Assembly (NCBI RefSeq): GCF_017313085.1
Contig: NZ_JAFLNF010000006.1
Coordinates: forward strand, 1 to 64,000
Direction: 5' to 3'
Source: Roseibium limicola
Lineage (GTDB): Bacteria; Pseudomonadota; Alphaproteobacteria; Rhizobiales; Stappiaceae
DNA length: 64,000 nt
Below, piece by piece: positions 1 through 64,000 of this stretch; the stretch's first letter is position 1, and every line of letters starts with the position of its first letter. The notes under the pieces were generated by a model. That model ran no database searches and was not told the DNA's origin. It was given only the letters and a program-made list of their open reading frames with translations. A program made the position numbers and the translations under genes.

Positions 1-77
<77 letters not shown>

Positions 78-90
78 AATACAAAACACA

Positions 91-125
91 AAAAAGCCCG
101 CACGGAGAAATCCTGCGGGCTTTTT
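91..125. terminator. Bidirectional intrinsic terminator after tRNA-Met
   Basis: A perfect 12-bp inverted repeat (91-102 with 114-125) with an 11-base loop has a run of five A on one side and five T on the other. It can end the tRNA transcript and also the convergent kinase operon that finishes at 225. Bases 126-224 hold nothing else I can recognise. Confidence 0.85.
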
Positions 126-224
126 GACGTTTGACGGGACGAATGGGACGGGAAAAAAAGCAGGGGAGGCACGTCTTTTAGTAATCAGTGAACGGATGTC
201 GACTTGGGGCGGATTATGTAAATA

Positions 225-1760
225 TCAAAATTCGCAACTCGCTGACCAGAGGAAACGCATGGCGTCGCGCAGTGCCAGGTAGTGGGCGTATCGGGTGTTG
301 TAGTAGTCAATCATCTGGATGTCGGGTACAAACTGCGCGCGAACCCGTGTCATGACTTGAATGCCTGTCTCATAGCTGTCGAAAAGCCCGGCTCCGACAC
401 CGGCTCCAATGGCAGCCCCCAGCGCACCAGTCTCATGAGCATCGGCAACCCGCATAGGAACATTTAGCCCATCGGCAAACATTTGCGGCCAGATTGGACT
501 TCGTGAGCCACCACCAGAAAGCGCTGCAGTTTCAAACCGCACGCCGGTATTGCGCAGGACTTCGACGTGTCGCCGATGCTCAAACATCACTCCCTCGAAC
601 AACGCGCGGAGCAAATGCCCTTCGCCGTGCCATCCTGCGACGCCGTAATATCCGGCCCGAAACTCGGAGCCTTGACGGGACCCATAGAGAAAGGGGTGGA
701 ACATCGGATCATCCAGGGCAGGGGTGACGGTCGCGACCTGGTCGTTGCAATAGCCGAACGGGTCTTCGTGATGGCCGCCACGTTCTATAAACTCCCGGAC
801 GTACCACTCCAGATTGCCCGCCGATGTCGCGCTGGATTCAATGTTGACGAAGCGGCCTGGGCCGAAGCCTGCGGCCATAAAGACATCCTGATTTTCGACC
901 GGCCTTTCGGAAAACACTTGGTTGATGCTCCAGGTGCCAACGATGATCGAGGCCTCCCCAGGGGAGACGACACCTGACCCCATGGCGCTGGCGACCACAT
1001 CGAAATAGCCGCCGATCACCGGCGTTCCCTCGGCCAGACCGGTTGTTCTCGCCGCCGCCGCGTTGACGTGTCCGCACAGATCTGTTGGGTTGATCAGCTC
1101 CGGCATCAGATCGCGGGCATCAGCCAGACCGTAGAGCGACAGCAAGTCATCATCATAGTCACACTCCGGCATGCGCAGCAGACCGCAACCTGACATGTCG
1201 GACAGGTCACTGGTGCGCGCGCCGGTCAGTTTGAAATTGATGAAATCCTTGCACAGCATCACCGTAGCGGTCCTGGCATAAAGCTCGGGCTGATGTTGCT
1301 TGACCCAGGCGAGAAGTACTGGCGTTTGTGATGGCCAGGGTTTTTGCAAGCAGATGGAATGGAAGGCCGCGCCGTGGCGCTTTGCCAGCTCATCTGCAAG
1401 GTCTGCAGCACGGGAATCTAGCGATTGAATTCCGATCAGCGGGATGCCGTCAGCATCGATCAGATAGAGACCGTTGCCATGCCCGGCACAGCCGATTGCC
1501 GCGATGTCAGACGGAGCGACACCGGCTTCCTGTAGACAGGTTCGGATTGCGACCTCAGCATTCGCCCAGAGCTCGTTGAGGTCGCGCTCCACGTAGCCGG
1601 GAGACGGCGACGACGATTGCCCGTCGAGGGCATGCATCGCGACGACCTTACCTTCCAGATCAAACAACACCGCCTTGATCACGGTGTTGCCTGCATCAAG
1701 CCCAAGTAGATACGTCTTATTGTCAGCCACGGCTATAGATGTCCCACGCTTCGTCTCCAT
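225..1760 (-). CDS. FGGY-family carbohydrate kinase
   Basis: This is an ATP-dependent sugar or polyol kinase of the FGGY family, 511 aa, the usual length. The phosphate-1 loop DAGNT is at residues 22-26 and the catalytic Asp is probably D254 in GGYFDVVASAMG. The second FGGY signature GGGSRSPIWPQMFAD is at 417-431, followed by the glycine-rich ETGALGAAIGAG segment. It is the last gene of the 9972-225 operon, after a GlpD-like dehydrogenase and an aldolase, so it probably phosphorylates the imported polyol or keto sugar. The ATG start overlaps the aldolase by 38 bases; a GTG at 1730 would give an N-terminus closer to the family norm and only 8 bases of overlap. It resembles erythritol or xylulose kinases, but the substrate cannot be read from sequence. 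Confidence 0.9.
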   Translation of the reverse strand: METKRGTSIAVADNKTYLLGLDAGNTVIKAVLFDLEGKVVAMHALDGQSSSPSPGYVERDLNELWANAEVAIRTCLQEAGVAPSDIAAIGCAGHGNGLYLIDADGIPLIGIQSLDSRAADLADELAKRHGAAFHSICLQKPWPSQTPVLLAWVKQHQPELYARTATVMLCKDFINFKLTGARTSDLSDMSGCGLLRMPECDYDDDLLSLYGLADARDLMPELINPTDLCGHVNAAAARTTGLAEGTPVIGGYFDVVASAMGSGVVSPGEASIIVGTWSINQVFSERPVENQDVFMAAGFGPGRFVNIESSATSAGNLEWYVREFIERGGHHEDPFGYCNDQVATVTPALDDPMFHPFLYGSRQGSEFRAGYYGVAGWHGEGHLLRALFEGVMFEHRRHVEVLRNTGVRFETAALSGGGSRSPIWPQMFADGLNVPMRVADAHETGALGAAIGAGVGAGLFDSYETGIQVMTRVRAQFVPDIQMIDYYNTRYAHYLALRDAMRFLWSASCEF

Positions 1761-2565
1761 CCACCTTGTCGTGTATCATCGCCATCAGGGCAGCGACGAC
1801 CGCTTTCGGGTTGTCATGCTGATAGATATTGCGTCCATAGACCATCCCGTTGGCACCTTGCGCCATCAGTGTGGCGGATTTTTTCAGAACGGTCTTCAGG
1901 TCCTCCTTGCCGCCACCGCGCACCAGCACGGGAACCCGGGCAGCTTCGATCACCCGGTGAAAGTCATTGGGATCACTCGTCGGGTCTGCCTTGATTATGT
2001 CGGCACCCATCTCGCTTGCGAGTCGTACCAGTGTGACGATCTTATCCGCATCACCATCGACCTGGTATCCGCCACGTACCTCATTCGGCAGCATGACCAG
2101 CGGCTCGATCATCAGCGGCATGCCGTAAGCTTGGCACGCGGCGCGAATGCGGGAGATATTCTCGACGCACTGGCGGAAAAGCTCGGGTTCCTCGGGCAGC
2201 ATGAAGAGATTGACCACCACGGCGGCTGCGTCCATCTCCAGCGCGCCGATAAGCGGCTCTTCGGCGTTTTGCAGCATTGACCACATGGTCTTGTGGCGCT
2301 GGTCGTTATAGGGATTGCCCATGTCGATGCGCATGACCAGCGCGGGCTTGTCCTTCTCCGGGCGGACCTGCAACAGATCTGCTTGACCATAGGCCATCTG
2401 GATGGCATCCGGTTTTGCCTTGATCAGCGTGTCGACCACCTGTGGCATGTTTTCCAGACCAACGAGAAAGCTGGGTTCGTTGCACACTCCGTGATCGAGA
2501 GCGACATCGAGGCAGCCCCCGTTGGTGAACAGCCGGTTCATGCGGGCTTTCGGGCTCACGCGCAT
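1723..2565 (-). CDS. Class I aldolase of the DeoC/LacD/FbaB (LsrF-like) group
   Basis: A 280-aa TIM-barrel aldolase. The N-terminal ALDHGV (22-27), the likely Schiff-base lysine K192 in IIKADPTSD, and the phosphate-binding VRGGGK (215-220) match the class I bacterial fructose-bisphosphate/LsrF group. The start follows AAGGAG by seven bases and overlaps the upstream dehydrogenase by ten bases, so the two are coupled. In this operon it may cleave a ketose phosphate, made by the kinase and the GlpD-like enzyme, to dihydroxyacetone phosphate plus an aldehyde. The classical erythritol operon uses an isomerase at this point. The precise substrate is inference. Confidence 0.85.
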   Translation of the reverse strand: MRVSPKARMNRLFTNGGCLDVALDHGVCNEPSFLVGLENMPQVVDTLIKAKPDAIQMAYGQADLLQVRPEKDKPALVMRIDMGNPYNDQRHKTMWSMLQNAEEPLIGALEMDAAAVVVNLFMLPEEPELFRQCVENISRIRAACQAYGMPLMIEPLVMLPNEVRGGYQVDGDADKIVTLVRLASEMGADIIKADPTSDPNDFHRVIEAARVPVLVRGGGKEDLKTVLKKSATLMAQGANGMVYGRNIYQHDNPKAVVAALMAMIHDKVDGDEAWDIYSRG

Positions 2566-4298
2566 TCTTTACTCCTTGTAATTGCTCGGTGTCTCAGGTC
2601 TTCAAGCGAAACCCCATGGTAGTCTCGAAGGTCATCCAAAACGGACTGGCCTTCCTGCTCCAACCGTTGCGGACTCCAGTTCAGATGGGTCGCCATGATC
2701 GCCGCGATCTCCTCGATCACGGTGGTGGTGACGTGGCCGGCGATGGCCAGGGACGTTCTGCGGAAGATGAGGTCGGAGAGGTGCTCGACATGCTCGTTTT
2801 CGACCAGCCAGATGATCTCGGCCGCAGTCAGGTTCAGGCCCGATACCAGCGGCTCGTCGTTTGAACCCTGTTGGCACGCGGCGATTACCAGTCTGGCGCG
2901 GGTGCCGTAGACATCCGTCAGATAGTCGGCTCGCTGCCGCGAAATTCCGAAGTCTTCCATCAGGCGGGTCGCAAGCACGTCGGCTTCATTTGGGAAGTCT
3001 TTCCCGCCGCCGATCGGTAATTGCTTTGTGTCTTTCAGGCGGGCAAGACCAAGCTCCTGCAGCACCGCATCGGTCGTCTGCTCGGAAAACGCCCGGAAGG
3101 TAGTCCATTTACCGCCGATCATGCAGAACTGCGGCACAGGGCCGTCAATACGGTGCACTTTGTGATTGCGCGAGATCCGCCCAGTAAAGTCGTGATCGCT
3201 GATCGGGAGCGGGCGAATGCCGCTGAAGCTGAAAACGATGTTGTCCCGATTGATAAGAATGTCCGGAAAGATCAGTTGCAAGGATCCGAGTATGTAATCT
3301 CTTTCATCTTTGCTGCAGCGTGTTCTCGCCACATGCTGCACCCGAATGTCTGTCGAGCCAGCAAGCACGTTTCCGAGGTATGGAAAGACGATGCAAACCC
3401 GCCCGTCGGTATTCTCAAAATAGAGCATGTGGCCGTTCAGCGCCTCGAACAGGTCGCCATTGTTGATGATCAGATGCGAACCCTTTGTTCCTGACACCAG
3501 AGGCTTTACAGCTTCCTTTGTTGGGGCGATCTGGGCGTTCACTTGGTCCAGCCAGGCGCCTGACGCGTTGACCAGAACACGGGTTGAGACCGCATAGCGG
3601 GCACCGGTTTCCCTGTCCTCGACCTCAAACGCGTCAGCTACATCGGTGTTGGCTGGCAGCAGCTCGGCATAGTTGAGCGCAACAGATGTCGGAACCTCCT
3701 GTGCCGTATCCAGAATGAGTTCCACGCCCAACCGCTCCGGATAGGAGATCCAGGCGTCATGATAGGTGGCCGAGCACAGCAGCTTGCGCGTCAGGCGGGG
3801 CCAGGTCTTGAGCGTCGCAGAGGCGCCGCGGAACTGGTGCCTTGGCAATGCGCTTCGCTTGCCGGTGATCCGGTCATAAAGCGCCAGGCCGATTTTCACC
3901 GGCAAAACGCCTCTGTTCGACGGCTTGCCGGTCTTGCCGATGAACGTCGCAGCCGAATTGAACAGGCCCGAAAACCAGGACGTGATCGGAATCGTGGTTG
4001 GAAGTGGCCGCACCATGTGGGGCGCATTCGCCAGTAGGGCATCGCGTTCTGCCAGGGATTCCCGCACCAGATCGACTTCGCCGTTTTCGAGATACCTCAA
4101 TCCGCCGTGGATCATGCGCGAAGGCGCCGCACTGCACCCAGAACAGAAATCGTTGCGCTCCACCAGCAGCACACGAAGACCCTGTAGCGAGAGCTCGCGG
4201 TAAACGCCCAGACCATTGATGCCGCCACCGATCACAACGACGTCGAACGCGCCGTTCTCCGTGATCTTCTGGAAGCTTGTTTGTCTTTGAGCAGACAT
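2556..4298 (-). CDS. FAD-dependent glycerol-3-phosphate dehydrogenase family protein (GlpD/EryB-like)
   Basis: A 580-aa flavoprotein. The dinucleotide-binding VVVIGGGINGLG lies at about residues 20-31, followed by the family motif MIHGGLRYLE near 62-71; the C-terminal helical domain is present. Known members oxidise glycerol 3-phosphate or erythritol phosphate at the membrane and pass electrons to quinone. No glycerol uptake genes are near. The flanking FGGY kinase and aldolase suggest it oxidises a phosphorylated polyol to a ketose phosphate. A GGAG sits before the ATG. Family assignment is firm; the substrate is inferred. Confidence 0.85.
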   Translation of the reverse strand: MSAQRQTSFQKITENGAFDVVVIGGGINGLGVYRELSLQGLRVLLVERNDFCSGCSAAPSRMIHGGLRYLENGEVDLVRESLAERDALLANAPHMVRPLPTTIPITSWFSGLFNSAATFIGKTGKPSNRGVLPVKIGLALYDRITGKRSALPRHQFRGASATLKTWPRLTRKLLCSATYHDAWISYPERLGVELILDTAQEVPTSVALNYAELLPANTDVADAFEVEDRETGARYAVSTRVLVNASGAWLDQVNAQIAPTKEAVKPLVSGTKGSHLIINNGDLFEALNGHMLYFENTDGRVCIVFPYLGNVLAGSTDIRVQHVARTRCSKDERDYILGSLQLIFPDILINRDNIVFSFSGIRPLPISDHDFTGRISRNHKVHRIDGPVPQFCMIGGKWTTFRAFSEQTTDAVLQELGLARLKDTKQLPIGGGKDFPNEADVLATRLMEDFGISRQRADYLTDVYGTRARLVIAACQQGSNDEPLVSGLNLTAAEIIWLVENEHVEHLSDLIFRRTSLAIAGHVTTTVIEEIAAIMATHLNWSPQRLEQEGQSVLDDLRDYHGVSLEDLRHRAITRSKECA

Positions 4299-4357
4299 GG
4301 GGTCTCCGTTCGCCGGAGCGGTCCCCGGCGTTGCTGATGTCCAGATGGGTCGATGTG

Positions 4358-5353
4358 TTAGCTGTCGAGGTTTGTCAGATGCTTGGCTGCAGCCTCGTTG
4401 ATTGTTGCAATGTCACTCTCCTGCAATCGGATGCGGCCGGCGGCCGCGTTCTCACGTGCCTGCTTTGGGTTGCGCGCTCCGCACAGCGAGAAGGTGATCC
4501 CGGGTTGTTGGACGGTCCAGGCGATGACTGTCTGCGCCAGCGTCGCTTCATGGGCTTCCGCCACAGGCGTGATAGCGGTCATCAGAGCAGCAACCTTCTG
4601 GCGGTTTCTCATCGAAAAGCGCGGGTTGTCCTTGCGCTGGTCATCGCCGGAGAACTCCCGGTCAGGACCGATCTTGCCGCTTAGCAGACCCAGCGCCAGG
4701 GACGAATAGCTCAAGGCGGAGATGCGATGCTTGGCGCAGACCGGCAGCAGAGTGTCTTCGATATCGCGTTTGACCATGCTGTATTCTTCCTGCACAGCGT
4801 CGAGCTGCCCGGCCTTGGCATAGGCGACGATATCTTCAACCGACGTGTTGCTGGCACCAATCGAGCGGATCTTGCCCTGGACCTTCAGCAGCTCAAGCGC
4901 TTCCATCGTTTCCTCGACAGGTGTCGTCGGATCCTGCCAGTGGGTGATGTAGTGATCGATATAGTCGGTCTTCAGACGCTTCAGGCTCTGCTCGATCTCG
5001 TGGATGATCCCGTCCTTGCCGAGATAACGATGCACTGGATATCCGTCATAGTCGAAGAAATGGTTGCCCTTCTGGGTATGCCAGACCAGACCACATTTGG
5101 TCGCCAGAACCACCCTGTCCCGGCGCCCCTGCAAGGCCTTGCCGACGATCTCTTCCGCCAGTCCCTGGCCATAGGCCGGTGCCGTGTCGATCAGGGTAAT
5201 GCCCTCATCGACGGCAGCCTGAATCGCGTCGATGGACTGTGCTTCGTCGGTGCCGCCCCACATCCAGCCGCCGATGGCCCAGGTGCCCAATCCGACGACT
5301 GAAGCTTCTACCCCGGACTTGCCAATTGGACGCTTCAGCATCTCATGCAACAT
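4358..5353 (-). CDS. Aldo/keto reductase
   Basis: An NADPH-type aldo/keto reductase of 331 aa with a complete TIM barrel. The catalytic set is visible: Asp in LIDTAPAYG, Tyr in the same segment, Lys in VVLATKCG and His in YITHWQD. I chose the ATG at 5353 because it is preceded by GGGAAAG and overlaps the regulator gene by only 11 bases; an upstream ATG at 5386 adds 11 residues. It lies between the SorC regulator and the GlpD-like gene. It could reduce the aldehyde released by the aldolase, or reduce an aldose to the polyol that enters the pathway. Both ideas are inference. Confidence 0.85.
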   Translation of the reverse strand: MLHEMLKRPIGKSGVEASVVGLGTWAIGGWMWGGTDEAQSIDAIQAAVDEGITLIDTAPAYGQGLAEEIVGKALQGRRDRVVLATKCGLVWHTQKGNHFFDYDGYPVHRYLGKDGIIHEIEQSLKRLKTDYIDHYITHWQDPTTPVEETMEALELLKVQGKIRSIGASNTSVEDIVAYAKAGQLDAVQEEYSMVKRDIEDTLLPVCAKHRISALSYSSLALGLLSGKIGPDREFSGDDQRKDNPRFSMRNRQKVAALMTAITPVAEAHEATLAQTVIAWTVQQPGITFSLCGARNPKQARENAAAGRIRLQESDIATINEAAAKHLTNLDS

Positions 5354-6323
5354 GTTGTGACTTTCCCATTCCTTCGAGCACGGCATTCACGGTGCTCTCG
5401 TCTACAATCAATGAATTCAGATAATTGCCGTTGAGAACGGCTTGAACCGGCTGCACTTTCTGCGGTCCGGCGGCAACGCCGATGACATTTCGGCAGCCGG
5501 TGATTTCCGAGGGCGCGAGGGCGACCAGACGTGAATTCAACTCGAAATTCGCCAGCCCGCCCTTTTCGAGAATGAGGTGTGCAAGGAACTCGGCCGACAC
5601 CCCGAGGCCGACCATCATCTTGCGGTCGGCTTCCGGCACCGGGTTGAGGTCGTAGTAACTCGACCCGCTCGGTTCGATCGAGCCGATGCCGGTCAGCGCC
5701 AGATCGGCGCCCCGAGCCAAGTCGAACACTTCCTTGACCGTGGTCATTTCCTTCAGCATGTCGCGCTGGGCTTTGCTTTCGGCAAACAGCGGAGCGTGGA
5801 TCAGCATCGACTTGCCCCCCAGACGTTCTGCCATTCGCGAGGCCAGATGGTTGACGTCGGTGTAGAATTTGCCCTGCACGCCGCCGGTCAGGGGGACCAC
5901 CGTCACATTGAAGCTTCGGTCGGCGAAGAGATGGTCGACCGTGGCACTGACGGCCTTTCCGCCGGTGATCGCGATCACATCTCCGTCGCGCACGTTCTCC
6001 AGGATCAGATTGGCGGCAGCCTTTCCGACTTGCTGGAGGTTGGTGTCGGCATTGCCCGAAACCGTCGGTGTCACCACCGCCGTGCTGAGCGATGTGGTTT
6101 CCACCAGCTCTCTCTCGCGCTCCATCAAGCGCTGGAATGGCGTCTCGATGTGGATCTTGATCATGCCGAGCTTGCGCCCTTGCGCGATCAGCCGGTTGAC
6201 CTTGGAGTGCGAGAGATTGAGCTTTTGGGCGATCTCCGACTGCTTCTGGCCTTCCAGGAAATGCAGCACGAGCACCGTGTGCATCTGCCTGGCAGTTTCG
6301 AAATCGAGGTTGTGGTCAAGCAT
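5343..6323 (-). CDS. SorC/DeoR-type sugar-binding transcriptional regulator
   Basis: A 326-aa regulator with an N-terminal helix-turn-helix at about residues 26-55 (SEIAQKLNLSHSKVNRLI). A C-terminal SorC-type effector domain of the phosphosugar isomerase fold follows, with GGKAVSATVDHL and PLTGGVQG loops. EryD, which controls erythritol catabolism in Brucella, is of this kind. The gene sits inside the operon it probably controls, 15 bases after the permease gene and overlapping the reductase gene. Members usually sense a phosphorylated intermediate of their own pathway. Likely targets are the palindromes at 10038-10053 and 10115-10130. Confidence 0.88.
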   Translation of the reverse strand: MLDHNLDFETARQMHTVLVLHFLEGQKQSEIAQKLNLSHSKVNRLIAQGRKLGMIKIHIETPFQRLMERERELVETTSLSTAVVTPTVSGNADTNLQQVGKAAANLILENVRDGDVIAITGGKAVSATVDHLFADRSFNVTVVPLTGGVQGKFYTDVNHLASRMAERLGGKSMLIHAPLFAESKAQRDMLKEMTTVKEVFDLARGADLALTGIGSIEPSGSSYYDLNPVPEADRKMMVGLGVSAEFLAHLILEKGGLANFELNSRLVALAPSEITGCRNVIGVAAGPQKVQPVQAVLNGNYLNSLIVDESTVNAVLEGMGKSQHVA

Positions 6324-6338
6324 GTGCCGGCCTTTCGC

Positions 6339-7337
6339 CTAGGCTCTGATCTTGTGGAGATAGTGGTCAATCGAGACGGCAGACAGCAGGATGGATCCGC
6401 GAATGATGTCCTGCCAGTAGACGGAGACATCAAGCAGGGCGAGCGAGCTCGAAACCACCGACAACAGGATTGTCCCGAGGATCGCGCCGAAAATCGTTCC
6501 GGAGCCACCGCTCAGGCTTGCGCCGCCGATGACGGCTGCTGCGATCACGTTCAGCTCCATCCCGATACCGAAAGTCGGCTGGGCGGAGCCGAATCGCGCC
6601 ATGTAGATGATGCCGGCAAATCCACACAGCGCCGAACAAAGCGTCGTGGTTAGGAAGATGACCTTCTTGGTTTTGATGCCGGAGTAGGCGGCCGCCTTCT
6701 CATTGCTACCGGTGTAGAAGACCTTCCGGAACATGGTGGTCCGTCGCAGCATGAAATCAAAGGCTAGTACTACAACCAGGAAGATGATGATCACCAACGG
6801 GAGAGGCCCGATCGACCCTTGCCCTATGAATTTGAACTCTGGCGGTAGCGTATAGAGGCCGAGTGGCCGTCCACCTGTCGCCAGCAGGCAGATCCCCCGG
6901 GCAATCACCATGACGGCCAGTGAAACGATGAAGTGATGCAGGCCGATCCGGGTGACGAAGAACCCCATGAAGGCGCCGATGGCCGTGCAGGATGCGATCG
7001 AGATCCCCGAGGCGACCCAGGGATCAACGCCCTGCAGGAACAGCCAGCCGGCGATCACCATAGCCAGTGCTGTTACCGAGCCGACGGACAGATCAATACC
7101 GCCTGAAATCAGCAGGATCGTCATGCCAACGACGACGACACCTTCCACGGCAAAAGCCATGGCCATGGCGCGCATATTCACCCAAGTCAGGAAGTAAGGC
7201 GATGCAAAGGACATGACTGCGAAAAGCAGAACGATAATGGCGATCAGTCCGGTCTCGCGCATGCGAAACATATTCTTCAAGGGGTTGCCCCCGCCGCGTG
7301 CCGGCTCCGGCGCAGCTACTTCCATAGCAGTTTCCAC
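6339..7337 (-). CDS. Ribose-type ABC transporter permease (RbsC family)
   Basis: A 332-aa integral membrane protein with about eight to ten hydrophobic segments. It carries the family signature ISGGIDLSVGSVTALA near residue 80 and a late GGASLSGGSGTIFGAILG loop that contacts the ATPase. The GTG start has GGGAGG six bases upstream; an ATG four codons in is an alternative. It forms the membrane channel of the importer with the ATPase at 7350-8870 and the binding protein at 8953-9972. As in other carbohydrate uptake transporter-2 systems, a single permease gene implies a homodimer. Confidence 0.92.
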   Translation of the reverse strand: METAMEVAAPEPARGGGNPLKNMFRMRETGLIAIIVLLFAVMSFASPYFLTWVNMRAMAMAFAVEGVVVVGMTILLISGGIDLSVGSVTALAMVIAGWLFLQGVDPWVASGISIASCTAIGAFMGFFVTRIGLHHFIVSLAVMVIARGICLLATGGRPLGLYTLPPEFKFIGQGSIGPLPLVIIIFLVVVLAFDFMLRRTTMFRKVFYTGSNEKAAAYSGIKTKKVIFLTTTLCSALCGFAGIIYMARFGSAQPTFGIGMELNVIAAAVIGGASLSGGSGTIFGAILGTILLSVVSSSLALLDVSVYWQDIIRGSILLSAVSIDHYLHKIRA

Positions 7338-7349
7338 CTTGTTCCTCCC

Positions 7350-8870
7350 TCAGGCAGTCTTCTTTTGCGTTTCCAGCACTGATGCCAGATGCATGATGTT
7401 TTCTTCCGTCATTGCATCGCCCGCGACTTCGCCACTGATGCTTCCTTCCCGAACCACAAGGACGCGATCACAGACGCCGATCAACTCCGGCAATTCCGAT
7501 GAAATAACGATGATGCCAACGCCCGACCGGGCCAGATCGCGCAGAATGCGATGGATCTCACTTTTCGCCCCGATATCGACACCCCGTGTCGGCTCATCCA
7601 GAAAAATCAGCTTCGGGTCGACGGAGAGCATCTTGGCAATGGCGACTTTTTGCTGGTTGCCGCCGGAAAGTGACGACACTGGATCCGACAGCTGGCCGTG
7701 CTTCAGATTGAGCATGTGGCCGAGCTTTTCTGCCTGGCCGTCTTCCTTGTCGGTGTTGATGATGCCGAGCGGTCCGGACACTTGTCCAAGTTTCAGGGCT
7801 GACACGTTGGCGGAAATCGACATGTCCAGGAACACGCCGTCGCCCTTGCGGTCTTCCGACAGATAGACCATCCCGGCGGCAATGCTGTCGCTGTAGTGTT
7901 TGAGGGCGAGCTTTTGCCCGTTGAGCCAGGTGTCGCCCGTGACGGTGCCTTCCAGTTGGCAGATGCCTTTGACGATCTCGCTTCTGCCGGAGCCAATCAG
8001 TCCGGCAAACCCGAGGATCTCGCCTTTCTTCAGCTCAAAGGAAATACCGTTGAACCGAACGGCCTCGCTAAGGTTGGAAACCTTCAAAATGATCTCGTCG
8101 GACGTTTGCGCCGCTGTCATTTTGGCCGGATAAAGATTATCGATCATCCGCCCGACCATGGCATTGACGATGGTGCCGGGTTGTATGTCTCTGACCTTGT
8201 GGGTCACGATGTATCGCCCATCACGGAACACCGACACACGGTCGCAATTGTCGAAGATCTCCGCCATGCGATGTGAGATGTAGATGATGGAAATGCCACG
8301 ATCTGCGAGCCGTCGCATGATCTGGAACAGCACCTGCGCTTCTTTCTCGGTCAGCGCGGCGGTTGGCTCATCAAGGATCAGAACCCGGCAATCCAGTGTA
8401 AGCGCTTTGGCGATCTCCACCAGCTGCTGATTGGAAATCGACAGCTCCCGGACAGGCCAGGACGGGTCGATATCTGCAAGCTGGGAAAGAATGACGCCGG
8501 CGTCGCGCTGCAGCGCCTGATAATCGGTCAGAAAGGCGCGACTGACATTCGTCGCGGCCATGAAGATATTTTCCGCAACCGAGACGTCCGGGCAAAGCGA
8601 AATCTCTTGATGAACAAAGCCGATGCCGAGTTTCTGCGCCTCCGCCGGCGAGGAAATCCGCACCACCTGTCCGTCGAGAAGAATCTCACCGCTGTCGGGC
8701 TGCAGAATGCCGTCGATGATGTTCATCAGTGTTGACTTGCCTGCGCCGTTTTCACCAGCCAGGGCATGGATCTCGCCTTTGCGCAGTTCGAAGTCGACGC
8801 CATTCAGCGCTTGCACTGCGCCGAAGGACTTGCTCACATGCGAGATCTTCAGGATTACATCGTCAGTCAT
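7350..8870 (-). CDS. Ribose-type ABC transporter ATPase (two nucleotide-binding domains)
   Basis: A 506-aa fused double ATPase of the RbsA/MglA type. The first domain has Walker [10 protein letters not shown] near residue 40, the signature-like [15 protein letters not shown] and Walker [12 protein letters not shown]. The second half has the degenerate P-loop GLIGSGRSE and a good signature [14 protein letters not shown], the usual asymmetry of this family. It powers import of the sugar or polyol used by the downstream enzymes. It is separated from the binding-protein gene by 82 bases that hold a stem-loop. Confidence 0.93.
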
Positions 8871-8900
8871 GGCTCAGGCCTGCGGTCGGAAACTCGGAAT

Positions 8901-8929
8901 CTGGCGACAGCATGTCGCGCTGCCGCCAG
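8901..8929 (-). other. Stem-loop between binding-protein and ATPase genes
   Basis: Arms CTGGCG and CGCCAG enclose a second 4-bp stem (8908-8911 with 8919-8922) across one A/C mismatch; the loop is 7 bases. There is no T-run, so it is more likely an RNA-processing or stability element that favours the upstream binding-protein mRNA than a full terminator. Confidence 0.6.
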
Positions 8930-8952
8930 AGGTACTGCAGAAAGGCTGGATC

Positions 8953-9972
8953 CTAGTTCGGATCGCGACCTTCCATGTACTTGTTCAGGTCAAAGCTCTC
9001 TGCGTTGGCCTTGGTGATGACCGCAAAGCCATTGTCTGCAAACGGCAGCTGGAACGGGGTGTAGCCCGAAACCTTGTAGTCGTTAAACGGGTCAAACACC
9101 TCGGAGTGCACGGCGAAGAATGTCGCCAGAAACCCCAGGAACCCCTGCATGCCCTGGTTCGGACTGAGGGCCATGTGGATGTTGCCGGCCTTGATGTGTT
9201 CAAGGGTGGTCGGCGTGATATCCGCATGGATGACCAGAGGGCTTGCACCTGCTTCGATCACCGCAGAGACGGCGCCTTCCGCAGAGCCGGCTTCCGGTAT
9301 CCACAGTGCACCCAGGTTGGGGTTGGCTTGCAGGATGGAAGCGGTCGCACGGTAGGCGGCGTTGCTATCCTGGTTTGTCGCCTGACGACCCACCAGCTTC
9401 ATGTCGGGGTAGTTGTCTTCCATGTAGGAAATGAACGCCGTGACACGGAGATCATGGTTGGACTGCCCCGGATTCTCCAGAACAGCGTATTCTGCGCTGT
9501 CGCCAAGCTGCTTGACGATTTCCTCAGCCGCAAACTTGGCTTCGGCCAGGTTGTCGGATGTGATGTACGAGGATCGTTTGGAATTCGGTGAATCCGCTGC
9601 AAATGTCACAACCGGAGTGCCGCCATCCACTGCCTGATCGATCGGCTGGATAAACGGATCGGCCTGCATTGGATGCAGAAGGATCCCGGCAGGGCTTTTC
9701 ACCAAGTCCTGCTCGAAAGACGCGATCTGCTTGGTGATGTCGTAGTCAGGCGTTCCAGAAAAAATTGTCTCACATCCGAAGGCCGCTGCAGCTTGCTTGA
9801 AGCCCTGATAGACTGGGACCCAATACGGATGCGACGAGACCATCACGTTCATGACGTAGGTCTCACCCGGTTCGCACTGGATCGTTTCGGCGGCAGATGT
9901 CGACGTTGTATTGGCCGCAACTGCTGTAATCGCCAGGGATGCCACAGCACCCGCTATTGCAAATTTCCTCAT
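8953..9972 (-). CDS. Periplasmic sugar-binding protein of a ribose-type ABC importer
   Basis: A 339-aa type I periplasmic binding protein. The N-terminal 28 or so residues form a Sec signal peptide ending near SAAE. The mature protein has the two-lobe Peripla_BP_4 pattern, with a first strand TYVMNVMVSSHPYWVPVYQG and later LHPMQADPFIQP and IHADITPTTLEHI. AGGAGT lies just before the ATG. It is the first gene of the operon and should be its most abundant product. It delivers the substrate to the permease at 6339-7337. The family is clear, the ligand is not. Confidence 0.92.
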   Translation of the reverse strand: MRKFAIAGAVASLAITAVAANTTSTSAAETIQCEPGETYVMNVMVSSHPYWVPVYQGFKQAAAAFGCETIFSGTPDYDITKQIASFEQDLVKSPAGILLHPMQADPFIQPIDQAVDGGTPVVTFAADSPNSKRSSYITSDNLAEAKFAAEEIVKQLGDSAEYAVLENPGQSNHDLRVTAFISYMEDNYPDMKLVGRQATNQDSNAAYRATASILQANPNLGALWIPEAGSAEGAVSAVIEAGASPLVIHADITPTTLEHIKAGNIHMALSPNQGMQGFLGFLATFFAVHSEVFDPFNDYKVSGYTPFQLPFADNGFAVITKANAESFDLNKYMEGRDPN

Positions 9973-10037
9973 TTACTCCTCCCAAGAGCGCATGAACTAG
10001 AGGCACAGAAAGTGCCATTAGAAATTTATCCCACTCA

Positions 10038-10053
10038 ACGCAATTTATTGCGT
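10038..10053. promoter_or_regulatory. 16-bp palindrome at the predicted start of the 9972-225 operon
   Basis: ACGCAAT-TT-ATTGCGT has perfect 7-bp arms. It covers the position where transcription would start from the promoter read at 10061-10089, so a protein bound there would block initiation. The SorC regulator at 5343-6323 or the LacI-type regulator at 10217-11251 could bind it. Confidence 0.5.
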
Positions 10054-10060
10054 AGGGTGA

Positions 10061-10089
10061 AGTAAATCTGGGAGGGAGTGAGGGGTCAA
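10061..10089 (-). promoter_or_regulatory. Possible sigma-70-type promoter for the 9972-225 operon
   Basis: On the minus strand TTGACC (10089-10084) is followed after 17 bases by TTTACT (10066-10061). It lies about 90 bases before the binding-protein start. The -35 box is good and the -10 box is only fair. Confidence 0.4.
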
Positions 10090-10114
10090 TATTTTTTGAT
10101 ATATTTCTTATTTG

Positions 10115-10130
10115 TTGAAATATATTTCAA
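10115..10130. promoter_or_regulatory. AT-rich 16-bp perfect palindrome upstream of the promoter
   Basis: TTGAAATATATTTCAA is a perfect palindrome about 70 bases before the predicted start. A related half-site, GATATATTTC, lies at 10099-10108, about two helical turns away. The place upstream of the -35 box would suit an activating regulator. Confidence 0.45.
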
Positions 10131-10216
10131 TGCGGACTCGTATTTGGGCACAGTTGCCGGCCTGAAAACTGGAAAAGGCACTTTATCAGATCAGAAGGTT
10201 TGGCAGGGGAGTGGCG

Positions 10217-11251
10217 TCAGGGTGTTGGACGTTGAACACCGGAGCAGCTTTCGCGGACGATCAGGTCGCCATGCAGCAGATGGGTTTCGGGCGATTTCTC
10301 ACGGTTGGCGAGACGGTCCAGCAGCAGGTTCATCGCCAGTTCACCGATATGCTGGCGGGGCTGACGGATGGTTGTCAGGCTCGGCGTGAAGTTGTTGGCA
10401 AAGGGGATGTCGTCGAAGCCTAGGACGGAGAAATCCTCCGGCACCCGGTAGCCACGGATCTGCAGGGCAGAGATCACGCCGATGGCCGTGTTGTCGTTGA
10501 AGCAGAAGAAGGCGGTCGGCAAGTCGTCCTTGATGAACAGCCGCTCGATTGCGGCACGCCCACTCTCGCTGGTGCCGTCTCCTTCAACGCGCCAGTCGCG
10601 CAGGTCCCGCGAGGATTCCCGCAGGCCCATTTGATAACCGGAGTGGCGCAGATCGCTTCTGATATCCGCCGTCCCGCCGGAGATGAACACGATGCGGCGA
10701 TGGCCAAGCGATATGAGATATTCTGTTGCCATTTTTGATGCAGCTACGTCGTCCACACCGACATAGCTGAGGTCGGGCAGGTTCACGGCGCGCTCGGTGG
10801 CAACAATCGGCGGCAGGGACGACATCGGGGTGCGCGGTTCACCGGCAACCGGGATATGGCCGGTCAGCAGCACCAGTCCGTCTGCCATGCCGGTGGAGAG
10901 AAACCGCAGATAGGTTTGCTCCAGGCCGATGGTGCCTTCGGTGTTACCGATCAGGACGCCATAGCCCCTGTCGTTGGCAGCTTTTTCCAGACCGGTCAGA
11001 ATGCCGGCGAAATTCGGGTCGGCAATTGAAGAGGCGAGGACAAGGACCATCTGCGATCGTTGCATGCGCAGGTTCTGCGCCATGGCGTTCGCCTGATAGC
11101 CGGTGCGGGCAATTGCCGCCGTCACTTTTTTGCGCGTGCTTTCTGCGACTTTAGAGGGGGATCGCAATGCGCGGCTCACCGTGGCAATCGAGACGCCCGC
11201 CAGCTTAGCCACATCTTCAATGGTTGCTGGCCGGTCGATCGGTTCGCTCAT
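10217..11251 (-). CDS. LacI-family transcriptional repressor
   Basis: A 344-aa LacI/GalR repressor. The DNA-binding head TIEDVAKLAGVSIATVSRAL is at residues 9-28, followed by the hinge helix and a periplasmic-binding-like effector domain with the late motif VPEDFSVLGFDDIPFANNFTPSLTTIRQP. I set the start at the ATG at 11251; the open frame runs on to 12508 but that extension is antisense to the ATPase gene and has no family similarity. It is divergent from the importer operon at 11453, and two LacI-type operators lie between them, so it probably represses that operon and itself. Confidence 0.92.
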   Translation of the reverse strand: MSEPIDRPATIEDVAKLAGVSIATVSRALRSPSKVAESTRKKVTAAIARTGYQANAMAQNLRMQRSQMVLVLASSIADPNFAGILTGLEKAANDRGYGVLIGNTEGTIGLEQTYLRFLSTGMADGLVLLTGHIPVAGEPRTPMSSLPPIVATERAVNLPDLSYVGVDDVAASKMATEYLISLGHRRIVFISGGTADIRSDLRHSGYQMGLRESSRDLRDWRVEGDGTSESGRAAIERLFIKDDLPTAFFCFNDNTAIGVISALQIRGYRVPEDFSVLGFDDIPFANNFTPSLTTIRQPRQHIGELAMNLLLDRLANREKSPETHLLHGDLIVRESCSGVQRPTP

Positions 11252-11360
11252 TCCTAAAACCTTATGCGCTCTGCGATTTTGGATTCTCGGGTCGGTCGCC
11301 CTCGCAGGGGTGCGCCTGTATAGGCCGATTTCGTCCTTATGAAAAGGATTACAAGCCAAA

Positions 11361-11376
11361 ATGTAAAGGTTTACAT
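11361..11376. promoter_or_regulatory. LacI-type operator 1
   Basis: ATGTAAA-GG-TTTACAT has perfect 7-bp arms and resembles the LacI/GalR consensus TGTAAACGTTTACA. It lies between the divergent repressor gene and the importer operon. Confidence 0.7.
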
Positions 11377-11381
11377 CTTTC

Positions 11382-11397
11382 GTGAAAACGTTTACAC
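11382..11397. promoter_or_regulatory. LacI-type operator 2
   Basis: GTGAAAACGTTTACAC has one arm mismatch and the central CG of LacI-family sites. Its centre is 21 bases from that of operator 1, two helical turns, so two dimers would sit on the same face of the DNA. Confidence 0.7.
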
Positions 11398-11452
11398 AAA
11401 ATCCAGATGAGGTGCAGTCTTCGGGAGAAAGACAGCGCTTGGGAGGGAAAAA

Positions 11453-12976
11453 ATGAATATTGCGACGCATCCGTCTGCGTCGGTCCTGGAAGCTGTGAAC
11501 ATCAGCAAATCCTTCGGGCCCGTGCCGGTGTTGTTTAGTGTCAGCATGAATGTTCGCCCTGGCGAGGTTCATGCCCTCATTGGGGAGAATGGGGCGGGCA
11601 AATCCACCTTCATCAAGATTCTGTCGGGCTTTCATGAGCCGACGTCGGGCCAGATCCAGATTGATGGAGCCAACGTCGTTCTGCCGCCCAATGGTGCGGC
11701 TGAAGATCTTGGGATCGTGTTGATCCATCAGGAGCTCAATCTCGCAGAGCAGATGACGGTCGAGGAGAATGTGTTTCTCGGGCGTGAGCTGGTCAGCAAG
11801 GGCTTTTTGAGCCGGACCGAGATGCGCGCCAAGGTGCAGGCCGCGCTGGATGAGATCGGCCTGACGATCTCTCCGACGGATCGCATTTCCGACCTGACAA
11901 TTGCCCAAAAGCAAATGGTCGAGATCGTTAAGGCGGTCAGCCGCAATGCACGCATCTTGATCATGGATGAGCCGACGGCGGTCCTGACGGAAGACGAAAC
12001 CGCCTTGTTCTTCAAACAGGTCGAAAAGCTGAAGCAAAGCGGCGTCGGCATCGTCTTCGTTTCCCACAAACTGCGCGAAATCCAGGAGATTGCAGATCGG
12101 GTCACCATTCTGCGTGACGGCCAGTGGATTGACACGCGCCCGGCCGCCGATCTGACGCCGGACGCGATGGCCCAGATGATGGTCGGGCGCGAGCTCTCCG
12201 ACCTCTACCCGCCGATGAACGAGGCAGATGTCGATGCGGAGCGTGTGCTTGAGGTTCAAAACCTGAGCGCACCCGGGATCAGCAACGTCAGTTTCGACTT
12301 GCGCAAGGGCGAGATTCTCGGCTTTTCCGGGTTGATCGGTGCCGGGCGGACGGCTGTGTTCGAGGCATTGTGCGGAATTCTGCCCATTCAAGGCGGCAGT
12401 GTGAAACTCTTCGGCAAGGACGTCGGGGCAATGAGCGTTGCCGATGCGCGCGATGCAGGCCTTGTCTATCTGACCAAGGACCGAAAGGAAAAAGGCTTGC
12501 TGCTGCAAAAGCAGATGCAGCCGAACCTGACCCTTCTGGCCCTGCCGAAATTCATTCGCAACTTCATGATTGACCAGTCAGCCGAAGGTGACGCGCTGGA
12601 GCGGGCGGTGCGCCGATTTGATGTGCGGGCACGTGATACATCCGTGGTGGTCGGAAAGCTGTCAGGAGGCAATCAGCAAAAGCTGCTTCTGGCCAAGGTG
12701 ATGGAATGCGATCCACGCATTGTCATCATCGACGAGCCGACGCGCGGCATCGATGTCGGCACCAAGCAGCAGATCTATCATTTCATTGCAGCACTCGCCG
12801 CAGAGGGCGTCTCCGTCGTGGTGATCTCGTCCGAAATGCCGGAGATCATCGGCCTGTGCCACAGAGTGGCCGTGATGCGTGAAGGGCAGATCACCGGAGT
12901 TCTGACCGGCGATCACATCAACGAAAACGAAATAATGCGCTATGCCGCGGGACTGAAACGAGGGGATATTCAGTGA
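11453..12976 (+). CDS. Ribose-type ABC transporter ATPase (two nucleotide-binding domains)
   Basis: A 507-aa double ATPase. The first domain carries Walker [10 protein letters not shown] and Walker B ILIMDEPTAVL; the second has a degenerate P-loop GLIGAGRTA, signature [14 protein letters not shown] and Walker B IVIIDEPTRGI. The ATG is preceded by GGGAGG. It is the first gene of the importer/catabolic operon 11453-17357 and ends with a GTGA overlap into the permease gene. It energises import of a sugar, probably one processed by the isomerase and dehydrogenase at the end of the operon. Confidence 0.93.
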   Translation: MNIATHPSASVLEAVNISKSFGPVPVLFSVSMNVRPGEVHALIGENGAGKSTFIKILSGFHEPTSGQIQIDGANVVLPPNGAAEDLGIVLIHQELNLAEQMTVEENVFLGRELVSKGFLSRTEMRAKVQAALDEIGLTISPTDRISDLTIAQKQMVEIVKAVSRNARILIMDEPTAVLTEDETALFFKQVEKLKQSGVGIVFVSHKLREIQEIADRVTILRDGQWIDTRPAADLTPDAMAQMMVGRELSDLYPPMNEADVDAERVLEVQNLSAPGISNVSFDLRKGEILGFSGLIGAGRTAVFEALCGILPIQGGSVKLFGKDVGAMSVADARDAGLVYLTKDRKEKGLLLQKQMQPNLTLLALPKFIRNFMIDQSAEGDALERAVRRFDVRARDTSVVVGKLSGGNQQKLLLAKVMECDPRIVIIDEPTRGIDVGTKQQIYHFIAALAAEGVSVVVISSEMPEIIGLCHRVAVMREGQITGVLTGDHINENEIMRYAAGLKRGDIQ

Positions 12977-14001
12977 CCATGATGACTGCATCGCAGGAGG
13001 CCGCAACCAAGAAATCCAGACGGTTCAGCGCCGACTTCAAGACACTCGGTCCGGCAGTGGCGCTGTTGATCCTGTGCCTTGTCGGGTTCTTGCTGAACCC
13101 TGCCTTCATCAGTGAGGGCAATATCACCAATCTGCTCACACGGTCGGCATTCATCGGCATCATTGCCGTCGGCGCGACCTTCGTCATCACCGCAGGCGGC
13201 ATTGATCTGTCCGTCGGGTCGATGGCCGCAGCTATCGCCGGTGTGATGATCATCGTGATGGATGGTCTGGTCGATACGCTCGGCACAGGCGTTCTGACCG
13301 TTTTGACAGGCTGCGGCCTGGCAATCCTCCTGGGCATTGGCGCCGGCTGGATCAATGGTGCACTGACCACAAAGGGCAAGATCGAAGCCTTTATTGTCAC
13401 ACTTGGCACAATGGGTATCTATCGCTCGCTCGTGACCTACTTTGCCGACGGCGGGACGTTGTCGCTGGACTTTGAAATCCGCGGCACCTATCGCCCGGTC
13501 TATTACGAAGGCTTTCTCGGGCTACCGTTCCCGGTCTGGGTGTTCATCGCGGTGGCGATCTGCGGCTGGCTCTTGCTGAATCGCACCGCATTCGGGCGCT
13601 ATTGCACGGCGATTGGCTCGAATGAGGCCGTGGCGCGCTACTCGGCGATCAAGGTCGACCGGATCAAGACCATGACCTACATCATTCAGGGTCTGTGCGT
13701 GTCTTTTGCGACCATCATCTATGTGCCGCGCCTCGGCTCGGCATCGGCCACGACCGGTGTCTTGTGGGAGCTGGAGGCCATTGCCGCCGTCATCATCGGG
13801 GGTACCGTTTTGAAGGGGGGCTATGGCCGGATTGGAGGCACCATACTCGGCGCACTCATCCTGACGACCATCGGCAATATTTTGAATTTTACCGACATGA
13901 TCTCGAACTACCTGAATGGAACCATGCAGGGCTTGATCATCATCGTTGCGGTTTTGCTGCAGCGCAGCGACTGGACGTTCGGCAAGAAAAAAGACGCATA
14001 A
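12973..14001 (+). CDS. Ribose-type ABC transporter permease
   Basis: A 342-aa membrane protein with the RbsC signature ITAGGIDLSVGSMAAAIAG near residue 75 and the coupling-loop motif GGTVLKGGYGRIGGTILG near residue 278. The GTG start overlaps the ATPase stop by four bases and follows AGGGG by eight; ATGs at 12979 and 12982 are alternatives. It forms the channel for the binding protein encoded next. Confidence 0.92.
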   Translation: MTMMTASQEAATKKSRRFSADFKTLGPAVALLILCLVGFLLNPAFISEGNITNLLTRSAFIGIIAVGATFVITAGGIDLSVGSMAAAIAGVMIIVMDGLVDTLGTGVLTVLTGCGLAILLGIGAGWINGALTTKGKIEAFIVTLGTMGIYRSLVTYFADGGTLSLDFEIRGTYRPVYYEGFLGLPFPVWVFIAVAICGWLLLNRTAFGRYCTAIGSNEAVARYSAIKVDRIKTMTYIIQGLCVSFATIIYVPRLGSASATTGVLWELEAIAAVIIGGTVLKGGYGRIGGTILGALILTTIGNILNFTDMISNYLNGTMQGLIIIVAVLLQRSDWTFGKKKDA

Positions 14002-14100
14002 ACCTAAGCGTTCAAAGGCATCGGGACCCGTCCCCCAATTTTAAACCGGTCGCACCGGACGGGAGAGGTGCGCTCAAATGACAATGTGGAGGAGGAATTA

Positions 14101-15057
14101 ATGCTTATGAGGAGAGCATTGCAAGCAGTGGCCGTAACAGGTTTGCTGGCATTTGCAGGCACTGCGGTGGCCCAGGAAAAGATCAAGATCGGCGTCAGCT
14201 ATCCGACACCGACCCATGCCTGGGCGTCGGGCATGAACTGGCACGCAGAGCAGGCCGAAAAGCGCCTTGAAGCGCTTTATCCCGATGTCGACCTGATCCT
14301 GGTGAACTCACCTGATCCGGGAGCTCAGGCGAGCGCTTTGGAGGATCTCGTCTCTGTTCATGCCATCGACGCTTTGGTGGTTCTGCCGTTTGAATCCGAG
14401 CCGCTCACCGATCCGGTTCTGAACGTCAAGAAGTCGGGCGCCTGGATCACGGTGGTTGACCGTGGCCTCAGCCAGCCTGGCATCGAGGACCTGTATGTCG
14501 CCGGGAACAACCCGGAACTCGGCAAGGTCTCCGCCACCTACATGAAGGGCCGCCTGAAGGAAGGCGACAACATCGTCATCCTGCGTGGCATTCCGACGGT
14601 TATCGACAATGAGCGTTTCGATGCCTTCATGGCCGAAATCGAAGGCTCCGGCATCAACGTTTTGGATGACAAACATGCAAACTGGAACCGCGATGACGGC
14701 TTCGAGGTGATGCAGGACTTCCTGTCGCGCTTCCCCGACATCGATGCGGTCTGGGCGCAGGATGATGACATCGCAATCGGTGTGGTCGCTGCCCTCAAGC
14801 AGGCTGGCCGTGATGGCGACGGCATGTTTGTTGTCGGCGGAGCCGGCATGAAGGAAATCATCAAGGGCGTCATGGATGGCGACGAGCTTATGCCCGTCGA
14901 TGTTCTTTACCCGCCGGCGATGATTGCGACAGCGATGGACGCGACCGTCAACGCGCTCAAGTCCAACGGTCCGGTTGCCGGCCGCTACATTCTTGGTGCG
15001 ACGCTTGTGACCAAGGAAAACGCTGAAAACTACTACTTCCCGGACTCTCCTTTCTAA
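14101..15057 (+). CDS. Periplasmic sugar-binding protein
   Basis: A 318-aa type I periplasmic binding protein. It has a signal peptide of about 22 residues ending in AVAQE and a mature start of KIKIGVSYPTPTHAWASGM. I chose the ATG at 14101 because GGAGGAGG precedes it; an upstream GTG at 14068 would put a charged stretch before the signal peptide. It is the third gene of the 11453 operon, unlike the other transporters here, where the binding-protein gene comes first among the uptake components. The ligand is unknown. Confidence 0.92.
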   Translation: MLMRRALQAVAVTGLLAFAGTAVAQEKIKIGVSYPTPTHAWASGMNWHAEQAEKRLEALYPDVDLILVNSPDPGAQASALEDLVSVHAIDALVVLPFESEPLTDPVLNVKKSGAWITVVDRGLSQPGIEDLYVAGNNPELGKVSATYMKGRLKEGDNIVILRGIPTVIDNERFDAFMAEIEGSGINVLDDKHANWNRDDGFEVMQDFLSRFPDIDAVWAQDDDIAIGVVAALKQAGRDGDGMFVVGGAGMKEIIKGVMDGDELMPVDVLYPPAMIATAMDATVNALKSNGPVAGRYILGATLVTKENAENYYFPDSPF

Positions 15058-15075
15058 TCAGTCCAGGACATTCGG

Positions 15076-15107
15076 GGGCCGGGATTTGACCATCTGAATT
15101 CCGGCCC
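15076..15107 (+). other. Stem-loop after the binding-protein gene
   Basis: A 9-bp stem with one G:U pair (15076-15084 with 15099-15107) and a 14-base loop starts 18 bases after the binding-protein stop. There is no clear T-run. It probably separates expression of the uptake genes from the two enzyme genes that follow. Confidence 0.55.
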
Positions 15108-15134
15108 TTCCTGTCTCCAAATACGAGAATAGTC

Positions 15135-16190
15135 ATGAAAACGATTCAAGGGCCTGCATTGTTTCTGGCGCAATTTGCCGGAGACGAAGCACCATTCAAT
15201 TCCTGGAAATCCATTACCAAGTGGGCTGCTGATTGCGGGTATCGCGGCGTTCAGGTGCCGACCTGGGACAGCCGGTTGATCGACCTTGAAAAGGCGGCCA
15301 GTTCCAAAACCTATTGCGATGAATTGTCCGGCACAGCGCGTGAAAACGGCGTTGAAATCACCGAGCTTTCTACTCATTTGCAAGGCCAGTTGGTGGCGGT
15401 TCACCCCGCTTATGACGATGCCTTCGAGGGCTTTGCAGCCCCCCATGTGCGTGGCAATCCGGCAGCCCGCCAGGCCTGGGCTGTTGATCAGGTCAAGCTG
15501 GCGCTGGCGGCAAGCCACAATCTCGGCATTTCGGCTCATGCGACCTTCTCGGGTGCGCTGGCCTGGCCGTTCCTTTACCCTTGGCCACAACGGCCGGCCG
15601 GGCTTGTGGAGACAGCCTTTGATGAGCTGGCCAAGCGCTGGCGCCCGATTCTCGATTATGCCGACGATATGGGCGTCGATGTCTGTTACGAAATCCATCC
15701 GGGCGAAGATCTCCATGACGGCATCACCTTCGAGATGTTCCTCGAGCGGCTCAACAATCACGCCCGCTGCAAGATGCTCTACGATCCGTCGCACTATGTG
15801 CTGCAGTGCCTCGACTATCTCGACAACATCGACATCTACAAGGACCGGATCGGCATGTTCCACGTCAAGGACGCGGAGTTCAATCCGACTGGGCGACAGG
15901 GCATCTATGGCGGCTATCAGCCCTGGGTCGACCGGGCAGGCCGGTTCCGGTCTCTTGGTGACGGCCAGGTCGATTTCGGCGCTGTTTTCTCCAAGATGAC
16001 GGCAAACGACTTTGATGGCTGGGCCGTTGTCGAGTGGGAATGCTGTTTGAAGCATCCGGAAGACGGCGCTCGCGAAGGCGCGCAATTCGTCAAGGACCAC
16101 ATCATCCGCGTGACGGAAAAGGCCTTCGATGACTTCGCCAGCGGTGGCACAGACGACGCTGCCAATCGTAAAATGCTTGGAATTGGATGA
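15135..16190 (+). CDS. TIM-barrel sugar isomerase/epimerase (AP endonuclease 2 / IolE-like fold)
   Basis: A 351-aa protein of the xylose-isomerase-like TIM-barrel family. Likely metal ligands are the Glu in VCYEIHPGED, the Asp in YDPSHYVL, the His in GMFHVKDAE and the Glu in AVVEWECC, each at the end of a barrel strand as in the family. It is followed nine bases later by a Gfo/Idh/MocA oxidoreductase gene. Such pairs act together on keto sugars, inositols or oxidised glycosides, with the dehydrogenase oxidising a hydroxyl and the barrel enzyme isomerising or eliminating. The reaction here is not known. Confidence 0.85.
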   Translation: MKTIQGPALFLAQFAGDEAPFNSWKSITKWAADCGYRGVQVPTWDSRLIDLEKAASSKTYCDELSGTARENGVEITELSTHLQGQLVAVHPAYDDAFEGFAAPHVRGNPAARQAWAVDQVKLALAASHNLGISAHATFSGALAWPFLYPWPQRPAGLVETAFDELAKRWRPILDYADDMGVDVCYEIHPGEDLHDGITFEMFLERLNNHARCKMLYDPSHYVLQCLDYLDNIDIYKDRIGMFHVKDAEFNPTGRQGIYGGYQPWVDRAGRFRSLGDGQVDFGAVFSKMTANDFDGWAVVEWECCLKHPEDGAREGAQFVKDHIIRVTEKAFDDFASGGTDDAANRKMLGIG

Positions 16191-16199
16191 GGGCGTACC

Positions 16200-17357
16200 A
16201 TGACGACTGATGCAACAGAAGCCAGGGTCGATCGACCGATCCGCCTTGGCATGGTGGGCGGCGGCAAGGACGCCTTCATCGGTGCCGTTCACCGGATCGC
16301 CGCGCGTCTTGATGGACGCTATGAGCTGGTGGCCGGTGCCCTGTCGTCTTCACCGGAAAAGGCGCAGGAATCCGGCCGGGCCCTTGGCCTGAAAGACGAT
16401 CGGATTTACGATTCCTTTGAAGAAATGGCCAAGCGCGAGGCACGGTTGAAGGGCGGCATTGAGGCCGTCGCGATCGTCACGCCGAACCATGTGCACTATC
16501 CGGCGGCCAAGGCCTTCCTGAAGCGCAACATTCATGTGATCTGCGACAAGCCGCTGACGTCGACGCTGGCCGATGCCAAGAAACTGGCCAAGGCTGCAGA
16601 GGCCTCCGAGGCGCTGTTCTTCCTGACACACAATTATACCGGCTACCCGATGATCCGTCAGGCGCGCCAGCTGGTCGAAGAGGGGGCGCTCGGTAAGATC
16701 CGGGTCATCCAGGTGGAATATCCGCAGGACTGGCTGACGGTTGAGCAGCACAACAAGCAGGCCGAATGGCGCACCGATCCGGCTCGCTCCGGTCTGGGCG
16801 GATCGGTCGGCGATATCGGCACTCATGCCTATAATCTTGCATGCTTTGTCACTGGACTGACCGCCAGCAGTCTCGCAGCGGACCTTCAGTGCTTCGTGCC
16901 GGGGCGGCAGGTGGACGACAACGGCCACGTGATGTTGCGGTTCGACAGCGGCGCAAGGGGGCTTTTATGGTGTTCCCAGGTGGCACCGGGCAATGAGAAC
17001 AATCTCAAGCTCCGGGTTTACGGAGAAAAGGGTGGTCTCGAGTGGCATCAGGAAAACCCCAATAGCTTGATCTTTACCCCCTTCGGTGAAGCCGCTCGCA
17101 TCATCACACGTGGTGGCGCCGGCATGTCGGCGAGCCTCGCATCGACGACGCGCATTCCACCGGGGCACCCGGAAGGGTATCTGGAAGGCTTCGCCAATCT
17201 CTACACCGAGGCAGCCGATCAGATCCGTGCCCATCAGGCCGGCAAACAAGTCGCTTCTCTGGTCCCCGGCATCGAAGAAGGCCTCTCCGGCGTCCGCTTC
17301 ATCGACGCCTGCGTCCGCTCCTCCGCAAAAAACGCCGCCTGGATGCAATTGGAGTGA
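16200..17357 (+). CDS. Gfo/Idh/MocA-family oxidoreductase
   Basis: A 385-aa NAD(P)-dependent sugar dehydrogenase. The N-terminal Rossmann fold has LGMVGGGKDAFIGAVH near residue 18 and the family motif CDKPLTSTLADAKKL, whose lysine is the usual catalytic-site residue. A later GGSVGDIGTHAYNLACF carries the Asp and His of the active site. It ends the operon that starts at 11453. With the adjoining isomerase it probably oxidises the imported sugar or inositol-like compound. Confidence 0.88.
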   Translation: MTTDATEARVDRPIRLGMVGGGKDAFIGAVHRIAARLDGRYELVAGALSSSPEKAQESGRALGLKDDRIYDSFEEMAKREARLKGGIEAVAIVTPNHVHYPAAKAFLKRNIHVICDKPLTSTLADAKKLAKAAEASEALFFLTHNYTGYPMIRQARQLVEEGALGKIRVIQVEYPQDWLTVEQHNKQAEWRTDPARSGLGGSVGDIGTHAYNLACFVTGLTASSLAADLQCFVPGRQVDDNGHVMLRFDSGARGLLWCSQVAPGNENNLKLRVYGEKGGLEWHQENPNSLIFTPFGEAARIITRGGAGMSASLASTTRIPPGHPEGYLEGFANLYTEAADQIRAHQAGKQVASLVPGIEEGLSGVRFIDACVRSSAKNAAWMQLE

Positions 17358-17378
17358 AGGCGGGGGCTCGGGAGGAAG

Positions 17379-17403
17379 GGAGGCGTCTCACTGAAACGTC
17401 TCC
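17379..17403. terminator. Possible weak terminator between convergent operons
   Basis: An 8-bp stem with one G:U pair (17379-17386 with 17396-17403) lies between the ends of the dehydrogenase gene and otnI. There is no T-run. Confidence 0.3.
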
Positions 17404-17430
17404 TGGTTGAGCGGAGACCACAGGGGTGAT

Positions 17431-18177
17431 TTACAGCCGCCAGGCGAGCCCAGCGTCTGTCTCTCCTGCGGGGGTGTACTCGCAGCCGAAGGGGCTGGCA
17501 TAGCCTTCTTGCGCGAAGGCTTTGAGCAGCTCTGTGTAGCGCAGTTCGCCGTGACTGGGTTCGCTCCGCTCCGGCCAGGAAGCGATCTGGACGTGGCCGA
17601 CCATTGACTTGACCCGCTGGAAAGCCTCCAGCACGTCGCCGCTTTCATCACGTACGTGAAACCAGTCGAACATGATCTTGAGATTGGAGTGCCCGGCGTC
17701 GTGAACGATTGCGGCGGCTTGATCCACATCATGCAGGAAGTAGAGCGGCATCTTGGAGCGGCAAATCGGCTCGATCAGCACCGTCTTGTCGGTCTGGCGG
17801 CAGGCATAGTCCAGCACACAGAGATATTGCGCGCGAGCGGCTTCGCCCCCTGCCTGGCCGGCCAGCACGTGAATGGCGCCGGCGCCAATGGCCTCCGCGA
17901 CGACAAGTGCCTCGTCGAAATCGCGATGCGCCTGATCCGCTTGGCCGGCGATGGCAGCACAGCCCGCTGTGTCGCCCATTCGAACGTTCAACCCGCAGAC
18001 GGGTAGTGAGGTTTCCTCAAGGACGGCACGCACATCAGTCAGCGCCTCTCTTTGCGCTTCATCGTGAAATTCGAGCGCCTGAAAACCTGCGGCTTTTGCC
18101 GCGCGGATCCGCTGCAGAAACGGTCGGTCCTTCCAGAGAAAGCCGGTGTTGGCGGAGTAGCTGTAGATCGTGCTCAT
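17431..18177 (-). CDS. otnI: 2-oxo-tetronate isomerase (hydroxypyruvate isomerase family)
   Basis: A 248-aa TIM-barrel protein of the Hyi family. The Glu in VLIEPICR, Asp in IMFDWFHV and Glu in FGCEYTPAG fit the metal and acid/base positions. OtnI converts 2-oxo-tetronate to 3-oxo-tetronate in L-threonate and D-erythronate breakdown, and the neighbours otnC, otnK and ltnD complete that set. The ATG at 18177 shares its A with the otnC stop (TGATG); an ATG at 18186 lacks a ribosome site. It is the last gene of the operon that starts at 26604. Confidence 0.85.
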   Translation of the reverse strand: MSTIYSYSANTGFLWKDRPFLQRIRAAKAAGFQALEFHDEAQREALTDVRAVLEETSLPVCGLNVRMGDTAGCAAIAGQADQAHRDFDEALVVAEAIGAGAIHVLAGQAGGEAARAQYLCVLDYACRQTDKTVLIEPICRSKMPLYFLHDVDQAAAIVHDAGHSNLKIMFDWFHVRDESGDVLEAFQRVKSMVGHVQIASWPERSEPSHGELRYTELLKAFAQEGYASPFGCEYTPAGETDAGLAWRL

Positions 18178-18824
18178 CAGTCCCATTCAATCTTGTATTT
18201 GGTCACCAGGGCGGAGATCTGCTCCGGCGTCAGAAGACGTGGCTGCAGGCCTCTCGTCAGCAGTGCGAGCTTGGCTGTCTCTTCCAGTTCTTCGACGGCA
18301 TAGACGGCGGCTTGCAGATCCTTGCCTGCCACGACCGGTCCATGATTTGCCAGCAGAACTGCGGAGCGTTTCCCGGCAAGCCCCCGCACGGCGTCGCCCA
18401 TGGCCGGATCGCCGGGCAGGAAGACAGGCAGCAGCTTGACCTTGCCCAGCCTCATGATTGCGTAAGGCGTGAGCGGCGGCAGGACGTTGTCCGGATCGGT
18501 CTCCGGCAACATGGACAGTGCAACCGAATGGCAGGAGTGGAGATGAACCACGGCGCCAGTGTGCATGCGGGTCTCATAAAAGGCCGAATGCAGTGGCATC
18601 TCCTTGGTGGGCTTGTCGCCTCCGATCAGCTGACCGTCTTTCGAGAAGTGGCTGAGGCGAGCGGGGTCGAGACTGCCGAACGATGATCCTGTTGGCGTGA
18701 CCAGAAGGGTTCCATCTTCCAGCCGGGCCGAAATATTGCCTGACGCACCGCCCGTCAGACCTCGGTCGAACATGGATTTGGCAAGAGTACAGACTTGTTC
18801 GCGCAGGTGGGCCTCAGCGGTCAT
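18177..18824 (-). CDS. otnC: 3-oxo-tetronate 4-phosphate decarboxylase (class II aldolase fold)
   Basis: A 215-aa class II aldolase/adducin-domain protein. The zinc histidines appear in VVHLHSCHSVAL and in ANHGPVVAG, and the N-terminal GGASGNISARL binds phosphate. OtnC decarboxylates 3-oxo-tetronate 4-phosphate to dihydroxyacetone phosphate. The gene overlaps otnK by ATGA and touches otnI, so the three are translationally coupled. The fold also occurs in fuculose-phosphate aldolases; the DUF1537 kinase beside it is what points to OtnC. Confidence 0.85.
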   Translation of the reverse strand: MTAEAHLREQVCTLAKSMFDRGLTGGASGNISARLEDGTLLVTPTGSSFGSLDPARLSHFSKDGQLIGGDKPTKEMPLHSAFYETRMHTGAVVHLHSCHSVALSMLPETDPDNVLPPLTPYAIMRLGKVKLLPVFLPGDPAMGDAVRGLAGKRSAVLLANHGPVVAGKDLQAAVYAVEELEETAKLALLTRGLQPRLLTPEQISALVTKYKIEWD

Positions 18825-20062
18825 GCGCCCTCCAGAATGGCAGCTGCCTTGAAAAAGAAGTCTTCCGCGCCAAAGTTGCCCGATTTGAGCGCCAACGCCA
18901 AGTCACGGCCTTCAACCTGCACAGCAGGTACGCCCGGATCAATCATCGGGCCGATGCGCAAGGCTTCGGCTCCGACGGCCTCGACCACTGCTCCGGATGT
19001 TTCGCCACCGGCGGAAATGATCCGGGTAAAGCCGCGCTTGATGGCCCCCCGGGCAAGCTCGGCAAAGAAGCCCTCGATCGCGGTCGCACTCTTCTCCCGT
19101 CCGAAGCGCGCCTGAGCGACTTTTACTGCCGCTGGATCGTCGGAAGAATAGACCAGCGGCATTGACGCGGCACCTTGCGCCCAGTCGAGGGTGGTCTCGA
19201 CCGTGACAGCACCAGAGAGGATGTCATCGACCAACACCTTGCACTGCGAGCCACCAGTGACTTTATGCGCGGCGATCTGATCGCGCGTCGCAGTCGAGCA
19301 GGAGCCGGAAATTGCCAGAACCGGGCCTTTGACGCCAGGCCACTTGTCCTGATCGCCTGGTTGGGCTCCATGAACGTCCGGCAGTCCCAGGGCAATGCCG
19401 GAGCCACCAGTGATCAGGGCGAAGTCTTTCGCTGCCTTGCCCAATTGCACCAGGTCCTGGTCGGCGATGGCGTCACACACAACGATCTGACGCCCGCCGG
19501 CGGCTTCCCGCAACAGGCCATCGCGGGCGTTTCCTGCGGTGATTTCCGCATGGGAGAGGTGGCCGATGGGGGATTGGGTCTGAAGGCCCAGGAACCGACG
19601 CAGGTCCGGATCGGTCATCGGGGTGAGCGGATGATTCTCCATGCCGGATTCCGACAGGAGCCTGTCCATGACGAAGAGATGACCTTGATAGACCGTGCGA
19701 CCGGTTGTTGGGAATGCCGGACAGACAATGACCGGATCACTTGTTTCAAGCGCGTTGATCAAGGCTTCAGTGACGGGGCCGATATTGCCGTCTGGTGTGC
19801 TGTCGAAGGTGGAGCAGTACTTGAACAGGAACTGGGTACAGCCCTGTTCCTTAAGCCAGTTGAGCGCCGACAAAGACTGGGCAATGGCCTCGTCCGCCGG
19901 CAGGGAGCGGGACTTCAATGCGACAATGCCAGCTTCCACATCCGCAGCAGCAGGCTGCGAGGGCACGCCGACATATTGGACGGTCTTCAGCCCGCCACGG
20001 GCCAATGTCAGCCCGAGATCCGATGACCCGGTAAAGTCGTCTCCAATGGCGCCCAGCTTCAT
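18821..20062 (-). CDS. otnK: 3-oxo-tetronate kinase (DUF1537 four-carbon acid sugar kinase)
   Basis: A 413-aa DUF1537 kinase, full family length. The N-terminal domain begins GAIGDDFTGSSDLG and has the OtnK-type substrate motif FKYCSTFDSTPDGNIG near residue 80. The C-terminal nucleotide-binding domain has ISAGGETSGAVVEAV. It phosphorylates 3-oxo-tetronate at C4. The second DUF1537 protein in this window (36056-37117) has a different, KKVDSRLKG-type motif and belongs to another pathway. The gene overlaps ltnD and otnC by four bases each. Confidence 0.9.
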   Translation of the reverse strand: MKLGAIGDDFTGSSDLGLTLARGGLKTVQYVGVPSQPAAADVEAGIVALKSRSLPADEAIAQSLSALNWLKEQGCTQFLFKYCSTFDSTPDGNIGPVTEALINALETSDPVIVCPAFPTTGRTVYQGHLFVMDRLLSESGMENHPLTPMTDPDLRRFLGLQTQSPIGHLSHAEITAGNARDGLLREAAGGRQIVVCDAIADQDLVQLGKAAKDFALITGGSGIALGLPDVHGAQPGDQDKWPGVKGPVLAISGSCSTATRDQIAAHKVTGGSQCKVLVDDILSGAVTVETTLDWAQGAASMPLVYSSDDPAAVKVAQARFGREKSATAIEGFFAELARGAIKRGFTRIISAGGETSGAVVEAVGAEALRIGPMIDPGVPAVQVEGRDLALALKSGNFGAEDFFFKAAAILEGA

Positions 20063-20979
20063 GATGCGGCCTCGAGATTTTCTGCCTTCGCCTTCGGCAA
20101 TTCCAGCCCGGCATTACGCGCATAGATCTTGGCGACGGCTGCATCGTCCTCATGCCCGAGGTTCGATCCGGCGGCAGCGAGAAACTGCTGCAAGGCCGTC
20201 GCCGTCAACGGGGCAGGAAACTTCGCCGTGCGGGCGATGTCCAGAATGATGCCCAGATCTTTCGGCCAGATGTTGATTGAGGAATGAGGCGTGTAGTCGC
20301 CCTCGACGATATGTGGCGCCCGGTTCTCAAACATCCATGACGTACCAGCGCACTGCGGGATCACATCAAGGATCTGCTGTGGTGTCACACCTTGAGTCAT
20401 GCCGAAAGTGATCGCCTCGGCCATGGCAGCGATGTGAACCCCGGCAAGCAGCTGGTTTACCGCCTTCATGGCAGAACCTGCGCCGACCTCTCTGCCGAGA
20501 TCAAAAACCGTTTCCGCCATGCCATCAAGCGCAGGTTTTGCTGCGTCAAAGGCTGCTTGGGAGCCCGATGCCATCACAGAGAGTTTGCCGGCTGCGGCCT
20601 TGGCCGAGCCACCGGAGATCGGCGCATCGAGATAGGCCAGGCCAAGGTCTTCAACGCGATCAGCAAGCTGGCGCGCAAAGTCGGGTGCGACCGTGGCACA
20701 GGAAATTACGCTGGCACCCTTGGAAAGGCTGTTCGCCAGGCCGGTTTCGCCGAAGAGGACCGCTTCAGTCTGTTCAGCGTTAAGAACCACCAAAACCAGA
20801 ATGTCGAGAGATGCGGCGGCGTCAGCGAGGGGAGACGCCTGGCCGCCGCTGGCGACGAACTTCGCCACCTGTTCAGAATTGAGATCGGTGCCCCACACAG
20901 AGTGACCTGCCCGCAGCAACGATTGCGCGATGCCAAGACCCATGGACCCGAGACCGATGACGCCAATGTTCTTAGTCAC
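20059..20979 (-). CDS. ltnD: L-threonate dehydrogenase (3-hydroxyisobutyrate dehydrogenase family)
   Basis: A 306-aa beta-hydroxyacid dehydrogenase. The NAD site is IGVIGLGSMGLGIA at residues 5-18. The substrate motif is DAPISGGSAKAAAGKLSVMASG, and the catalytic Lys is in GSAMKAVNQLLAG. In otn operons this enzyme oxidises L-threonate to 2-oxo-tetronate. Tartronate semialdehyde reductases look similar; the coupled otnK, otnC and otnI genes favour LtnD. It overlaps the lactonase gene by ATGA. Confidence 0.87.
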   Translation of the reverse strand: MTKNIGVIGLGSMGLGIAQSLLRAGHSVWGTDLNSEQVAKFVASGGQASPLADAAASLDILVLVVLNAEQTEAVLFGETGLANSLSKGASVISCATVAPDFARQLADRVEDLGLAYLDAPISGGSAKAAAGKLSVMASGSQAAFDAAKPALDGMAETVFDLGREVGAGSAMKAVNQLLAGVHIAAMAEAITFGMTQGVTPQQILDVIPQCAGTSWMFENRAPHIVEGDYTPHSSINIWPKDLGIILDIARTAKFPAPLTATALQQFLAAAGSNLGHEDDAAVAKIYARNAGLELPKAKAENLEAAS

Positions 20980-21920
20980 TTGGCTTTACTCCTAAGGCTT
21001 TCTGCGCCTCTGCGCGTGGTCTTCACGCGATAGACATGGCTTGATGAGGTAATGAAAAGATCGGTTCCATCCGGCCCGCCGAAACAGCAGTTGGAGGTTG
21101 GCTCCGGTAACAGGATTTTGCCGATGAGCTCTCCAGCCCTGTCGAGACAACGAATGCCGTCGAGGGCCGAGGTCCAGACATAGCCTTCCGTATCGACGCG
21201 AAAGCCGTCCGGCACGCCGGGTTCGATCACCGCAAAAATCCGCGAGTTGGTGAGCGTCCCATCCTTAACGTCAAAGACACGGATGTGATGCGGCAGTTTG
21301 TAGTCGAAACCCGGAAAGCTGGCGCCTTTGATAGCGCCACTGTCGGCGATATAAAGCAGGGATTCATCCGGTGAGAAGGCGAGGCCGTTGGGCTTGTCGA
21401 AGTCGGTCGCAACCGCCGTCAATGCGCCATCTGGCGAAAGACGGAAGACGTAGTTTCCGCCGATTTCGCTCTCTGCCGGATAACCTTCCACATCAGAGTT
21501 GATGCCGTAGGGCGGGTCGGTGAACCAGACCGAGCCGTCGGAGGCAACCACCACGTCATTCGGCGAGTTAAGCCGTTTGCCGTCAAAGTTCTCTGCCAAC
21601 ACCTGGACCGAGTCCGGGTCTGTCGGGTCGAGGCGACGAACCACCCGCCGTCCGCCGTGTTCGCAGGAGATCATGTACCCGTCGAGATCGGTTGTGTTGC
21701 CATTGGCGAATTCACTGTTCTGCAATGCCACGATCGAACCATCCGTCTCATTCCAACGCCACATCCGCTTGCTGGGGACGTCATTGAAGTAGAGGTGCGT
21801 GCCGGCCCAAACCGGACCTTCGGCCCATATGTGACCGGAGGAGATGATCCTCGGCGCTTGGTCTAGGTCAACGAATTGCGCAAATCGCGGGTCGTGGGGG
21901 GCGTATCTGGGGTTTGTCAT
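20976..21920 (-). CDS. SMP-30/gluconolactonase-family lactonase
   Basis: A 314-aa six-bladed propeller of the SMP-30/Gnl family. Metal-site motifs are visible: Glu in GHIWAEGPVWAG, Asn in KRLNSPNDVVVASDGSVWFTDPPYG, Asn in DKPNGLAFSPDESLLYIADSG and Asp in IRVFDVKDG. It should hydrolyse a sugar lactone to the free aldonate. Its place between the importer and ltnD suggests that the imported compound, or the first oxidation product, is a four-carbon lactone such as threonolactone. That specificity is inference. Four-base overlaps join it to both neighbours. Confidence 0.88.
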   Translation of the reverse strand: MTNPRYAPHDPRFAQFVDLDQAPRIISSGHIWAEGPVWAGTHLYFNDVPSKRMWRWNETDGSIVALQNSEFANGNTTDLDGYMISCEHGGRRVVRRLDPTDPDSVQVLAENFDGKRLNSPNDVVVASDGSVWFTDPPYGINSDVEGYPAESEIGGNYVFRLSPDGALTAVATDFDKPNGLAFSPDESLLYIADSGAIKGASFPGFDYKLPHHIRVFDVKDGTLTNSRIFAVIEPGVPDGFRVDTEGYVWTSALDGIRCLDRAGELIGKILLPEPTSNCCFGGPDGTDLFITSSSHVYRVKTTRRGAESLRSKAK

Positions 21921-22876
21921 GCTTTCCGCCTCCGCAGGTTCTGCGCCAACAACATGGACAGTACGATGGAGCCGAAAATGATCTGGCGCCAGGCTTCAGA
22001 AATCTGCATGACCGACAGGACTGAGGTTAGCAATGTAATGAAGATTGCACCGCCGATCGTGCCGACAAAAGACCCCTTGCCGCCGAGAATGGAGGTGCCC
22101 CCGATCACCACGGCGGCGATGGTTGGCATCAGGTACGGATCGCCCATGGACTGATAGGCCTGGTTGGCATAGCCGGCCAGAAGAACGCCGCCGAGGGCAG
22201 AGCAAGCTCCGGCCAGCATAAAGGCGCCGAAAACGATGCGCGGCGTTTCAACACCGGAGAGATAGGTCGCCTTTTCGGAGTTTCCGATGGCTATCAGATA
22301 GCGACCAAAGGTTGTGCGCTTCAGGATGGCGAATACCAGAAGGCACAGGCAGAGCCAGACGATCAACGCATGAGGGAGGCCGATGGTCGAACCGGTGGAG
22401 AGGGAACTCATCAGCGCGCTGGCCTCGCCCTTCGGGTTGAAGCCGCCGGTGTTCAGAACGGCAACGCCGAGCAGCATTGCATTGACCGCGAGTGTCCACA
22501 CCATTGATGGTATCCGGAAGATCGAAACCCCGATGCCGTTGATGACCCCGACGAGAGCGCCAAAAGCCAGAGCGGCCGGAATGGCGAGAGCCACCAGGGC
22601 GGGGTTGCCGGTTCCTGCCAGGGAGGTTGACAGGATGGCCGCCCCGCCGAGGACCCAGGGGATCGAAAGGTCGATATGTCCGAGGAGGATGACGACCATG
22701 GCGCCCGTCGCGAGCACCCCCAGGAATGACGCGATTTGCAGTTGTTGCAGCAGATAGCCTGCGGAGAGGAATTTCGGGAATACGGTGGCGCCGACGAGGA
22801 TCACGATGAGGGAAGCGATCCAGGGAACGAGCGCATCGGCATCCAGCTGCACGCGATTGAAAAGACGAGCGGTCAT
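21917..22876 (-). CDS. Ribose-type ABC transporter permease (first of a pair)
   Basis: A 319-aa RbsC-family membrane protein. The usual IDLS motif appears as LGHIDLSIPWVLGGAA, and the cytoplasmic loop is GGTSILGGKGSFVGTIGG. It is paired with a second, different permease gene, which it overlaps by four bases. The two probably form a heterodimer, as in the galactofuranose importer that has two permease subunits. It belongs to the importer whose ATPase is at 23831-25384. Confidence 0.92.
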   Translation of the reverse strand: MTARLFNRVQLDADALVPWIASLIVILVGATVFPKFLSAGYLLQQLQIASFLGVLATGAMVVILLGHIDLSIPWVLGGAAILSTSLAGTGNPALVALAIPAALAFGALVGVINGIGVSIFRIPSMVWTLAVNAMLLGVAVLNTGGFNPKGEASALMSSLSTGSTIGLPHALIVWLCLCLLVFAILKRTTFGRYLIAIGNSEKATYLSGVETPRIVFGAFMLAGACSALGGVLLAGYANQAYQSMGDPYLMPTIAAVVIGGTSILGGKGSFVGTIGGAIFITLLTSVLSVMQISEAWRQIIFGSIVLSMLLAQNLRRRKA

Positions 22877-23838
22877 CGGTCGAAAACCTCCAGGCGGTTG
22901 CGCAGGCGCAGAATGTCTGCGCTGCCGATGGCAATGGCGACGGCAAGGATCAAGCCTTCGACGAAGGGTTGGGCGAGAGGCGGCAGACCGGAGAAGAACA
23001 TGAGGGCGGAGATTGTCTTCAGGATGAAGGCACCGATCAGGGCGCCGAACAGACTGCCGACGCCGCCGCGCAGGGCGATGCCGCCAAGCACCACGGCTGC
23101 AATGGAGTTCAATGTGTAGTTGGGAGCGATGCTGGCATCGCCAGTCGTGGTGATGAAGCTGACGAAGAGCCCGGCCACGCCGGCAAACAACCCGGCCAGA
23201 ACGAAAGCGGCGAGCCGGACCCGGGCTACAGGCGTGCCGGATTGAAAAGCCGCCTGTTGAGATGATCCGATGGCATAAAGCGCAAGACCGAAGCCGGTGC
23301 GCCGCAGCGGGATCCAGAAGACGACGACGATGACAGTCAGAATGACAAGCGCGGTCGGCAAGCCCCAGATATCGAGGGTCAGGGCGTCGGCAAGGTCAAA
23401 GTCGATTTCGCCACCGGGCGTCGGGCGCAGTAGGAGTGCCAGGCCGACAAAGACTGATGCGCTGGCGAGCGTCGCAACAATCGGCTGGATCCGGCCATAG
23501 ACAATAGCCAGGCCATTTGCCAGACCGCACAGGGAACCGACAGCCAGTACGGCCAGTAGCCCGAGGCCGATGGACGTCGAGGATCCGATCAGCAGATGCG
23601 ATGCGAGTGTGTTGGTTAGTGCCATGACGGCACCCACCGACAAATCGAGGCCACGCACCAGGACGGCGAAGAACTGGGCAATGGCGACCAGCGCCAACAC
23701 GGTGCACTGATTGGCCCAGATGGTCAGAACATAGGTTGTTGGGCCGCTGGGGTGGGTGGTCAGATAGACGCTCACCAGCACCACCAGAAAGGCGAGCGCG
23801 ATGACTTCACGCTTGTTGGTACGGATATCGTCAAGCAT
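22873..23838 (-). CDS. Ribose-type ABC transporter permease (second of a pair)
   Basis: A 321-aa membrane protein with the family motif VRGLDLSVGAVMALTNTLA and the loop GGIALRGGVGSLFGALIG. It differs clearly from its neighbour, so the pair is not a recent duplication. It overlaps the ATPase gene by eight bases and the other permease gene by four. It forms half of the membrane channel of the acid-sugar importer. Confidence 0.92.
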   Translation of the reverse strand: MLDDIRTNKREVIALAFLVVLVSVYLTTHPSGPTTYVLTIWANQCTVLALVAIAQFFAVLVRGLDLSVGAVMALTNTLASHLLIGSSTSIGLGLLAVLAVGSLCGLANGLAIVYGRIQPIVATLASASVFVGLALLLRPTPGGEIDFDLADALTLDIWGLPTALVILTVIVVVFWIPLRRTGFGLALYAIGSSQQAAFQSGTPVARVRLAAFVLAGLFAGVAGLFVSFITTTGDASIAPNYTLNSIAAVVLGGIALRGGVGSLFGALIGAFILKTISALMFFSGLPPLAQPFVEGLILAVAIAIGSADILRLRNRLEVFDR

Positions 23839-25384
23839 GGGCGGGGTGTCCTTGAGCGGCCTGCACGGGCACGGAATTCACGTTCAGGCTGGCCGCGATG
23901 ATGTTTTCAGCCGTCAACTCCGGCCCTTCCAGAACCTGGCGCACTGCGCCGTCATAAAAGACATGCACGCTGTCGCAGAGGTGGATGAGCTCTTCGTAGT
24001 CTGTGGAGAGCAGGATGATGGCTACACCTTCTGCCGCGAGTTGCCGGATCAGGCGATAAATCTGGGTCTTGGTTTTTACGTCGATGCCGCGTGTCGGGTC
24101 GGCAAGCAGCAAGCAGCGTGGTTGCAGGGCCAGCCATTTGGTCAGCGCCACTTTTTGCTGGTTGCCGCCGGAAAGATCGGAGACCGGCTGGTCGAAGTTC
24201 CGGCACACGAGCTCCATCTCACTGGTGAAGCGGGTGAAAAGGTCAGGATCGATGCCGTTGTCCAGATCCGTCAATCCAAAGGGATGGCGGCCAAGTGCGG
24301 CCAGTTCCATGTTTTCCCGGATCGACAGTTCCGGAATGAGACCTTCCGTCTTGCGGTCCTCAGGGACCAAGGCAATGCCGGTGGGCGGTGCCTTTGCCGC
24401 TCGTGGGCTTTTTAGCTGTAAAGGGTGTCCGTTTTCTGAAATTTGCCCGCCGGTTTTCTTCAAAAGGCCGAACAGCGCCTGAACCAGCACCATCTGTCCC
24501 TGTCCGTCGAGACCGCCAAGCCCAAGAACTTCACCCGGCCGCACTTCCAACGAGACACCGCGCAAGGTGTCGCCGAAGCTGAGGTCATCAACCTTCAGCA
24601 GGGGGGCGCCGTCGGGAATGGGCGACAGACGTGGCGGGAAAAGTTCCGTTAGCGACTGACCGATCATCTTGGCGATGATCTCGGAATAGCTGTGCTTGCC
24701 CTTTTGGAACGTGTCGACATGCTCGCCATTGCGGAAAACGGAAATGCTATCGGCCAGATCATCCACCTCGTGAAACCGGTGGGAGATGAAAAGAATGCCG
24801 GTGCCCTGGTCGCGCAGATCGCGAACCAGACCAAAGACTTTCTGCACAACGGATGCATTGAGAGCCGAGGTCGCCTCGTCGAGGATCAACAGCCTTGGTG
24901 CGCGGCAGATCGCTTTGGCGATTTCCACCTGCTGGCGTTCTGGCAAGCTGAGATCGGCGACCTTGCGCTTCATCGGAATATGGGCGCCTTCGATGCGGTC
25001 GAGGATTGCGCGGGCGCGTGTCAGATTGCCCTTGCTCAGCCTGCCCATTCCGACTTCCTTGGCGCCGAGCAGGATGTTGTCGCGGACCGAGAGGTCGGGT
25101 ACCAGCGACAACTCCTGAAACATGCAGACGATGCCGAGATCGCGGGCAGCCCCTGGGCTTTCGAGGCGGACCGGCTGGCCGTCCACGTAGATCTTGCCGA
25201 GTGTCGGTTGAATGACCCCGGACATGAGTTTCATGAGGGTGGACTTTCCAGCGCCGTTTTCGCCAAGGACCGCCCTGACTTCACCGGCCTGACAGGTGAA
25301 GGAGACCTTCTTCAGGGCCAGTGTTGCCCCGTAGGCCTTGGTCACCTCCTCAAAGCGGATCAGTTCGCGCTTCCCGTCACTCAT
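23831..25384 (-). CDS. Ribose-type ABC transporter ATPase (two nucleotide-binding domains)
   Basis: A 517-aa double ATPase. The first P-loop GENGAGKST is at about residues 40-48 with signature LSLPERQQVEIAKAI. The second domain has a strongly diverged P-loop region GLDGQGQ but a good signature [15 protein letters not shown] and Walker B LLADPTRGID, in which the usual Glu is changed to Ala-Asp, so this half may not hydrolyse ATP. A 137-base gap with paired stem-loops separates it from the binding-protein gene. Confidence 0.92.
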   Translation of the reverse strand: MSDGKRELIRFEEVTKAYGATLALKKVSFTCQAGEVRAVLGENGAGKSTLMKLMSGVIQPTLGKIYVDGQPVRLESPGAARDLGIVCMFQELSLVPDLSVRDNILLGAKEVGMGRLSKGNLTRARAILDRIEGAHIPMKRKVADLSLPERQQVEIAKAICRAPRLLILDEATSALNASVVQKVFGLVRDLRDQGTGILFISHRFHEVDDLADSISVFRNGEHVDTFQKGKHSYSEIIAKMIGQSLTELFPPRLSPIPDGAPLLKVDDLSFGDTLRGVSLEVRPGEVLGLGGLDGQGQMVLVQALFGLLKKTGGQISENGHPLQLKSPRAAKAPPTGIALVPEDRKTEGLIPELSIRENMELAALGRHPFGLTDLDNGIDPDLFTRFTSEMELVCRNFDQPVSDLSGGNQQKVALTKWLALQPRCLLLADPTRGIDVKTKTQIYRLIRQLAAEGVAIILLSTDYEELIHLCDSVHVFYDGAVRQVLEGPELTAENIIAASLNVNSVPVQAAQGHPAHA

Positions 25385-25419
25385 TTTCGATTATTCCTTG
25401 TTCACCTTGCGCGAGCGTC

Positions 25420-25513
25420 GTTGCCTGTGACCAAACCACCCGGATGGCGGTTTGGTCACAGGCCTCCGTCTTCGACCAGTGTGGCCAGGTCGAAGACGGA
25501 GCGATTAGGCAAC
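25420..25513 (-). repeat. Two tandem stem-loops inside a flanking inverted repeat
   Basis: Stem-loop 1 has perfect 15-bp arms (25423-25437 with 25449-25463) and an 11-base loop. Stem-loop 2 follows with no gap: perfect 14-bp arms (25464-25477 with 25488-25501) and a 10-base loop. The outer bases GTTGCCT (25420-25426) and AGGCAAC (25507-25513) also pair, though this competes with the base of stem 1. The block starts eight bases after the binding-protein stop. There is no T-run. It looks like an mRNA-stability or processing element, or a REP-like repeat. Confidence 0.8.
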
Positions 25514-25521
25514 TGCCGGAC

Positions 25522-26604
25522 TTAGTTGTTGTCCGGAGACTGGCCCATCAGCTCTTCAGGAGTGAAGGGCTTGAAGCACTCTTCGTAACCGGTGCCGGTG
25601 TTGAAGGACTTCGGCAGGTCGGGAAAGAAGTTCTCGCCGGCTGCCAGCTGATCCGCATAAACATAGGGGATCGGCAGGTAGATGGTCTGCGGCAGGGGAT
25701 GTCCCTTGAGGAGATCGATGGCAGCTGCCAGGGCGATGGCCGACATGGCCGGAGCCTGAGAAGCAGAGACGCCGGGGATCTTGTTTTCTGCCATCAGTAT
25801 CCGCACACCGTTTTCCGCATCGCCACCGACTGGAACAATCGGGTGGTTGGCGGCCAGCATGGCATTGATGGTGCCGGCCGTACCGTGCTGAGAGACGACA
25901 CCTTCAACGGTGCCATGTGTTGCCAGCGCATCGGCCACAACTTTCTGGCTGGTACCTGTATCCCAGTTGCCGACGACTTCGACGATTTCCAGTCCATCGA
26001 CCTTGTCCAGAACGGACATCATGCCAACGCGGCGATCACGGTCGGTGGAATTTCCAGGCAGGCCGTTGACCATGAGGATCTTCTTGGCCTTGCCATCGAG
26101 CAGATCCATCACGGTTTGTGCCTTCAGGCGGCCGAGCGCCTTCTGGTCTTCGTTGACCTGAACGATCTTGTCCGTGTCGAGAACATTGTCGAAAGGCACA
26201 AGAACGGTGCCTGCGCGGGCTGCCCGGCGGATCACACCTGTGAAGGCAGAAGGGTTCACAGCGGTGAAGGTGATGGCGTCGTAGCCAGCTGCAATGAAAT
26301 TGTCGATTGCCGCGATCTGGGCAGCACTATCATTGCCAACCGAAATTACCTTGAACTCGGCGAGCTGCTCGGCGTTTTCAGGGCGAGCGGCCCAGGCCTT
26401 GGCAGACTGGATCGCGGCGATGCGCCAGTCGTTGCCGGCAAAGCCATTTACAAACGCCACCTTGTAGGGGCCGTCCTTGGCTGGATAGCTGATGCTGGTG
26501 GTGTCTGGAGCCGGTGCATAGCACTCGGGGCGATATGTGTCGGCTGCAAAGGCAGTAGTGGACAGCAGGGCCATGATGGCTCCTGCGAAAAATGCTTGTT
26601 TCAT
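25522..26604 (-). CDS. Periplasmic binding protein of the acid-sugar ABC importer
   Basis: A 360-aa type I periplasmic binding protein. The signal peptide starts MKQAFFAGAIMALLS and ends near FAAD. The mature protein has KVAFVNGFAGNDWRIAAIQSAKAW and later VPVGGDAENGVR. I chose the ATG at 26604; the open frame extends 24 residues upstream across an operator, which rules out the longer start. It is the first gene of the operon 26604-17431 and supplies the substrate of the otn/ltn enzymes, presumably a four-carbon aldonate or its lactone. Confidence 0.92.
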   Translation of the reverse strand: MKQAFFAGAIMALLSTTAFAADTYRPECYAPAPDTTSISYPAKDGPYKVAFVNGFAGNDWRIAAIQSAKAWAARPENAEQLAEFKVISVGNDSAAQIAAIDNFIAAGYDAITFTAVNPSAFTGVIRRAARAGTVLVPFDNVLDTDKIVQVNEDQKALGRLKAQTVMDLLDGKAKKILMVNGLPGNSTDRDRRVGMMSVLDKVDGLEIVEVVGNWDTGTSQKVVADALATHGTVEGVVSQHGTAGTINAMLAANHPIVPVGGDAENGVRILMAENKIPGVSASQAPAMSAIALAAAIDLLKGHPLPQTIYLPIPYVYADQLAAGENFFPDLPKSFNTGTGYEECFKPFTPEELMGQSPDNN

Positions 26605-26631
26605 GTTTTCCTCCCAAAGGCGCAGTATGTG

Positions 26632-26645
26632 TGTTTGCGCAAACA
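26632..26645. promoter_or_regulatory. LacI-type operator A
   Basis: TGTTTGCGCAAACA is a perfect 14-bp palindrome about 14 bases after the predicted start point of the binding-protein operon. It shares its core with operator B, centred 34 bases away. Confidence 0.75.
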
Positions 26646-26659
26646 TACCGGCGAAAGCC

Positions 26660-26687
26660 ACAATATGTTTGCGCAAACATTCGTCAA
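26660..26687 (-). promoter_or_regulatory. Promoter with LacI-type operator B in its spacer
   Basis: On the minus strand TTGACG (26687-26682) and TATTGT (26665-26660) are 16 bases apart. The perfect 16-bp palindrome ATGTTTGCGCAAACAT (26665-26680) fills the spacer, an arrangement that lets a LacI-type repressor exclude RNA polymerase. It should drive the 26604-17431 operon. Confidence 0.7.
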
Positions 26688-26772
26688 GTGTTTTTTAGGG
26701 GGATGTGGTTGTCTGATATGTAAACTAATATTTCCGATACAAAAAAATCATGTGTCGCCAAGGGATGGGAAA

Positions 26773-27780
26773 TTGACGAAAAAGACTGGAGGACCATCAA
26801 CTTATGACGTGGCCAAGCTGGCTGGCGTCAGTCAGATGACCGTATCGCGTGTGATGAGCGGAAAAGGTTACGCCTCGGAGAATGTAGTCGCCCGTGTCCA
26901 GGAGGCCGCCGGAAAACTGGGCTATGTACCCAACCGCATTGCCGGTGCTCTGGCCGGCAAGAAGGCGGCTTTGGTGGGGGTTATCCTGCCTGCGGTCTCA
27001 AACGTTGTGTTTGCGGAAGTCCTTCAGGGTCTCAATGAGGGGCTGGCTGAGAGTGGGTTGAAACCGGTCTTTGGCGTCAGCGGATATGATCAGCAGGAGG
27101 AGGAGCGGCTGGTTCGGGACATGCTGTCCTGGCAGGTCTCGGGTCTGGTGTTGACCGGACTTGAGCACACAGCCGCCACGCGGGCCATGCTGGCTTCGCA
27201 TTCAACCGCTGTTGCGGAGGTGATTGACGTTGACGGAGAGCCGATCGCAGCGTGTTTCGGCCTGTCCCATGCCAAGGCCGCGACCGATATGGCGCAGCAT
27301 CTTCTGACGAAGGGCTATCGGCGCTTCGGCTATGTCGGCTGTAATCTCGAGCGGGATCTGCGTGCCGGAAAGCGCCGCAAGGCCTTTGTCGAGACGGTGG
27401 TGGCCGGAGGCGGAGAGTTCGTGGGTGAAGCCTGCGATGACGCGCCATCTTCGATGCTGCATGGACGTGTCTTGACTGACCGCCTGATGGCCGCTGCAGA
27501 GCGCCCTGAGGCAATCTATTTTTCCAACGACGATATGGCGGCAGGTGGTCTGATGTATTGCCTGGCGAATGGTCTGCGCGTGCCCGACGACATCGCGCTT
27601 GCAAGTTTCAATGGCCTGGAGTTCCTCGAAGCCTTGCCCCTGCAGATCACCACATCCCGATCTCCTCGCCGCAAAATCGGCCTGCTTGCCGGCCATTATC
27701 TGGCACTCCGCAACGATGGCAAGGACGCTCTGGATAAAGTGGAACTATCTGCCGAACTGATTTCGGGACAAACCAGTTAA
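26773..27780 (+). CDS. LacI-family transcriptional repressor (TTG start)
   Basis: A 335-aa LacI/GalR regulator. The head STYDVAKLAGVSQMTVSRVMSG is near residues 8-29. The effector domain follows, with VPDDIALASFNGLEFLEALPLQITTSR near the C-terminus. No ATG precedes the head; the best start is TTG at 26773, eight bases after AAGGGA, with GTG at 26752 as an alternative. The long open frame upstream is antisense to the binding-protein gene. It is divergent from the otn/ltn operon, and the two GTTTGCGCAAAC operators between them make it that operon's likely repressor. Confidence 0.9.
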   Translation: MTKKTGGPSTYDVAKLAGVSQMTVSRVMSGKGYASENVVARVQEAAGKLGYVPNRIAGALAGKKAALVGVILPAVSNVVFAEVLQGLNEGLAESGLKPVFGVSGYDQQEEERLVRDMLSWQVSGLVLTGLEHTAATRAMLASHSTAVAEVIDVDGEPIAACFGLSHAKAATDMAQHLLTKGYRRFGYVGCNLERDLRAGKRRKAFVETVVAGGGEFVGEACDDAPSSMLHGRVLTDRLMAAAERPEAIYFSNDDMAAGGLMYCLANGLRVPDDIALASFNGLEFLEALPLQITTSRSPRRKIGLLAGHYLALRNDGKDALDKVELSAELISGQTS

Positions 27781-27833
27781 GCCGCTCGACAGCGCCCTTG
27801 TGTCAGTTGCCCGGGGTTGCATGAATTGCCTTG

Positions 27834-27863
27834 TCCAGGCTGGTCACCAAGGAGCAGCCTGGA
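27834..27863. terminator. Candidate terminator hairpin between convergent genes
   Basis: Perfect 9-bp arms (27834-27842 with 27855-27863) around a 12-base loop lie between the ends of the LacI-type gene and the alcohol dehydrogenase gene. The T-run is poor. Confidence 0.4.
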
Positions 27864-27872
27864 GGCTTTGGT

Positions 27873-28991
27873 TCAAAAAGCAGCTTTGTAGATTTGCAGG
27901 ATGTCTGCTTCGCTCAGGTCGACCGGGTTCCAGTCAAGAAGCCGTCGGATCTTGTGGGCGTCCTGAGCCATTGCGGGCAGGTCGTCCTCCGGTACACCGT
28001 GAGTGGAGAGGCGCATGTCCAGGCCCAAGCTTTCGCAGAAGCTTTTGGCTGCAGCGCGGACGTTCTCCTGGCCGCTGGCAGGAACACCAAGTGCTTCGCA
28101 GATGGCGGCCGTCTTGTCCGGGCAGGCGTCGGCATTGAATGCCAGCGTGTGCGGGAAGATCAGCGCATTGGCGATGCCATGCGGCAACTTGTGGCGTGTG
28201 CCGAGCGGATAGGCGACGGCGTGACCGCTTGTCGTATTCACCGGACCAAGGCAGACTCCACCATAAAAGGCCGCTAGGCACAGACCCGCGCGCGCTTCAA
28301 CATCGGTTCCGTCTTCCACCGCACGCTTCAGATATTTGCCAACCAGTTGAATGCCCTGCAGCGCATAGGCATCGATCAGTGGATGCGCCCGCTTCGATGT
28401 GAAGGCCTCGACGCAATGCGCCATGGCGTCCACACCGGTCGCAGCGGTGACAAACGGCGGAACCGACATGGTCAGGGCCGGGTCGATGATTGCGAGGTCG
28501 GCGAGCATGTGAAGGCTCTCGGTCGCGACCTTCGCCAGAGTGTCCGGATCTGTAACCAGAGCCCGCGTGCCGACTTCAGAGCCGGTTCCTGCGGTGGTCG
28601 GGATCTGAACCAGACCGACCTTGCGCTGTGGCGCCCGATTCGGACCTGACACATCAGCGATGGTGAGGTCCGAACCGACCAGAACCGCAACAAGTTTCGC
28701 AAGATCCATGGCCGAGCCGCCACCAAAGCCGATGATGAGGTCGGCGGACCCTGCTGCCTGCACGGCGTCCATTAGATTAGTTACATCGGGTTCGGGGACA
28801 ACATTGCCGAATACGGACAAGCCGTCGAGGCCGAGCACCTCCAGACGGGCAGCGTTGATCGGATCTGCCACGACGAAGGGCGCCTTGAAGCCCTTGGCGC
28901 GGACCCACTCGGGAAGTTTTGCCAGTGTTCCTGCGCCAAAGTGCACCTCTGCAGGGCGCTGCATGACCAAGGCTGTGTCGAGTGAGTGCAT
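27873..28991 (-). CDS. Iron-containing alcohol dehydrogenase
   Basis: A 372-aa group III alcohol dehydrogenase. The NAD-binding GFGGGSAMDLAK is near residue 89 and the family motif IPTTAGTGSEV near 133. The metal ligands are visible as Asp and His in ATGVDAMAHCVEAF and two His in GTRHKLPHGIANALIFPH. GGAGG precedes the ATG. It is divergent from the TctBCA/PdxA2 operon and shares its control region, so it probably interconverts an alcohol and aldehyde in the same acid-sugar pathway. Maleylacetate reductases are related but are less likely here. Confidence 0.88.
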   Translation of the reverse strand: MHSLDTALVMQRPAEVHFGAGTLAKLPEWVRAKGFKAPFVVADPINAARLEVLGLDGLSVFGNVVPEPDVTNLMDAVQAAGSADLIIGFGGGSAMDLAKLVAVLVGSDLTIADVSGPNRAPQRKVGLVQIPTTAGTGSEVGTRALVTDPDTLAKVATESLHMLADLAIIDPALTMSVPPFVTAATGVDAMAHCVEAFTSKRAHPLIDAYALQGIQLVGKYLKRAVEDGTDVEARAGLCLAAFYGGVCLGPVNTTSGHAVAYPLGTRHKLPHGIANALIFPHTLAFNADACPDKTAAICEALGVPASGQENVRAAAKSFCESLGLDMRLSTHGVPEDDLPAMAQDAHKIRRLLDWNPVDLSEADILQIYKAAF

Positions 28992-29327
28992 GGTTCCTCC
29001 GCTGGGAAATGGGGACGCAATCCGCTTTTCGGATCACTGAAATTCGATGTTATGAAGTCACTTGTAAATTTATTTGTCAATTGTAATCTTGAGATGTTGC
29101 CTTGATTGAGGCGTGCTTTTTTGCCCCAGATGTCTCGCCGAATCAGGAGGAAATACGCAGTTTTCTGGCGTTTATGAATGAGATATGCAGGGACTGAACA
29201 CTCTCTGGTTATTATGATGAAGTAAGGCTGGTCGCGATACATGAACATATTTCAGAAATTCAGTTGACAAGTTTGCATGCGCTCGACATGTTCACTCCAA
29301 AGATGTCTGGTCCTTTTGGGAGGAACG
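28992..29327. promoter_or_regulatory. 336-base divergent control region
   Basis: This gap between the alcohol dehydrogenase and tctB contains no gene that I can support. It is locally AT-rich. It holds the direct repeat listed at 29057-29086 and a consensus -35 hexamer TTGACA at 29264-29269, with only a weak -10 (CATGTT, 29287-29292), ahead of tctB. Confidence 0.5.
29057..29086. promoter_or_regulatory. Direct repeat GTCA(C/A)TTGTAA, possible GntR sites
   Basis: GTCACTTGTAA at 29057-29067 and GTCAATTGTAA at 29076-29086 are spaced 19 bases apart. The same TCAACTTGTAA half-site forms the inverted repeat at 37151-37171 before the kinase-GntR operon, so the FCD regulator at 35302-36048 may bind all of them. 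Confidence 0.4.
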
Positions 29328-29792
29328 ATGACTGTGGTCCGGCAATACAAGGCTGACTTGTGGATCGGCGGCGGGCTTTGCGCTTTTTGCGCGTTCGCTG
29401 CCTGGCGCACTCTCAATATCAAGCAGGTGGTTTCGCCAACTATGGCGGGGCCTTCATTCGTGCCCTGGTTGATGGTTGTCGTCATCGCCGTTCTGGCTCT
29501 TTGTCTGATCTTTCGCGGACTGCGACGGGCGCAAATGGCGGGGGCGGGGCGCTCCATGTCGCTGCCTGATCGGCGTTCACTTTTGAGGATTGCAGCGTTT
29601 GTTGTCCTGCTGGTTGGCTATGCGGGTGCGTTTTACCCGGTTGGGTACATCCCCTCGACTTTGGTTGCTTTTGTGATCGGCCTTTGGCTGATCGGCGAGC
29701 GGAAAATCTGGGTCCTCGTCGGGTTCCCGGTTGTGATGACCTGTGCGGTCTACTTCGGTTTCACGGAACTGCTGTCTGTCTGGTTGCCGTGA
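29328..29792 (+). CDS. tctB: Tripartite tricarboxylate transporter, small membrane subunit TctB
   Basis: A 154-aa protein with four hydrophobic segments, matching TctB in size and layout. The ATG at 29328 is preceded by GGGAGG; an in-frame ATG at 29277 has none. It is followed by tctC and tctA, so all three TTT subunits are present. The system is a secondary, ion-driven transporter with a periplasmic binding protein. TctB sequences are poorly conserved, and the call rests on size, membrane pattern and context. Confidence 0.82.
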   Translation: MTVVRQYKADLWIGGGLCAFCAFAAWRTLNIKQVVSPTMAGPSFVPWLMVVVIAVLALCLIFRGLRRAQMAGAGRSMSLPDRRSLLRIAAFVVLLVGYAGAFYPVGYIPSTLVAFVIGLWLIGERKIWVLVGFPVVMTCAVYFGFTELLSVWLP

Positions 29793-29821
29793 AGATTTCG
29801 TATTTCTAGGGAGGAAATATC

Positions 29822-30778
29822 ATGTTCAAGACAAATGTAGCTGCCATCGCGATGGTTCTGGGAGTGGCAACACCTGCTTTGGCAGAGTTCCCGGAGCGCC
29901 CGCTTCAGGTCATCGTTCCTTACTCTGCCGGCGGGTCTACGGATCTGGGTATGCGCGTCGTCGCCGATGCGCTTGAGACCAAGTTTGACGGACTGCGTGT
30001 TGTTGTCCGCAATCAGCCGGGTGGCGGTGGTGGCATCGGCACATCGGCCGCAGTTCATGCCCGTGCAGATGGCTACACCTTGGGTGCTGGTGCGCAGGGA
30101 CCGATCGCGATCTTGCCGCATGTTGGCGGCGCGGATTACACTGTTGATGATTTCGAGTTCGTTGGCCTGTTCGCCCGTTCGCTTCAGGTGCTGGTCGCCT
30201 GCAAGGATGCGCCATTCTCCGACTATGACAGTTTCATCGCCTCTGCGGCAGACAAGGCGCCTCAGATTGGCAATTCCGGGGCCGGTGGCGCAAACCACAT
30301 CTCCGCTGAAGCTTTCGCAAAGGCTGCCGGGATCAAGATCGAATCCATCCCTTTTGGCGGGTCTTCCGAAGCGCGCACCGCGTGTATCGGCGGTCATATC
30401 GATGCCATGGTGGCGTCACCGGCCGAAGCCAAGGCCTCGTCTGAAGCTGGTCAGATGACGCCGCTTTTCGTCATGGAAAATGCGCGTATCGATCTCTTCC
30501 CCGATACTCCGACGGCTGTTGAAAAGGGTGTCGATTTCACCTGGTCGTCCTACAAGGGGTTCGTTGCGCCCAAGGGTATTCCCGACACCGATCTTGCCTG
30601 GCTGCGCAATGCAGTGAAAGAAGTGGCAACGGATCCGGCCTTCATCGCCAAGATGACAGAAATGGGTGAGTTCGTGACCTATGAAGACGGTCCTGCCTTC
30701 GAAGCGCGCGTCAAGAAAGACAGCGAGATGGCCAAGACGGTTCTGGAAGAACTCGGTCTTCTGGGCATGAACAACTAA
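29822..30778 (+). CDS. tctC: Tripartite tricarboxylate transporter binding protein TctC (Bug family)
   Basis: A 318-aa periplasmic protein. The signal peptide MFKTNVAAIAMVLGVATPALA is followed by the Bug/TctC opening FPERPLQVIVPYSAGGSTDLGMR. The ligand-loop motif VRNQPGGGGGIGT follows and then IGNSGAGGANHISAEAFAKAAG. GGGAGG precedes the ATG. Bug proteins bind carboxylates through these two loops, which suits an acid sugar or related hydroxy acid. Confidence 0.93.
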   Translation: MFKTNVAAIAMVLGVATPALAEFPERPLQVIVPYSAGGSTDLGMRVVADALETKFDGLRVVVRNQPGGGGGIGTSAAVHARADGYTLGAGAQGPIAILPHVGGADYTVDDFEFVGLFARSLQVLVACKDAPFSDYDSFIASAADKAPQIGNSGAGGANHISAEAFAKAAGIKIESIPFGGSSEARTACIGGHIDAMVASPAEAKASSEAGQMTPLFVMENARIDLFPDTPTAVEKGVDFTWSSYKGFVAPKGIPDTDLAWLRNAVKEVATDPAFIAKMTEMGEFVTYEDGPAFEARVKKDSEMAKTVLEELGLLGMNN

Positions 30779-30799
30779 GCCTCGGGCTGAGTAACTCTG

Positions 30800-30825
30800 G
30801 ACCGGAGCGGTTTGCCGCTCCGGTC
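30800..30825 (+). other. Stem-loop between tctC and tctA
   Basis: Perfect 11-bp GC-rich arms (30800-30810 with 30815-30825) with a 4-base loop start 21 bases after the tctC stop. A short pyrimidine-rich stretch follows. It may stabilise tctC mRNA or partly stop transcription before tctA. Confidence 0.7.
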
Positions 30826-30868
30826 TCTGCTTCTCTCAAAGGGCGACGCCCTGACACGTCGGTTCATT

Positions 30869-32362
30869 ATGGAAACACTGTCGTACCTCGTTCCGTTGTT
30901 CCAGGTTGATGTTCTCTGGACCATTGCCCTGGGCACCCTAGGTGGCCTCGTGATTGGCGCCTTGCCTGGCCTGACGGCGACCATGGGCGTCGCCTTGCTG
31001 ATCCCGTTGACCTTCGGCATGACACCGGTCATGGGCCTGAACATGCTGATTGGCATCTACATCGGCGGCATTTACGGCGGCTGTGTCTCTTCCATCCTTC
31101 TGCGGACACCAGGCACACCAGCCTCTGCTGCCACTGTGCTCGACGGCTATCCGCTGGCGCAACAGGGGCAGGCGGGCAAGGCGCTTGGCATGGCGACGAT
31201 TGCCTCCACCATTGGCGGGCTTATTGCCGCTGTGGTGCTGGCGTCACTTGCACCTCAGCTGGCCGGCATTGCGCTTGAGTTCGGCGCGCCGGAATATTTC
31301 GCACTGGCCCTGTTTGGCCTGACAATCATTGCTTCGCTGTCTGGTGACCTGTTGAAGGGCGCAATTTCCGGTCTGCTTGGCATTCTCATTGCCTGTGTTG
31401 GGGCAGACCCGATTTCCGGCATTTCGCGCTTCACCTTCGGCATTCAGGGGTTTGCGTCGGGTTTTGCCTTTACGCCGGCTCTGATCGGGCTCTTTGCGCT
31501 CTCGGAGGTCTTTACCCAGATCGAGCGTATGGCCAGCAAGGAAACCCCGGTTTCCCTGGTGAAAAACCGCTGGCCCAGCATGGCTGAAATGAAGGAAAGC
31601 CGCAGCGCGCTCGTTCGGGGCTCGCTGATCGGAACTCTGATCGGGATCATCCCCGGCACCGGTTCTGGAACGGCATCCTGGATTTCTTACAATGAGGCGC
31701 GCCGGTCCTCGAAGACTCCTGAAAAATTCGGCACTGGCCACATGCCCGGCATTGCCGCAACTGAAAGCGCCAATAACGCGGTTTGTGCGGCCGCTCTGAT
31801 CCCGTTGCTAGCGCTTGGTATCCCCGGCGATGTTGTGACTGCCGTGTTGATGGGTGGCCTGATGATCCAGGGGTTGGCGCCCGGCCCCATGCTGTTCCAG
31901 ACCAACCCGGACGTCGTCGTTGGCATCTTCGGTGGCACCTTTATCGCGACGATCTTCATGTTCATTTTCGGCATGGCGCTGATCCCGGTCTTTTCAAGAA
32001 TCCTGATGATCCCGCGCCGCCTGCTGACCATGTCCATCGTGATCTTCTGCTTTATCGGCTCCTTTTCGATCAATCTGAACCCTGTGGATCTCTATACCAT
32101 GGTGGGTTTCGGTGTTCTCGGCTGGGGGATGCAGAAATTCGGATTTTCGCAGGCCGCTCTATGTATTGCCCTGATCCTGGGGCCAATGCTGGAGGCCAAT
32201 CTGCGTCGGGGACTGCTGCAGGCAGGCGACAATGTCGTCGAATTCCTGTCCGGTCCGATCACACTTCTTTTCCTCGGATTGACGGTCCTGTCGCTCGGCT
32301 GGCCGTTGATCGCGAAGCTGCTCGCTCGCAAGAGTGGGCCGCGCCCTGAACTCACGGAGTAA
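30869..32362 (+). CDS. tctA: Tripartite tricarboxylate transporter, large membrane subunit TctA
   Basis: A 497-aa membrane protein with about 11-12 hydrophobic segments, the normal TctA size. Signature loops are GALPGLTATMGVALLIPLTFG near the N-terminus and GIIPGTGSGTASWISYNEARR near residue 275, the paired glycine-rich substrate motifs of this family. I use the ATG at 30869, since the 19 extra residues from 30812 are polar and come from the hairpin region. It is the transport channel for the TctC ligand. Confidence 0.93.
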   Translation: METLSYLVPLFQVDVLWTIALGTLGGLVIGALPGLTATMGVALLIPLTFGMTPVMGLNMLIGIYIGGIYGGCVSSILLRTPGTPASAATVLDGYPLAQQGQAGKALGMATIASTIGGLIAAVVLASLAPQLAGIALEFGAPEYFALALFGLTIIASLSGDLLKGAISGLLGILIACVGADPISGISRFTFGIQGFASGFAFTPALIGLFALSEVFTQIERMASKETPVSLVKNRWPSMAEMKESRSALVRGSLIGTLIGIIPGTGSGTASWISYNEARRSSKTPEKFGTGHMPGIAATESANNAVCAAALIPLLALGIPGDVVTAVLMGGLMIQGLAPGPMLFQTNPDVVVGIFGGTFIATIFMFIFGMALIPVFSRILMIPRRLLTMSIVIFCFIGSFSINLNPVDLYTMVGFGVLGWGMQKFGFSQAALCIALILGPMLEANLRRGLLQAGDNVVEFLSGPITLLFLGLTVLSLGWPLIAKLLARKSGPRPELTE

Positions 32363-32365
32363 GCC

Positions 32366-33250
32366 ATGACCCGCAATGCCCACGTCGCCCTCGTTACCTG
32401 TTTTAATGAAGACGAGACGATCAACTATGAGGCGACCCGTGCGCAGGTGCGCCGTCAGGTCGCTGCAGGCAATGATCTGATGGTCTGCGGTACGAATGGC
32501 GATTTTTCCGCCCTGACCCACGATGAGAAAATCCGGTTGACCCAAGAGGTCATGGACGAAGTTCAGGGGCGGGTGAAAGTTATCGCCAATTTGGGCTGTC
32601 CTGCGACGTTTGAGACCCTGCAGCTTGCCAAGGCTGTTGATGGGCTCGGACTGCATGGCATTGCGGTGATCACCCCTTATTTTATCGCATGTACGCAGGA
32701 TGGATTGATCCGGCACTTCACCACAATCGCGGATGCAGTGAAGACCCCGGTCTATCTCTACGACATTCCGGCACGCACCCAGAACCATATCGAGCCGGCA
32801 ACGGCAAAGGTTCTGGCAAAGCACCCGAATATCGCCGGCATCAAGGATTCCGGCGGGTCCTCCGAAACGGTTCTGGAATATCTTGAAGTTGCCAAGGAGG
32901 TCGGCAGTTTTGAAGTTTATTGCGCCCCGGACCATCTGGTTCTCTGGGGCCTTGAGCAAGGCTGCGCCGGTGTCGTATCCGGTCTTGGCAACGTGGCTCC
33001 GGAGCTGCTCGCGCAGATCATCAAGGGTTTCAACGAAGGCGACATCGACAGCGCCAAGGCGGCTCAGGAGAATTTTGCTGGTCTGCGTGTGGACCTTTAC
33101 GCCCTCGGCTTCCCGCCAGCTCTGGTCAAGCGTGCACTGTACATGAATGACAGGTCTGTCGGGCTGTCACGCCAACCTGCCCTGCTGCCCGATGCGGATC
33201 AGGATGCCAAGATTGCCGAAATCCTGACGAATCGGAACTTGTTGAAATGA
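32366..33250 (+). CDS. Dihydrodipicolinate synthase-family lyase
   Basis: A 294-aa DapA/NanA-family TIM barrel. The Schiff-base lysine is in NIAGIKDSGGS and the catalytic tyrosine in VYLYDIPARTQ; the carboxylate-binding segment is CGTNGDFSALT in place of the usual GTTGE. Family members cleave, condense or dehydrate 2-keto-3-deoxy acids. It is one of three consecutive enzyme genes with overlaps or short gaps. Its reaction here is unknown; a 2-keto-acid aldolase or dehydratase acting on an acid sugar is plausible. It does not look like lysine-pathway DapA in this context. Confidence 0.85.
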   Translation: MTRNAHVALVTCFNEDETINYEATRAQVRRQVAAGNDLMVCGTNGDFSALTHDEKIRLTQEVMDEVQGRVKVIANLGCPATFETLQLAKAVDGLGLHGIAVITPYFIACTQDGLIRHFTTIADAVKTPVYLYDIPARTQNHIEPATAKVLAKHPNIAGIKDSGGSSETVLEYLEVAKEVGSFEVYCAPDHLVLWGLEQGCAGVVSGLGNVAPELLAQIIKGFNEGDIDSAKAAQENFAGLRVDLYALGFPPALVKRALYMNDRSVGLSRQPALLPDADQDAKIAEILTNRNLLK

Positions 33251-34221
33251 CGGTTGTTGTCACCACGTCGCCGGGCTTCGGTAAACATGGCAAGGTGCCG
33301 GGCCTGATCAAGGACGCTGGCTGGGAATTCATCCGCTGTACCGACAAGGATCGCGCTGATGGTGGATTGTCCGAACACATTGCCCGCGCAGACTATCTGG
33401 TGGTTGGGCTGGTTCCTGTCACTGCGGACACTCTGACTGCCGCGAGCAATCTGAAAGGCGTCATCAAGCATGGGGTTGGTGTTGATAACATTGACATTCC
33501 GGCCTGCACGACGAGTGGACTTCCGGTGTGCAACACCCCGGCGGCCAATGCGGACGCTGTCGCGGAATTGGCTGTCGGACTGATGTTCTCGATGGCCCGC
33601 TTCATCCCGCAGGGCCATGGGAGTGTGACGTCTGGCGGCTGGGAGCGTCGGGTTGGAAGTCAGCTGGGCGGCAAGACGCTGGGCATCGTCGGGCTTGGCA
33701 ATATCGGCAAGCGCCTGGCCAAACTCGCGCGCGGTCTGGGGATGCATGTTGTCGCCAGTGACATGTATCCGGACAAGGCTTTCGCGGCGGAATACGGGCT
33801 CGAGTTCCTGTCCTTGCAGGAGCTTCTGGCCACGGCAGACTATGTGTCGCTTCACGTTTTTGGCGGCAAGGGCAATGCTGCCCTGATCAACCGGGACAGC
33901 CTGACCAGCATGAAGCCTGGCGCAAGGCTGATCAATCTGGCGCGCGGCGAAGTGGTGGATCTTGACGCAGTGGCGGAGGCTCTGGCAAGCGGCCACCTAG
34001 GCGGCGTGGCGATAGACGCCTATGTTCAGGAGCCGCCCGCGATTGATCATCCCGTCTTTTCGCATCCCAACGCGATCTTCACCCCGCATTCCGGCGCCGA
34101 TACACTGGAAGCGCTGGAAAATGTCGGTCTGATGGTGATCGAGGATATCAAAACGCTGATTGCAGGCGAGATGCCTGTTCGCTGCCTGAACGCCAAGGAT
34201 CTTTGCGCCAGGGACGTTTGA
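33247..34221 (+). CDS. D-2-hydroxyacid dehydrogenase (phosphoglycerate dehydrogenase-like)
   Basis: A 324-aa NAD-dependent D-isomer 2-hydroxyacid dehydrogenase. The nucleotide site is GIVGLGNIGKRLAKLARGLG near residue 146. Catalytic residues are the Arg in LINLARGEVVD, the Glu in VQEPPA and the His in FTPHSGADT. The start overlaps the lyase gene by four bases. It probably oxidises or reduces the 2-position of an acid in the same pathway. It lacks the C-terminal regulatory domain of biosynthetic SerA. Confidence 0.87.
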   Translation: MTVVVTTSPGFGKHGKVPGLIKDAGWEFIRCTDKDRADGGLSEHIARADYLVVGLVPVTADTLTAASNLKGVIKHGVGVDNIDIPACTTSGLPVCNTPAANADAVAELAVGLMFSMARFIPQGHGSVTSGGWERRVGSQLGGKTLGIVGLGNIGKRLAKLARGLGMHVVASDMYPDKAFAAEYGLEFLSLQELLATADYVSLHVFGGKGNAALINRDSLTSMKPGARLINLARGEVVDLDAVAEALASGHLGGVAIDAYVQEPPAIDHPVFSHPNAIFTPHSGADTLEALENVGLMVIEDIKTLIAGEMPVRCLNAKDLCARDV

Positions 34222-34270
34222 ATGAGGACTGCAACCATGAGCTTGCAGGATCCTCGAACCGGAGAATGAC

Positions 34271-35251
34271 ATGACCCAGAAACCGATCGTCATCACCATG
34301 GGCGACCCGTCAGGTGTTGGCGCCGAGGTGACGGTGAAGGCTATGGCTTCCTTGCCGGCGCAGGAGCGTGGACGCTATGCGGTGATCGGCGATATGCCGA
34401 CCCTCGAACGGGCTATCAAGGCTTGCGCTCTTGAGTTGAAGCTTGTGCCCTACGGGGGCAAGGTCGCTGAAGGTGATCTTGCGGTCATCCATATCGATGT
34501 GGACGGCTTGCCGGGCAAGTTCGGTGTGCTGTCTTCGGCCTGCGGCGAAGCCTCCTTCCGTTATATCGAGAAGGCGGTTGAGCTGACCCTTTCGGATCAG
34601 GCTGTCGGCATCGTCACGGCGCCGATCAACAAGGAAGCCCTGAATGCCGCCGGTCACCACTACGATGGTCATACCGGCATGCTGGCACATCTGACGAAGT
34701 CCAAGTCGAGCTGGATGCTTCTGGCGTCGCCAACCCTGAACGTCCTGCATGTCTCGACCCATGTGTCCTTGAAGGATGCCATCGGACGGGCGACCCCGGA
34801 GCGGGTTCTGGAAACCATTCGCACTGGCCACAAGCACCTGAAGCGGATGGGCGTTGAAAATCCACGTATCGCGGTTGCCGGTATCAATCCGCACTGCGGC
34901 GAGAACGGATTGTTCGGGCGCGAAGACGACGTGCAGATTGCGCCGGGTGTCAAGCAGGCTCAGGACGAAGGGATCAATGTTCAGGGGCCGATTTCGGCCG
35001 ATACGGTCTATCACCGCGCAAATACAGGCGCTTTTGATCTGGTTATCGCGCAGTATCATGATCAGGGCCATATCCCGATCAAGCTGATTGCCTTCGATAC
35101 GGCAGTCAATGTTTCGCTTGGGCTACCGATTGACCGTTGCTCGGTCGATCATGGAACCGCGTTTGATATTGCCGGAACAGGCAAGGCAAATCACGTCAAT
35201 ATGCTTGCTGCTCTGGATTATGCTGGAAAGCTCGCCATCGGGAGATTCTGA
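34271..35251 (+). CDS. pdxA2: PdxA2-type 4-phospho-threonate/erythronate dehydrogenase
   Basis: A 326-aa PdxA-family enzyme. It opens [13 protein letters not shown], and metal ligands appear as His in [12 protein letters not shown] and in [11 protein letters not shown], plus the late [10 protein letters not shown]. PdxA2 proteins act in D-threonate or D-erythronate catabolism after a DUF1537 kinase, oxidising the 4-phosphate so that it decarboxylates to dihydroxyacetone phosphate. Such a kinase is at 36056-37117. A role in vitamin B6 synthesis is less likely, since no pdxJ, ksgA or surA is nearby. Confidence 0.87.
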
Positions 35252-35274
35252 TCTGGGCCTGAGATACGGGTCTC

Positions 35275-35302
35275 AAAAAGGCGTCCCATGAGGCGCCTTT
35301 TT
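35275..35302. terminator. Bidirectional terminator between pdxA2 and the GntR gene
   Basis: AAAAAGGCG (35275-35283) pairs perfectly with CGCCTTTTT (35294-35302) around a 10-base loop, with A- and T-runs on the two sides. It reaches the stop codon of the convergent regulator gene and can serve both transcripts. Confidence 0.85.
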
Positions 35303-36048
35303 CATTTCTCTCTGATGCGCAGATCCAGCAGCCCGCTGCCGAAGAGCCTGTCGCGCGAATGCTCCAGATGCGCCAGCATCAGAGCCTCGGCTTCCGCAGG
35401 TTTCTGGTCCCGAATGGCCTCGTAGATCCCGGTATGTTCTTCGAGGACGGTTTCCAGGGCCTTTGACCCGTCGGTCATCAGCGACTGGCCATGCATCTTC
35501 ATGCCGACATAAATATGCTCGCGAAGGGCGCGAACCGCCGCCTCGTAATAATGATTGTTCGAGGCTTTGGTGATGGACAGGTGGAAGGTGAAATCCGCAT
35601 CTTCCCGATGCTCGTGGCTGCCGGTTGCGGCTCGCATCAAATCCAGCGCCTCGCGAATTTCTTCGAGGGAGGCCGTGTCGCGGCGTTCCGCTGCAAAGCG
35701 CGTGGCGGCGGTTTCGATGGTGATACGGAATTCGTAACACCGCTGCACGTCGGCCAGATTCTGCACCTTGGCGAAGCCGACCGGGTTGGCGGTCGCCGCC
35801 CGCACGTAGTTGCCGGCTCCCTGGCGTGAGTAAATCACCCCTTCGGTCCGCAGCTTTTCCAACGCCAACCGCAGTACCGGACGGGAAACGCCGAATTCAT
35901 CAGACAACGTGTGTTCTGACGGCAGCTTCTGGTTCAGCGGATATTCGCCATTGGTGATACGGCTATAAAGCGAATGATAGACCCGGTCAGCCAGAGTGAG
36001 CTTTGGCCTTTCGCGAGTTTCTTTGGTCTGCGCGTTTTTCAACATCAA
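35302..36048 (-). CDS. GntR-family regulator, FCD (FadR) subfamily
   Basis: A 248-aa regulator. The winged helix runs through LADRVYHSLYSRITNGEYPLNQKLPSEHTLSDEFGVSRPVLRLALEKL. An all-helical FCD effector domain follows with the metal-binding Asp/His set in DADFTFHLSIT, EEHTGIYEAI and LAHLEHSRD. It follows the kinase gene by seven bases and should be co-transcribed with it. It likely controls the kinase operon and the divergent alcohol dehydrogenase/tct operons through TTGTAA-type sites. Confidence 0.9.
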   Translation of the reverse strand: MMLKNAQTKETRERPKLTLADRVYHSLYSRITNGEYPLNQKLPSEHTLSDEFGVSRPVLRLALEKLRTEGVIYSRQGAGNYVRAATANPVGFAKVQNLADVQRCYEFRITIETAATRFAAERRDTASLEEIREALDLMRAATGSHEHREDADFTFHLSITKASNNHYYEAAVRALREHIYVGMKMHGQSLMTDGSKALETVLEEHTGIYEAIRDQKPAEAEALMLAHLEHSRDRLFGSGLLDLRIREK

Positions 36049-36055
36049 GGCCTTT

Positions 36056-37117
36056 TCAAATCGGAGCGTCGGGCAAGGCTATAAAATTCTGGGCAAGTTT
36101 TACAAGGGTTTCGGGTGTGCCGAAACCGCCTGATTTGGTAATGACGGTCATGCCGGGTCGTCCGTCCACCATAGTGGATACCGGCAGGCCAGGCAGTCTT
36201 TCTCCCAAGACTTGCAGAACCCCGCAGCCAAGCTGTCTGGCAATTTCTGCGGCAGTCTCGCCGCCGCTGGCAACCAGGGTTTGCGGTTCGAACCGCGCGA
36301 TGAATTGGCTGCAGGTGTCTGCAAATTGTTGAGCGACAGTCTGACCATCAAGGGTTTCAGGCCCTTGCGTCAACTGCAGAACCTGCAAGGCAGCGGGTAA
36401 TGCGGCGGCAGTATCGGCATGTCCATTGGGTAATGGCATTGGAACGATGCCTGCAACCTTCAGCGTTTCAATCTGGGCGAGGGTGATCGGGTCACGCGAT
36501 CCGATGGCGAACAGGGCGGGGCCTTGCAGATCGCAGTCGAATTCTTTGACGCGCGCCGGTGCAAAGCGTCGCGCCAAAGCTTCGGCAAGGCCCGCAGCTC
36601 CGACGAAAAGCGTTTCGGCTCCGTGGTCTTGAACGGCAGCATCCAGATCGGCATCTTCGGTCACATCGACGATTGCTGACAGTGGGCATTGGGTGCGCTC
36701 TGCCACGGAGATCGGCTCGGCGATGCCTGCCCCGAAGAGCGTTCCGGATTTTACAAGTCGTGCGAAGCGCGGGATGGCAGGCGAAACGAGCCAGGAGGAA
36801 CGTGCAGGACCAAGCCCTGACAGCTCTGCGGCTACATGACCTTTCAGGCGGCTGTCGACTTTCTTGAAAAGCAGTGCCTGGCTCCAGGGCGCAAGTTTTT
36901 GGCATGCGGCCCAAACGGCGCCAACTGCATTTTGTGCTGATTGCTCAGAGCCTTCCCGAGTGTTTGTCGAGATAGCCAATACATCTGGGCTACGTGCGAG
37001 CGCCTCAGTCACGTGGTCGGGCGTCAGGGCGCAGAGAACGGACAAGCCGCGCCCGGCGAACGCCACGGAACTGTCGAGAGCTCCGGTGACATCGTCAGCG
37101 ATAATCAGAATTTTCAT
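36056..37117 (-). CDS. Short DUF1537 acid-sugar kinase (D-threonate/D-erythronate kinase type)
   Basis: A 353-aa member of the four-carbon acid sugar kinase family, about 60 residues shorter than otnK in this window. The N-terminal IIADDVTGALDSS and substrate motif LLFKKVDSRLKG are of the type seen in D-threonate and D-erythronate kinases. The C-terminal ASGGETAAEIAR and ITKSGGFGTPETL form the nucleotide site. The shortening seems to fall in the middle of the protein, where the N-terminal domain ends early. It should phosphorylate an acid sugar for PdxA2 (34271-35251). Confidence 0.85.
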   Translation of the reverse strand: MKILIIADDVTGALDSSVAFAGRGLSVLCALTPDHVTEALARSPDVLAISTNTREGSEQSAQNAVGAVWAACQKLAPWSQALLFKKVDSRLKGHVAAELSGLGPARSSWLVSPAIPRFARLVKSGTLFGAGIAEPISVAERTQCPLSAIVDVTEDADLDAAVQDHGAETLFVGAAGLAEALARRFAPARVKEFDCDLQGPALFAIGSRDPITLAQIETLKVAGIVPMPLPNGHADTAAALPAALQVLQLTQGPETLDGQTVAQQFADTCSQFIARFEPQTLVASGGETAAEIARQLGCGVLQVLGERLPGLPVSTMVDGRPGMTVITKSGGFGTPETLVKLAQNFIALPDAPI

Positions 37118-37150
37118 GCGGCTGCCGTTCAGACATCAGGGTGTTGCAGC

Positions 37151-37171
37151 TTACAAGAAATCAACTTGTAA
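37151..37171. promoter_or_regulatory. Inverted repeat before the kinase-GntR operon
   Basis: TTACAAG (37151-37157) and CTTGTAA (37165-37171) form perfect 7-bp arms with a 7-base spacer. On the minus strand the repeat falls between TTGTTT and TAAGCT, a plausible -35/-10 pair 17 bases apart. It is a good candidate operator for autoregulation by the FCD regulator. A second small palindrome, ATCAGCTGAT, lies at 37185-37194. Confidence 0.55.
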
Positions 37172-37233
37172 AACAAATTCTATGATCAGCTGATTTGCCT
37201 GCTTCTAGGACTTTTAGTCGCTGCTCTCGCCCC

Positions 37234-38658
37234 TCACGCCACCTTCGCACTGAACGTTCCGGCGAGATAGCCGAAGGCGATGGCGGTGAGGAGGCCGTTG
37301 CCGGAGAGGTAGCCGCTGACATCCGGGCCGGAAACGCCGCAGGCGGCCCCGCCCCCGGCAAACAGGTTAGCGAAGGGCTTGCCGGTTGCATCCAGCACAC
37401 GCGCGGTTCTGTCAATCATCATGCCGCCCTGAGTGTGAAACAGCGCACCCGTTACTTTGACGGCGTAATAAGGAGGGGTCAGCCCGGTCTTGGTGCTGAA
37501 GTCCCGGCCATAAGGATCCGCTGAGGCTCCGCGCTGACAGGCCTCGACCTGTGTCAGCGTATCACGCAAGGGCTCCTCCGGCAGACTGGTGACCTGTGCC
37601 AGGCTGGTGAGGCTCTCTGCCTGGCGGATGGCCCCCGCGCCAACGGCGTCCTGATAATCCGGGAAGCTGAGGGCAAAGTCGTGACGGGTGCGATCGAAGA
37701 TGTTCCAGGCAATGCCACCGGGCTGCTGCAGCACGTGCACCGCCTGTTCCGAATAGCCGCCGTGTTCATTGGAAAATCGTTGGCCAGACCCATTCACCTG
37801 AATGCCGCCTTCCATCATCAGGGCCCAGGAAATCAGGATGCCGTGCGGGTGGGCCAGGGAGCCGTGTCCCTGATAGCCACTGAGATGGCGTAAGTCGGCG
37901 CCGAGGGACACGCCCCACAAAAGGGCGTCGCCGGTGTTGCCTTCGTGACCGTAGTACAAGCCACCGGCGATCTCCGGGATGTGCTCGGCAACCAGAGCCC
38001 GGTTGCCGCCATAGCCGTTGCAGGCAAGGATCAACGCGGAACAGCCGAGGATTTCAACCTGTCCATCGGGCCTCGTAATTTCAACCGCTGTGATGCGGGT
38101 GCTGTCGTTGGCGTCGTTGCTGTCTGGTGCGACATAAAGCCGGGTAACCCGAGCTTCCGTGACAATCGGAATATCAGCATTTTCTGCAGCGGAGAGCAGC
38201 CGGGTCAGCAGGGCTGCGCCGGTTTTTTCCGGAACCGCATGCATGCGGTGGCGGCTGTGGCCGGGGTAAAGAAAGTCGTCGAGGACGACCCACTCCAGAC
38301 CATGGGCATCCGCCAGCCATTCCAGCGCCGGACCAATGGTCTGACTGGCCAGACAGGTGAGGGTCGGCTCGGACTTGCCCTTGGATTTGGCCAGAAGATC
38401 GGCCTCAAACAGCTCGGGCGTATCGTCGTTGACACCAACAGCCTGCTGGAAGCGTGTGGCGGGCGCTGGAATGAACCCGGACGACATTGAGGTGGAGCCC
38501 GACGGCGAAGCGTCACGCTCAAGCACCAGGACATCGGCCCCGGCGGCTTTGGCCCTGAGGGCGGCAGTCAGCCCGCAGGCTCCGGCACCAATGACGACGA
38601 CGTCCGCAGACGCATCGATTCGCGGTGGCACGTCGCTGCAAATCTCGCCCGCACTCAT
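37234..38658 (-). CDS. FAD-binding dehydrogenase/reductase (fumarate reductase flavoprotein family)
   Basis: A 474-aa soluble flavoprotein. The FAD site VVVIGAGACGLTAALRAKAAG is near residue 20. A GSTSMSSGFIPA loop follows, and the C-terminal GALFHTQGGMMIDRTARVLD and NLFAGGGAACGVSGPDVSGYLSGNGLL segments complete the FAD_binding_2 fold. Relatives reduce fumarate-like double bonds or desaturate ring ketones. It is the last gene of the 51279-37234 operon. There it could introduce or remove a C=C next to a carbonyl in the cyclic or unsaturated substrate; the direction cannot be told. There is no signal peptide or haem domain. Confidence 0.85.
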   Translation of the reverse strand: MSAGEICSDVPPRIDASADVVVIGAGACGLTAALRAKAAGADVLVLERDASPSGSTSMSSGFIPAPATRFQQAVGVNDDTPELFEADLLAKSKGKSEPTLTCLASQTIGPALEWLADAHGLEWVVLDDFLYPGHSRHRMHAVPEKTGAALLTRLLSAAENADIPIVTEARVTRLYVAPDSNDANDSTRITAVEITRPDGQVEILGCSALILACNGYGGNRALVAEHIPEIAGGLYYGHEGNTGDALLWGVSLGADLRHLSGYQGHGSLAHPHGILISWALMMEGGIQVNGSGQRFSNEHGGYSEQAVHVLQQPGGIAWNIFDRTRHDFALSFPDYQDAVGAGAIRQAESLTSLAQVTSLPEEPLRDTLTQVEACQRGASADPYGRDFSTKTGLTPPYYAVKVTGALFHTQGGMMIDRTARVLDATGKPFANLFAGGGAACGVSGPDVSGYLSGNGLLTAIAFGYLAGTFSAKVA

Positions 38659-38659
38659 T

Positions 38660-39274
38660 TTACGCTCCGTTCACGAAGGCAGTCGCATCCGCACAGCTCA
38701 TCACCTTGGAGACTGTTCTCAGATCACCGATCGCCCGGTCATGGGTCTCCTTGGAGAAGGCCGCACATCCATCAGAAAGAACGATGGTCTGGAAGTCGCG
38801 CACATGGGCGTCGCGCACGGTCGAGGCAACACCGCCGTTTGTAACGATGCCGCAGACGATCAGCGTGTCGATGCCTGCCTTTTTCAGGACCCATTCCAGC
38901 CGCGTCATGAAAAAGGCTGAATAGGCCACTTTCTCCACCGTCAGGTCAGCGGGCTGCAACAGATCGACCAGCTGGTGGCCCCAGGCGCCGGGGCAGAAGT
39001 CCCCCTTGGAGAGAAACGGGCGAAGCTCCTTCAGGTGGGGAGATATGAAAGGGGCACCGGCCTTTCCGGGCACCAGGGTGAATTGGGTGGAGATCACCCA
39101 ACCTCCTTTGGCGCGCAAGGCATTGGCGACGGGCAGAACCCGTTCCGGCAGGGCCGTAATGTCTGTACTGGCCTGTCCGGCGCGGCCGTAGGCGCCCTTC
39201 GGGTCGAGAAAGTCGTTCTGCAGATCGACAATCAGCAGGCCTGTCCGGGACAGATCAATTTGAGCAAGATCCAT
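38660..39274 (-). CDS. Isochorismatase-fold hydrolase lacking the catalytic cysteine
   Basis: A 204-aa protein of the isochorismatase/cysteine hydrolase family. Asp17 (LLIVDLQNDF) and Lys115 (VEKVAYSAFF) match two of the three catalytic residues. The third motif reads CGIVTNGGVAST, so the nucleophilic cysteine of amidase members (TNxC) is Gly148. True isochorismatases also have Gly there and hydrolyse without a cysteine, so the protein may be active but is unlikely to be an ordinary amidase. It sits five bases from hyuA and next to the FAD enzyme. Confidence 0.85.
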   Translation of the reverse strand: MDLAQIDLSRTGLLIVDLQNDFLDPKGAYGRAGQASTDITALPERVLPVANALRAKGGWVISTQFTLVPGKAGAPFISPHLKELRPFLSKGDFCPGAWGHQLVDLLQPADLTVEKVAYSAFFMTRLEWVLKKAGIDTLIVCGIVTNGGVASTVRDAHVRDFQTIVLSDGCAAFSKETHDRAIGDLRTVSKVMSCADATAFVNGA

Positions 39275-39278
39275 TGGG

Positions 39279-41330
39279 TCACCTCACTGGCTTGATGATC
39301 AGGTTGCCGAAATGGTCCACTTCACCAGCCAGGCCGGGATCGACAAAGATAGTGGTATCGGACTGTTCCAAGAGAGCCGGACCATCGATGCGGGCGCCAA
39401 TTTCTAGCGACAGCCGTTCATAGACGGTCGCCTCATGTGACTGCCCGTCGACATAGACCATGCGCTTGCCGAGAACGCACTCGGCGGCTGACTTTCCGTC
39501 AGTGGGAGCGAAGAGGGTCATATCGAGGCCTGGGCGACGACCGATGACGGCGATGCGGTAGTTCATCACGCGCATGGGGATACCGTCGAGCAGGCGCCCG
39601 AACTGAGCCTGATAGGCTTTTTCAAAAGCACCGCGAATGGCAGTCTCCGTCAAGTCGCCTTCGGGCATGGTCAGGGACACCGTGACCGTATGGGTCTGGC
39701 CGAGATACAGCATGTCCAGTTCAAACACCCGGTCGACACCGGCAAAGGAGACCCCGGCGGTTTCCAGCAGGGCTTCCGTTTCGCCGGCAACCTTTTCCAT
39801 CTCGGTACCCAGAGCACCAGTGTCGATCTGGTCGAGCAGTTTGTTGACGGTCTGGACCTTGTCGTGACGCATGTCGGCAACAACGCAGCCAAGCGCCGAG
39901 GTGACGCCGGGAAACCGCGGGACGAGAGCGGAGCCAAGGCCGACTTCCTTGATCAGCGCACCTGTGTGCAGCGACCCGCCACCGCCGAAGGGCATGGCGG
40001 CGAATTGCGCCGGGTCATGGCCTTTTTCGATGGACACCAGACGAATGGCGCCAGCCATCTTGGCATTGGCGAGCTTGAGGATGGCTTCCGCCGCATCTTC
40101 GATGGTCAGTCCTAGCGGCGTGGCGATATGCGCCTCGATGGCTTTACGGGAAGCGTCGATGTCGAGCCGGTCGAGCTTGCCGCCGATGGGCCTGTCCGGG
40201 TTGATGCGGCCGAGGACGAGATTGGCATCGGTCACGGTCGGGCGGGTGTTACCGAGGCCGTAGCAGACCGGTCCGGGATCGGACCCGGCCGATTCAGGGC
40301 CGACCTGCAGCAGACCGGACTTGTCCACCCCGGCAATCGAGCCGCCACCTGCGCCAATCGTCGTGATCTCGATCATCGGCGTGCGCACGACCATGCCGAA
40401 GTCGATTGAGGTTTGTGCCGTGAGCGCTGCCTGGCCGCCGGCGACCAGCGACACGTCGAAGGAGGTGCCGCCCATGTCGCAGGTGATGATGTTGGGGAAC
40501 CCGGCGGCGTCTGCAATCGCCGTTGCCGCGATGACGCCGGCAGCCGGACCGGAGAGCGCGGTGCGCACGGGATAGCGTTTGGCGGTGTCAATGGACATCA
40601 CCCCGCCGTTCGACTGAACGATCAGAATGTCGCCGAGGAAGCCTTGTGCCTTCAGGCCATTCTCCAGCCGGTCCAGGTAGGACGCGACGGAGGGCTGGAG
40701 ATAAGCATTCAGGGTTGCCGTGGACAGGCGTTCGAATTCGCGGATTTCCGGCAGGATTTCCGTTGCAGCCGTCACATAGGGGTTGGGCCAGACCGAGCGC
40801 ACGGCTTCGACGGCGCGGCGCTCATTGTCGTTGTTGGCATAGCCGTTGATGAAGAAGATGCAGACCGCTTCGCAGCCGCTTTTCATCAGAAAATCGGCCT
40901 GAGCCTTGACCTCTGCCTCGTCCACCACCTGCAAAACGGAGCCGTCGGCCAGCACCCGTTCGCCGACCTCAACCCGGTCGGGGCGTTCCACGACGGGAGA
41001 AAAGCTGCCCTTCAGGCCCCATGTGGTCGGCCGGTCGCGCCGCCGCATTTCCAGAACGTCCTTGAAGCCTTCGGTGGTGATGATGCCGGTGCGGGCACCC
41101 TTGCGCTCCAGCAGGGCGTTGGTGCCGACCGTGGTGCCATGCACGACGGTGGAAATTTCGGCGAAGTTGTCGACCTTGGAGCTGATGCCCTCAATAAAGC
41201 CCTTTGACTGATCGCCGCGGGTGGAGGGAACCTTGGTGGTGGTGATGGTGCCGTTGGCCTCGTCCAGGATGAAGACGTCGGTGAAGGTTCCGCCGACGTC
41301 GACGCCGGTCACATATGCGGGTTTTTTCAT
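39279..41330 (-). CDS. hyuA: Hydantoinase/oxoprolinase subunit A (HyuA-like)
   Basis: A 683-aa ATP-binding subunit. The N-terminal VTGVDVGGTFTDVFILD is the phosphate motif of the acetate kinase/actin fold. Further family blocks are VHGTTVGTNALLERKGA, the central TCDMGGTSFDVSLVAGG and FGGGGSLHTGAL. With HyuB it forms an ATP-dependent enzyme that opens cyclic amides (hydantoins, 5-oxoproline) or carboxylates ketones, as acetophenone carboxylase does. The start overlaps hyuB by ATGA. Substrate unknown. Confidence 0.92.
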   Translation of the reverse strand: MKKPAYVTGVDVGGTFTDVFILDEANGTITTTKVPSTRGDQSKGFIEGISSKVDNFAEISTVVHGTTVGTNALLERKGARTGIITTEGFKDVLEMRRRDRPTTWGLKGSFSPVVERPDRVEVGERVLADGSVLQVVDEAEVKAQADFLMKSGCEAVCIFFINGYANNDNERRAVEAVRSVWPNPYVTAATEILPEIREFERLSTATLNAYLQPSVASYLDRLENGLKAQGFLGDILIVQSNGGVMSIDTAKRYPVRTALSGPAAGVIAATAIADAAGFPNIITCDMGGTSFDVSLVAGGQAALTAQTSIDFGMVVRTPMIEITTIGAGGGSIAGVDKSGLLQVGPESAGSDPGPVCYGLGNTRPTVTDANLVLGRINPDRPIGGKLDRLDIDASRKAIEAHIATPLGLTIEDAAEAILKLANAKMAGAIRLVSIEKGHDPAQFAAMPFGGGGSLHTGALIKEVGLGSALVPRFPGVTSALGCVVADMRHDKVQTVNKLLDQIDTGALGTEMEKVAGETEALLETAGVSFAGVDRVFELDMLYLGQTHTVTVSLTMPEGDLTETAIRGAFEKAYQAQFGRLLDGIPMRVMNYRIAVIGRRPGLDMTLFAPTDGKSAAECVLGKRMVYVDGQSHEATVYERLSLEIGARIDGPALLEQSDTTIFVDPGLAGEVDHFGNLIIKPVR

Positions 41331-43063
41331 TCTGCTGCCTCCTGGCGGCGCAAGTCTGCAGTTTTTGTCATGTCGATGGAGCCATCTGCCGTGAGCGCCA
41401 CGCTGAAGTCGCGCGTTGCGGCCTCGGGCGTGATGTAGCCAAGGGCGAGGTCACGGGCGACCGCTTCCGGGTCGCGCAGGCGCGGGTCACCGTAGCCGCC
41501 ACCACCGGGGGTTTCAAGCTTCAGCTTTTGGCCCCGCTCGATGTGGATGCCGATCATCTTGGAGGTCATGGGCGGAGTGTGATCGCCGTCGGCCTGCTCA
41601 TAGGTGAAGCGGTTGAGGGCCGCGTCGCCGCCACCGAGAATTCCTTTCGGGGCATATTTGCCGCGCTCGCCAAACAGGAATACGTCGGCGTCCTGCTCCA
41701 ACAGTTCGATCTCATAGGTTGCGCCGAGGCCGCCACGGGTGGTGCCCGGACCGCCACTGTCGGGACGCAAAGCCCATTGCGTGAAGCGGACCGGATAGGC
41801 GCTTTCGAGGATTTCCAGCGGCGGGATCGTCGCGGTGGAAATCGGTGCATTGCCGTGGTTGAGGCCGTCGCCGCCCGCATGAGCGCCGTGGCCACCGCCG
41901 AAGAAGGAGAACATCACCCAGCGCTTGCCATCGGCCCGGTGCCCGGCGAGCGACAAGGCGTTGATAGTGCCATAGGCAGGCGCCATGGCGTCTTTGGGAG
42001 CCAGCTGGGAAATCGCCTGAAAGACAACGTCGATCAACCGCATGATCGTCTCGGTGTAGCCACCGACCGGCTTGGGTGCCTTGACCGACAGAAGGCTGTC
42101 GTCATCAATCTTGAAGTCGACTGGCTCCAGTACGCCCGCATTGGCCGGCACATCGCCAAAGATGTGCTTTAGAGCCACATAGCAGGCGGCAATTGTCGTG
42201 GCGCGAGAGATGTTCACCGGTCCAGCGCAGGCCGGGGAGGAGCGGGTGAAATCCATCACCATGCGGCCGTTTTCGATGGTCAGATCAAGGGCGATCTTCA
42301 GCGGTTCGTCCTTGATGCCGTCATTGTCGAGGAAATCTTCGGCAGAGACAGTGCCCTCCGGCAAGCCGGAAATCTGGGCGCGCATCATGTCCGCAGCGCG
42401 TGATTTCAATTCGCCGAGGGAGTCCGCCAGTACCGCGTCACCATATTCATCGAGCAGCGCTTTCATGCGCTTTTCGCCCAGGTCGAGTGCGTTGATCTGG
42501 CCGTTGAGGTCACCATACAGCGACAACGGCAGACGCGAGTTCGCCGAGAGAATATCGACCACGTCGGAGCGGTACACGCCCTTGTCGTAGAGCTTTACCG
42601 GCGGGATCAGCATGCCTTCCTGGAAGCATTCGGTGGCGGCCGGGTTGTAGTTGCCCGGAACGTTGCCGCCGACGTCGTGCCAGTGGCCCACGGAGGCAAG
42701 GAAGCAGAACACCTTGCCATCGCGGAAGATCGGTTTGACCAGCCGGAAGTCCGACAGATGGGTGCCGCCGACATACGGATCATTGAAGATCCAGACGTCG
42801 CCTTCATTCAGTCCACCTTGAGCCGTTGCCTTGTCGATGACGGCTTTTACGGCAAAGGCCATGACGCCGACGAAAATAGGCAGGCCAGACTTGCCTTGCA
42901 CCAATGTGTCGCCGGTTTGCGCGTCATAGATGCCATGGGAGGCGTCATGCGCCTCGGCGATGATCGGATTGAAGGCGGAGCGGAAAAGCGTCGCGTCCAT
43001 CTCGTCGGCGATCTGCTCCAGACGGCCTTTGAGGATCGCAAGGGTTACAGGATCAATCGCCAT
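41327..43063 (-). CDS. hyuB: Hydantoinase/oxoprolinase subunit B (HyuB-like)
   Basis: A 578-aa hydantoinase B-family subunit. Recognisable blocks are DPVTLAILKGRLEQIADEMD at the N-terminus, FNDPYVGGTHLSDFRLVKPIF, VGHWHDVGGNVPGNYNP and the C-terminal GGGGYGDPRLRDPEAVARDL. The His/Asp-rich central motifs suggest the metal site known in this family. It ends overlapping hyuA and begins at the stop of the lyase gene, so the three are coupled. It should be the hydrolytic or carboxylating half of the HyuAB complex. Confidence 0.92.
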   Translation of the reverse strand: MAIDPVTLAILKGRLEQIADEMDATLFRSAFNPIIAEAHDASHGIYDAQTGDTLVQGKSGLPIFVGVMAFAVKAVIDKATAQGGLNEGDVWIFNDPYVGGTHLSDFRLVKPIFRDGKVFCFLASVGHWHDVGGNVPGNYNPAATECFQEGMLIPPVKLYDKGVYRSDVVDILSANSRLPLSLYGDLNGQINALDLGEKRMKALLDEYGDAVLADSLGELKSRAADMMRAQISGLPEGTVSAEDFLDNDGIKDEPLKIALDLTIENGRMVMDFTRSSPACAGPVNISRATTIAACYVALKHIFGDVPANAGVLEPVDFKIDDDSLLSVKAPKPVGGYTETIMRLIDVVFQAISQLAPKDAMAPAYGTINALSLAGHRADGKRWVMFSFFGGGHGAHAGGDGLNHGNAPISTATIPPLEILESAYPVRFTQWALRPDSGGPGTTRGGLGATYEIELLEQDADVFLFGERGKYAPKGILGGGDAALNRFTYEQADGDHTPPMTSKMIGIHIERGQKLKLETPGGGGYGDPRLRDPEAVARDLALGYITPEAATRDFSVALTADGSIDMTKTADLRRQEAAE

Positions 43064-43929
43064 CAGTTGGCCCCCTTGTCGTATTGGCGGCCTTTTTCGA
43101 GCAGCGCCGGTGTGCCGATCAGGTCGTTCAGTCCGGCGAAATCCAGCATCCGGTCGCGGAAGGCCTCGTTGGAACCTGCGGCCAGAAGGTTGGCGTAATA
43201 ATCGCGGGCAGTGCAGGCCAATGCCCGAACGACGCCGCCAGGGAAAATGACAAAGCTGAAGCCGAGGGCCTCCAGCTCGGCGGCATTGACGATGGGCGTC
43301 TTGCCGCCTTCGACCATGTTGGCCATCAGCGGCACCCGACCGGCGAAGCGCGCGACGACTTCCTTCATCTGCTCCAGTGATTGCGGCGCCTCGATGAACA
43401 GCATGTCGGCTCCGGCCTCGATATAGGCTTCCGCACGCGCGACTGCAGCCTCAAATCCCTCGACGGCGATGGCGTCGGTGCGACCGATAATCATCGTCTC
43501 ATCATTGGCGCGTGCATCACAGGCGGCACGGATTTTCCCTGCCATTTCCTCAAGCGCGATCAGAGACTTTCCGTCCAGGTGCCCGCAACGTTTGGGCATC
43601 GTCTGGTCTTCCAGCTGCAGGGCATTGGCGCCCATGCGCTCGAACGTCCGCACGGTGCGCTGAACATTCAGCGCATTGCCGAAGCCATTGTCCGCATCGA
43701 CGATGATCGGCAGCTTGATGCGATCCCGCACAGTGGCAATGGTGTCGGCAACTTCCGACATGGATACCAGACCGATGTCTGGTCGGCCAAACCGCGTGTA
43801 GGCGATGGACGCACCGGAAAGATACACAGCCTCGGCACCGGATTGTTCGGCAATCAGCCCGGTCAGCGGGTCGTAAATACCGGGAGCCAACAGAATGGCT
43901 TTCTCCCCCAGGCGTTTTTTCAGGCACAT
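43063..43929 (-). CDS. PEP mutase/isocitrate lyase-family C-C lyase
   Basis: A 288-aa TIM barrel of the PEP mutase/isocitrate lyase superfamily. The metal site IVDADNGFGNA has D78 and D80. The gating-loop motif MPKRCGH (111-117) has the Cys115 that marks true lyases such as 2-methylisocitrate lyase and 2,3-dimethylmalate lyase, rather than mutases. It therefore probably cleaves a 2-hydroxy diacid to pyruvate or a related keto acid plus a carboxylate. The aconitase-type hydratase encoded just before it could make that diacid. The exact substrate is inferred. Confidence 0.88.
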   Translation of the reverse strand: MCLKKRLGEKAILLAPGIYDPLTGLIAEQSGAEAVYLSGASIAYTRFGRPDIGLVSMSEVADTIATVRDRIKLPIIVDADNGFGNALNVQRTVRTFERMGANALQLEDQTMPKRCGHLDGKSLIALEEMAGKIRAACDARANDETMIIGRTDAIAVEGFEAAVARAEAYIEAGADMLFIEAPQSLEQMKEVVARFAGRVPLMANMVEGGKTPIVNAAELEALGFSFVIFPGGVVRALACTARDYYANLLAAGSNEAFRDRMLDFAGLNDLIGTPALLEKGRQYDKGAN

Positions 43930-44432
43930 TGTCCGTGCTCCTTGTTGCGCTCCTTGGAGAAGCGTTTTTTGAGATGCGGCACCAGCCCGCCATCGGCGAG
44001 CAGCACCTTCAAATTGTCAGGAAGGGGTTCCAGCTGGATCACTCGGCCTGTTTCGGTGAGGGTCAGCGTGCCCTGATCCAGATCGAGGCTGACGATGTCG
44101 CCGTCACTCAGTTCTGGAAGATCAGGGGCGATCAGAACGGGAAGTCCCAGATTGATGGCGTTGCGATAGAAGATACCTGCGAAAGATCGGGCGATCACTG
44201 CGGCAAGACCGAGGCGTTTCAGGGCCTCAGCCGCCTGTTCGCGAGAGGAACCCATGCCGAAATTCTTGCCCGCAACCAGGACGTCTCCGGCGGAAACAGA
44301 GCTGGCGAACGCGGGGCGAATGCCTTCCAGACAGTGGGCGGCAAGCTCTTCAATGCCGCCTTTCATGTATTGTCCAGGGGCGAGTTGATCCGTGTCGATA
44401 TCGTCGCCAAATAGGAAAAGCCGTGAGCTCAT
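43920..44432 (-). CDS. Aconitase-superfamily hydratase, small subunit (LeuD-like)
   Basis: A 170-aa swivel domain. It opens FLFGDDIDTDQLAPGQYM and has the motif NFGMGSSREQAAEALKRLG that binds substrate in isopropylmalate isomerase, homoaconitase and dimethylmaleate hydratase small subunits. I place the start at the ATG at 44432, which overlaps the large-subunit stop by ATGA; the longer open frame to 44813 is antisense-like and unrelated. With the 428-aa large subunit it forms a two-subunit [4Fe-4S] hydratase. Leucine synthesis is an unlikely role in this operon. Confidence 0.9.
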   Translation of the reverse strand: MSSRLFLFGDDIDTDQLAPGQYMKGGIEELAAHCLEGIRPAFASSVSAGDVLVAGKNFGMGSSREQAAEALKRLGLAAVIARSFAGIFYRNAINLGLPVLIAPDLPELSDGDIVSLDLDQGTLTLTETGRVIQLEPLPDNLKVLLADGGLVPHLKKRFSKERNKEHGQCA

Positions 44433-45715
44433 GCGGCGATCTCCTCTTTCAGGAAGGGGCGCGGATCGGTGATGTATCCGGCAACCGCCGAAGCAGCGAC
44501 TGTGAACGGCGAACCGAGCCAGACCTGTGATGAGGCAGCTCCCATTCGTCCCTTGAAATTGCGTGCCGTGGACGAAATGCAGGTAACGTCCTCGCCCAGC
44601 CGATGGGTGCCATAGCCGGCGCAGATACCGCAGGCATTCGGCAGGATCTTGGCGCCGGCGTCTTCCAGTATGCCGATGATACCGTCGTTGGCGGCGCGGG
44701 TTTGGTCCTGAACGGAAGATGGTGCCACCAGAAGCTCGACCCCGGAGGCAATCCGATTGCCCTTGATGATGGCGGCGGCGTTTCTCAGGTCTTCGTATTT
44801 CGCTCCGGTACAAGCGCCCAGATAGGCAACCTGAATGTTGGTTTTGGGGGCCTCATTGACCGGACCCGAGTTGGCCGGAGAGTGCGGCGCTGCGACCTGT
44901 GGCGTCAGGGTTGCCGCGTCAAACACATGACGGGCCATCAGGGGGGCATCGGCGTCGGTCTTCAGAGACCTCCAGTCAACGTCATCCAGTGCGGCTCCGG
45001 CCTGTTTGAGGAACGCCAGTGTCGTTTCGTCCGGGCCTATCAGACCTGCCTGTCCGCCCAGTTCCGCGGCCATGTTGGAAAGCGTCATGCGCTCTTGCAT
45101 CGACAGCGCTGCAATGGCTTCGCCGGTATATTCGACCGCCTGATACTGGCCGCCGTCCATGCCCAGCTTGCCGCAGAGAGCCAGCATGATGTCCTTTGCG
45201 GTGACGCCGCGAGAGAGTTGGTTCTGCCATTCGATCAGAATGGTTTGCGGCACTTTCAACCAGATCTCGCCGGTTGCCAGAACGCCGGCCATTTCAGTCG
45301 CGCCGACACCGAACATGTAAGCACCAAAAGCCCCGCCTGTCGGTGAGTGACTATCGCCCCCGACGACAAGCATGCCCGGCTTCAGATGACCTTTTTCCGG
45401 TAGAACGACGTGGCAGATTCCTTCGCCGTCATGAAATGTGACCTGCCGCTGTTTGGCCCATTGTCGGGTGAGTTCAAGAATGCGCGCGCCTTCATCCGTA
45501 TCTCCGGGGACGAAGTGATCGGAGATCAGCACGACCTTGTCCTTGTCGAAGAGACCAACGCCCAGATCCTGCAGGATCGGCTCGACCCGACGCGGGCCGC
45601 CGCTATCGTGGATCATCGCCAGATCGACCTGGCAGGTGATCACGTCACCGGGCGTCACATGATCCAGTCCAGCTGCTCGGGCGACAATCTTTTGTGCGAG
45701 TGTTGTGGCCATCAT
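44429..45715 (-). CDS. Aconitase-superfamily hydratase, large subunit (LeuC-like)
   Basis: A 428-aa large subunit. The iron-sulfur cysteines are in AYLGACTGAKYEDL and ILPNACGICAGYGTHRLG, and HSPTGGAFGAYMFGVGATEM and STARNFKGRMG complete the active site. The length matches the archaeal-type LeuC/homoaconitase and dimethylmaleate hydratase group, shorter than the 460-470 aa of enterobacterial LeuC. It starts at the livF stop with a four-base overlap. It probably hydrates an unsaturated dicarboxylate to a malate derivative. Confidence 0.9.
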   Translation of the reverse strand: MMATTLAQKIVARAAGLDHVTPGDVITCQVDLAMIHDSGGPRRVEPILQDLGVGLFDKDKVVLISDHFVPGDTDEGARILELTRQWAKQRQVTFHDGEGICHVVLPEKGHLKPGMLVVGGDSHSPTGGAFGAYMFGVGATEMAGVLATGEIWLKVPQTILIEWQNQLSRGVTAKDIMLALCGKLGMDGGQYQAVEYTGEAIAALSMQERMTLSNMAAELGGQAGLIGPDETTLAFLKQAGAALDDVDWRSLKTDADAPLMARHVFDAATLTPQVAAPHSPANSGPVNEAPKTNIQVAYLGACTGAKYEDLRNAAAIIKGNRIASGVELLVAPSSVQDQTRAANDGIIGILEDAGAKILPNACGICAGYGTHRLGEDVTCISSTARNFKGRMGAASSQVWLGSPFTVAASAVAGYITDPRPFLKEEIAA

Positions 45716-46416
45716 GACAGCCCCAGGTAGGAGCGTTTCAGCTCCGGATCATTCATCAGGTCTTTGGTTGGACCGGATAGTGAGATCTCGCCGTTTTCCA
45801 TGACGAAGGCGCGGCTGGCGATTTCCATCGACTGCAGCACATTCTGCTCCACCAGAAGCACGGGCAAGCCATCGGCATTCAGCTGTCCGATCAGTGTGAA
45901 CATCTCCTCCACCAGCAGCGGAGACAGCCCGATGGACGGTTCGTCCAGGATCAGAAGTTCCGGTTCGGCCATCATGCCGCGTCCGATGGCGAGCATCTGC
46001 TGTTCGCCTCCAGACAGGGTGCCGGCTTTTTGATCGAAGCGCTCCTTGAGACGCGGAAAAATCGCGGTGACCTTCTCGATGTTGCGCGCCCGATTTTTCT
46101 TGGCCCGACGATAGGCGCCCAGTTCCAGGTTTTCCCGGATGGTGAGGTTCGGGAAGATATGGCGCCCTTCGGGAACATGGATGAGCCCGCGTTCGACAAT
46201 GGCTTCCGAGGATTGGCCGTTCAGCAGCTCACCCTGAAAGCGGATTTCTCCGGACCAGGGCTTCATCAGTCCGGAGAGGATGGAGCTGACCGTGGTCTTG
46301 CCGACACCATTGGAGCCGAGCAGAGCAACGATCTCGCCTGCTTCTATGTCAAAAGAAACCCCGCGCAGCACTTCGACAGCGCCGTATCCCCCTTTGAGGT
46401 TCTGGATCTCAAGCAT
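45712..46416 (-). CDS. livF: Branched-chain-type ABC transporter ATPase LivF
   Basis: A 234-aa ATPase with Walker A LLGSNGVGKTT, signature LSGGEQQMLAIGRGMM and Walker B LLILDEPSIGLSP, plus the LivF-type end LVEQNVLQSMEIASRAFVMENG. The ATG at 46416 follows AGGAGG and overlaps livG by eight bases; the longer frame is an extension into livG. It is one of two ATPases of the hydrophobic-amino-acid-type importer encoded here. In this operon the importer may carry the amide, imide or acid degraded by the downstream enzymes. Confidence 0.92.
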   Translation of the reverse strand: MLEIQNLKGGYGAVEVLRGVSFDIEAGEIVALLGSNGVGKTTVSSILSGLMKPWSGEIRFQGELLNGQSSEAIVERGLIHVPEGRHIFPNLTIRENLELGAYRRAKKNRARNIEKVTAIFPRLKERFDQKAGTLSGGEQQMLAIGRGMMAEPELLILDEPSIGLSPLLVEEMFTLIGQLNADGLPVLLVEQNVLQSMEIASRAFVMENGEISLSGPTKDLMNDPELKRSYLGLS

Positions 46417-47215
46417 TGTGCGCCTCCTCTTCGGCGGCTGATTGCGCGGCCATACGAGCCGCCATGCCCTTGCCGAGATAGGCTTCGATGACCTGCGGGT
46501 CTTGGACCACATCGCGCGGGACACCCTCTGCGATCAGCGTGCCCTGATTGAGCACCCAGGTGTATTCCGACAGGCTCATCACCGCCTGCATCACATGCTC
46601 GATGAGCAAGATCGTGATGCCGTCGTCCTTGAGGGACAGGATCACCGGGATGATGTCGCGGATCTCCGAAGGGTTAAGTCCGGCAAGCACCTCGTCAAAC
46701 AGGATCAACTTCGGCTCGGTCGCTAGCGCTCTCGCCACTTCCAGTCGTTTGCGTCCGGCCACGGTCAGCGCTGCGGCATCCCGGTCCAACCGATCCCCAA
46801 GACCGACCTTGATGGCAACAGCCTCGGCCTTTTCCAGGGCTTGCCTGCGGGAACGGATGTTCAGATGAGCACCGACGGCGATGTTTTCGCGCACGGTCTG
46901 GCCACGGAATGGCTGCACGATCTGAAAGGTGCGGATCATGCCGCGTCTGGCGATATCCTGCGGGGCGAGGCCGGTGATTGTCTGACCCAGAAACGACACG
47001 CTGCCGCTGTCAGGTGTGTGAAAACCGGTGATCAGTGCAAACAGCGTTGTCTTACCGGCGCCATTCGGGCCGATAAGCGAGGTGATCTTGCCAGCCGGAA
47101 CATCCAGACGGATGTCGTTGGAGGCCTTCAGTCCGCCAAAGCTCTTGGAGATGCCTTTGACTTCCAGCATCGGAGTTTGCGTTATTGGTTGTTGCGTATT
47201 GGCAGCATCAGCCAT
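46409..47215 (-). CDS. livG: Branched-chain-type ABC transporter ATPase LivG
   Basis: A 268-aa ATPase with Walker A LIGPNGAGKTTLF, signature LTVAGRKRLEVARAL and Walker B LILFDEVLAGLNPSE. The signature lacks the second Gly (SGG becomes TVAG), as is common in LivG. The ATG at 47215 has AGGAGG just upstream, so the 11-residue Arg-rich extension is not used. It overlaps livM and livF by eight bases each. Confidence 0.92.
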   Translation of the reverse strand: MADAANTQQPITQTPMLEVKGISKSFGGLKASNDIRLDVPAGKITSLIGPNGAGKTTLFALITGFHTPDSGSVSFLGQTITGLAPQDIARRGMIRTFQIVQPFRGQTVRENIAVGAHLNIRSRRQALEKAEAVAIKVGLGDRLDRDAAALTVAGRKRLEVARALATEPKLILFDEVLAGLNPSEIRDIIPVILSLKDDGITILLIEHVMQAVMSLSEYTWVLNQGTLIAEGVPRDVVQDPQVIEAYLGKGMAARMAAQSAAEEEAHNA

Positions 47216-48185
47216 TGTTTTCCTCCTTCTTCTTGGACGCTGGGACACGGCCTGTCAGGGAGTTGATGAGGCCAGAAAGGCCGCGTGGCGAGAAGAGGAT
47301 CACCAACACCAGGAGGATGCCGTAGAGCACAAGACTGGCCCCCGGCAGATCGCCGATAACGCTGCGTGTCACTTCGGACAGAGTGTGAAGGGCAATGGCT
47401 CCGAATAGCGGGCCAAACAATGTGCCCAGACCGCCAACGATCGGCACCAGCAAGCTCTCCACCGAGACAGAGGATCCATAGGCAATCGACGGGTCGAGGT
47501 AGAGGAAGTACTGGGCATAAAAGCACCCGGCGAGGCCGGAAAACAGGCCGGAGAGCAGGATCGCGCTCATCTTGACCTTGAACGGATCCACGCCGAGGGC
47601 CCGCGCGGCATCTTCATTGTCACGCACCGCCATCAACTGGGCGCCGAAGCGGGAGTTGCCAATCCACCAGACGGTGAGGAATGCAATAAAAGTGATTGCC
47701 AGAAGCAGCCAGAAGTAGCTGGCCTTGTCGACAAACTGCATGTTGGCCGCAGACGGGTTCAGCTCGATCAAGAGACCTACACCGGCGCCGGTGAAGGGGA
47801 CGGAGTTGGACAGGATCCGCAGTACCTCGGCAAATGCCAGTGTGATCAGGGCAAAGTATGACCCCTTCAGCCCATAGCGGAATGTCGAGAAACCGATGAA
47901 CGCGGCGACGAGCATGGCCAGCATGCCTCCGGCGACCAGGCCGACCCAGGGGTTGATGCCCAGCTGAACCTGCAGCACGGCGATGGTGTAGGCGCCCGTT
48001 CCGAAGAAGGCGGCATGGCCAAAGGAAAACTGGCCACCATAGCCGCCGAGGATGTTCCAGGCCTGCCCCAGTAGGGCGGCATAAAGCACCATGATGATGA
48101 GGTTCATCCACACGGCAGAGTGGATAAAGATGGGCGCAACGGCGAGAGCTGCGAAAAGCGCCACAAGAAGAGCGAGTTGTCTCAT
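47208..48185 (-). CDS. livM: Branched-chain-type ABC transporter permease LivM
   Basis: A 325-aa membrane protein with about nine to ten hydrophobic segments. Typical LivM blocks are AWNILGGYGGQFSFGHAAFFGTGAY near residue 42 and the late GGLGTLFGPLFGAIAL. It starts three bases after the livH stop. It pairs with LivH to form the membrane channel. Confidence 0.92.
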   Translation of the reverse strand: MRQLALLVALFAALAVAPIFIHSAVWMNLIIMVLYAALLGQAWNILGGYGGQFSFGHAAFFGTGAYTIAVLQVQLGINPWVGLVAGGMLAMLVAAFIGFSTFRYGLKGSYFALITLAFAEVLRILSNSVPFTGAGVGLLIELNPSAANMQFVDKASYFWLLLAITFIAFLTVWWIGNSRFGAQLMAVRDNEDAARALGVDPFKVKMSAILLSGLFSGLAGCFYAQYFLYLDPSIAYGSSVSVESLLVPIVGGLGTLFGPLFGAIALHTLSEVTRSVIGDLPGASLVLYGILLVLVILFSPRGLSGLINSLTGRVPASKKKEENNG

Positions 48186-48188
48186 GGC

Positions 48189-49061
48189 TTACACCTTGTG
48201 TCCGAGCAGGCCGGTGGGCCGGAAGATGAGCACCACGATGAAGATGACGAAGATGCCGATCTGGCCGAGGCTTTCGCCGAGGAACAGCCCCCCAAGTGCC
48301 TCGACGACTCCGATGATCAGTCCGCCAAGAAGAGCGCCGACGAAGGAGCCCATGCCTCCGAGAACCACGATGGTGAAGGCCACCAGCACGAAGCCTTGTC
48401 CGACATGTGGACTGACGTAATAGGTGGGGAGCAGCAGACAGGCGGCAACGCCAAGGCAGGCGACGCCGAGACCGAAGCTCATGGCGAAGACATGGTTGGT
48501 GTTGATGCCGACCAGCCGTGCCCCCTTGGGTTCCTTGGCCAGCGCCCGGATGGCGCGGCCCAGGTCCGTCTTGTTGATCACCAGCCAGAAAAGCCCGGCC
48601 GTGACCACGGCGCCAATGAAGGCGTAGACCTTGGGCTGGGGAATGAAGGTGCCGAGGATTTCGAAAACCTCGAATGAGTAGGGCGTATCGATGATCCGTG
48701 TGTCGGACCTGAAGCCCATTAACGCCAGGTTCTCGATGATGATTGCCAGACCAAGCGTCACCAGAAGAATGTTTTCATCCCGACCATGGCTGGCCTTGGT
48801 GATGACGAGGCGCTGCAACGTGTAGCCGATAGCAAACATCACCGGTGGCACGATGAACAGCGCCACATAGGGATCTACCCCCAGCACGGTGTTCAGGAAA
48901 TAGACGCCGTAGAGCGCCAGCATGAGCAGAGCGCCATGGGCGAAATTGATGATGTGGAGTACGCCGTAGATCAGGGTCAGCCCTAGGGCGACCAGGGCGT
49001 AGAGCGCACCTGTGGTTAGTCCGTTGAGAACGGACGGCAGAACAATCGCGAGATCTGGCAT
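48189..49061 (-). CDS. livH: Branched-chain-type ABC transporter permease LivH
   Basis: A 290-aa membrane protein with LivH blocks NGLTTGALYALVALGLTLIYGVLHIINFAHGALL at the N-terminus (positions about 12-45) and VLGGMGSFVGALLGGLIIG near residue 245. The ATG at 49061 is used here; a GTG at 49073 would add four residues. A stem-loop lies between it and the binding-protein gene upstream. Confidence 0.9.
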   Translation of the reverse strand: MPDLAIVLPSVLNGLTTGALYALVALGLTLIYGVLHIINFAHGALLMLALYGVYFLNTVLGVDPYVALFIVPPVMFAIGYTLQRLVITKASHGRDENILLVTLGLAIIIENLALMGFRSDTRIIDTPYSFEVFEILGTFIPQPKVYAFIGAVVTAGLFWLVINKTDLGRAIRALAKEPKGARLVGINTNHVFAMSFGLGVACLGVAACLLLPTYYVSPHVGQGFVLVAFTIVVLGGMGSFVGALLGGLIIGVVEALGGLFLGESLGQIGIFVIFIVVLIFRPTGLLGHKV

Positions 49062-49084
49062 TTTGGACCGCACCCTGGAAGGCG

Positions 49085-49109
49085 CCGCCGGGCGGAGTTC
49101 ACCCGGCGG
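49085..49109 (-). other. Stem-loop between binding-protein and livH genes
   Basis: Perfect 8-bp GC arms (49085-49092 with 49102-49109) with a 9-base loop lie 22 bases after the binding-protein stop. There is no T-run. Confidence 0.6.
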
Positions 49110-49131
49110 TCGTTATTATGGTTTCAGACGG

Positions 49132-50367
49132 TTAGCCGTTCATCGGGAAGACGGTTTCGGCGGAAGCGAACTCCGAAGGGAAGATCACTTCGATATCGCC
49201 GTTCTGAACCTGGGTGTTGACCGGAGCGGCCCCCATGTTCTGGCCGTTTTCCATCTTTGTAGCCGCATAAGGCATGTAGGACATGTCCAGATTGGACCCG
49301 GCCAGCGCTTCGTTCACGGCCGCCTTGTCGGTGGTGCCGGCACGTTCGATGGCGTCGACCAGCCCGAGGACGGCGTTGTAGGCCAGGAACACCTCGTAGG
49401 TGTAAATCAGTCCCTTGGCTTCGGCTGCCGTCTTGCGCTGCATGGCAACTTCCGACTTCGGGTTGAACCAATGGTTACAATCCATGATCAGGTCGGCAGC
49501 TTCCGGAAATTCGTTGACGAACTTGTAGTTCGACGCTGCCCCGCCAAGCACGGAGTAGATGCCTTTGGCCTCGATACGCTGTTGGCGCATGGTGCGGGCC
49601 AGAAGCACATATTCGTTGTAGTAATTGGCTGGAATGATGAGGTCGGGTTGCTTGGACTTCAACTGCAGCACGATGTTGGTGAAGTCGCGTGTCGGGTTGG
49701 CGTGTTTGATCACGTCGACCACATCGATGCCGATGGACGGCAGGCGTTCGGACAGCAGGTTGGCTGTGCCGGTGCCGAAAACGGATTCCTCGTGGATGAT
49801 CATGGCCGTTTTGGCCGGAGAGGAAGACGCCTGATTGATGGCATTCAGGTTGTCGACCGCGAAATTCGCGATGTTTCCGTAGCCGGGACCGAAGCGGAAA
49901 GTGTTTTCCAGTCCGCGAGACATAATGCTGTCGGATACACCTACATCCACCACATGCGGCGTGTTGGTCTTGGCGGCTTCCTGCGATGTCGCCAGAGAGA
50001 TGGCAGAGGAGTAGCCGGCGACGATGCCTGCGACGCCTTCTTCCGCCATCTTGCCAACTTCACTGGCGCCGATTTCAGGCTTGCCCTGGCTGTCGGCAAG
50101 AACCGCTTCAACCTGAGCGCCACCCAGCGACTTGATGCCGCCGGCTGCGTTGATGTCGGCAATGGCCATCAAGGCACCTTCACGGCATTGGCTGCCGGAG
50201 AAGGCGATAAAGCCGGATACTGGATGAACCAGACCGATCTTTACCGGAGCTGCCTGCGCCCGCAGGACGGAGGGAAAGCCCGTGACGCCAAGGCCAAGAG
50301 CCGCGACGCCGGAGTTTTTCAGGAATTGACGACGACCGAGGCCGCCGGATTTCATAGTATCTGTCAT
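49132..50367 (-). CDS. Tat-exported substrate-binding protein of the Liv-type importer
   Basis: A 411-aa Peripla_BP_6 protein. The N-terminus has a twin-arginine signal GRRQFLKNSG followed by a hydrophobic stretch and LRAQAAP, so it is probably exported folded by the Tat pathway. The mature part begins VKIGLVHPVSGFIAFSGSQCREG. I chose the ATG at 50367, which follows GGGAGG. It defines the specificity of the importer, whose ligand may be an amide or cyclic compound rather than leucine. Confidence 0.9.
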   Translation of the reverse strand: MTDTMKSGGLGRRQFLKNSGVAALGLGVTGFPSVLRAQAAPVKIGLVHPVSGFIAFSGSQCREGALMAIADINAAGGIKSLGGAQVEAVLADSQGKPEIGASEVGKMAEEGVAGIVAGYSSAISLATSQEAAKTNTPHVVDVGVSDSIMSRGLENTFRFGPGYGNIANFAVDNLNAINQASSSPAKTAMIIHEESVFGTGTANLLSERLPSIGIDVVDVIKHANPTRDFTNIVLQLKSKQPDLIIPANYYNEYVLLARTMRQQRIEAKGIYSVLGGAASNYKFVNEFPEAADLIMDCNHWFNPKSEVAMQRKTAAEAKGLIYTYEVFLAYNAVLGLVDAIERAGTTDKAAVNEALAGSNLDMSYMPYAATKMENGQNMGAAPVNTQVQNGDIEVIFPSEFASAETVFPMNG

Positions 50368-50433
50368 TATGCAAAACCTCCCGATTTGGCCGTCTGCCGA
50401 CGGCATCGGATTGACCCGGTGTTCCCCTAGCTT

Positions 50434-51279
50434 TTATCCGCCGCCGGCCGGGATCGGAGCGGAGCTTGTTGTTGTCCATCGCGCATCGCCATCTTCCGTG
50501 ACTCGACGCATGGACAATTCGAAATGGTAGAGATCTGGCCGGTAGAGGGCGCGGATGTACTCCACTGGACGCTCCGACCGGTCGCGCACAACGCGGCGTA
50601 CCTCAATCAGCGGGTTGCCCGGATGGGTCTCCAGCGCCGCGGCGATTTCGCCATCGGCCAGTGTTGCGGTGATTGTCTGCTGTGCGGCGTCGACGGCAAC
50701 CCCAGCGCGCTCCAAAAGGCGCAAAAGCGGGATGCGGTTCAGCTCATCATGATCATATTGTCGGCCGATGTCGGCCGGTACATAGGTGATCAGGTAGGAC
50801 ATGGGCTCGCCGTTGAGGCGGCGGACGCGCACAGCGCGCTGCACTTCATCGCCCGGATTGACTTCCAGTGCGTGGGCGATGTCATCGCTGGCCGGCACAT
50901 AGCTGAAGTCCAGAACCGATGCCTCGGTTGCCAGGCCCATGAGTGAGACATTTTCCAGCCAGCCTTCAATCGAAGATGTCACAGCGGGGGAAGGCGGGCG
51001 CTTCAGAACGCGTGTTCCTCGGCCGCGCTCACGGATCACCAGACCAGCGTCTGCCAGCTCGTTGAGGGCGCGTTTGGCGGTGATGCGGGAGACGCCGAAC
51101 TCGGTAGAGAGATCCAGCTCGCTTGGCACGAGATGACCTTCGCTGAGGTCGCCACCGTAGATCCGGTTGCGCAGGATCAGGAAGATCTGGTGATAAAGCG
51201 GCACCGGACCGGAGGAGGTCAGTCGGGCGCTTTGAGGGCGCTCGCTGCGGGCTTTCTCCAGATTGGTGGGCTCAACCAT
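50434..51279 (-). CDS. GntR-family regulator, HutC subfamily (UTRA domain)
   Basis: A 281-aa regulator. The winged helix spans PLYHQIFLILRNRIYGG to FGVSRITAKRALNELADAGLVIRERGRGT. A UTRA effector domain follows, with DEVQRAVRVRRLNGEPMSYLITYVP and HPGNPLIEVRRVVRDRSERPVEYIRALYRPD. The ATG at 51279 follows AAGGAG by nine bases; the open frame to 51300 begins with TTG. It is the first gene of the 13-gene operon, and a good promoter lies just upstream, so it probably represses its own operon until an effector binds. Confidence 0.9.
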   Translation of the reverse strand: MVEPTNLEKARSERPQSARLTSSGPVPLYHQIFLILRNRIYGGDLSEGHLVPSELDLSTEFGVSRITAKRALNELADAGLVIRERGRGTRVLKRPPSPAVTSSIEGWLENVSLMGLATEASVLDFSYVPASDDIAHALEVNPGDEVQRAVRVRRLNGEPMSYLITYVPADIGRQYDHDELNRIPLLRLLERAGVAVDAAQQTITATLADGEIAAALETHPGNPLIEVRRVVRDRSERPVEYIRALYRPDLYHFELSMRRVTEDGDARWTTTSSAPIPAGGG

Positions 51280-51305
51280 TGGAAATGTCTCCTTATTCAA
51301 ATTAA

Positions 51306-51333
51306 ATAGTATATCAATATGCCATTATGTCAA
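51306..51333 (-). promoter_or_regulatory. Promoter of the 51279-37234 operon
   Basis: On the minus strand a consensus TTGACA (51333-51328) and TACTAT (51311-51306) are 16 bases apart in an AT-rich stretch. The start would lie about 20 bases before the regulator's ATG. The whole 87-base gap is shared with the divergent tautomerase gene. Confidence 0.6.
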
Positions 51334-51366
51334 TTAAGGCGGTTTGAGAAAAATCGGAGGGATGTC

Positions 51367-51927
51367 ATGCCGGTGGTTCGAGTGTTGTTGATCGAGGGAT
51401 ATGGTGCCGAAGTACGGCGCAGATTAGGGCGAGTCCTGACAGATGCGGTTCGTCTGGTAATCGATGCGCCGAAAGACGTGATCATCGTCGCGACGGAAGA
51501 AGTGAAGCCGGACAACTACATGCGCGGGGGTCTCACCAAACAGCCTGGCGCTGCGGTGGCGGATCCGGTGGAGATTGTTCGCAGTTTTCTGTCGGCAATG
51601 GAAAACCGCGATCTTGCGCGAGCTCGGCACTTTTTATCTGACGACATGGAGATGAGCTTTCCGGGCGGCGTCCGGTTTGAAAACCTCAATGAAATGGTTG
51701 CCTGGAGCAGGACCCGCTACAGCACGATCACCAAGACGTTCGAGGGTTTCGATGTCTGCATGGGAGAGAACGGGCCTGTTGTCTTTTGTCGCGGCTTTCT
51801 CTCCGGCGGCTGGGTCGACGGTCAAGCCTTCTCGGGCATTCGCTTCGTCGATCGCTTCGAACTCTCCCATAATCTCATCTGCCGCCAGTCCGTCTGGAAC
51901 GACTTGTCGGAATGCCTCCGCGGTTGA
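51367..51927 (+). CDS. Tautomerase-SnoaL fusion protein
   Basis: A 186-aa protein with two parts. Residues 1-60 (MPVVRVLLIEGYG to DNYMRGG) look like a 4-oxalocrotonate tautomerase-type beta-alpha-beta unit with Pro directly after the start Met, as the catalytic Pro-1 requires. Residues from about 70 (VEIVRSFLSAMENRDLARARHFLSDD) form a SnoaL-like NTF2/ketosteroid isomerase fold. The ATG at 51367 follows CGGAGG; the open frame to 51319 would bury the proline. It is divergent from the hydantoinase operon and may tautomerise an intermediate of that pathway. The function is inferred. Confidence 0.8.
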   Translation: MPVVRVLLIEGYGAEVRRRLGRVLTDAVRLVIDAPKDVIIVATEEVKPDNYMRGGLTKQPGAAVADPVEIVRSFLSAMENRDLARARHFLSDDMEMSFPGGVRFENLNEMVAWSRTRYSTITKTFEGFDVCMGENGPVVFCRGFLSGGWVDGQAFSGIRFVDRFELSHNLICRQSVWNDLSECLRG

Positions 51928-51990
51928 TGCTTTCTGGCGGATAGGAGAGCTGAGTGGACCGGGGGATGCAGATGGACTAGGTATCGCTAT

Positions 51991-52000
51991 CTGTCGACAC
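51991..52000. promoter_or_regulatory. Possible FCD-regulator operator before the regulator gene
   Basis: The palindrome TGTCGACA at 51992-51999 lies 33 bases before the chosen start of the FCD regulator gene. The same core is found in the palindrome at 52910-52919 before the TRAP genes. Confidence 0.4.
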
Positions 52001-52031
52001 GTTGTGTCTTGACGGGACTTCAGCAAGCAAA

Positions 52032-52775
52032 ATGCAGGAACAGCGAGTTATTCAAATGGTGACTAAGGGTCCGGAGCCTGAAACCGTCGTGTCGAAGCCA
52101 CGCAGAGGGCAGGGCGCCTCTACCGTCCTGGAAATCCTGCGCAGTGAAATCCTCGAACTGAAACTCGCGCCGGGCGCGCCCATTGACGAGTCCGACCTAT
52201 CCCAACGCTTCGGCATGTCCCGGACCCCGATCCGCGAGGCATTGATCAAGCTGGCGAATGACGGTCTGGTCGTGACGCTACCGAACCGGTCGACCATTGT
52301 CGCGCCTCTGGATTTGCTGGAGCTGCCGAGTTTCTATGATGCGCTGACTCTGATGTACCGGGTGACTACACGCCTCGCCGCTCGCCATCGCACGGCGGAA
52401 AATGTCGTGGTCATCCGCCAGCTTCAAGATCGATATGCCGAAGCGGTCGCAGCCAAGGATGTGGCAGAGATGATCGAGGTGAATCGGCATTTTCACTCCC
52501 AGATTGCCCGGGCGGGCCGCAACAAATATTATAGCGATCTGTTCGAGCGGCTGCTCGACGAGGGGCGCCGCCTGCTGCGTTTCTACTACTCCTCCTTCAA
52601 TGACGAGTTGCCGAAAGCCTTTCTCGATGAACATGAACAGATGATCCGTGCCATCGAGGTGGGGGATGTGGACGCCGCCGACCGGATCTCCAAGCAGCAC
52701 GCGGATCAGATCGTGCGGCAGATTCAGAGTTACATTGTCGATGACCGTCGCTTGAATGCCGATATTCAACTCTGA
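52032..52775 (+). CDS. GntR-family regulator, FCD subfamily
   Basis: A 247-aa regulator. The winged helix contains LEILRSEILELKLAPGAPIDESDLSQRFGMSRTPIREALIKLANDGLVV. The FCD domain has EMIEVNRHFHSQIARAGRN and DEHEQMIRAIEVGDVDAADRISKQHADQI, though its metal-ligand set is less complete than that of the other FCD protein here. The start is uncertain: ATG 52032, ATG 52056 and TTG 52002 are all possible, none with a strong ribosome site. It lies upstream of the TRAP operon and probably controls it. Confidence 0.85.
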   Translation: MQEQRVIQMVTKGPEPETVVSKPRRGQGASTVLEILRSEILELKLAPGAPIDESDLSQRFGMSRTPIREALIKLANDGLVVTLPNRSTIVAPLDLLELPSFYDALTLMYRVTTRLAARHRTAENVVVIRQLQDRYAEAVAAKDVAEMIEVNRHFHSQIARAGRNKYYSDLFERLLDEGRRLLRFYYSSFNDELPKAFLDEHEQMIRAIEVGDVDAADRISKQHADQIVRQIQSYIVDDRRLNADIQL

Positions 52776-52827
52776 AAGCCTCTTCCATCAGGCAGGGCAT
52801 TTGAGCTGTCGCCGTCTCCGATGGAGC

Positions 52828-52853
52828 AAAGCCCGGATCTTCCGGGCTTTTTT
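52828..52853 (+). terminator. Terminator after the FCD regulator gene
   Basis: AAAGCCCGGA (52828-52837) pairs perfectly with TCCGGGCTTT (52841-52850) around a 3-base loop, and six T in all follow. It separates the regulator from the TRAP operon. Confidence 0.85.
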
Positions 52854-52909
52854 ATGGCTGAATGGTCAAATCTGCCAGAAAATCCGGCTAATCGATTCTT
52901 GTATTTTCT

Positions 52910-52919
52910 TTGTCGACAA
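52910..52919. promoter_or_regulatory. Palindromic operator before the TRAP operon
   Basis: TTGTCGACAA is a perfect 10-bp palindrome in the AT-rich leader of dctP. It is of the TnGTnnACnA type bound by FCD-group GntR regulators and shares its core with 51992-51999. Confidence 0.55.
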
Positions 52920-53035
52920 CAAAAATATTATGAGCTAGCTTTATCAGGTCAAAAGTTTCCCGCCTGTCGCTTTCCGGCATGCGGGCCTTCCGGAAAGCGA
53001 GCGCATAAAACCAGCGCCAATGACAGGAGAAAGCC

Positions 53036-54097
53036 ATGTTTGATCGGTTGAAGGCATGGGGGCTTGCCGCCTCACTGCTCACCGCGGCGATGCCCGCCGT
53101 GGCACAGGAAGTGACCTGGCAGGTCCCGACTTCCGTGCCTGAAGGGTCGCCATTTTACATTAACTTCCTTGAGCGGTTCGCGGACAATGTCGATGTTTTG
53201 ACTCAGGGTCGAGTTGAAATTGAGCCGTTTGGCGCCGGTGTGCTTGTGCCGGCCCTACAGGTTTATGACGGCGTGAAGGACGGTATCATTCAGGCCGGAC
53301 ATTCCACCCCGAGCTACCGGGTTAATCAGGACCCGATCAACGCCATTTTCGCCGGCTTCCCGGGCGGTATGGGTCCTGAAGCCTATATCACCTGGATCTA
53401 CGAAGAAGGCGGCAAGGAAGCGCTTTACGACCTGCGCGCCAAGGAAGGCTTCAAGAGCCTCGTTGTCGGCATCGGATCGTCCGAAATCATGGCGCACTCC
53501 AATGTTCCGGTAAAAACCGCTGCAGATCTGAAGGGTCTGAAGTACCGCACATCTGGCCCGTGGGCCGAAGTCATGCGCGAATATTTCGGCGCTGTGCCGA
53601 CGGTTGTTCCGCCAGGAGAAATCTACACGCTTCTGCAGCGGAAGGGCGTGGACCTGATCGAATGGGGTCCGCCGTCAGGCAATCTCCCGGAGGGTTTCCA
53701 TGAGGCAGCAAAGTACATCATCGTGCCCGGCGTTCACCAGCCGACCTTCCTGTGGGAAGTCGTTCTGAAGCAGGAGACCTGGGATGCAGTCGCAGATGAT
53801 CTGAAGCCATTGATCGAGACGGCTGCAGAGCTGACCACCATGCAAGGCCTGCTGCACTTCTACGCTGAAGATGTGAAGGCGCTGGAAACCTACAGCAAAG
53901 GCAAGAACGAGATCATCACGTTGGATGCGGCGTTTATCGACGAGCTTTCAGCAGCCGGTAAAGACTGGATCTCCAAGAAGTCGGAAGCGGAAAAGGAAGC
54001 TGGAAAGCCGGAAATGGCAGCCCTTCTCGCCGATTACAACACCTTCATGGATCGCTGGTCTGCCGAAAGCAGCTATCTGATCCGGAACCAGAACTGA
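53036..54097 (+). CDS. TRAP transporter binding protein (DctP family)
   Basis: A 353-aa periplasmic protein. The signal peptide ends near AVAQE. The mature protein follows the TRAP pattern, with the conserved Arg in LKGLKYRTSGPWAEVMREYFGAVPTVVPPGEIYTLLQRKGVDLIEWG, which pairs with the substrate carboxylate. AGGAG precedes the ATG by seven bases. The sequence looks like the subgroup near TakP and other keto- or hydroxy-acid binders. The ligand is probably the carboxylate or amino-acid-like compound used by the DapA-family enzyme at 56056-57015. Confidence 0.92.
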   Translation: MFDRLKAWGLAASLLTAAMPAVAQEVTWQVPTSVPEGSPFYINFLERFADNVDVLTQGRVEIEPFGAGVLVPALQVYDGVKDGIIQAGHSTPSYRVNQDPINAIFAGFPGGMGPEAYITWIYEEGGKEALYDLRAKEGFKSLVVGIGSSEIMAHSNVPVKTAADLKGLKYRTSGPWAEVMREYFGAVPTVVPPGEIYTLLQRKGVDLIEWGPPSGNLPEGFHEAAKYIIVPGVHQPTFLWEVVLKQETWDAVADDLKPLIETAAELTTMQGLLHFYAEDVKALETYSKGKNEIITLDAAFIDELSAAGKDWISKKSEAEKEAGKPEMAALLADYNTFMDRWSAESSYLIRNQN

Positions 54098-54119
54098 TCC
54101 TGGAAGGGAGGTGGCCATC

Positions 54120-54635
54120 ATGACCGGCATTTTCACCGCGGTTGATACGTTCTCAAGGATCCTTTCGAGGGTCGCAGAGGCTGTGGCTCTCATTTTGGTC
54201 GCCTCGATGATCTACGAAGTTGCGGCGCGCTATGTCTTTAGCGCGCCGACAATCTGGGCCTTCGACATCTCTTACATGTGCACCGGCACTCTCTTCGTGC
54301 TGGGGGCGGCCTACGCTCTGCGAGAAGATGCTCATGTGCGCATCGACTTCCTGGCGCAGAAGCTGCCGGTGCGGTTCCGCCAGGTCATGGAGGGGACAGT
54401 TTTCGTTGCGCTGCTCGCACCGATCTACGGCGGCCTGTCTTGGTTTGCGGTAAAGCGCGCCTGGCGTGCCTTCACGACGGCGGAAGTTGAAATGGTCAGT
54501 CCCTGGGCGCCCTTGATGTGGCCCTTCTATGGGCTTCTGGCGCTCGGTCTGATCGCCTTCACGCTGCAAATCTTCGTTCACGGCCTGCGCATCTTTGCCG
54601 GCAACCAAAAAGCCGATTTCGAGCTGAAGGCCTGA
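54120..54635 (+). CDS. TRAP transporter small membrane subunit (DctQ family)
   Basis: A 171-aa protein with four hydrophobic segments. It includes the family stretch YEVAARYVFSAPTIWAFDISYMCTGTLFVLGAAYALREDAHVRIDFL (about residues 35-80). The start is placed at the ATG at 54120, nine bases after GGGAGG; the GTG at 54111 touches that site and cannot use it. It links the binding protein to the large subunit encoded next. Confidence 0.9.
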   Translation: MTGIFTAVDTFSRILSRVAEAVALILVASMIYEVAARYVFSAPTIWAFDISYMCTGTLFVLGAAYALREDAHVRIDFLAQKLPVRFRQVMEGTVFVALLAPIYGGLSWFAVKRAWRAFTTAEVEMVSPWAPLMWPFYGLLALGLIAFTLQIFVHGLRIFAGNQKADFELKA

Positions 54636-54639
54636 TCCG

Positions 54640-55953
54640 ATGTCTGTTGCCGCCCTTATGTTTCCGCTGCTGTTTCTGTTTGTTCTGGCCGGTATTCCCA
54701 TTGCTCTTTCGCTGACTATCGTGTCGGCCGGCGCTGGGCTTCTGGCTTTCGGGCCGAACGTCTTCGGCCAGCTCTATGGCTCGTTTTATTCGGCTGCGAC
54801 CAACTTCATTCTTGCTGCCATCCCGATGTTCGTACTGATGGGCGCGGTCCTTGAGCGCTCGGGCATTGCCGAGCGTCTGTTCAAGGTGATGCAGATCTGG
54901 CTTGGTCGACTGCCTGGCGGCCTGGCCGTCGCGACCATTGCCATGGGCGCGGTTTTTGCGGCTGCTGCCGGCGTGGTGGGGGCCGTGGAGGTCATGATCG
55001 GGATGATGGCCATTCCGGCGATGCAGCGGTTTCGCTATTCCAACAGCCTGATCTCGGGCACCATCTGCGCTGGCGGCTCGCTGGGCACGATGATCCCGCC
55101 TTCCGTCATTGCGGTGATGTATGCCTCGTTGGCGCAAATGTCTGTTGGCGAGTTGCTGGCCGGCATGATGCTGCCGGGTCTGGTGATGGTCCTGCTCTTC
55201 ATTGCCTACCTGATGGTCCACGGTACGCTGTGGCCGCCCGAGCGCACGGAACTGCAGGACGAAATTGAAGATATTTCGCTGGCTGAGAAGCTCCGGCTGA
55301 CCATCACGTCGCTGGTGCCGATCGTCGCGCTGATTTTCGCTGTGCTCGGTTCGTTGCTGGCAGGAGTTGCCTCACCGACCGAGGCTGCCTCCGTAGGGGC
55401 CGTTGGCGCTCTGCTTCTCTGTGTTGCCTACGGCAGGTTTTCAGTCACGATGCTGCGGGAATCTCTGCAGATTACCGTGCGGATCTCGGCGATGATCCTG
55501 CTGATCGTCGCGGCTGGAACCATGTTCATGGGCACTTTCGCCGCCAATGGCGGGTCACGCCTCATTCGTTCCTCTGTCGAAGCGGTCGGCATGGGGGATG
55601 CAGGGATCATCATCTTCTTCCTGCTGATTGTCTTCCTGCTCGGCTTCGTGTTGGACTGGACAGCCAACGTGCTGATCTGCGTGCCGCTGTTCACACCGAT
55701 CATTCGCCAGACCGGCATTGATCCGGTGTGGTTCGGAACGATGGTCATCATTGTGATCCAGACAAGTTATCTGACCCCGCCGATGGCCTCCTCGATCTTC
55801 TATCTCAAATCCATCGCACCGCCTGACATGACCTACGGTCAGATGTGCCGGGGCGTGGTGCCTTTCATCATCCTGCAGATTTTAACCCTGGCACTGGTGG
55901 CTTTCTATCCGCCTCTGTCGACCTGGCTGCCGGATCAGATTGTCGGCTTCTAG
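54640..55953 (+). CDS. TRAP transporter large membrane subunit (DctM family)
   Basis: A 437-aa protein with about 11-12 hydrophobic segments. Family blocks are AIPMFVLMGAVLERSGIAERLFKVMQIWLGRLPGGLAVATI near residue 50 and ICAGGSLGTMIPPSVIAVMYASLAQMSVGELLAGMMLPG near 140. The late FVLDWTANVLICVPLFTPI is also typical. It starts four bases after dctQ ends. It is the sodium-driven channel of the TRAP system. Confidence 0.93.
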   Translation: MSVAALMFPLLFLFVLAGIPIALSLTIVSAGAGLLAFGPNVFGQLYGSFYSAATNFILAAIPMFVLMGAVLERSGIAERLFKVMQIWLGRLPGGLAVATIAMGAVFAAAAGVVGAVEVMIGMMAIPAMQRFRYSNSLISGTICAGGSLGTMIPPSVIAVMYASLAQMSVGELLAGMMLPGLVMVLLFIAYLMVHGTLWPPERTELQDEIEDISLAEKLRLTITSLVPIVALIFAVLGSLLAGVASPTEAASVGAVGALLLCVAYGRFSVTMLRESLQITVRISAMILLIVAAGTMFMGTFAANGGSRLIRSSVEAVGMGDAGIIIFFLLIVFLLGFVLDWTANVLICVPLFTPIIRQTGIDPVWFGTMVIIVIQTSYLTPPMASSIFYLKSIAPPDMTYGQMCRGVVPFIILQILTLALVAFYPPLSTWLPDQIVGF

Positions 55954-56055
55954 CGTCGACGAACATTCCCCATCGGACTCAAATGGATTGCCGGACGTCA
56001 GGCTCACTAGAATGCCTCAACCACAAAAGCCGGCACTTGTTTTAAGGAAATACCC

Positions 56056-57015
56056 ATGGCTGATACGACTTTTACCGGCTGCATGCCGGCTCTTATGACC
56101 CCGTGCAAGGCTGACCGGACCCCGGACTTCGACGCTCTCGTGAAGAAGGGCAAGGCGCTCATCGCGAGCGGCATGTCTGCAGTGATCTATTGCGGCTCCA
56201 TGGGTGACTGGCCGCTTTTGACGGACGATGAGCGCAAGGAAGGCGTTGCGCGTCTGGTTGCTGCCGGCGTTCCGACCATCGTCGGCACCGGTGCCATCAA
56301 CACCAAGAGCGCTGTCAGCCTGGCCACTCATGCTGCCGAAGTCGGCGCCAATGGCCTGATGGTGATCCCGCGGGTTCTGTCGCGTGGCTCGTCCGCAACT
56401 GCACAGAAAGCCCATTTCAAGGCAGTTCTTTCGGCTGCTCCGGACCTGCCAGCGGTCATCTACAACAGTCCTTACTATGGCTTCGCCACCCGCGCAGACC
56501 TGTTTTTTGAACTGCGTGCGGCCCATCCGAACCTGATTGGTTTCAAGGAGTTCGGCGGCGCTTCAGATCTGCGCTACGCGGCTGAAAACATCACCTCCCA
56601 GAGCGACGACGTGACCCTGATGATTGGGGTCGACACCAACGTCTTCCATGGGTTCGTCAATTGTGGCGCGACGGGTGCGATCACCGGCATCGGCAACGCG
56701 TTGCCAAAAGAGGTGCTGCACCTGACGGCGCTGTGCAAACTGGCAGCCGCAGGCAACGCAGAAGCCCGGATCAAGGCCAAGGAACTGGACGAAGCCCTGC
56801 ATGTGCTCTCGACCTTTGATGAAGGCCCGGATCTGGTACTGTTTTACAAGCACCTGATGGTTCTGACCGGCGATGCCGAATATGCGCTGCATTTCAACGA
56901 GGAAGATTTCCTCACCGACGCACAGCGGAACTATCTTGAAGCACAGTTCTCCCTGTTCCAGACCTGGTACAGCACATGGAGCAAACAGTCGGGCGTCGTC
57001 TCCCAGACAGTTTGA
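56056..57015 (+). CDS. DapA-family enzyme, possibly 1-pyrroline-4-hydroxy-2-carboxylate deaminase
   Basis: A 319-aa TIM barrel of the DapA/NanA family. The catalytic Tyr is in VIYNSPYYGFATR and the Schiff-base Lys in NLIGFKEFGGASDLRYAAE; the opening is CGSMGDWPLLTDDER. These blocks look to me like the deaminase of hydroxyproline catabolism, which turns the 4-hydroxy-pyrroline carboxylate into 2-oxoglutarate semialdehyde. That match is from memory. The TRAP genes and an FCD regulator would fit, but no epimerase, oxidase or semialdehyde dehydrogenase gene is nearby. AAGGAA precedes the ATG. Confidence 0.8.
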   Translation: MADTTFTGCMPALMTPCKADRTPDFDALVKKGKALIASGMSAVIYCGSMGDWPLLTDDERKEGVARLVAAGVPTIVGTGAINTKSAVSLATHAAEVGANGLMVIPRVLSRGSSATAQKAHFKAVLSAAPDLPAVIYNSPYYGFATRADLFFELRAAHPNLIGFKEFGGASDLRYAAENITSQSDDVTLMIGVDTNVFHGFVNCGATGAITGIGNALPKEVLHLTALCKLAAAGNAEARIKAKELDEALHVLSTFDEGPDLVLFYKHLMVLTGDAEYALHFNEEDFLTDAQRNYLEAQFSLFQTWYSTWSKQSGVVSQTV

Positions 57016-57062
57016 CTTCAGCCCAGCCCCATCGACTGCTGAAGGTCAGATAATGACGCCCC

Positions 57063-57115
57063 AGCCGTGACCTTTCTGGTGTTGCCTTAACACCAGAAAG
57101 GTCACGGCTTTTTTT
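57063..57115 (+). terminator. Strong intrinsic terminator of the TRAP operon
   Basis: A perfect 21-bp stem (57063-57083 with 57089-57109) with a 5-base loop is followed by a run of seven T ending at 57115. Confidence 0.95.
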
Positions 57116-57436
57116 ACGTGCGAGCGCTCCGAAGACGGTTTGTGAGCCCAAGAGGTTATGCCGCATCTCGCTGATTTTCCGTTCTCCGATCGGCCAGCTT
57201 CGAAAGATGAATATTCCCCCGGCATGCCGGTGAAATGGAAAATGCGACCTCGTTCCGGCTGAGCATTCCAATAGAGTCAGGTGGAATGTCGGGCCTGATT
57301 TCTCTGGCCCGCACCGAAATCCGCTGGAATGATTTGTTTGAAAGAGTTCAGGAATTCAGAAGAATAATTCTTGAATATAATACTCAAGATATGCAAATCA
57401 GATCCCACGATTAAAACTGGATCGATTGGATACCCA
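57116..57436. other. Intergenic leader of the sulfate operon
   Basis: About 320 bases without a gene. The last 80 bases are AT-rich. They contain AAGAAT-A-ATTCTT (57360-57372), a 13-bp inverted repeat that could be a regulator site, and a TATAAT hexamer at 57376-57381 with no clear -35. I see no riboswitch fold that I can name. Confidence 0.45.
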
Positions 57437-58444
57437 ATGAAAAAGATCGTTCTCGCCGCATTCGGCGCAGCCCTTCTCCTTGGTGCAGGCGCACCTGCGC
57501 GCGCAGAAGAGCCGACTGAAATTCTCAATGTCTCCTACGATATTGCGCGCGAACTCTATGCCACCATCAATCCGAAGTTCATCGAGCATTGGAAAGAAAC
57601 CTCCGGCAAGGAGATCGACATCAAGCAGTCCCACGCCGGCTCCTCCAAGCAGGCTCGTGCGATCATGCAGGGTCTGAAGGCCGATTTGGTGACTTTCAAT
57701 CAGGTTCTCGATGTGCAGATCCTGGCTGACAAGGGCTTTGTCTCGGAAAACTGGCAGAAGGATCTGCCGAACAACGCGTCACCCTACTACTCGCTGCCGG
57801 CATTCCTGGTGCGCAAAGACAATCCGAAGGACATCAAGGATTGGGATGACCTGGTTCGCGAAGACGTCAAGCTGGTTTTCCCGAACCCGAAGACCTCCGG
57901 CAACGCGCGTTACACATATCTGGCGGCTTATGCCTATGCTCTGGAAAAGAACGGTGGCGACGACGAAGCCGCTCGTGAATTCGTCGGCAAACTGTTGAAG
58001 AACGTTGCTGTCTTTGACACAGGCGGACGTGGCTCGACGACGACCTTTGTCGAACGTGAAATCGGCGATGTGCTGATTACCTTTGAGGCTGAAGTCGAGA
58101 ACATCCGCACGCAATATGGCAAAGACGACTATCAGCGCGTGGTTCCGTCAGTCTCTCTGCTGGCGGAGTTCCCGGTTGCCGTCGTCGAAAAGGTCGCCAA
58201 GCAGCGCGGTTCCCTTGACGTGTCCAAAGCCTACCTTGACTACCTGTATTCCAAGGAAGGTCAGGAAATCATCGTGTCCTTCAACAACCGGGTTCACAAC
58301 GAAGAAGTGAAGGCCGCCAATGCCGATCGCTTCCCCGATGTGCGCCTTGTGACTGTCGAAGACGTATTCGGCAGCTGGGCTGAGGCCAAGGAAACACATT
58401 TTTCCGACGGTGGCGTTCTGGACCAGGTGTTCAACGCACGCTAA
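57437..58444 (+). CDS. sbp: Sulfate ABC transporter periplasmic binding protein
   Basis: A 335-aa protein. The signal peptide MKKIVLAAFGAALLLGAG ends near ARAEE. The mature protein matches the sulfate-binding family, with ILNVSYDIARELYATINPKF, HAGSSKQARAIMQGLKADLVTFNQVLD and PNPKTSGNARYTYLAAYAYA; these loops hold sulfate by main-chain and Ser/Thr contacts. I use the ATG at 57437, since the longer frame from 57371 would put charged residues before the signal. It heads the sbp-cysT-cysW-cysA operon for sulfur assimilation. Confidence 0.93.
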   Translation: MKKIVLAAFGAALLLGAGAPARAEEPTEILNVSYDIARELYATINPKFIEHWKETSGKEIDIKQSHAGSSKQARAIMQGLKADLVTFNQVLDVQILADKGFVSENWQKDLPNNASPYYSLPAFLVRKDNPKDIKDWDDLVREDVKLVFPNPKTSGNARYTYLAAYAYALEKNGGDDEAAREFVGKLLKNVAVFDTGGRGSTTTFVEREIGDVLITFEAEVENIRTQYGKDDYQRVVPSVSLLAEFPVAVVEKVAKQRGSLDVSKAYLDYLYSKEGQEIIVSFNNRVHNEEVKAANADRFPDVRLVTVEDVFGSWAEAKETHFSDGGVLDQVFNAR

Positions 58445-58466
58445 GAGCGATGTGATTGAAGAAAAC

Positions 58467-58493
58467 GGCCCGGCGGTTGACGATCGCCGGGCC
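58467..58493 (+). other. Stem-loop between sbp and cysT
   Basis: Perfect 9-bp GC-rich arms (58467-58475 with 58485-58493) with a 9-base loop start 22 bases after the sbp stop. Only a few scattered T follow, so partial attenuation or mRNA protection is more likely than full termination. Confidence 0.65.
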
Positions 58494-58524
58494 ATTTGTT
58501 CGTTTTGAGACCGGAGCACATGCC

Positions 58525-59400
58525 ATGACGACAGTCCTGTCCAGCGGTCCCGTGCCGAGCGGGCCAACACGGCGCGGCGCTGCGCGCGTGCTGCCCGGTT
58601 TCGGGCTGACCCTCGGCATCAGCCTGTTGTTTGTGGCTCTGATCATTCTGCTGCCGCTTTCCGGACTGGCTTGGCAGATGTCGCAACTCGGCTTTTCAGA
58701 CTATCTGCGCATTATCAGCTCTGAGCGCACACTGGCGGCCTTTCGGGTAACGCTGTCAGCTGCGGCGCTGGCAACCATCTTCAATGCCTGCTTCGGTTTG
58801 CTGTTGGCCTGGGTGCTGGTGCGCTATGAGTTTCCCGGAAAACGCCTGCTCGACGCACTCGTCGATTTGCCCTTCGCCTTGCCGACGGCCGTCGCCGGTA
58901 TTTCGCTCGTGGCGCTATACGACAAGAGCGGCTGGATGGGCACATTGCTCGACGGCATGGGTCTGAAGGTGGCTTACACCTGGTGGGGCATTGCCCTGGC
59001 CATGGTGTTCACCTCCGTGCCTTTCGGCGTTCGAACCGTGCAGCCGGTGATGGAGAGTCTTTCTCACGATATTGAGGAAGCGGCCCGTACACTTGGTGCT
59101 CGCGACTGGCAGGTGTTCCGCCACATTGTCTTCCCGCAACTTTGGCCAAGTTTCATCACCGGGGCGTCTCTGGCCTTTGCCCGCTCGCTGGGGGAATTTG
59201 GCGCGGTGATCTTCATCGCCGGCAACATGCCGTTTGAAACGGAGATCGCCTCGCTGCTGATCATGATCCGACTTGAAGAATACGATTTTCCGGCAGCGAG
59301 TGCCATCGCGGGAACTGTTCTGGCCATTGCCCTGTTCGTGCTGATCCTGGCCAACCTGGCGCAGGGGCGTGCCTCCCGCCACTTGAACGGAGGGGCGTGA
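58525..59400 (+). CDS. cysT: Sulfate ABC transporter permease CysT
   Basis: A 291-aa membrane protein with about six to seven hydrophobic segments. The ATPase-coupling EAA loop is EEAARTLGARDWQVFRHIVFPQLWPSFITG near residue 205, and FARSLGEFGAVIFIAGN follows. CysT marks include the segment VDLPFALPTAVAGISLVALY. The ATG at 58525 follows GGAG; an upstream frame from 58456 reads through the hairpin and is rejected. Confidence 0.92.
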   Translation: MTTVLSSGPVPSGPTRRGAARVLPGFGLTLGISLLFVALIILLPLSGLAWQMSQLGFSDYLRIISSERTLAAFRVTLSAAALATIFNACFGLLLAWVLVRYEFPGKRLLDALVDLPFALPTAVAGISLVALYDKSGWMGTLLDGMGLKVAYTWWGIALAMVFTSVPFGVRTVQPVMESLSHDIEEAARTLGARDWQVFRHIVFPQLWPSFITGASLAFARSLGEFGAVIFIAGNMPFETEIASLLIMIRLEEYDFPAASAIAGTVLAIALFVLILANLAQGRASRHLNGGA

Positions 59401-59401
59401 T

Positions 59402-60265
59402 ATGGCGTCCGGAACTCTGCCATCGGTTGCTGAGCACCCGCAGGTCACCGCCTTCAAACGCCGGCAGAAGGTCAAGCGCGGGGCGCTGGTTCTGATCGCC
59501 CTGGCCTTCTCGGCGCTGGTCATGGGCGTGCCTGTCGCGGCGATCTTCGCGCGGGCTTTTCAGGAAGGGGTGGCTGTCTATTGGACCAACATCGTTGAGC
59601 CTGACACCCTTTATGCCATCTGGCTTACGGTGCTGACCGCACTCATCGTGCTGCCGATCAACATTGTCTATGGCGTCGCCGTGGCCTGGCTGATCACCCG
59701 GTACAGGTTTCCCGGCCGCCGGGTTTTACTCACGATCATTGAGCTGCCGTTCTCCATCTCGCCGATTGTCGCGGGCCTTTGTTACCTGCTGATCTACGGC
59801 GGCACGAGCGTCATCGGCTCCTGGGCGGATGAATGGAACATCCAGCTCATGTTCAATCTGACGGGGATCGTGCTGGTGTCGCTCTTTGTCACCTGTCCCT
59901 TTGTCGCGCGGGAGTTGATCCCGCTGATGCAGGTCTCCGGCAAGGATCAGGAAGAGGCAGCTCTGACCCTGGGCGCCACCGGTTGGCAGACGTTCCGCCA
60001 TGTAACCCTGCCGAACATCCGTTGGGCGTTGCTCTATGGAGCGATCCTCGCCAATGCCCGTGTGATGGGTGAATTCGGAGCTGTCAGCGTTGTCTCCGGC
60101 AATATTCGCGGCGAGACCATGACGCTGCCCCTGCAGGTTCAACTGCTTTACGACGACTACAACGCCACCGGCGCCTTCGCAGCGGCGACGGTTCTCACCC
60201 TGATTGCGGTCATCACGCTGGTGCTGCGCTCTCTCATCGAAGCGCGTCATCCGCACCGGCATTGA
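59402..60265 (+). CDS. cysW: Sulfate ABC transporter permease CysW
   Basis: A 287-aa membrane protein, the partner of CysT. Its EAA loop is EEAALTLGATGWQTFRHVTLPNIRWALLYG near residue 185, and ELPFSISPIVAGLCYLL and FGAVSVVSGNIRGETMTLPLQVQLLYDDY are typical of CysW. It starts one base after the cysT stop. Confidence 0.92.
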   Translation: MASGTLPSVAEHPQVTAFKRRQKVKRGALVLIALAFSALVMGVPVAAIFARAFQEGVAVYWTNIVEPDTLYAIWLTVLTALIVLPINIVYGVAVAWLITRYRFPGRRVLLTIIELPFSISPIVAGLCYLLIYGGTSVIGSWADEWNIQLMFNLTGIVLVSLFVTCPFVARELIPLMQVSGKDQEEAALTLGATGWQTFRHVTLPNIRWALLYGAILANARVMGEFGAVSVVSGNIRGETMTLPLQVQLLYDDYNATGAFAAATVLTLIAVITLVLRSLIEARHPHRH

Positions 60266-60294
60266 CGTTCAAGCAAAAACTGGAGCCCATGACC

Positions 60295-61047
60295 ATGGCG
60301 CTGCATATAGAAGACATCACGAAGTTCTACGGCACTAACCAGGTGCTCGACCAGGTCAACCTGTCAATGCAAGATGGCGAGTTTATCGCGCTTCTCGGGC
60401 CCTCGGGATCCGGCAAGACAAGCCTTTTGCGGATCATCGCCGGGCTGCAGTTTGCCGATGGCGGGCGACTGTCATTTGACGGTGAGGACATCACCGGTGT
60501 AGACGCCCGGCTTCGGCGCTTCGGCATGGTGTTTCAGTCCTATGCCTTGTTTGAACACATGAGTGTCGTTGACAACGTTGCTTTCGGCCTGAAAATGCGG
60601 CCACGTGCGAACCGTCCGAACAAGGGCGAGATCAGCGATCGGGTCCGGAAACTTCTGGACATGGCGGAAATCTCCGAACTGGGCGAACGCTTTCCGAGCC
60701 AGCTGTCCGGCGGTCAACGCCAGCGCGTTGCCTTGACCCGCGCCCTGGCCATTGAGCCGCGTCTGCTTCTGCTGGACGAGCCATTCAGCGCGTTGGACAC
60801 CAAAGTACGCAAAGGGCTGCGCGGGGCGCTGCGCGACCTGCAGAAGAAGGTCGGCATAGGTGCCATTCTGGTTACTCACGATCAGGAAGAAGCTTTCGAG
60901 ATTGCCGATCGGATCGCCATCATGGCCGATGGCAAGATCCAGCAGTTCGACACGCCGAACAATCTGCTGCGTTCACCGGCAACGCCATTCGTGTCCGAGT
61001 TTCTGGAAGGCATGGGATCTTATCATGCCGCTGGCGCCGGAATCTGA
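60295..61047 (+). CDS. cysA: Sulfate ABC transporter ATPase CysA, short form
   Basis: A 250-aa ATPase with Walker A LLGPSGSGKTS, Q-loop GMVFQSYALFEHM, signature LSGGQRQRVALTRALA, Walker B LLLLDEPFSALD and the switch His in LVTHDQEEAFEIAD. CysA proteins are usually about 330-360 aa with a C-terminal TOBE-like regulatory domain; here the protein stops about 20 residues after the nucleotide-binding core. No frame continues the missing domain downstream. The ATG at 60295 has TGGAG nine bases upstream; ATG 60289 and TTG 60262 also exist. Confidence 0.88.
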   Translation: MALHIEDITKFYGTNQVLDQVNLSMQDGEFIALLGPSGSGKTSLLRIIAGLQFADGGRLSFDGEDITGVDARLRRFGMVFQSYALFEHMSVVDNVAFGLKMRPRANRPNKGEISDRVRKLLDMAEISELGERFPSQLSGGQRQRVALTRALAIEPRLLLLDEPFSALDTKVRKGLRGALRDLQKKVGIGAILVTHDQEEAFEIADRIAIMADGKIQQFDTPNNLLRSPATPFVSEFLEGMGSYHAAGAGI

Positions 61048-61100
61048 TCAGGATTATTACATTGTAGAAAGTGCTGAGAGAGATGTTTCTTTCTGGAGAC

Positions 61101-61127
61101 CCGTCGCATCACCTCGGCGGTTTTTTT
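61101..61127 (+). terminator. Likely terminator of the sulfate operon
   Basis: A 6-bp stem with one G:U pair (61101-61106 with 61115-61120) is followed by seven T (61121-61127). The rest of the 61048-61329 gap holds no recognisable gene. Confidence 0.55.
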
Positions 61128-61329
61128 GCAAAGGCAAGACAAATGTGCCTGGACCAGGCTGTCTCACCATGCTGTCTCCCCTTGGAAAAAAGGTCGCTTT
61201 GCCCGGCGTTTTTGTTAGTCTGCACAGGTGAATCAACCCGGCGCTGGCGGTCCAATCGAGAAATCGCGGAACGCTGCGGTAAACGGGTCACGAGATTTGT
61301 AAAATGGTCCGGACTGGGAGCAATACTGA

Positions 61330-62439
61330 ATGAAAACCCGTGCCGCTGTCGCTTTCGAGGCGAAAAAGCCGCTTGAGATCGTGGAGCTGGATCTGGAAGG
61401 CCCGAAGGCCTTTGAGGTTCTCGTTGAAATCATGGCAACAGGCATTTGCCACACGGATGCCTACACGCTCGACGGGCTTGATAGCGAAGGGATTTTCCCG
61501 AGCATTCTGGGACATGAAGGTGCAGGCATCGTGCGCGAAGTCGGCAAGGGCGTTACCAGCCTGAAGCCGGGCGATCATGTCATTCCGCTTTACACTCCTG
61601 AATGCCGTGAGTGTAAGAGCTGCCTGTCGCGCAAGACCAACCTGTGTACGTCGATCCGTTCGACCCAGGGCAAGGGCGTGATGCCTGACGGATCTTCCCG
61701 CTTTTCTTACAAGGGCCAGCCGGTCTTCCATTACATGGGCTGTTCGACCTTTTCCAACTTCACGGTGTTGCCAGAGATCGCTTTGGCCAAGATCCGTCAG
61801 GACGCTCCGTTTGAAAAGGCTTGTTACATCGGTTGCGGTGTCACCACTGGTGTTGGTGCCGTAACCAACTCAGCCAAGGTTGAGCCGGGCTCTAATGTGG
61901 TCGTCTTCGGCCTCGGTGGCATCGGCCTGAACGTCATTCAGGGCGCCAGAATGGTTGGCGCGGACAAGATCATCGGCGTCGACATCAATAACGACAAGAA
62001 GAGCTGGGGCGAGCGCTTCGGCATGACCGACTTCGTCAATCCGACAGAAATCGACGGTGATATCGTCCAGCACCTCGTTGGCCTGACCGATGGCGGCGCG
62101 GACTACACTTTCGATTGTACAGGCAACACCACAGTCATGCGCCAGGCGCTTGAAGCCTGTCACCGCGGGTGGGGTGTCTCCACGGTTATCGGTGTTGCGG
62201 AAGCCGGCAAGGAAATTGCTACCCGTCCGTTCCAGTTGGTGACCGGCCGAGTCTGGCAGGGCTCTGCCTTCGGTGGGGCACGTGGCCGCACGGATGTGCC
62301 GAAGATCGTTGATTGGTACATGGACGGCAAGATCGAGATTGATCCGATGATCACGCATGTTTTGTCTCTGGAAGAGATCAACAAGGGCTTTGATCTGATG
62401 CACGAAGGCAAGTCGATCCGCTCTGTGGTGGTCTTCTGA
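61330..62439 (+). CDS. adhC: S-(hydroxymethyl)glutathione dehydrogenase (class III alcohol dehydrogenase)
   Basis: A 369-aa zinc alcohol dehydrogenase. Catalytic zinc ligands are Cys in [12 protein letters not shown], His in LGHEGAGIV and Cys in [13 protein letters not shown]; the structural zinc cysteines are in [17 protein letters not shown]. The NAD site is [25 protein letters not shown]. It oxidises the spontaneous formaldehyde-glutathione adduct to S-formylglutathione in the cytoplasm. The stop overlaps the next start by one base, so it is coupled to fghA. It may detoxify formaldehyde released by demethylation of osmolytes or C1 compounds. Confidence 0.95.
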
Positions 62440-63278
62440 TGAAGACTGTTTCGGAAGTCCGAAGCCACGGCGGAACTCAGGGCGTTTACACTCATCGCTC
62501 TGCCGAAACGGGAACGGAGATGACGTTCTCGGTTTTTGTTCCCGATCACGGTGATGGCGAGAAGCTGCCTGTCGTCTGGTATCTTTCAGGCCTGACGTGC
62601 ACCCATGCCAATGTCACTGAAAAGGGCGAGTTTCGCGAAGCCTGCGCAGACTTCGGTCTGATCTTTGTCGCGCCGGACACCAGTCCGCGCGGTGAAGGGG
62701 TGCCTGACGATGCCGAAGGCGCTTATGACTTTGGTCTTGGCGCCGGCTTCTACGTGGATGCCACTCAGGCGCCTTTCGACAAGAATTACCGCATGCGGTC
62801 CTACTTGGAAGAAGAACTGCCCGCATTGATCGGTGATCACTTTCCGGCCGACATCAGCCGCCAGTCGATCATGGGACACTCCATGGGTGGTCATGGCGCG
62901 TTGACCATGGGCCTGCGCAATCCCGAGCGGTTCAAGGCCATCTCCGCCTTTTCGCCGATCGTTTCGCCGTTGAATTGTCCCTGGGGTCACAAGGCGTTGG
63001 GCAGTTACATCGGCAACGATCAGTCAGCCTGGCGCGAATATGACGCCTGCGCTCTGATTGAGGACGGTGCACGGGTGCCTGATATCCTGGTGGATCAGGG
63101 AACTGCGGATAATTTTCTGGAAGGTCAGTTGAAGCCGGAGCTGTTGCAGGCTGCTTGTGCAAAGGTTGGCCAGTCTCTGACCCTTCGGATGCAGGAAGGC
63201 TACGACCACAGCTATTACTTCATCTCCTCCTTCATGCCGGACCAGCTGGCCTGGCATGCCGAGCGATTGGCTCAGTAG
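62439..63278 (+). CDS. fghA: S-formylglutathione hydrolase
   Basis: A 279-aa esterase D-family alpha/beta hydrolase. The nucleophile elbow is GHSMGGHGALTMGL near residue 146. The oxyanion region is VVWYLSGLTCTHANV. The acid Asp is in ILVDQGTADNFL and the His in GYDHSYYFISSFM. It hydrolyses S-formylglutathione to formate and glutathione, the second step after adhC. Confidence 0.95.
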   Translation: MKTVSEVRSHGGTQGVYTHRSAETGTEMTFSVFVPDHGDGEKLPVVWYLSGLTCTHANVTEKGEFREACADFGLIFVAPDTSPRGEGVPDDAEGAYDFGLGAGFYVDATQAPFDKNYRMRSYLEEELPALIGDHFPADISRQSIMGHSMGGHGALTMGLRNPERFKAISAFSPIVSPLNCPWGHKALGSYIGNDQSAWREYDACALIEDGARVPDILVDQGTADNFLEGQLKPELLQAACAKVGQSLTLRMQEGYDHSYYFISSFMPDQLAWHAERLAQ

Positions 63279-63290
63279 CGAAATTGCTTC

Positions 63291-63320
63291 GCCGATCCCC
63301 CGTTGCGTTCGGGGGTCGGC
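63291..63320 (+). terminator. Possible terminator hairpin after fghA
   Basis: A 10-bp stem with one T:G pair (63291-63300 with 63311-63320) and a 10-base loop begins 13 bases after the fghA stop. No T-run follows, so termination is uncertain. Confidence 0.4.
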
Positions 63321-63416
63321 ACTCACTGCGGTGGTTGTGCACGCCGAATATGCAGCACCTGCGTAGTATGACGGCTACCCCACAAGGGGCCCCGACGGTA
63401 AAAAGGGCGGATGCTC

Positions 63417-64000
63417 ATGAACCAGACGCCGACAATGCCCGCTCCGCCGCCCGGACGCCGCACTTCGATGCGGGTGCGGATCATTCTGCTTGTCAGCATC
63501 AGCGTGCTTCTCAGCACGTTGGTGGTGGGAGGCGTTGCCTATTATCGCATTTCGTCGGTCGTACGAACCCAGGGTGAAGCCGTTCTGGAGAGTGAGACAC
63601 GGCTCGTATCGGTTCGTTTCCAGCGCGCTTTCTATTCCATAGAAAAGGACCTCCGGACCCTTGCCGGAACCCCGCCGATTGATGGTATTGGCCGGGCCAT
63701 GGCAGCGGGCGGCCTCGATCCATTGGACCGGTCCACGACGGAAGACTGGCGCGAACGCCTGGAAAAGATTTTCGCCGCTCTGATGATGAGCGAGAGAAGC
63801 TATTTCCAGATCCGGCTGATCAGCATTGAGAACTCCGGCCGGGAGCTTGTGCGGGTTGAAAGCCGGAATGGGGAAATCAGTTCGGTTAAGCCGAGCGATC
63901 TTCAGGACAAGTCGACCGAGGATTATTTCATCGATGCGATGGATGCCGCCCCAGGAGAAGTGTTCTTTTCCGAGCTGACGTTCAATCGGGAGCTTGGGCG
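63417..64000 (+). CDS. Membrane sensor protein, N-terminal part (cut by window edge)
   Basis: The first 194 codons or so are in the window with no stop. A proline-rich cytoplasmic start (NQTPTMPAPPPGRR) is followed by a membrane segment VRIILLVSISVLLSTLVVGGVAYY. A periplasmic region follows with FYSIEKDLRTLAGTPP and a Cache-like pattern (IRLISIENSGRELVRVESRNGE, KSTEDYFIDAM, GEVFFSELTFNRELG). This layout is typical of sensor kinases, chemoreceptors or diguanylate cyclases; the output domain is outside the window. An in-frame ATG at 63411 is an alternative start. Confidence 0.75.
   Translation, partial: MNQTPTMPAPPPGRRTSMRVRIILLVSISVLLSTLVVGGVAYYRISSVVRTQGEAVLESETRLVSVRFQRAFYSIEKDLRTLAGTPPIDGIGRAMAAGGLDPLDRSTTEDWRERLEKIFAALMMSERSYFQIRLISIENSGRELVRVESRNGEISSVKPSDLQDKSTEDYFIDAMDAAPGEVFFSELTFNRELG

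Follow-up and report, generated by a model that had tools for sequence, protein, structure and literature searches.

The gene at positions 51,367–51,927 of the analyzed DNA from Roseibium limicola (a stretch of 64,000 nucleotides, here called the window) encodes a fusion of a 4-oxalocrotonate tautomerase (4-OT)-like domain and a SnoaL-like domain, both from families of enzymes that move protons. Its distribution among genomes strongly supports that the predicted protein belongs to the pathway encoded by the operon diverging from it. The reading we prefer, tentatively and with slightly less than even weight, is that the protein would be a bifunctional 4OT-SnoaL-type isomerase which catalyzes an accessory step of this catabolic pathway. 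The fusion type itself is not new; it has been recognized and crystallized by others as 4OT-SnoaL. Our analysis adds that the fusion is closely linked to an operon as an accessory, that its 4-OT site is altered throughout the 45 proteins aligned and that the two halves also occur separately.

Gene start and domain structure

51,356–51,361, forward strand: ribosome-binding site GGAGGG, read directly, 5 bases before the ATG at 51,367
51,367–51,927, forward strand: 4OT-SnoaL fusion protein, 186 amino acids (open reading frame, Pfam, alignment, structure homology)

The encoded protein begins with Met-Pro-Val-Val, the Pro codon CCG directly following the ATG at 51,367. A second in-frame ATG lies upstream at 51,319. 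The original prediction had chosen the start by the ribosome-binding site, which places Pro right after Met. This choice was confirmed by an alignment of 45 full-length proteins from the window, 39 same-family loci and five plasmid loci (43 core fusions and two divergent members). In all 45 a start codon, ATG or in a few cases GTG, aligns exactly with position 51,367 and is followed by Pro.

The tautomerase half comprises residues 1–60 (Pro1 after removal of Met) and the NTF2/SnoaL half approximately residues 65–182. Residues 2–56 matched the Pfam family Tautomerase (PF01361) with an E value of 5.3e-10 and 39.5 bits against a cut-off of 22, and at E 0.001 no other place in the genome matches the Tautomerase family. 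The match of residues 71–173 to SnoaL_2 (PF12680; E 9.8e-5) reached 23.3 bits and remained under the cut-off of 27; we therefore file the C-terminal half by its NTF2-like fold and not as a member of that Pfam family.

The closest protein of solved structure is represented by the PDB entries 9mua and 9mup, titled "4OT-SnoaL from P. atlanticus" in the apo and the 3-bromopropiolate treated form, respectively, and released on 2025-04-09. The 186 residues of 9mua start at Pro and are colinear with the window protein over both halves. In a phmmer comparison residues 2–181 of the window protein matched residues 1–180 of 9mua with an E value of 5.6e-50 and 83 of 180 residues identical; by half, the tautomerase part contributes 25 identities over 60 residues and the SnoaL part 56 over 114. 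A search of the open-access literature revealed, among the matches listed, nothing on the 4OT-SnoaL fusion or the operon and no description of a function for 4OT-SnoaL, even though the structure has been solved; a paper on 9mua may exist elsewhere. We know of no activity, substrate or pathway for any 4OT-SnoaL member. For MgaD of Pseudomonas sp. NGC7, a SnoaL-like protein (pfam13577) encoded among catabolic genes, a tautomerase function has been suggested, also by prediction (PMC12314914). The available text of that report does not mention a 4-OT half for MgaD, whereas the fusion has one.

The full protein was modeled with AlphaFold2 on a two-row alignment. The pLDDT values, averaged by block, were mostly 76–89 for the SnoaL half and 28–52 for the first 60 residues. 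Model residues 55–179 superimposed on 9mua with a Z score of 18.8 and an rmsd of 2.4 over 125 residues. Many NTF2-like chains matched the SnoaL half with Z scores of 13–15 and TerC with 15.3, and the NTF2-like fold proposed earlier for the second half was thus borne out. Folded alone, the tautomerase half gave the order strand-helix-strand-strand, that is, a beta-alpha-beta order, at a low-confidence mean pLDDT of 61.6. A Foldseek search with this model yielded no significant match (best E 0.35); 9mua was ranked second and several 4-OT chains were among the 50 matches listed, none of them significant. Since the predicted models of this half are of low confidence, the tautomerase fold expected for the first 60 residues rests on homology to 9mua, and the models themselves do not decide on it. 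The fusion as such is real: the tautomerase match lies above the Pfam cut-off, the second half adopts an NTF2 fold in the model, and 9mua matches from end to end.

Comparison of the tautomerase half with 4-OT

The N-terminal Pro is common to the fusion and 4-OT (1bjp), and the fusion differs by its extra C-terminal SnoaL half. Window residues 2–55 match chain residues 1–54 of 1bjp; thus, the mature numbering of both proteins appears to be equal. According to the available text of PMC11641302, the key residues of 4-OT besides Pro1 are Arg11, Arg39 and Phe50. The window protein carries Tyr11, Ile39 and Tyr50 at these positions. Pro1, Tyr11, Tyr50 and Arg52 are shared with 9mua; residue 39 is Thr in 9mua and in 39 of the 43 core fusions. 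Invariant in all 45 aligned proteins are Pro1, Gly10, Tyr11, Ala33, Glu44, Tyr50 and Arg52.

None of the NCBIfam tautomerase models matched at its cut-off, the best equivalog scoring 31.1 bits against 55. An assignment as 2-hydroxymuconate tautomerase (4-OT proper) was ruled out, because Arg11 and Arg39 are replaced, as is Phe50, and Tyr11, Tyr50 and Arg52 are invariant. Pro1, Tyr11, Tyr50 and Arg52 are candidates for active-site residues, with a position in the pocket deduced from the 4-OT numbering, and Arg52 is the candidate carboxylate binder.

The divergent operon

Upstream of the fusion gene 13 genes on the reverse strand, from a GntR-type regulator to a flavoprotein, form an operon which includes a five-gene transporter of the branched-chain ABC type:

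50,434–51,279, reverse strand: GntR-UTRA regulator, at the head of the divergent operon (Pfam)
49,132–50,406, reverse strand: periplasmic binding protein, Peripla_BP_6 (Pfam)
48,189–49,073, reverse strand: ABC permease 1, BPD_transp_2 (Pfam)
47,208–48,185, reverse strand: ABC permease 2, BPD_transp_2
46,409–47,248, reverse strand: ABC ATPase 1 (open reading frame from the first possible start)
45,712–46,524, reverse strand: ABC ATPase 2 (open reading frame from the first possible start)
44,429–45,715, reverse strand: large subunit of aconitase/isopropylmalate-dehydratase type
43,920–44,432, reverse strand: LeuD/DmdB-type small subunit (TIGR02087, 186.3 bits against a cut-off of 108.95)
43,063–43,929, reverse strand: lyase of the isocitrate-lyase/PEP-mutase family with the motif KRCGH
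41,327–43,063, reverse strand: hydantoinase B/oxoprolinase (HyuB)
39,279–41,330, reverse strand: hydantoinase A/oxoprolinase (HyuA)
38,660–39,274, reverse strand: isochorismatase-fold cysteine hydrolase, RutB-like
37,234–38,658, reverse strand: FAD_binding_2 flavoprotein, flavocytochrome c/TcuA-like

Both the number of genes and the distance of 87 bases between the operon and the fusion agree with the original prediction. In the alignment of the flavoprotein, Tyr replaces an Arg of 1qo8 and 1d4c which we take to be Arg402 of the fumarate reductase flavocytochrome c3, and Trp occupies the position of what is presumably Glu378; numbers and roles of these residues are assumed here. The reference chain for the numbering also carries Tyr at 402 and is presumably a mutant. 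A simple succinate-type desaturation by the flavoprotein is unsupported, as the residues of fumarate reductase are not kept, and we therefore do not commit to a dicarboxylate substrate.

Beyond the far end of the operon (34,271–37,117) the window contains a PdxA-like gene on the forward strand and two genes on the reverse strand, one of the GntR-FCD type and one resembling sugar-acid kinases; they possibly belong to a separate sugar-acid pathway.

Linkage of the fusion to the operon

Full-length fusions were found in 40 of 87 same-family genomes; 47 genomes had some match, seven of these to the SnoaL half only. A close HyuB, defined by an E value of at most 1e-150 and at least 62% identity at the best place, is encoded in 42 of the 87 genomes, including all 40 fusion carriers. 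Thus, 40 of these 42 genomes carry the fusion, and none of the 45 without a close HyuB does (table 40/2/0/45; Fisher p 8.6e-23, a value that overstates independence because the genomes are related). The flavoprotein was detected in the same 42 genomes, and its copy in G037 has an internal stop. The two exceptions with close HyuB and no fusion are G008 and G077. In G008, HyuB is 87% identical, an apparent LysR-type gene lies upstream of the GntR gene and the fusion was not found. A joint loss of flavoprotein and fusion in G077 was considered and withdrawn, since the flavoprotein gene lies just outside the stretch first fetched.

Three gene orders were observed. In one group the fusion diverges from the ABC-type operon. 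In another it heads the order hyuB-hyuA-hydrolase-lyase-flavoprotein and diverges from GntR-leuC-leuD-TRAP; AcnL of this TRAP-type group is only 34–38% identical to that of the window. On three Sulfitobacter plasmids the end of the fusion gene overlaps the start of hyuB by four bases. The version of Tistrella and Neorhizobium has 163 residues and is encoded directly before the flavoprotein gene, with MmgE/PrpD in place of the aconitase pair.

Among 385 genomes of the class, 12 full-length fusions at good scores (including the window) and two of the Tistrella type were detected. At least two core genes lie near seven of the 11 other class-level fusions, one lies near two of them (G087, G333) and none near the last two (G421, G445); approximately 10 kb were fetched on each side for these counts, some cut by contig ends, and the contig of G333 measures 11 kb. 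From reading of the sequence, the fusion in G445 is followed by apparent SDR-like and isochorismatase-like genes. The phylum sample of 398 genomes contained one further full-length fusion, G776, besides the window. In both samples SnoaL-only relatives are more widespread than the fusion, and a search for related loci over the genome contigs returned a single relative, the SnoaL-only locus L033.

The control region between fusion and operon

51,280–51,366, no strand: divergent control region, the gap of 87 bases between the GntR and fusion genes
51,306–51,325, forward strand: predicted regulator site with the sequence ATAGTATATCAATATGCCAT, differing at two positions from the inverted repeat ATGGTAT-N6-ATACCAT of the relatives

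A GntR gene diverges from the fusion at a distance of 87–264 bases in 46 of 49 loci, namely in the window, all 39 same-family loci, all three Sulfitobacter plasmids and three of six class-level loci; these six were taken from the 11 other class-level fusions. In the remaining three class-level loci the GntR gene lies 1.7–4.6 kb from the fusion. The inverted repeat ATGGTAT-N6-ATACCAT, with up to two mismatches, is present in the GntR-fusion gap of 18 of 18 ABC-type loci, and the TRAP-type group has another repeat, CTGTATTATANAAAATACA, with up to four mismatches in 24 of 25; these counts are descriptive and partly circular, both repeats having been read from the same gap sequences. With up to three mismatches the ABC-type repeat occurs at two places in the window versus 0.66 expected, which was equalled in 12 of 100 shuffles. 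With up to two mismatches it occurs at four places in the genome of R. limicola versus one for the reversed pattern. The divergent arrangement and the predicted site in the gap support a control region common to the fusion gene and the GntR operon, as had been proposed.

Separate occurrence of the two halves

In G373 and G280 the place of the fusion beside GntR-AcnL-AcnS-lyase is taken by a SnoaL-only protein, and in G151 such a protein is found beside HyuA and the hydrolase. No tautomerase remnant was detected in the 240 bases upstream of the SnoaL-only genes in G373, G280, G151 and G367, and no separate tautomerase gene was found beside SnoaL-only members when open reading frames of at least 40 codons in the fetched loci were searched with a fusion-derived profile. 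A stop codon inside the G280 match was considered as a trace of a tautomerase half and ruled out, as nothing resembling that half was read in these 240 bases. The one tautomerase-only match, G400 (L128), is an ordinary 4-OT with Arg11, Arg39 and Phe50; it is not near the operon and is surrounded by apparent genes for aromatic-ring catabolism. A 509-residue open reading frame with a terminal SnoaL part (L121) was not counted as another fusion; with an internal Met immediately ahead of that part, the remainder is more probably a chance extension. In the SnoaL tree the fused G445 and the unfused G367 are sisters with a support of 100/99; this pair alone was used, the tree containing many open forks and duplicated rows from two fetches of the same genomes. 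The two SnoaL/NTF2-like proteins of this clade that stand alone in the genome of R. limicola are 38–39% identical to the C-terminal half and lack the tautomerase half. In Tistrella and Neorhizobium (L037:12001-12492, L038:12001-12492) the tautomerase residues are kept, and many SnoaL positions that are invariant elsewhere are changed or deleted.

We treat the halves as separate sites, because some lineages possess the SnoaL half alone and others an altered SnoaL half with the tautomerase residues kept. From the sequences, this separability makes two distinct sites more plausible than a composite one; it would equally fit that only one half mattered in each lineage.

A different reading, which we consider unlikely but the most serious competitor, is that the SnoaL half alone would be catalytic for the pathway and the tautomerase half mainly an oligomerization scaffold around the 4-OT core. 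The SnoaL-only proteins in the same gene neighborhood (G151, G280, G373) and those whose neighbors in Antarctobacter and Roseovarius are genes for aconitase, lyase and isochorismatase point in this direction, as does the absence of both 4-OT arginines. Among the 43 core fusions the SnoaL half also has more invariant positions (28 of its 119, against 8 among the 60 of the tautomerase half), but the mean pairwise identity is alike in the two halves (0.55 and 0.59). Moreover, a scaffold would not need Pro1, Tyr11, Tyr50 and Arg52, which are retained in 45 of 45 proteins, and exactly the tautomerase residues persist in Tistrella and Neorhizobium, where the SnoaL half is much altered. The treatment of the 9mup protein with 3-bromopropiolate, a Pro1-directed probe, likewise argues against a mere scaffold.

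Several SnoaL-only relatives occur in other gene contexts. The genome of R. limicola encodes two SnoaL-only paralogues, G000:C10:258551-258934 (L080) and G000:C2:63078-63446 (L139). The L080 protein has a WND motif near its C-terminus, and its gene, like those of several relatives, adjoins amidohydrolase, GntR and ABC genes instead. Proteins of approximately 290 residues in L124, L125 and L144 (family f32, same class) carry two SnoaL domains of this clade in tandem, and isocitrate-lyase/PEP-mutase genes are present in all three stretches. In L033, L039 and L140 (Roseovarius, Antarctobacter and G076) a GntR-lyase pair diverges from aconitase A, behind which lies a SnoaL-only gene. Genes for a dihydroorotase-like protein and an isochorismatase come next in L033 and L039. 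This operon type may be a parallel route in which another enzyme opens the ring.

The operon without the fusion

On annotated plasmids the operon set was found without the fusion in Roseomonas (L168) and Azospirillum (L169), both with the flavoprotein, and in Paraburkholderia (L170), there without the flavoprotein as well. In Roseivivax (L171) only the GntR and lyase genes are present, beside a tripartite tricarboxylate transporter. A profile search for both halves in these four stretches found neither; they are four of 39 plasmid records with a lyase match, examined in this way besides those already seen. As the core operon exists without the fusion in G008, G077, Roseomonas, Azospirillum and Paraburkholderia, the fusion is, by this distribution, an accessory step of the core pathway. 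The earlier suggestion that fusion and operon serve the same pathway therefore stands with a restriction: the co-occurrence (40 of 42 versus 0 of 45) and the three gene orders speak for it, but the fusion is not a requirement.

The same distribution bears on a further explanation, according to which the fusion would serve for the general clean-up of a by-product that is reactive or wrongly tautomerized, and would be carried along with the operon without being part of the main route. We rate this as somewhat less probable still than the scaffold. It would account for the operon without the fusion in several genera, for related SnoaL-only proteins in other settings and for the two class-level fusions without a core gene nearby. 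It is at odds with the one-way co-occurrence in the family, where 40 of 40 fusion genomes have a close HyuB, and with the four-base overlap with hyuB on the three Sulfitobacter plasmids.

Proposed role in the pathway

In the preferred reading as an accessory isomerase, the ABC transporter would import a cyclic amide, imide or hydantoin, HyuAB would open the ring, and the RutB-like hydrolase would remove a second amide or carbamoyl group. A double bond adjacent to a carbonyl would be introduced or removed by the flavoprotein. Next, the fusion would move this double bond, or the enol/enamine tautomer, to the position needed by the hydratase. Here, Pro1 would act as general base, and Arg52, Tyr11 and Tyr50, in place of Arg11, Arg39 and Phe50 of 4-OT, would hold a single-carboxylate or amide substrate; the SnoaL half may perform a second proton transfer or a hydration in its own pocket. 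Subsequently, the LeuCD-type hydratase (MmgE/PrpD in relatives) would hydrate an unsaturated diacid, and the lyase of the methylisocitrate/dimethylmalate-lyase type would cleave the malate-like product. The order of these steps is inferred, and hydantoin, imide and lactam are indistinguishable from the data. The last two steps have an analogy in nicotinate fermentation, with its dimethylmaleate hydratase and dimethylmalate lyase. This analogy has partial support in the predicted proteins, from the DmdB-family match of the small subunit and from 2,3-dimethylmalate lyase among the solved relatives of the lyase, of which methylisocitrate lyases score higher.

The CaaD and malonate-semialdehyde-decarboxylase (MSAD) branches of the tautomerase superfamily catalyze hydratase and decarboxylase reactions. 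That the tautomerase half would be such a hydratase or decarboxylase rather than an isomerase is very improbable. In its favor, the absence of Arg11 and Arg39 together with the invariant Arg52 indicates a site different from that of 4-OT, and cis-CaaD and MSAD are listed among five superfamily branches in the available text of PMC11641302. Against it, the closest models are those of the general Tautomerase family and 4-OT chains.

Returning to the accessory isomerase, a more far-reaching proposal can be made, which is possible though rather doubtful. The operon might encode a new pathway for cyclic imides, lactams or hydantoins which proceeds by ring opening, amide removal, flavin redox chemistry, a double-bond shift by the fusion, hydration and carbon-carbon cleavage. 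The fusion might couple two consecutive proton transfers by means of a single-arginine 4-OT-like site (Pro1/Arg52/Tyr11). To our knowledge, such a site is not found among characterized tautomerases.

The linkage to the operon gives the solved 4OT-SnoaL structure a metabolic setting. The function of 4OT-SnoaL becomes testable by searching for a ring compound that induces the operon and an intermediate that piles up without the gene, and relatives with one half only constitute a natural experiment on the two halves. On the plasmid of Sulfitobacter sp. S190 (L034:25017-30068), approximately 3 kb past the fusion operon, genes annotated as xanthine-dehydrogenase-type, molybdopterin-dependent and 6-hydroxynicotinate reductase were observed.
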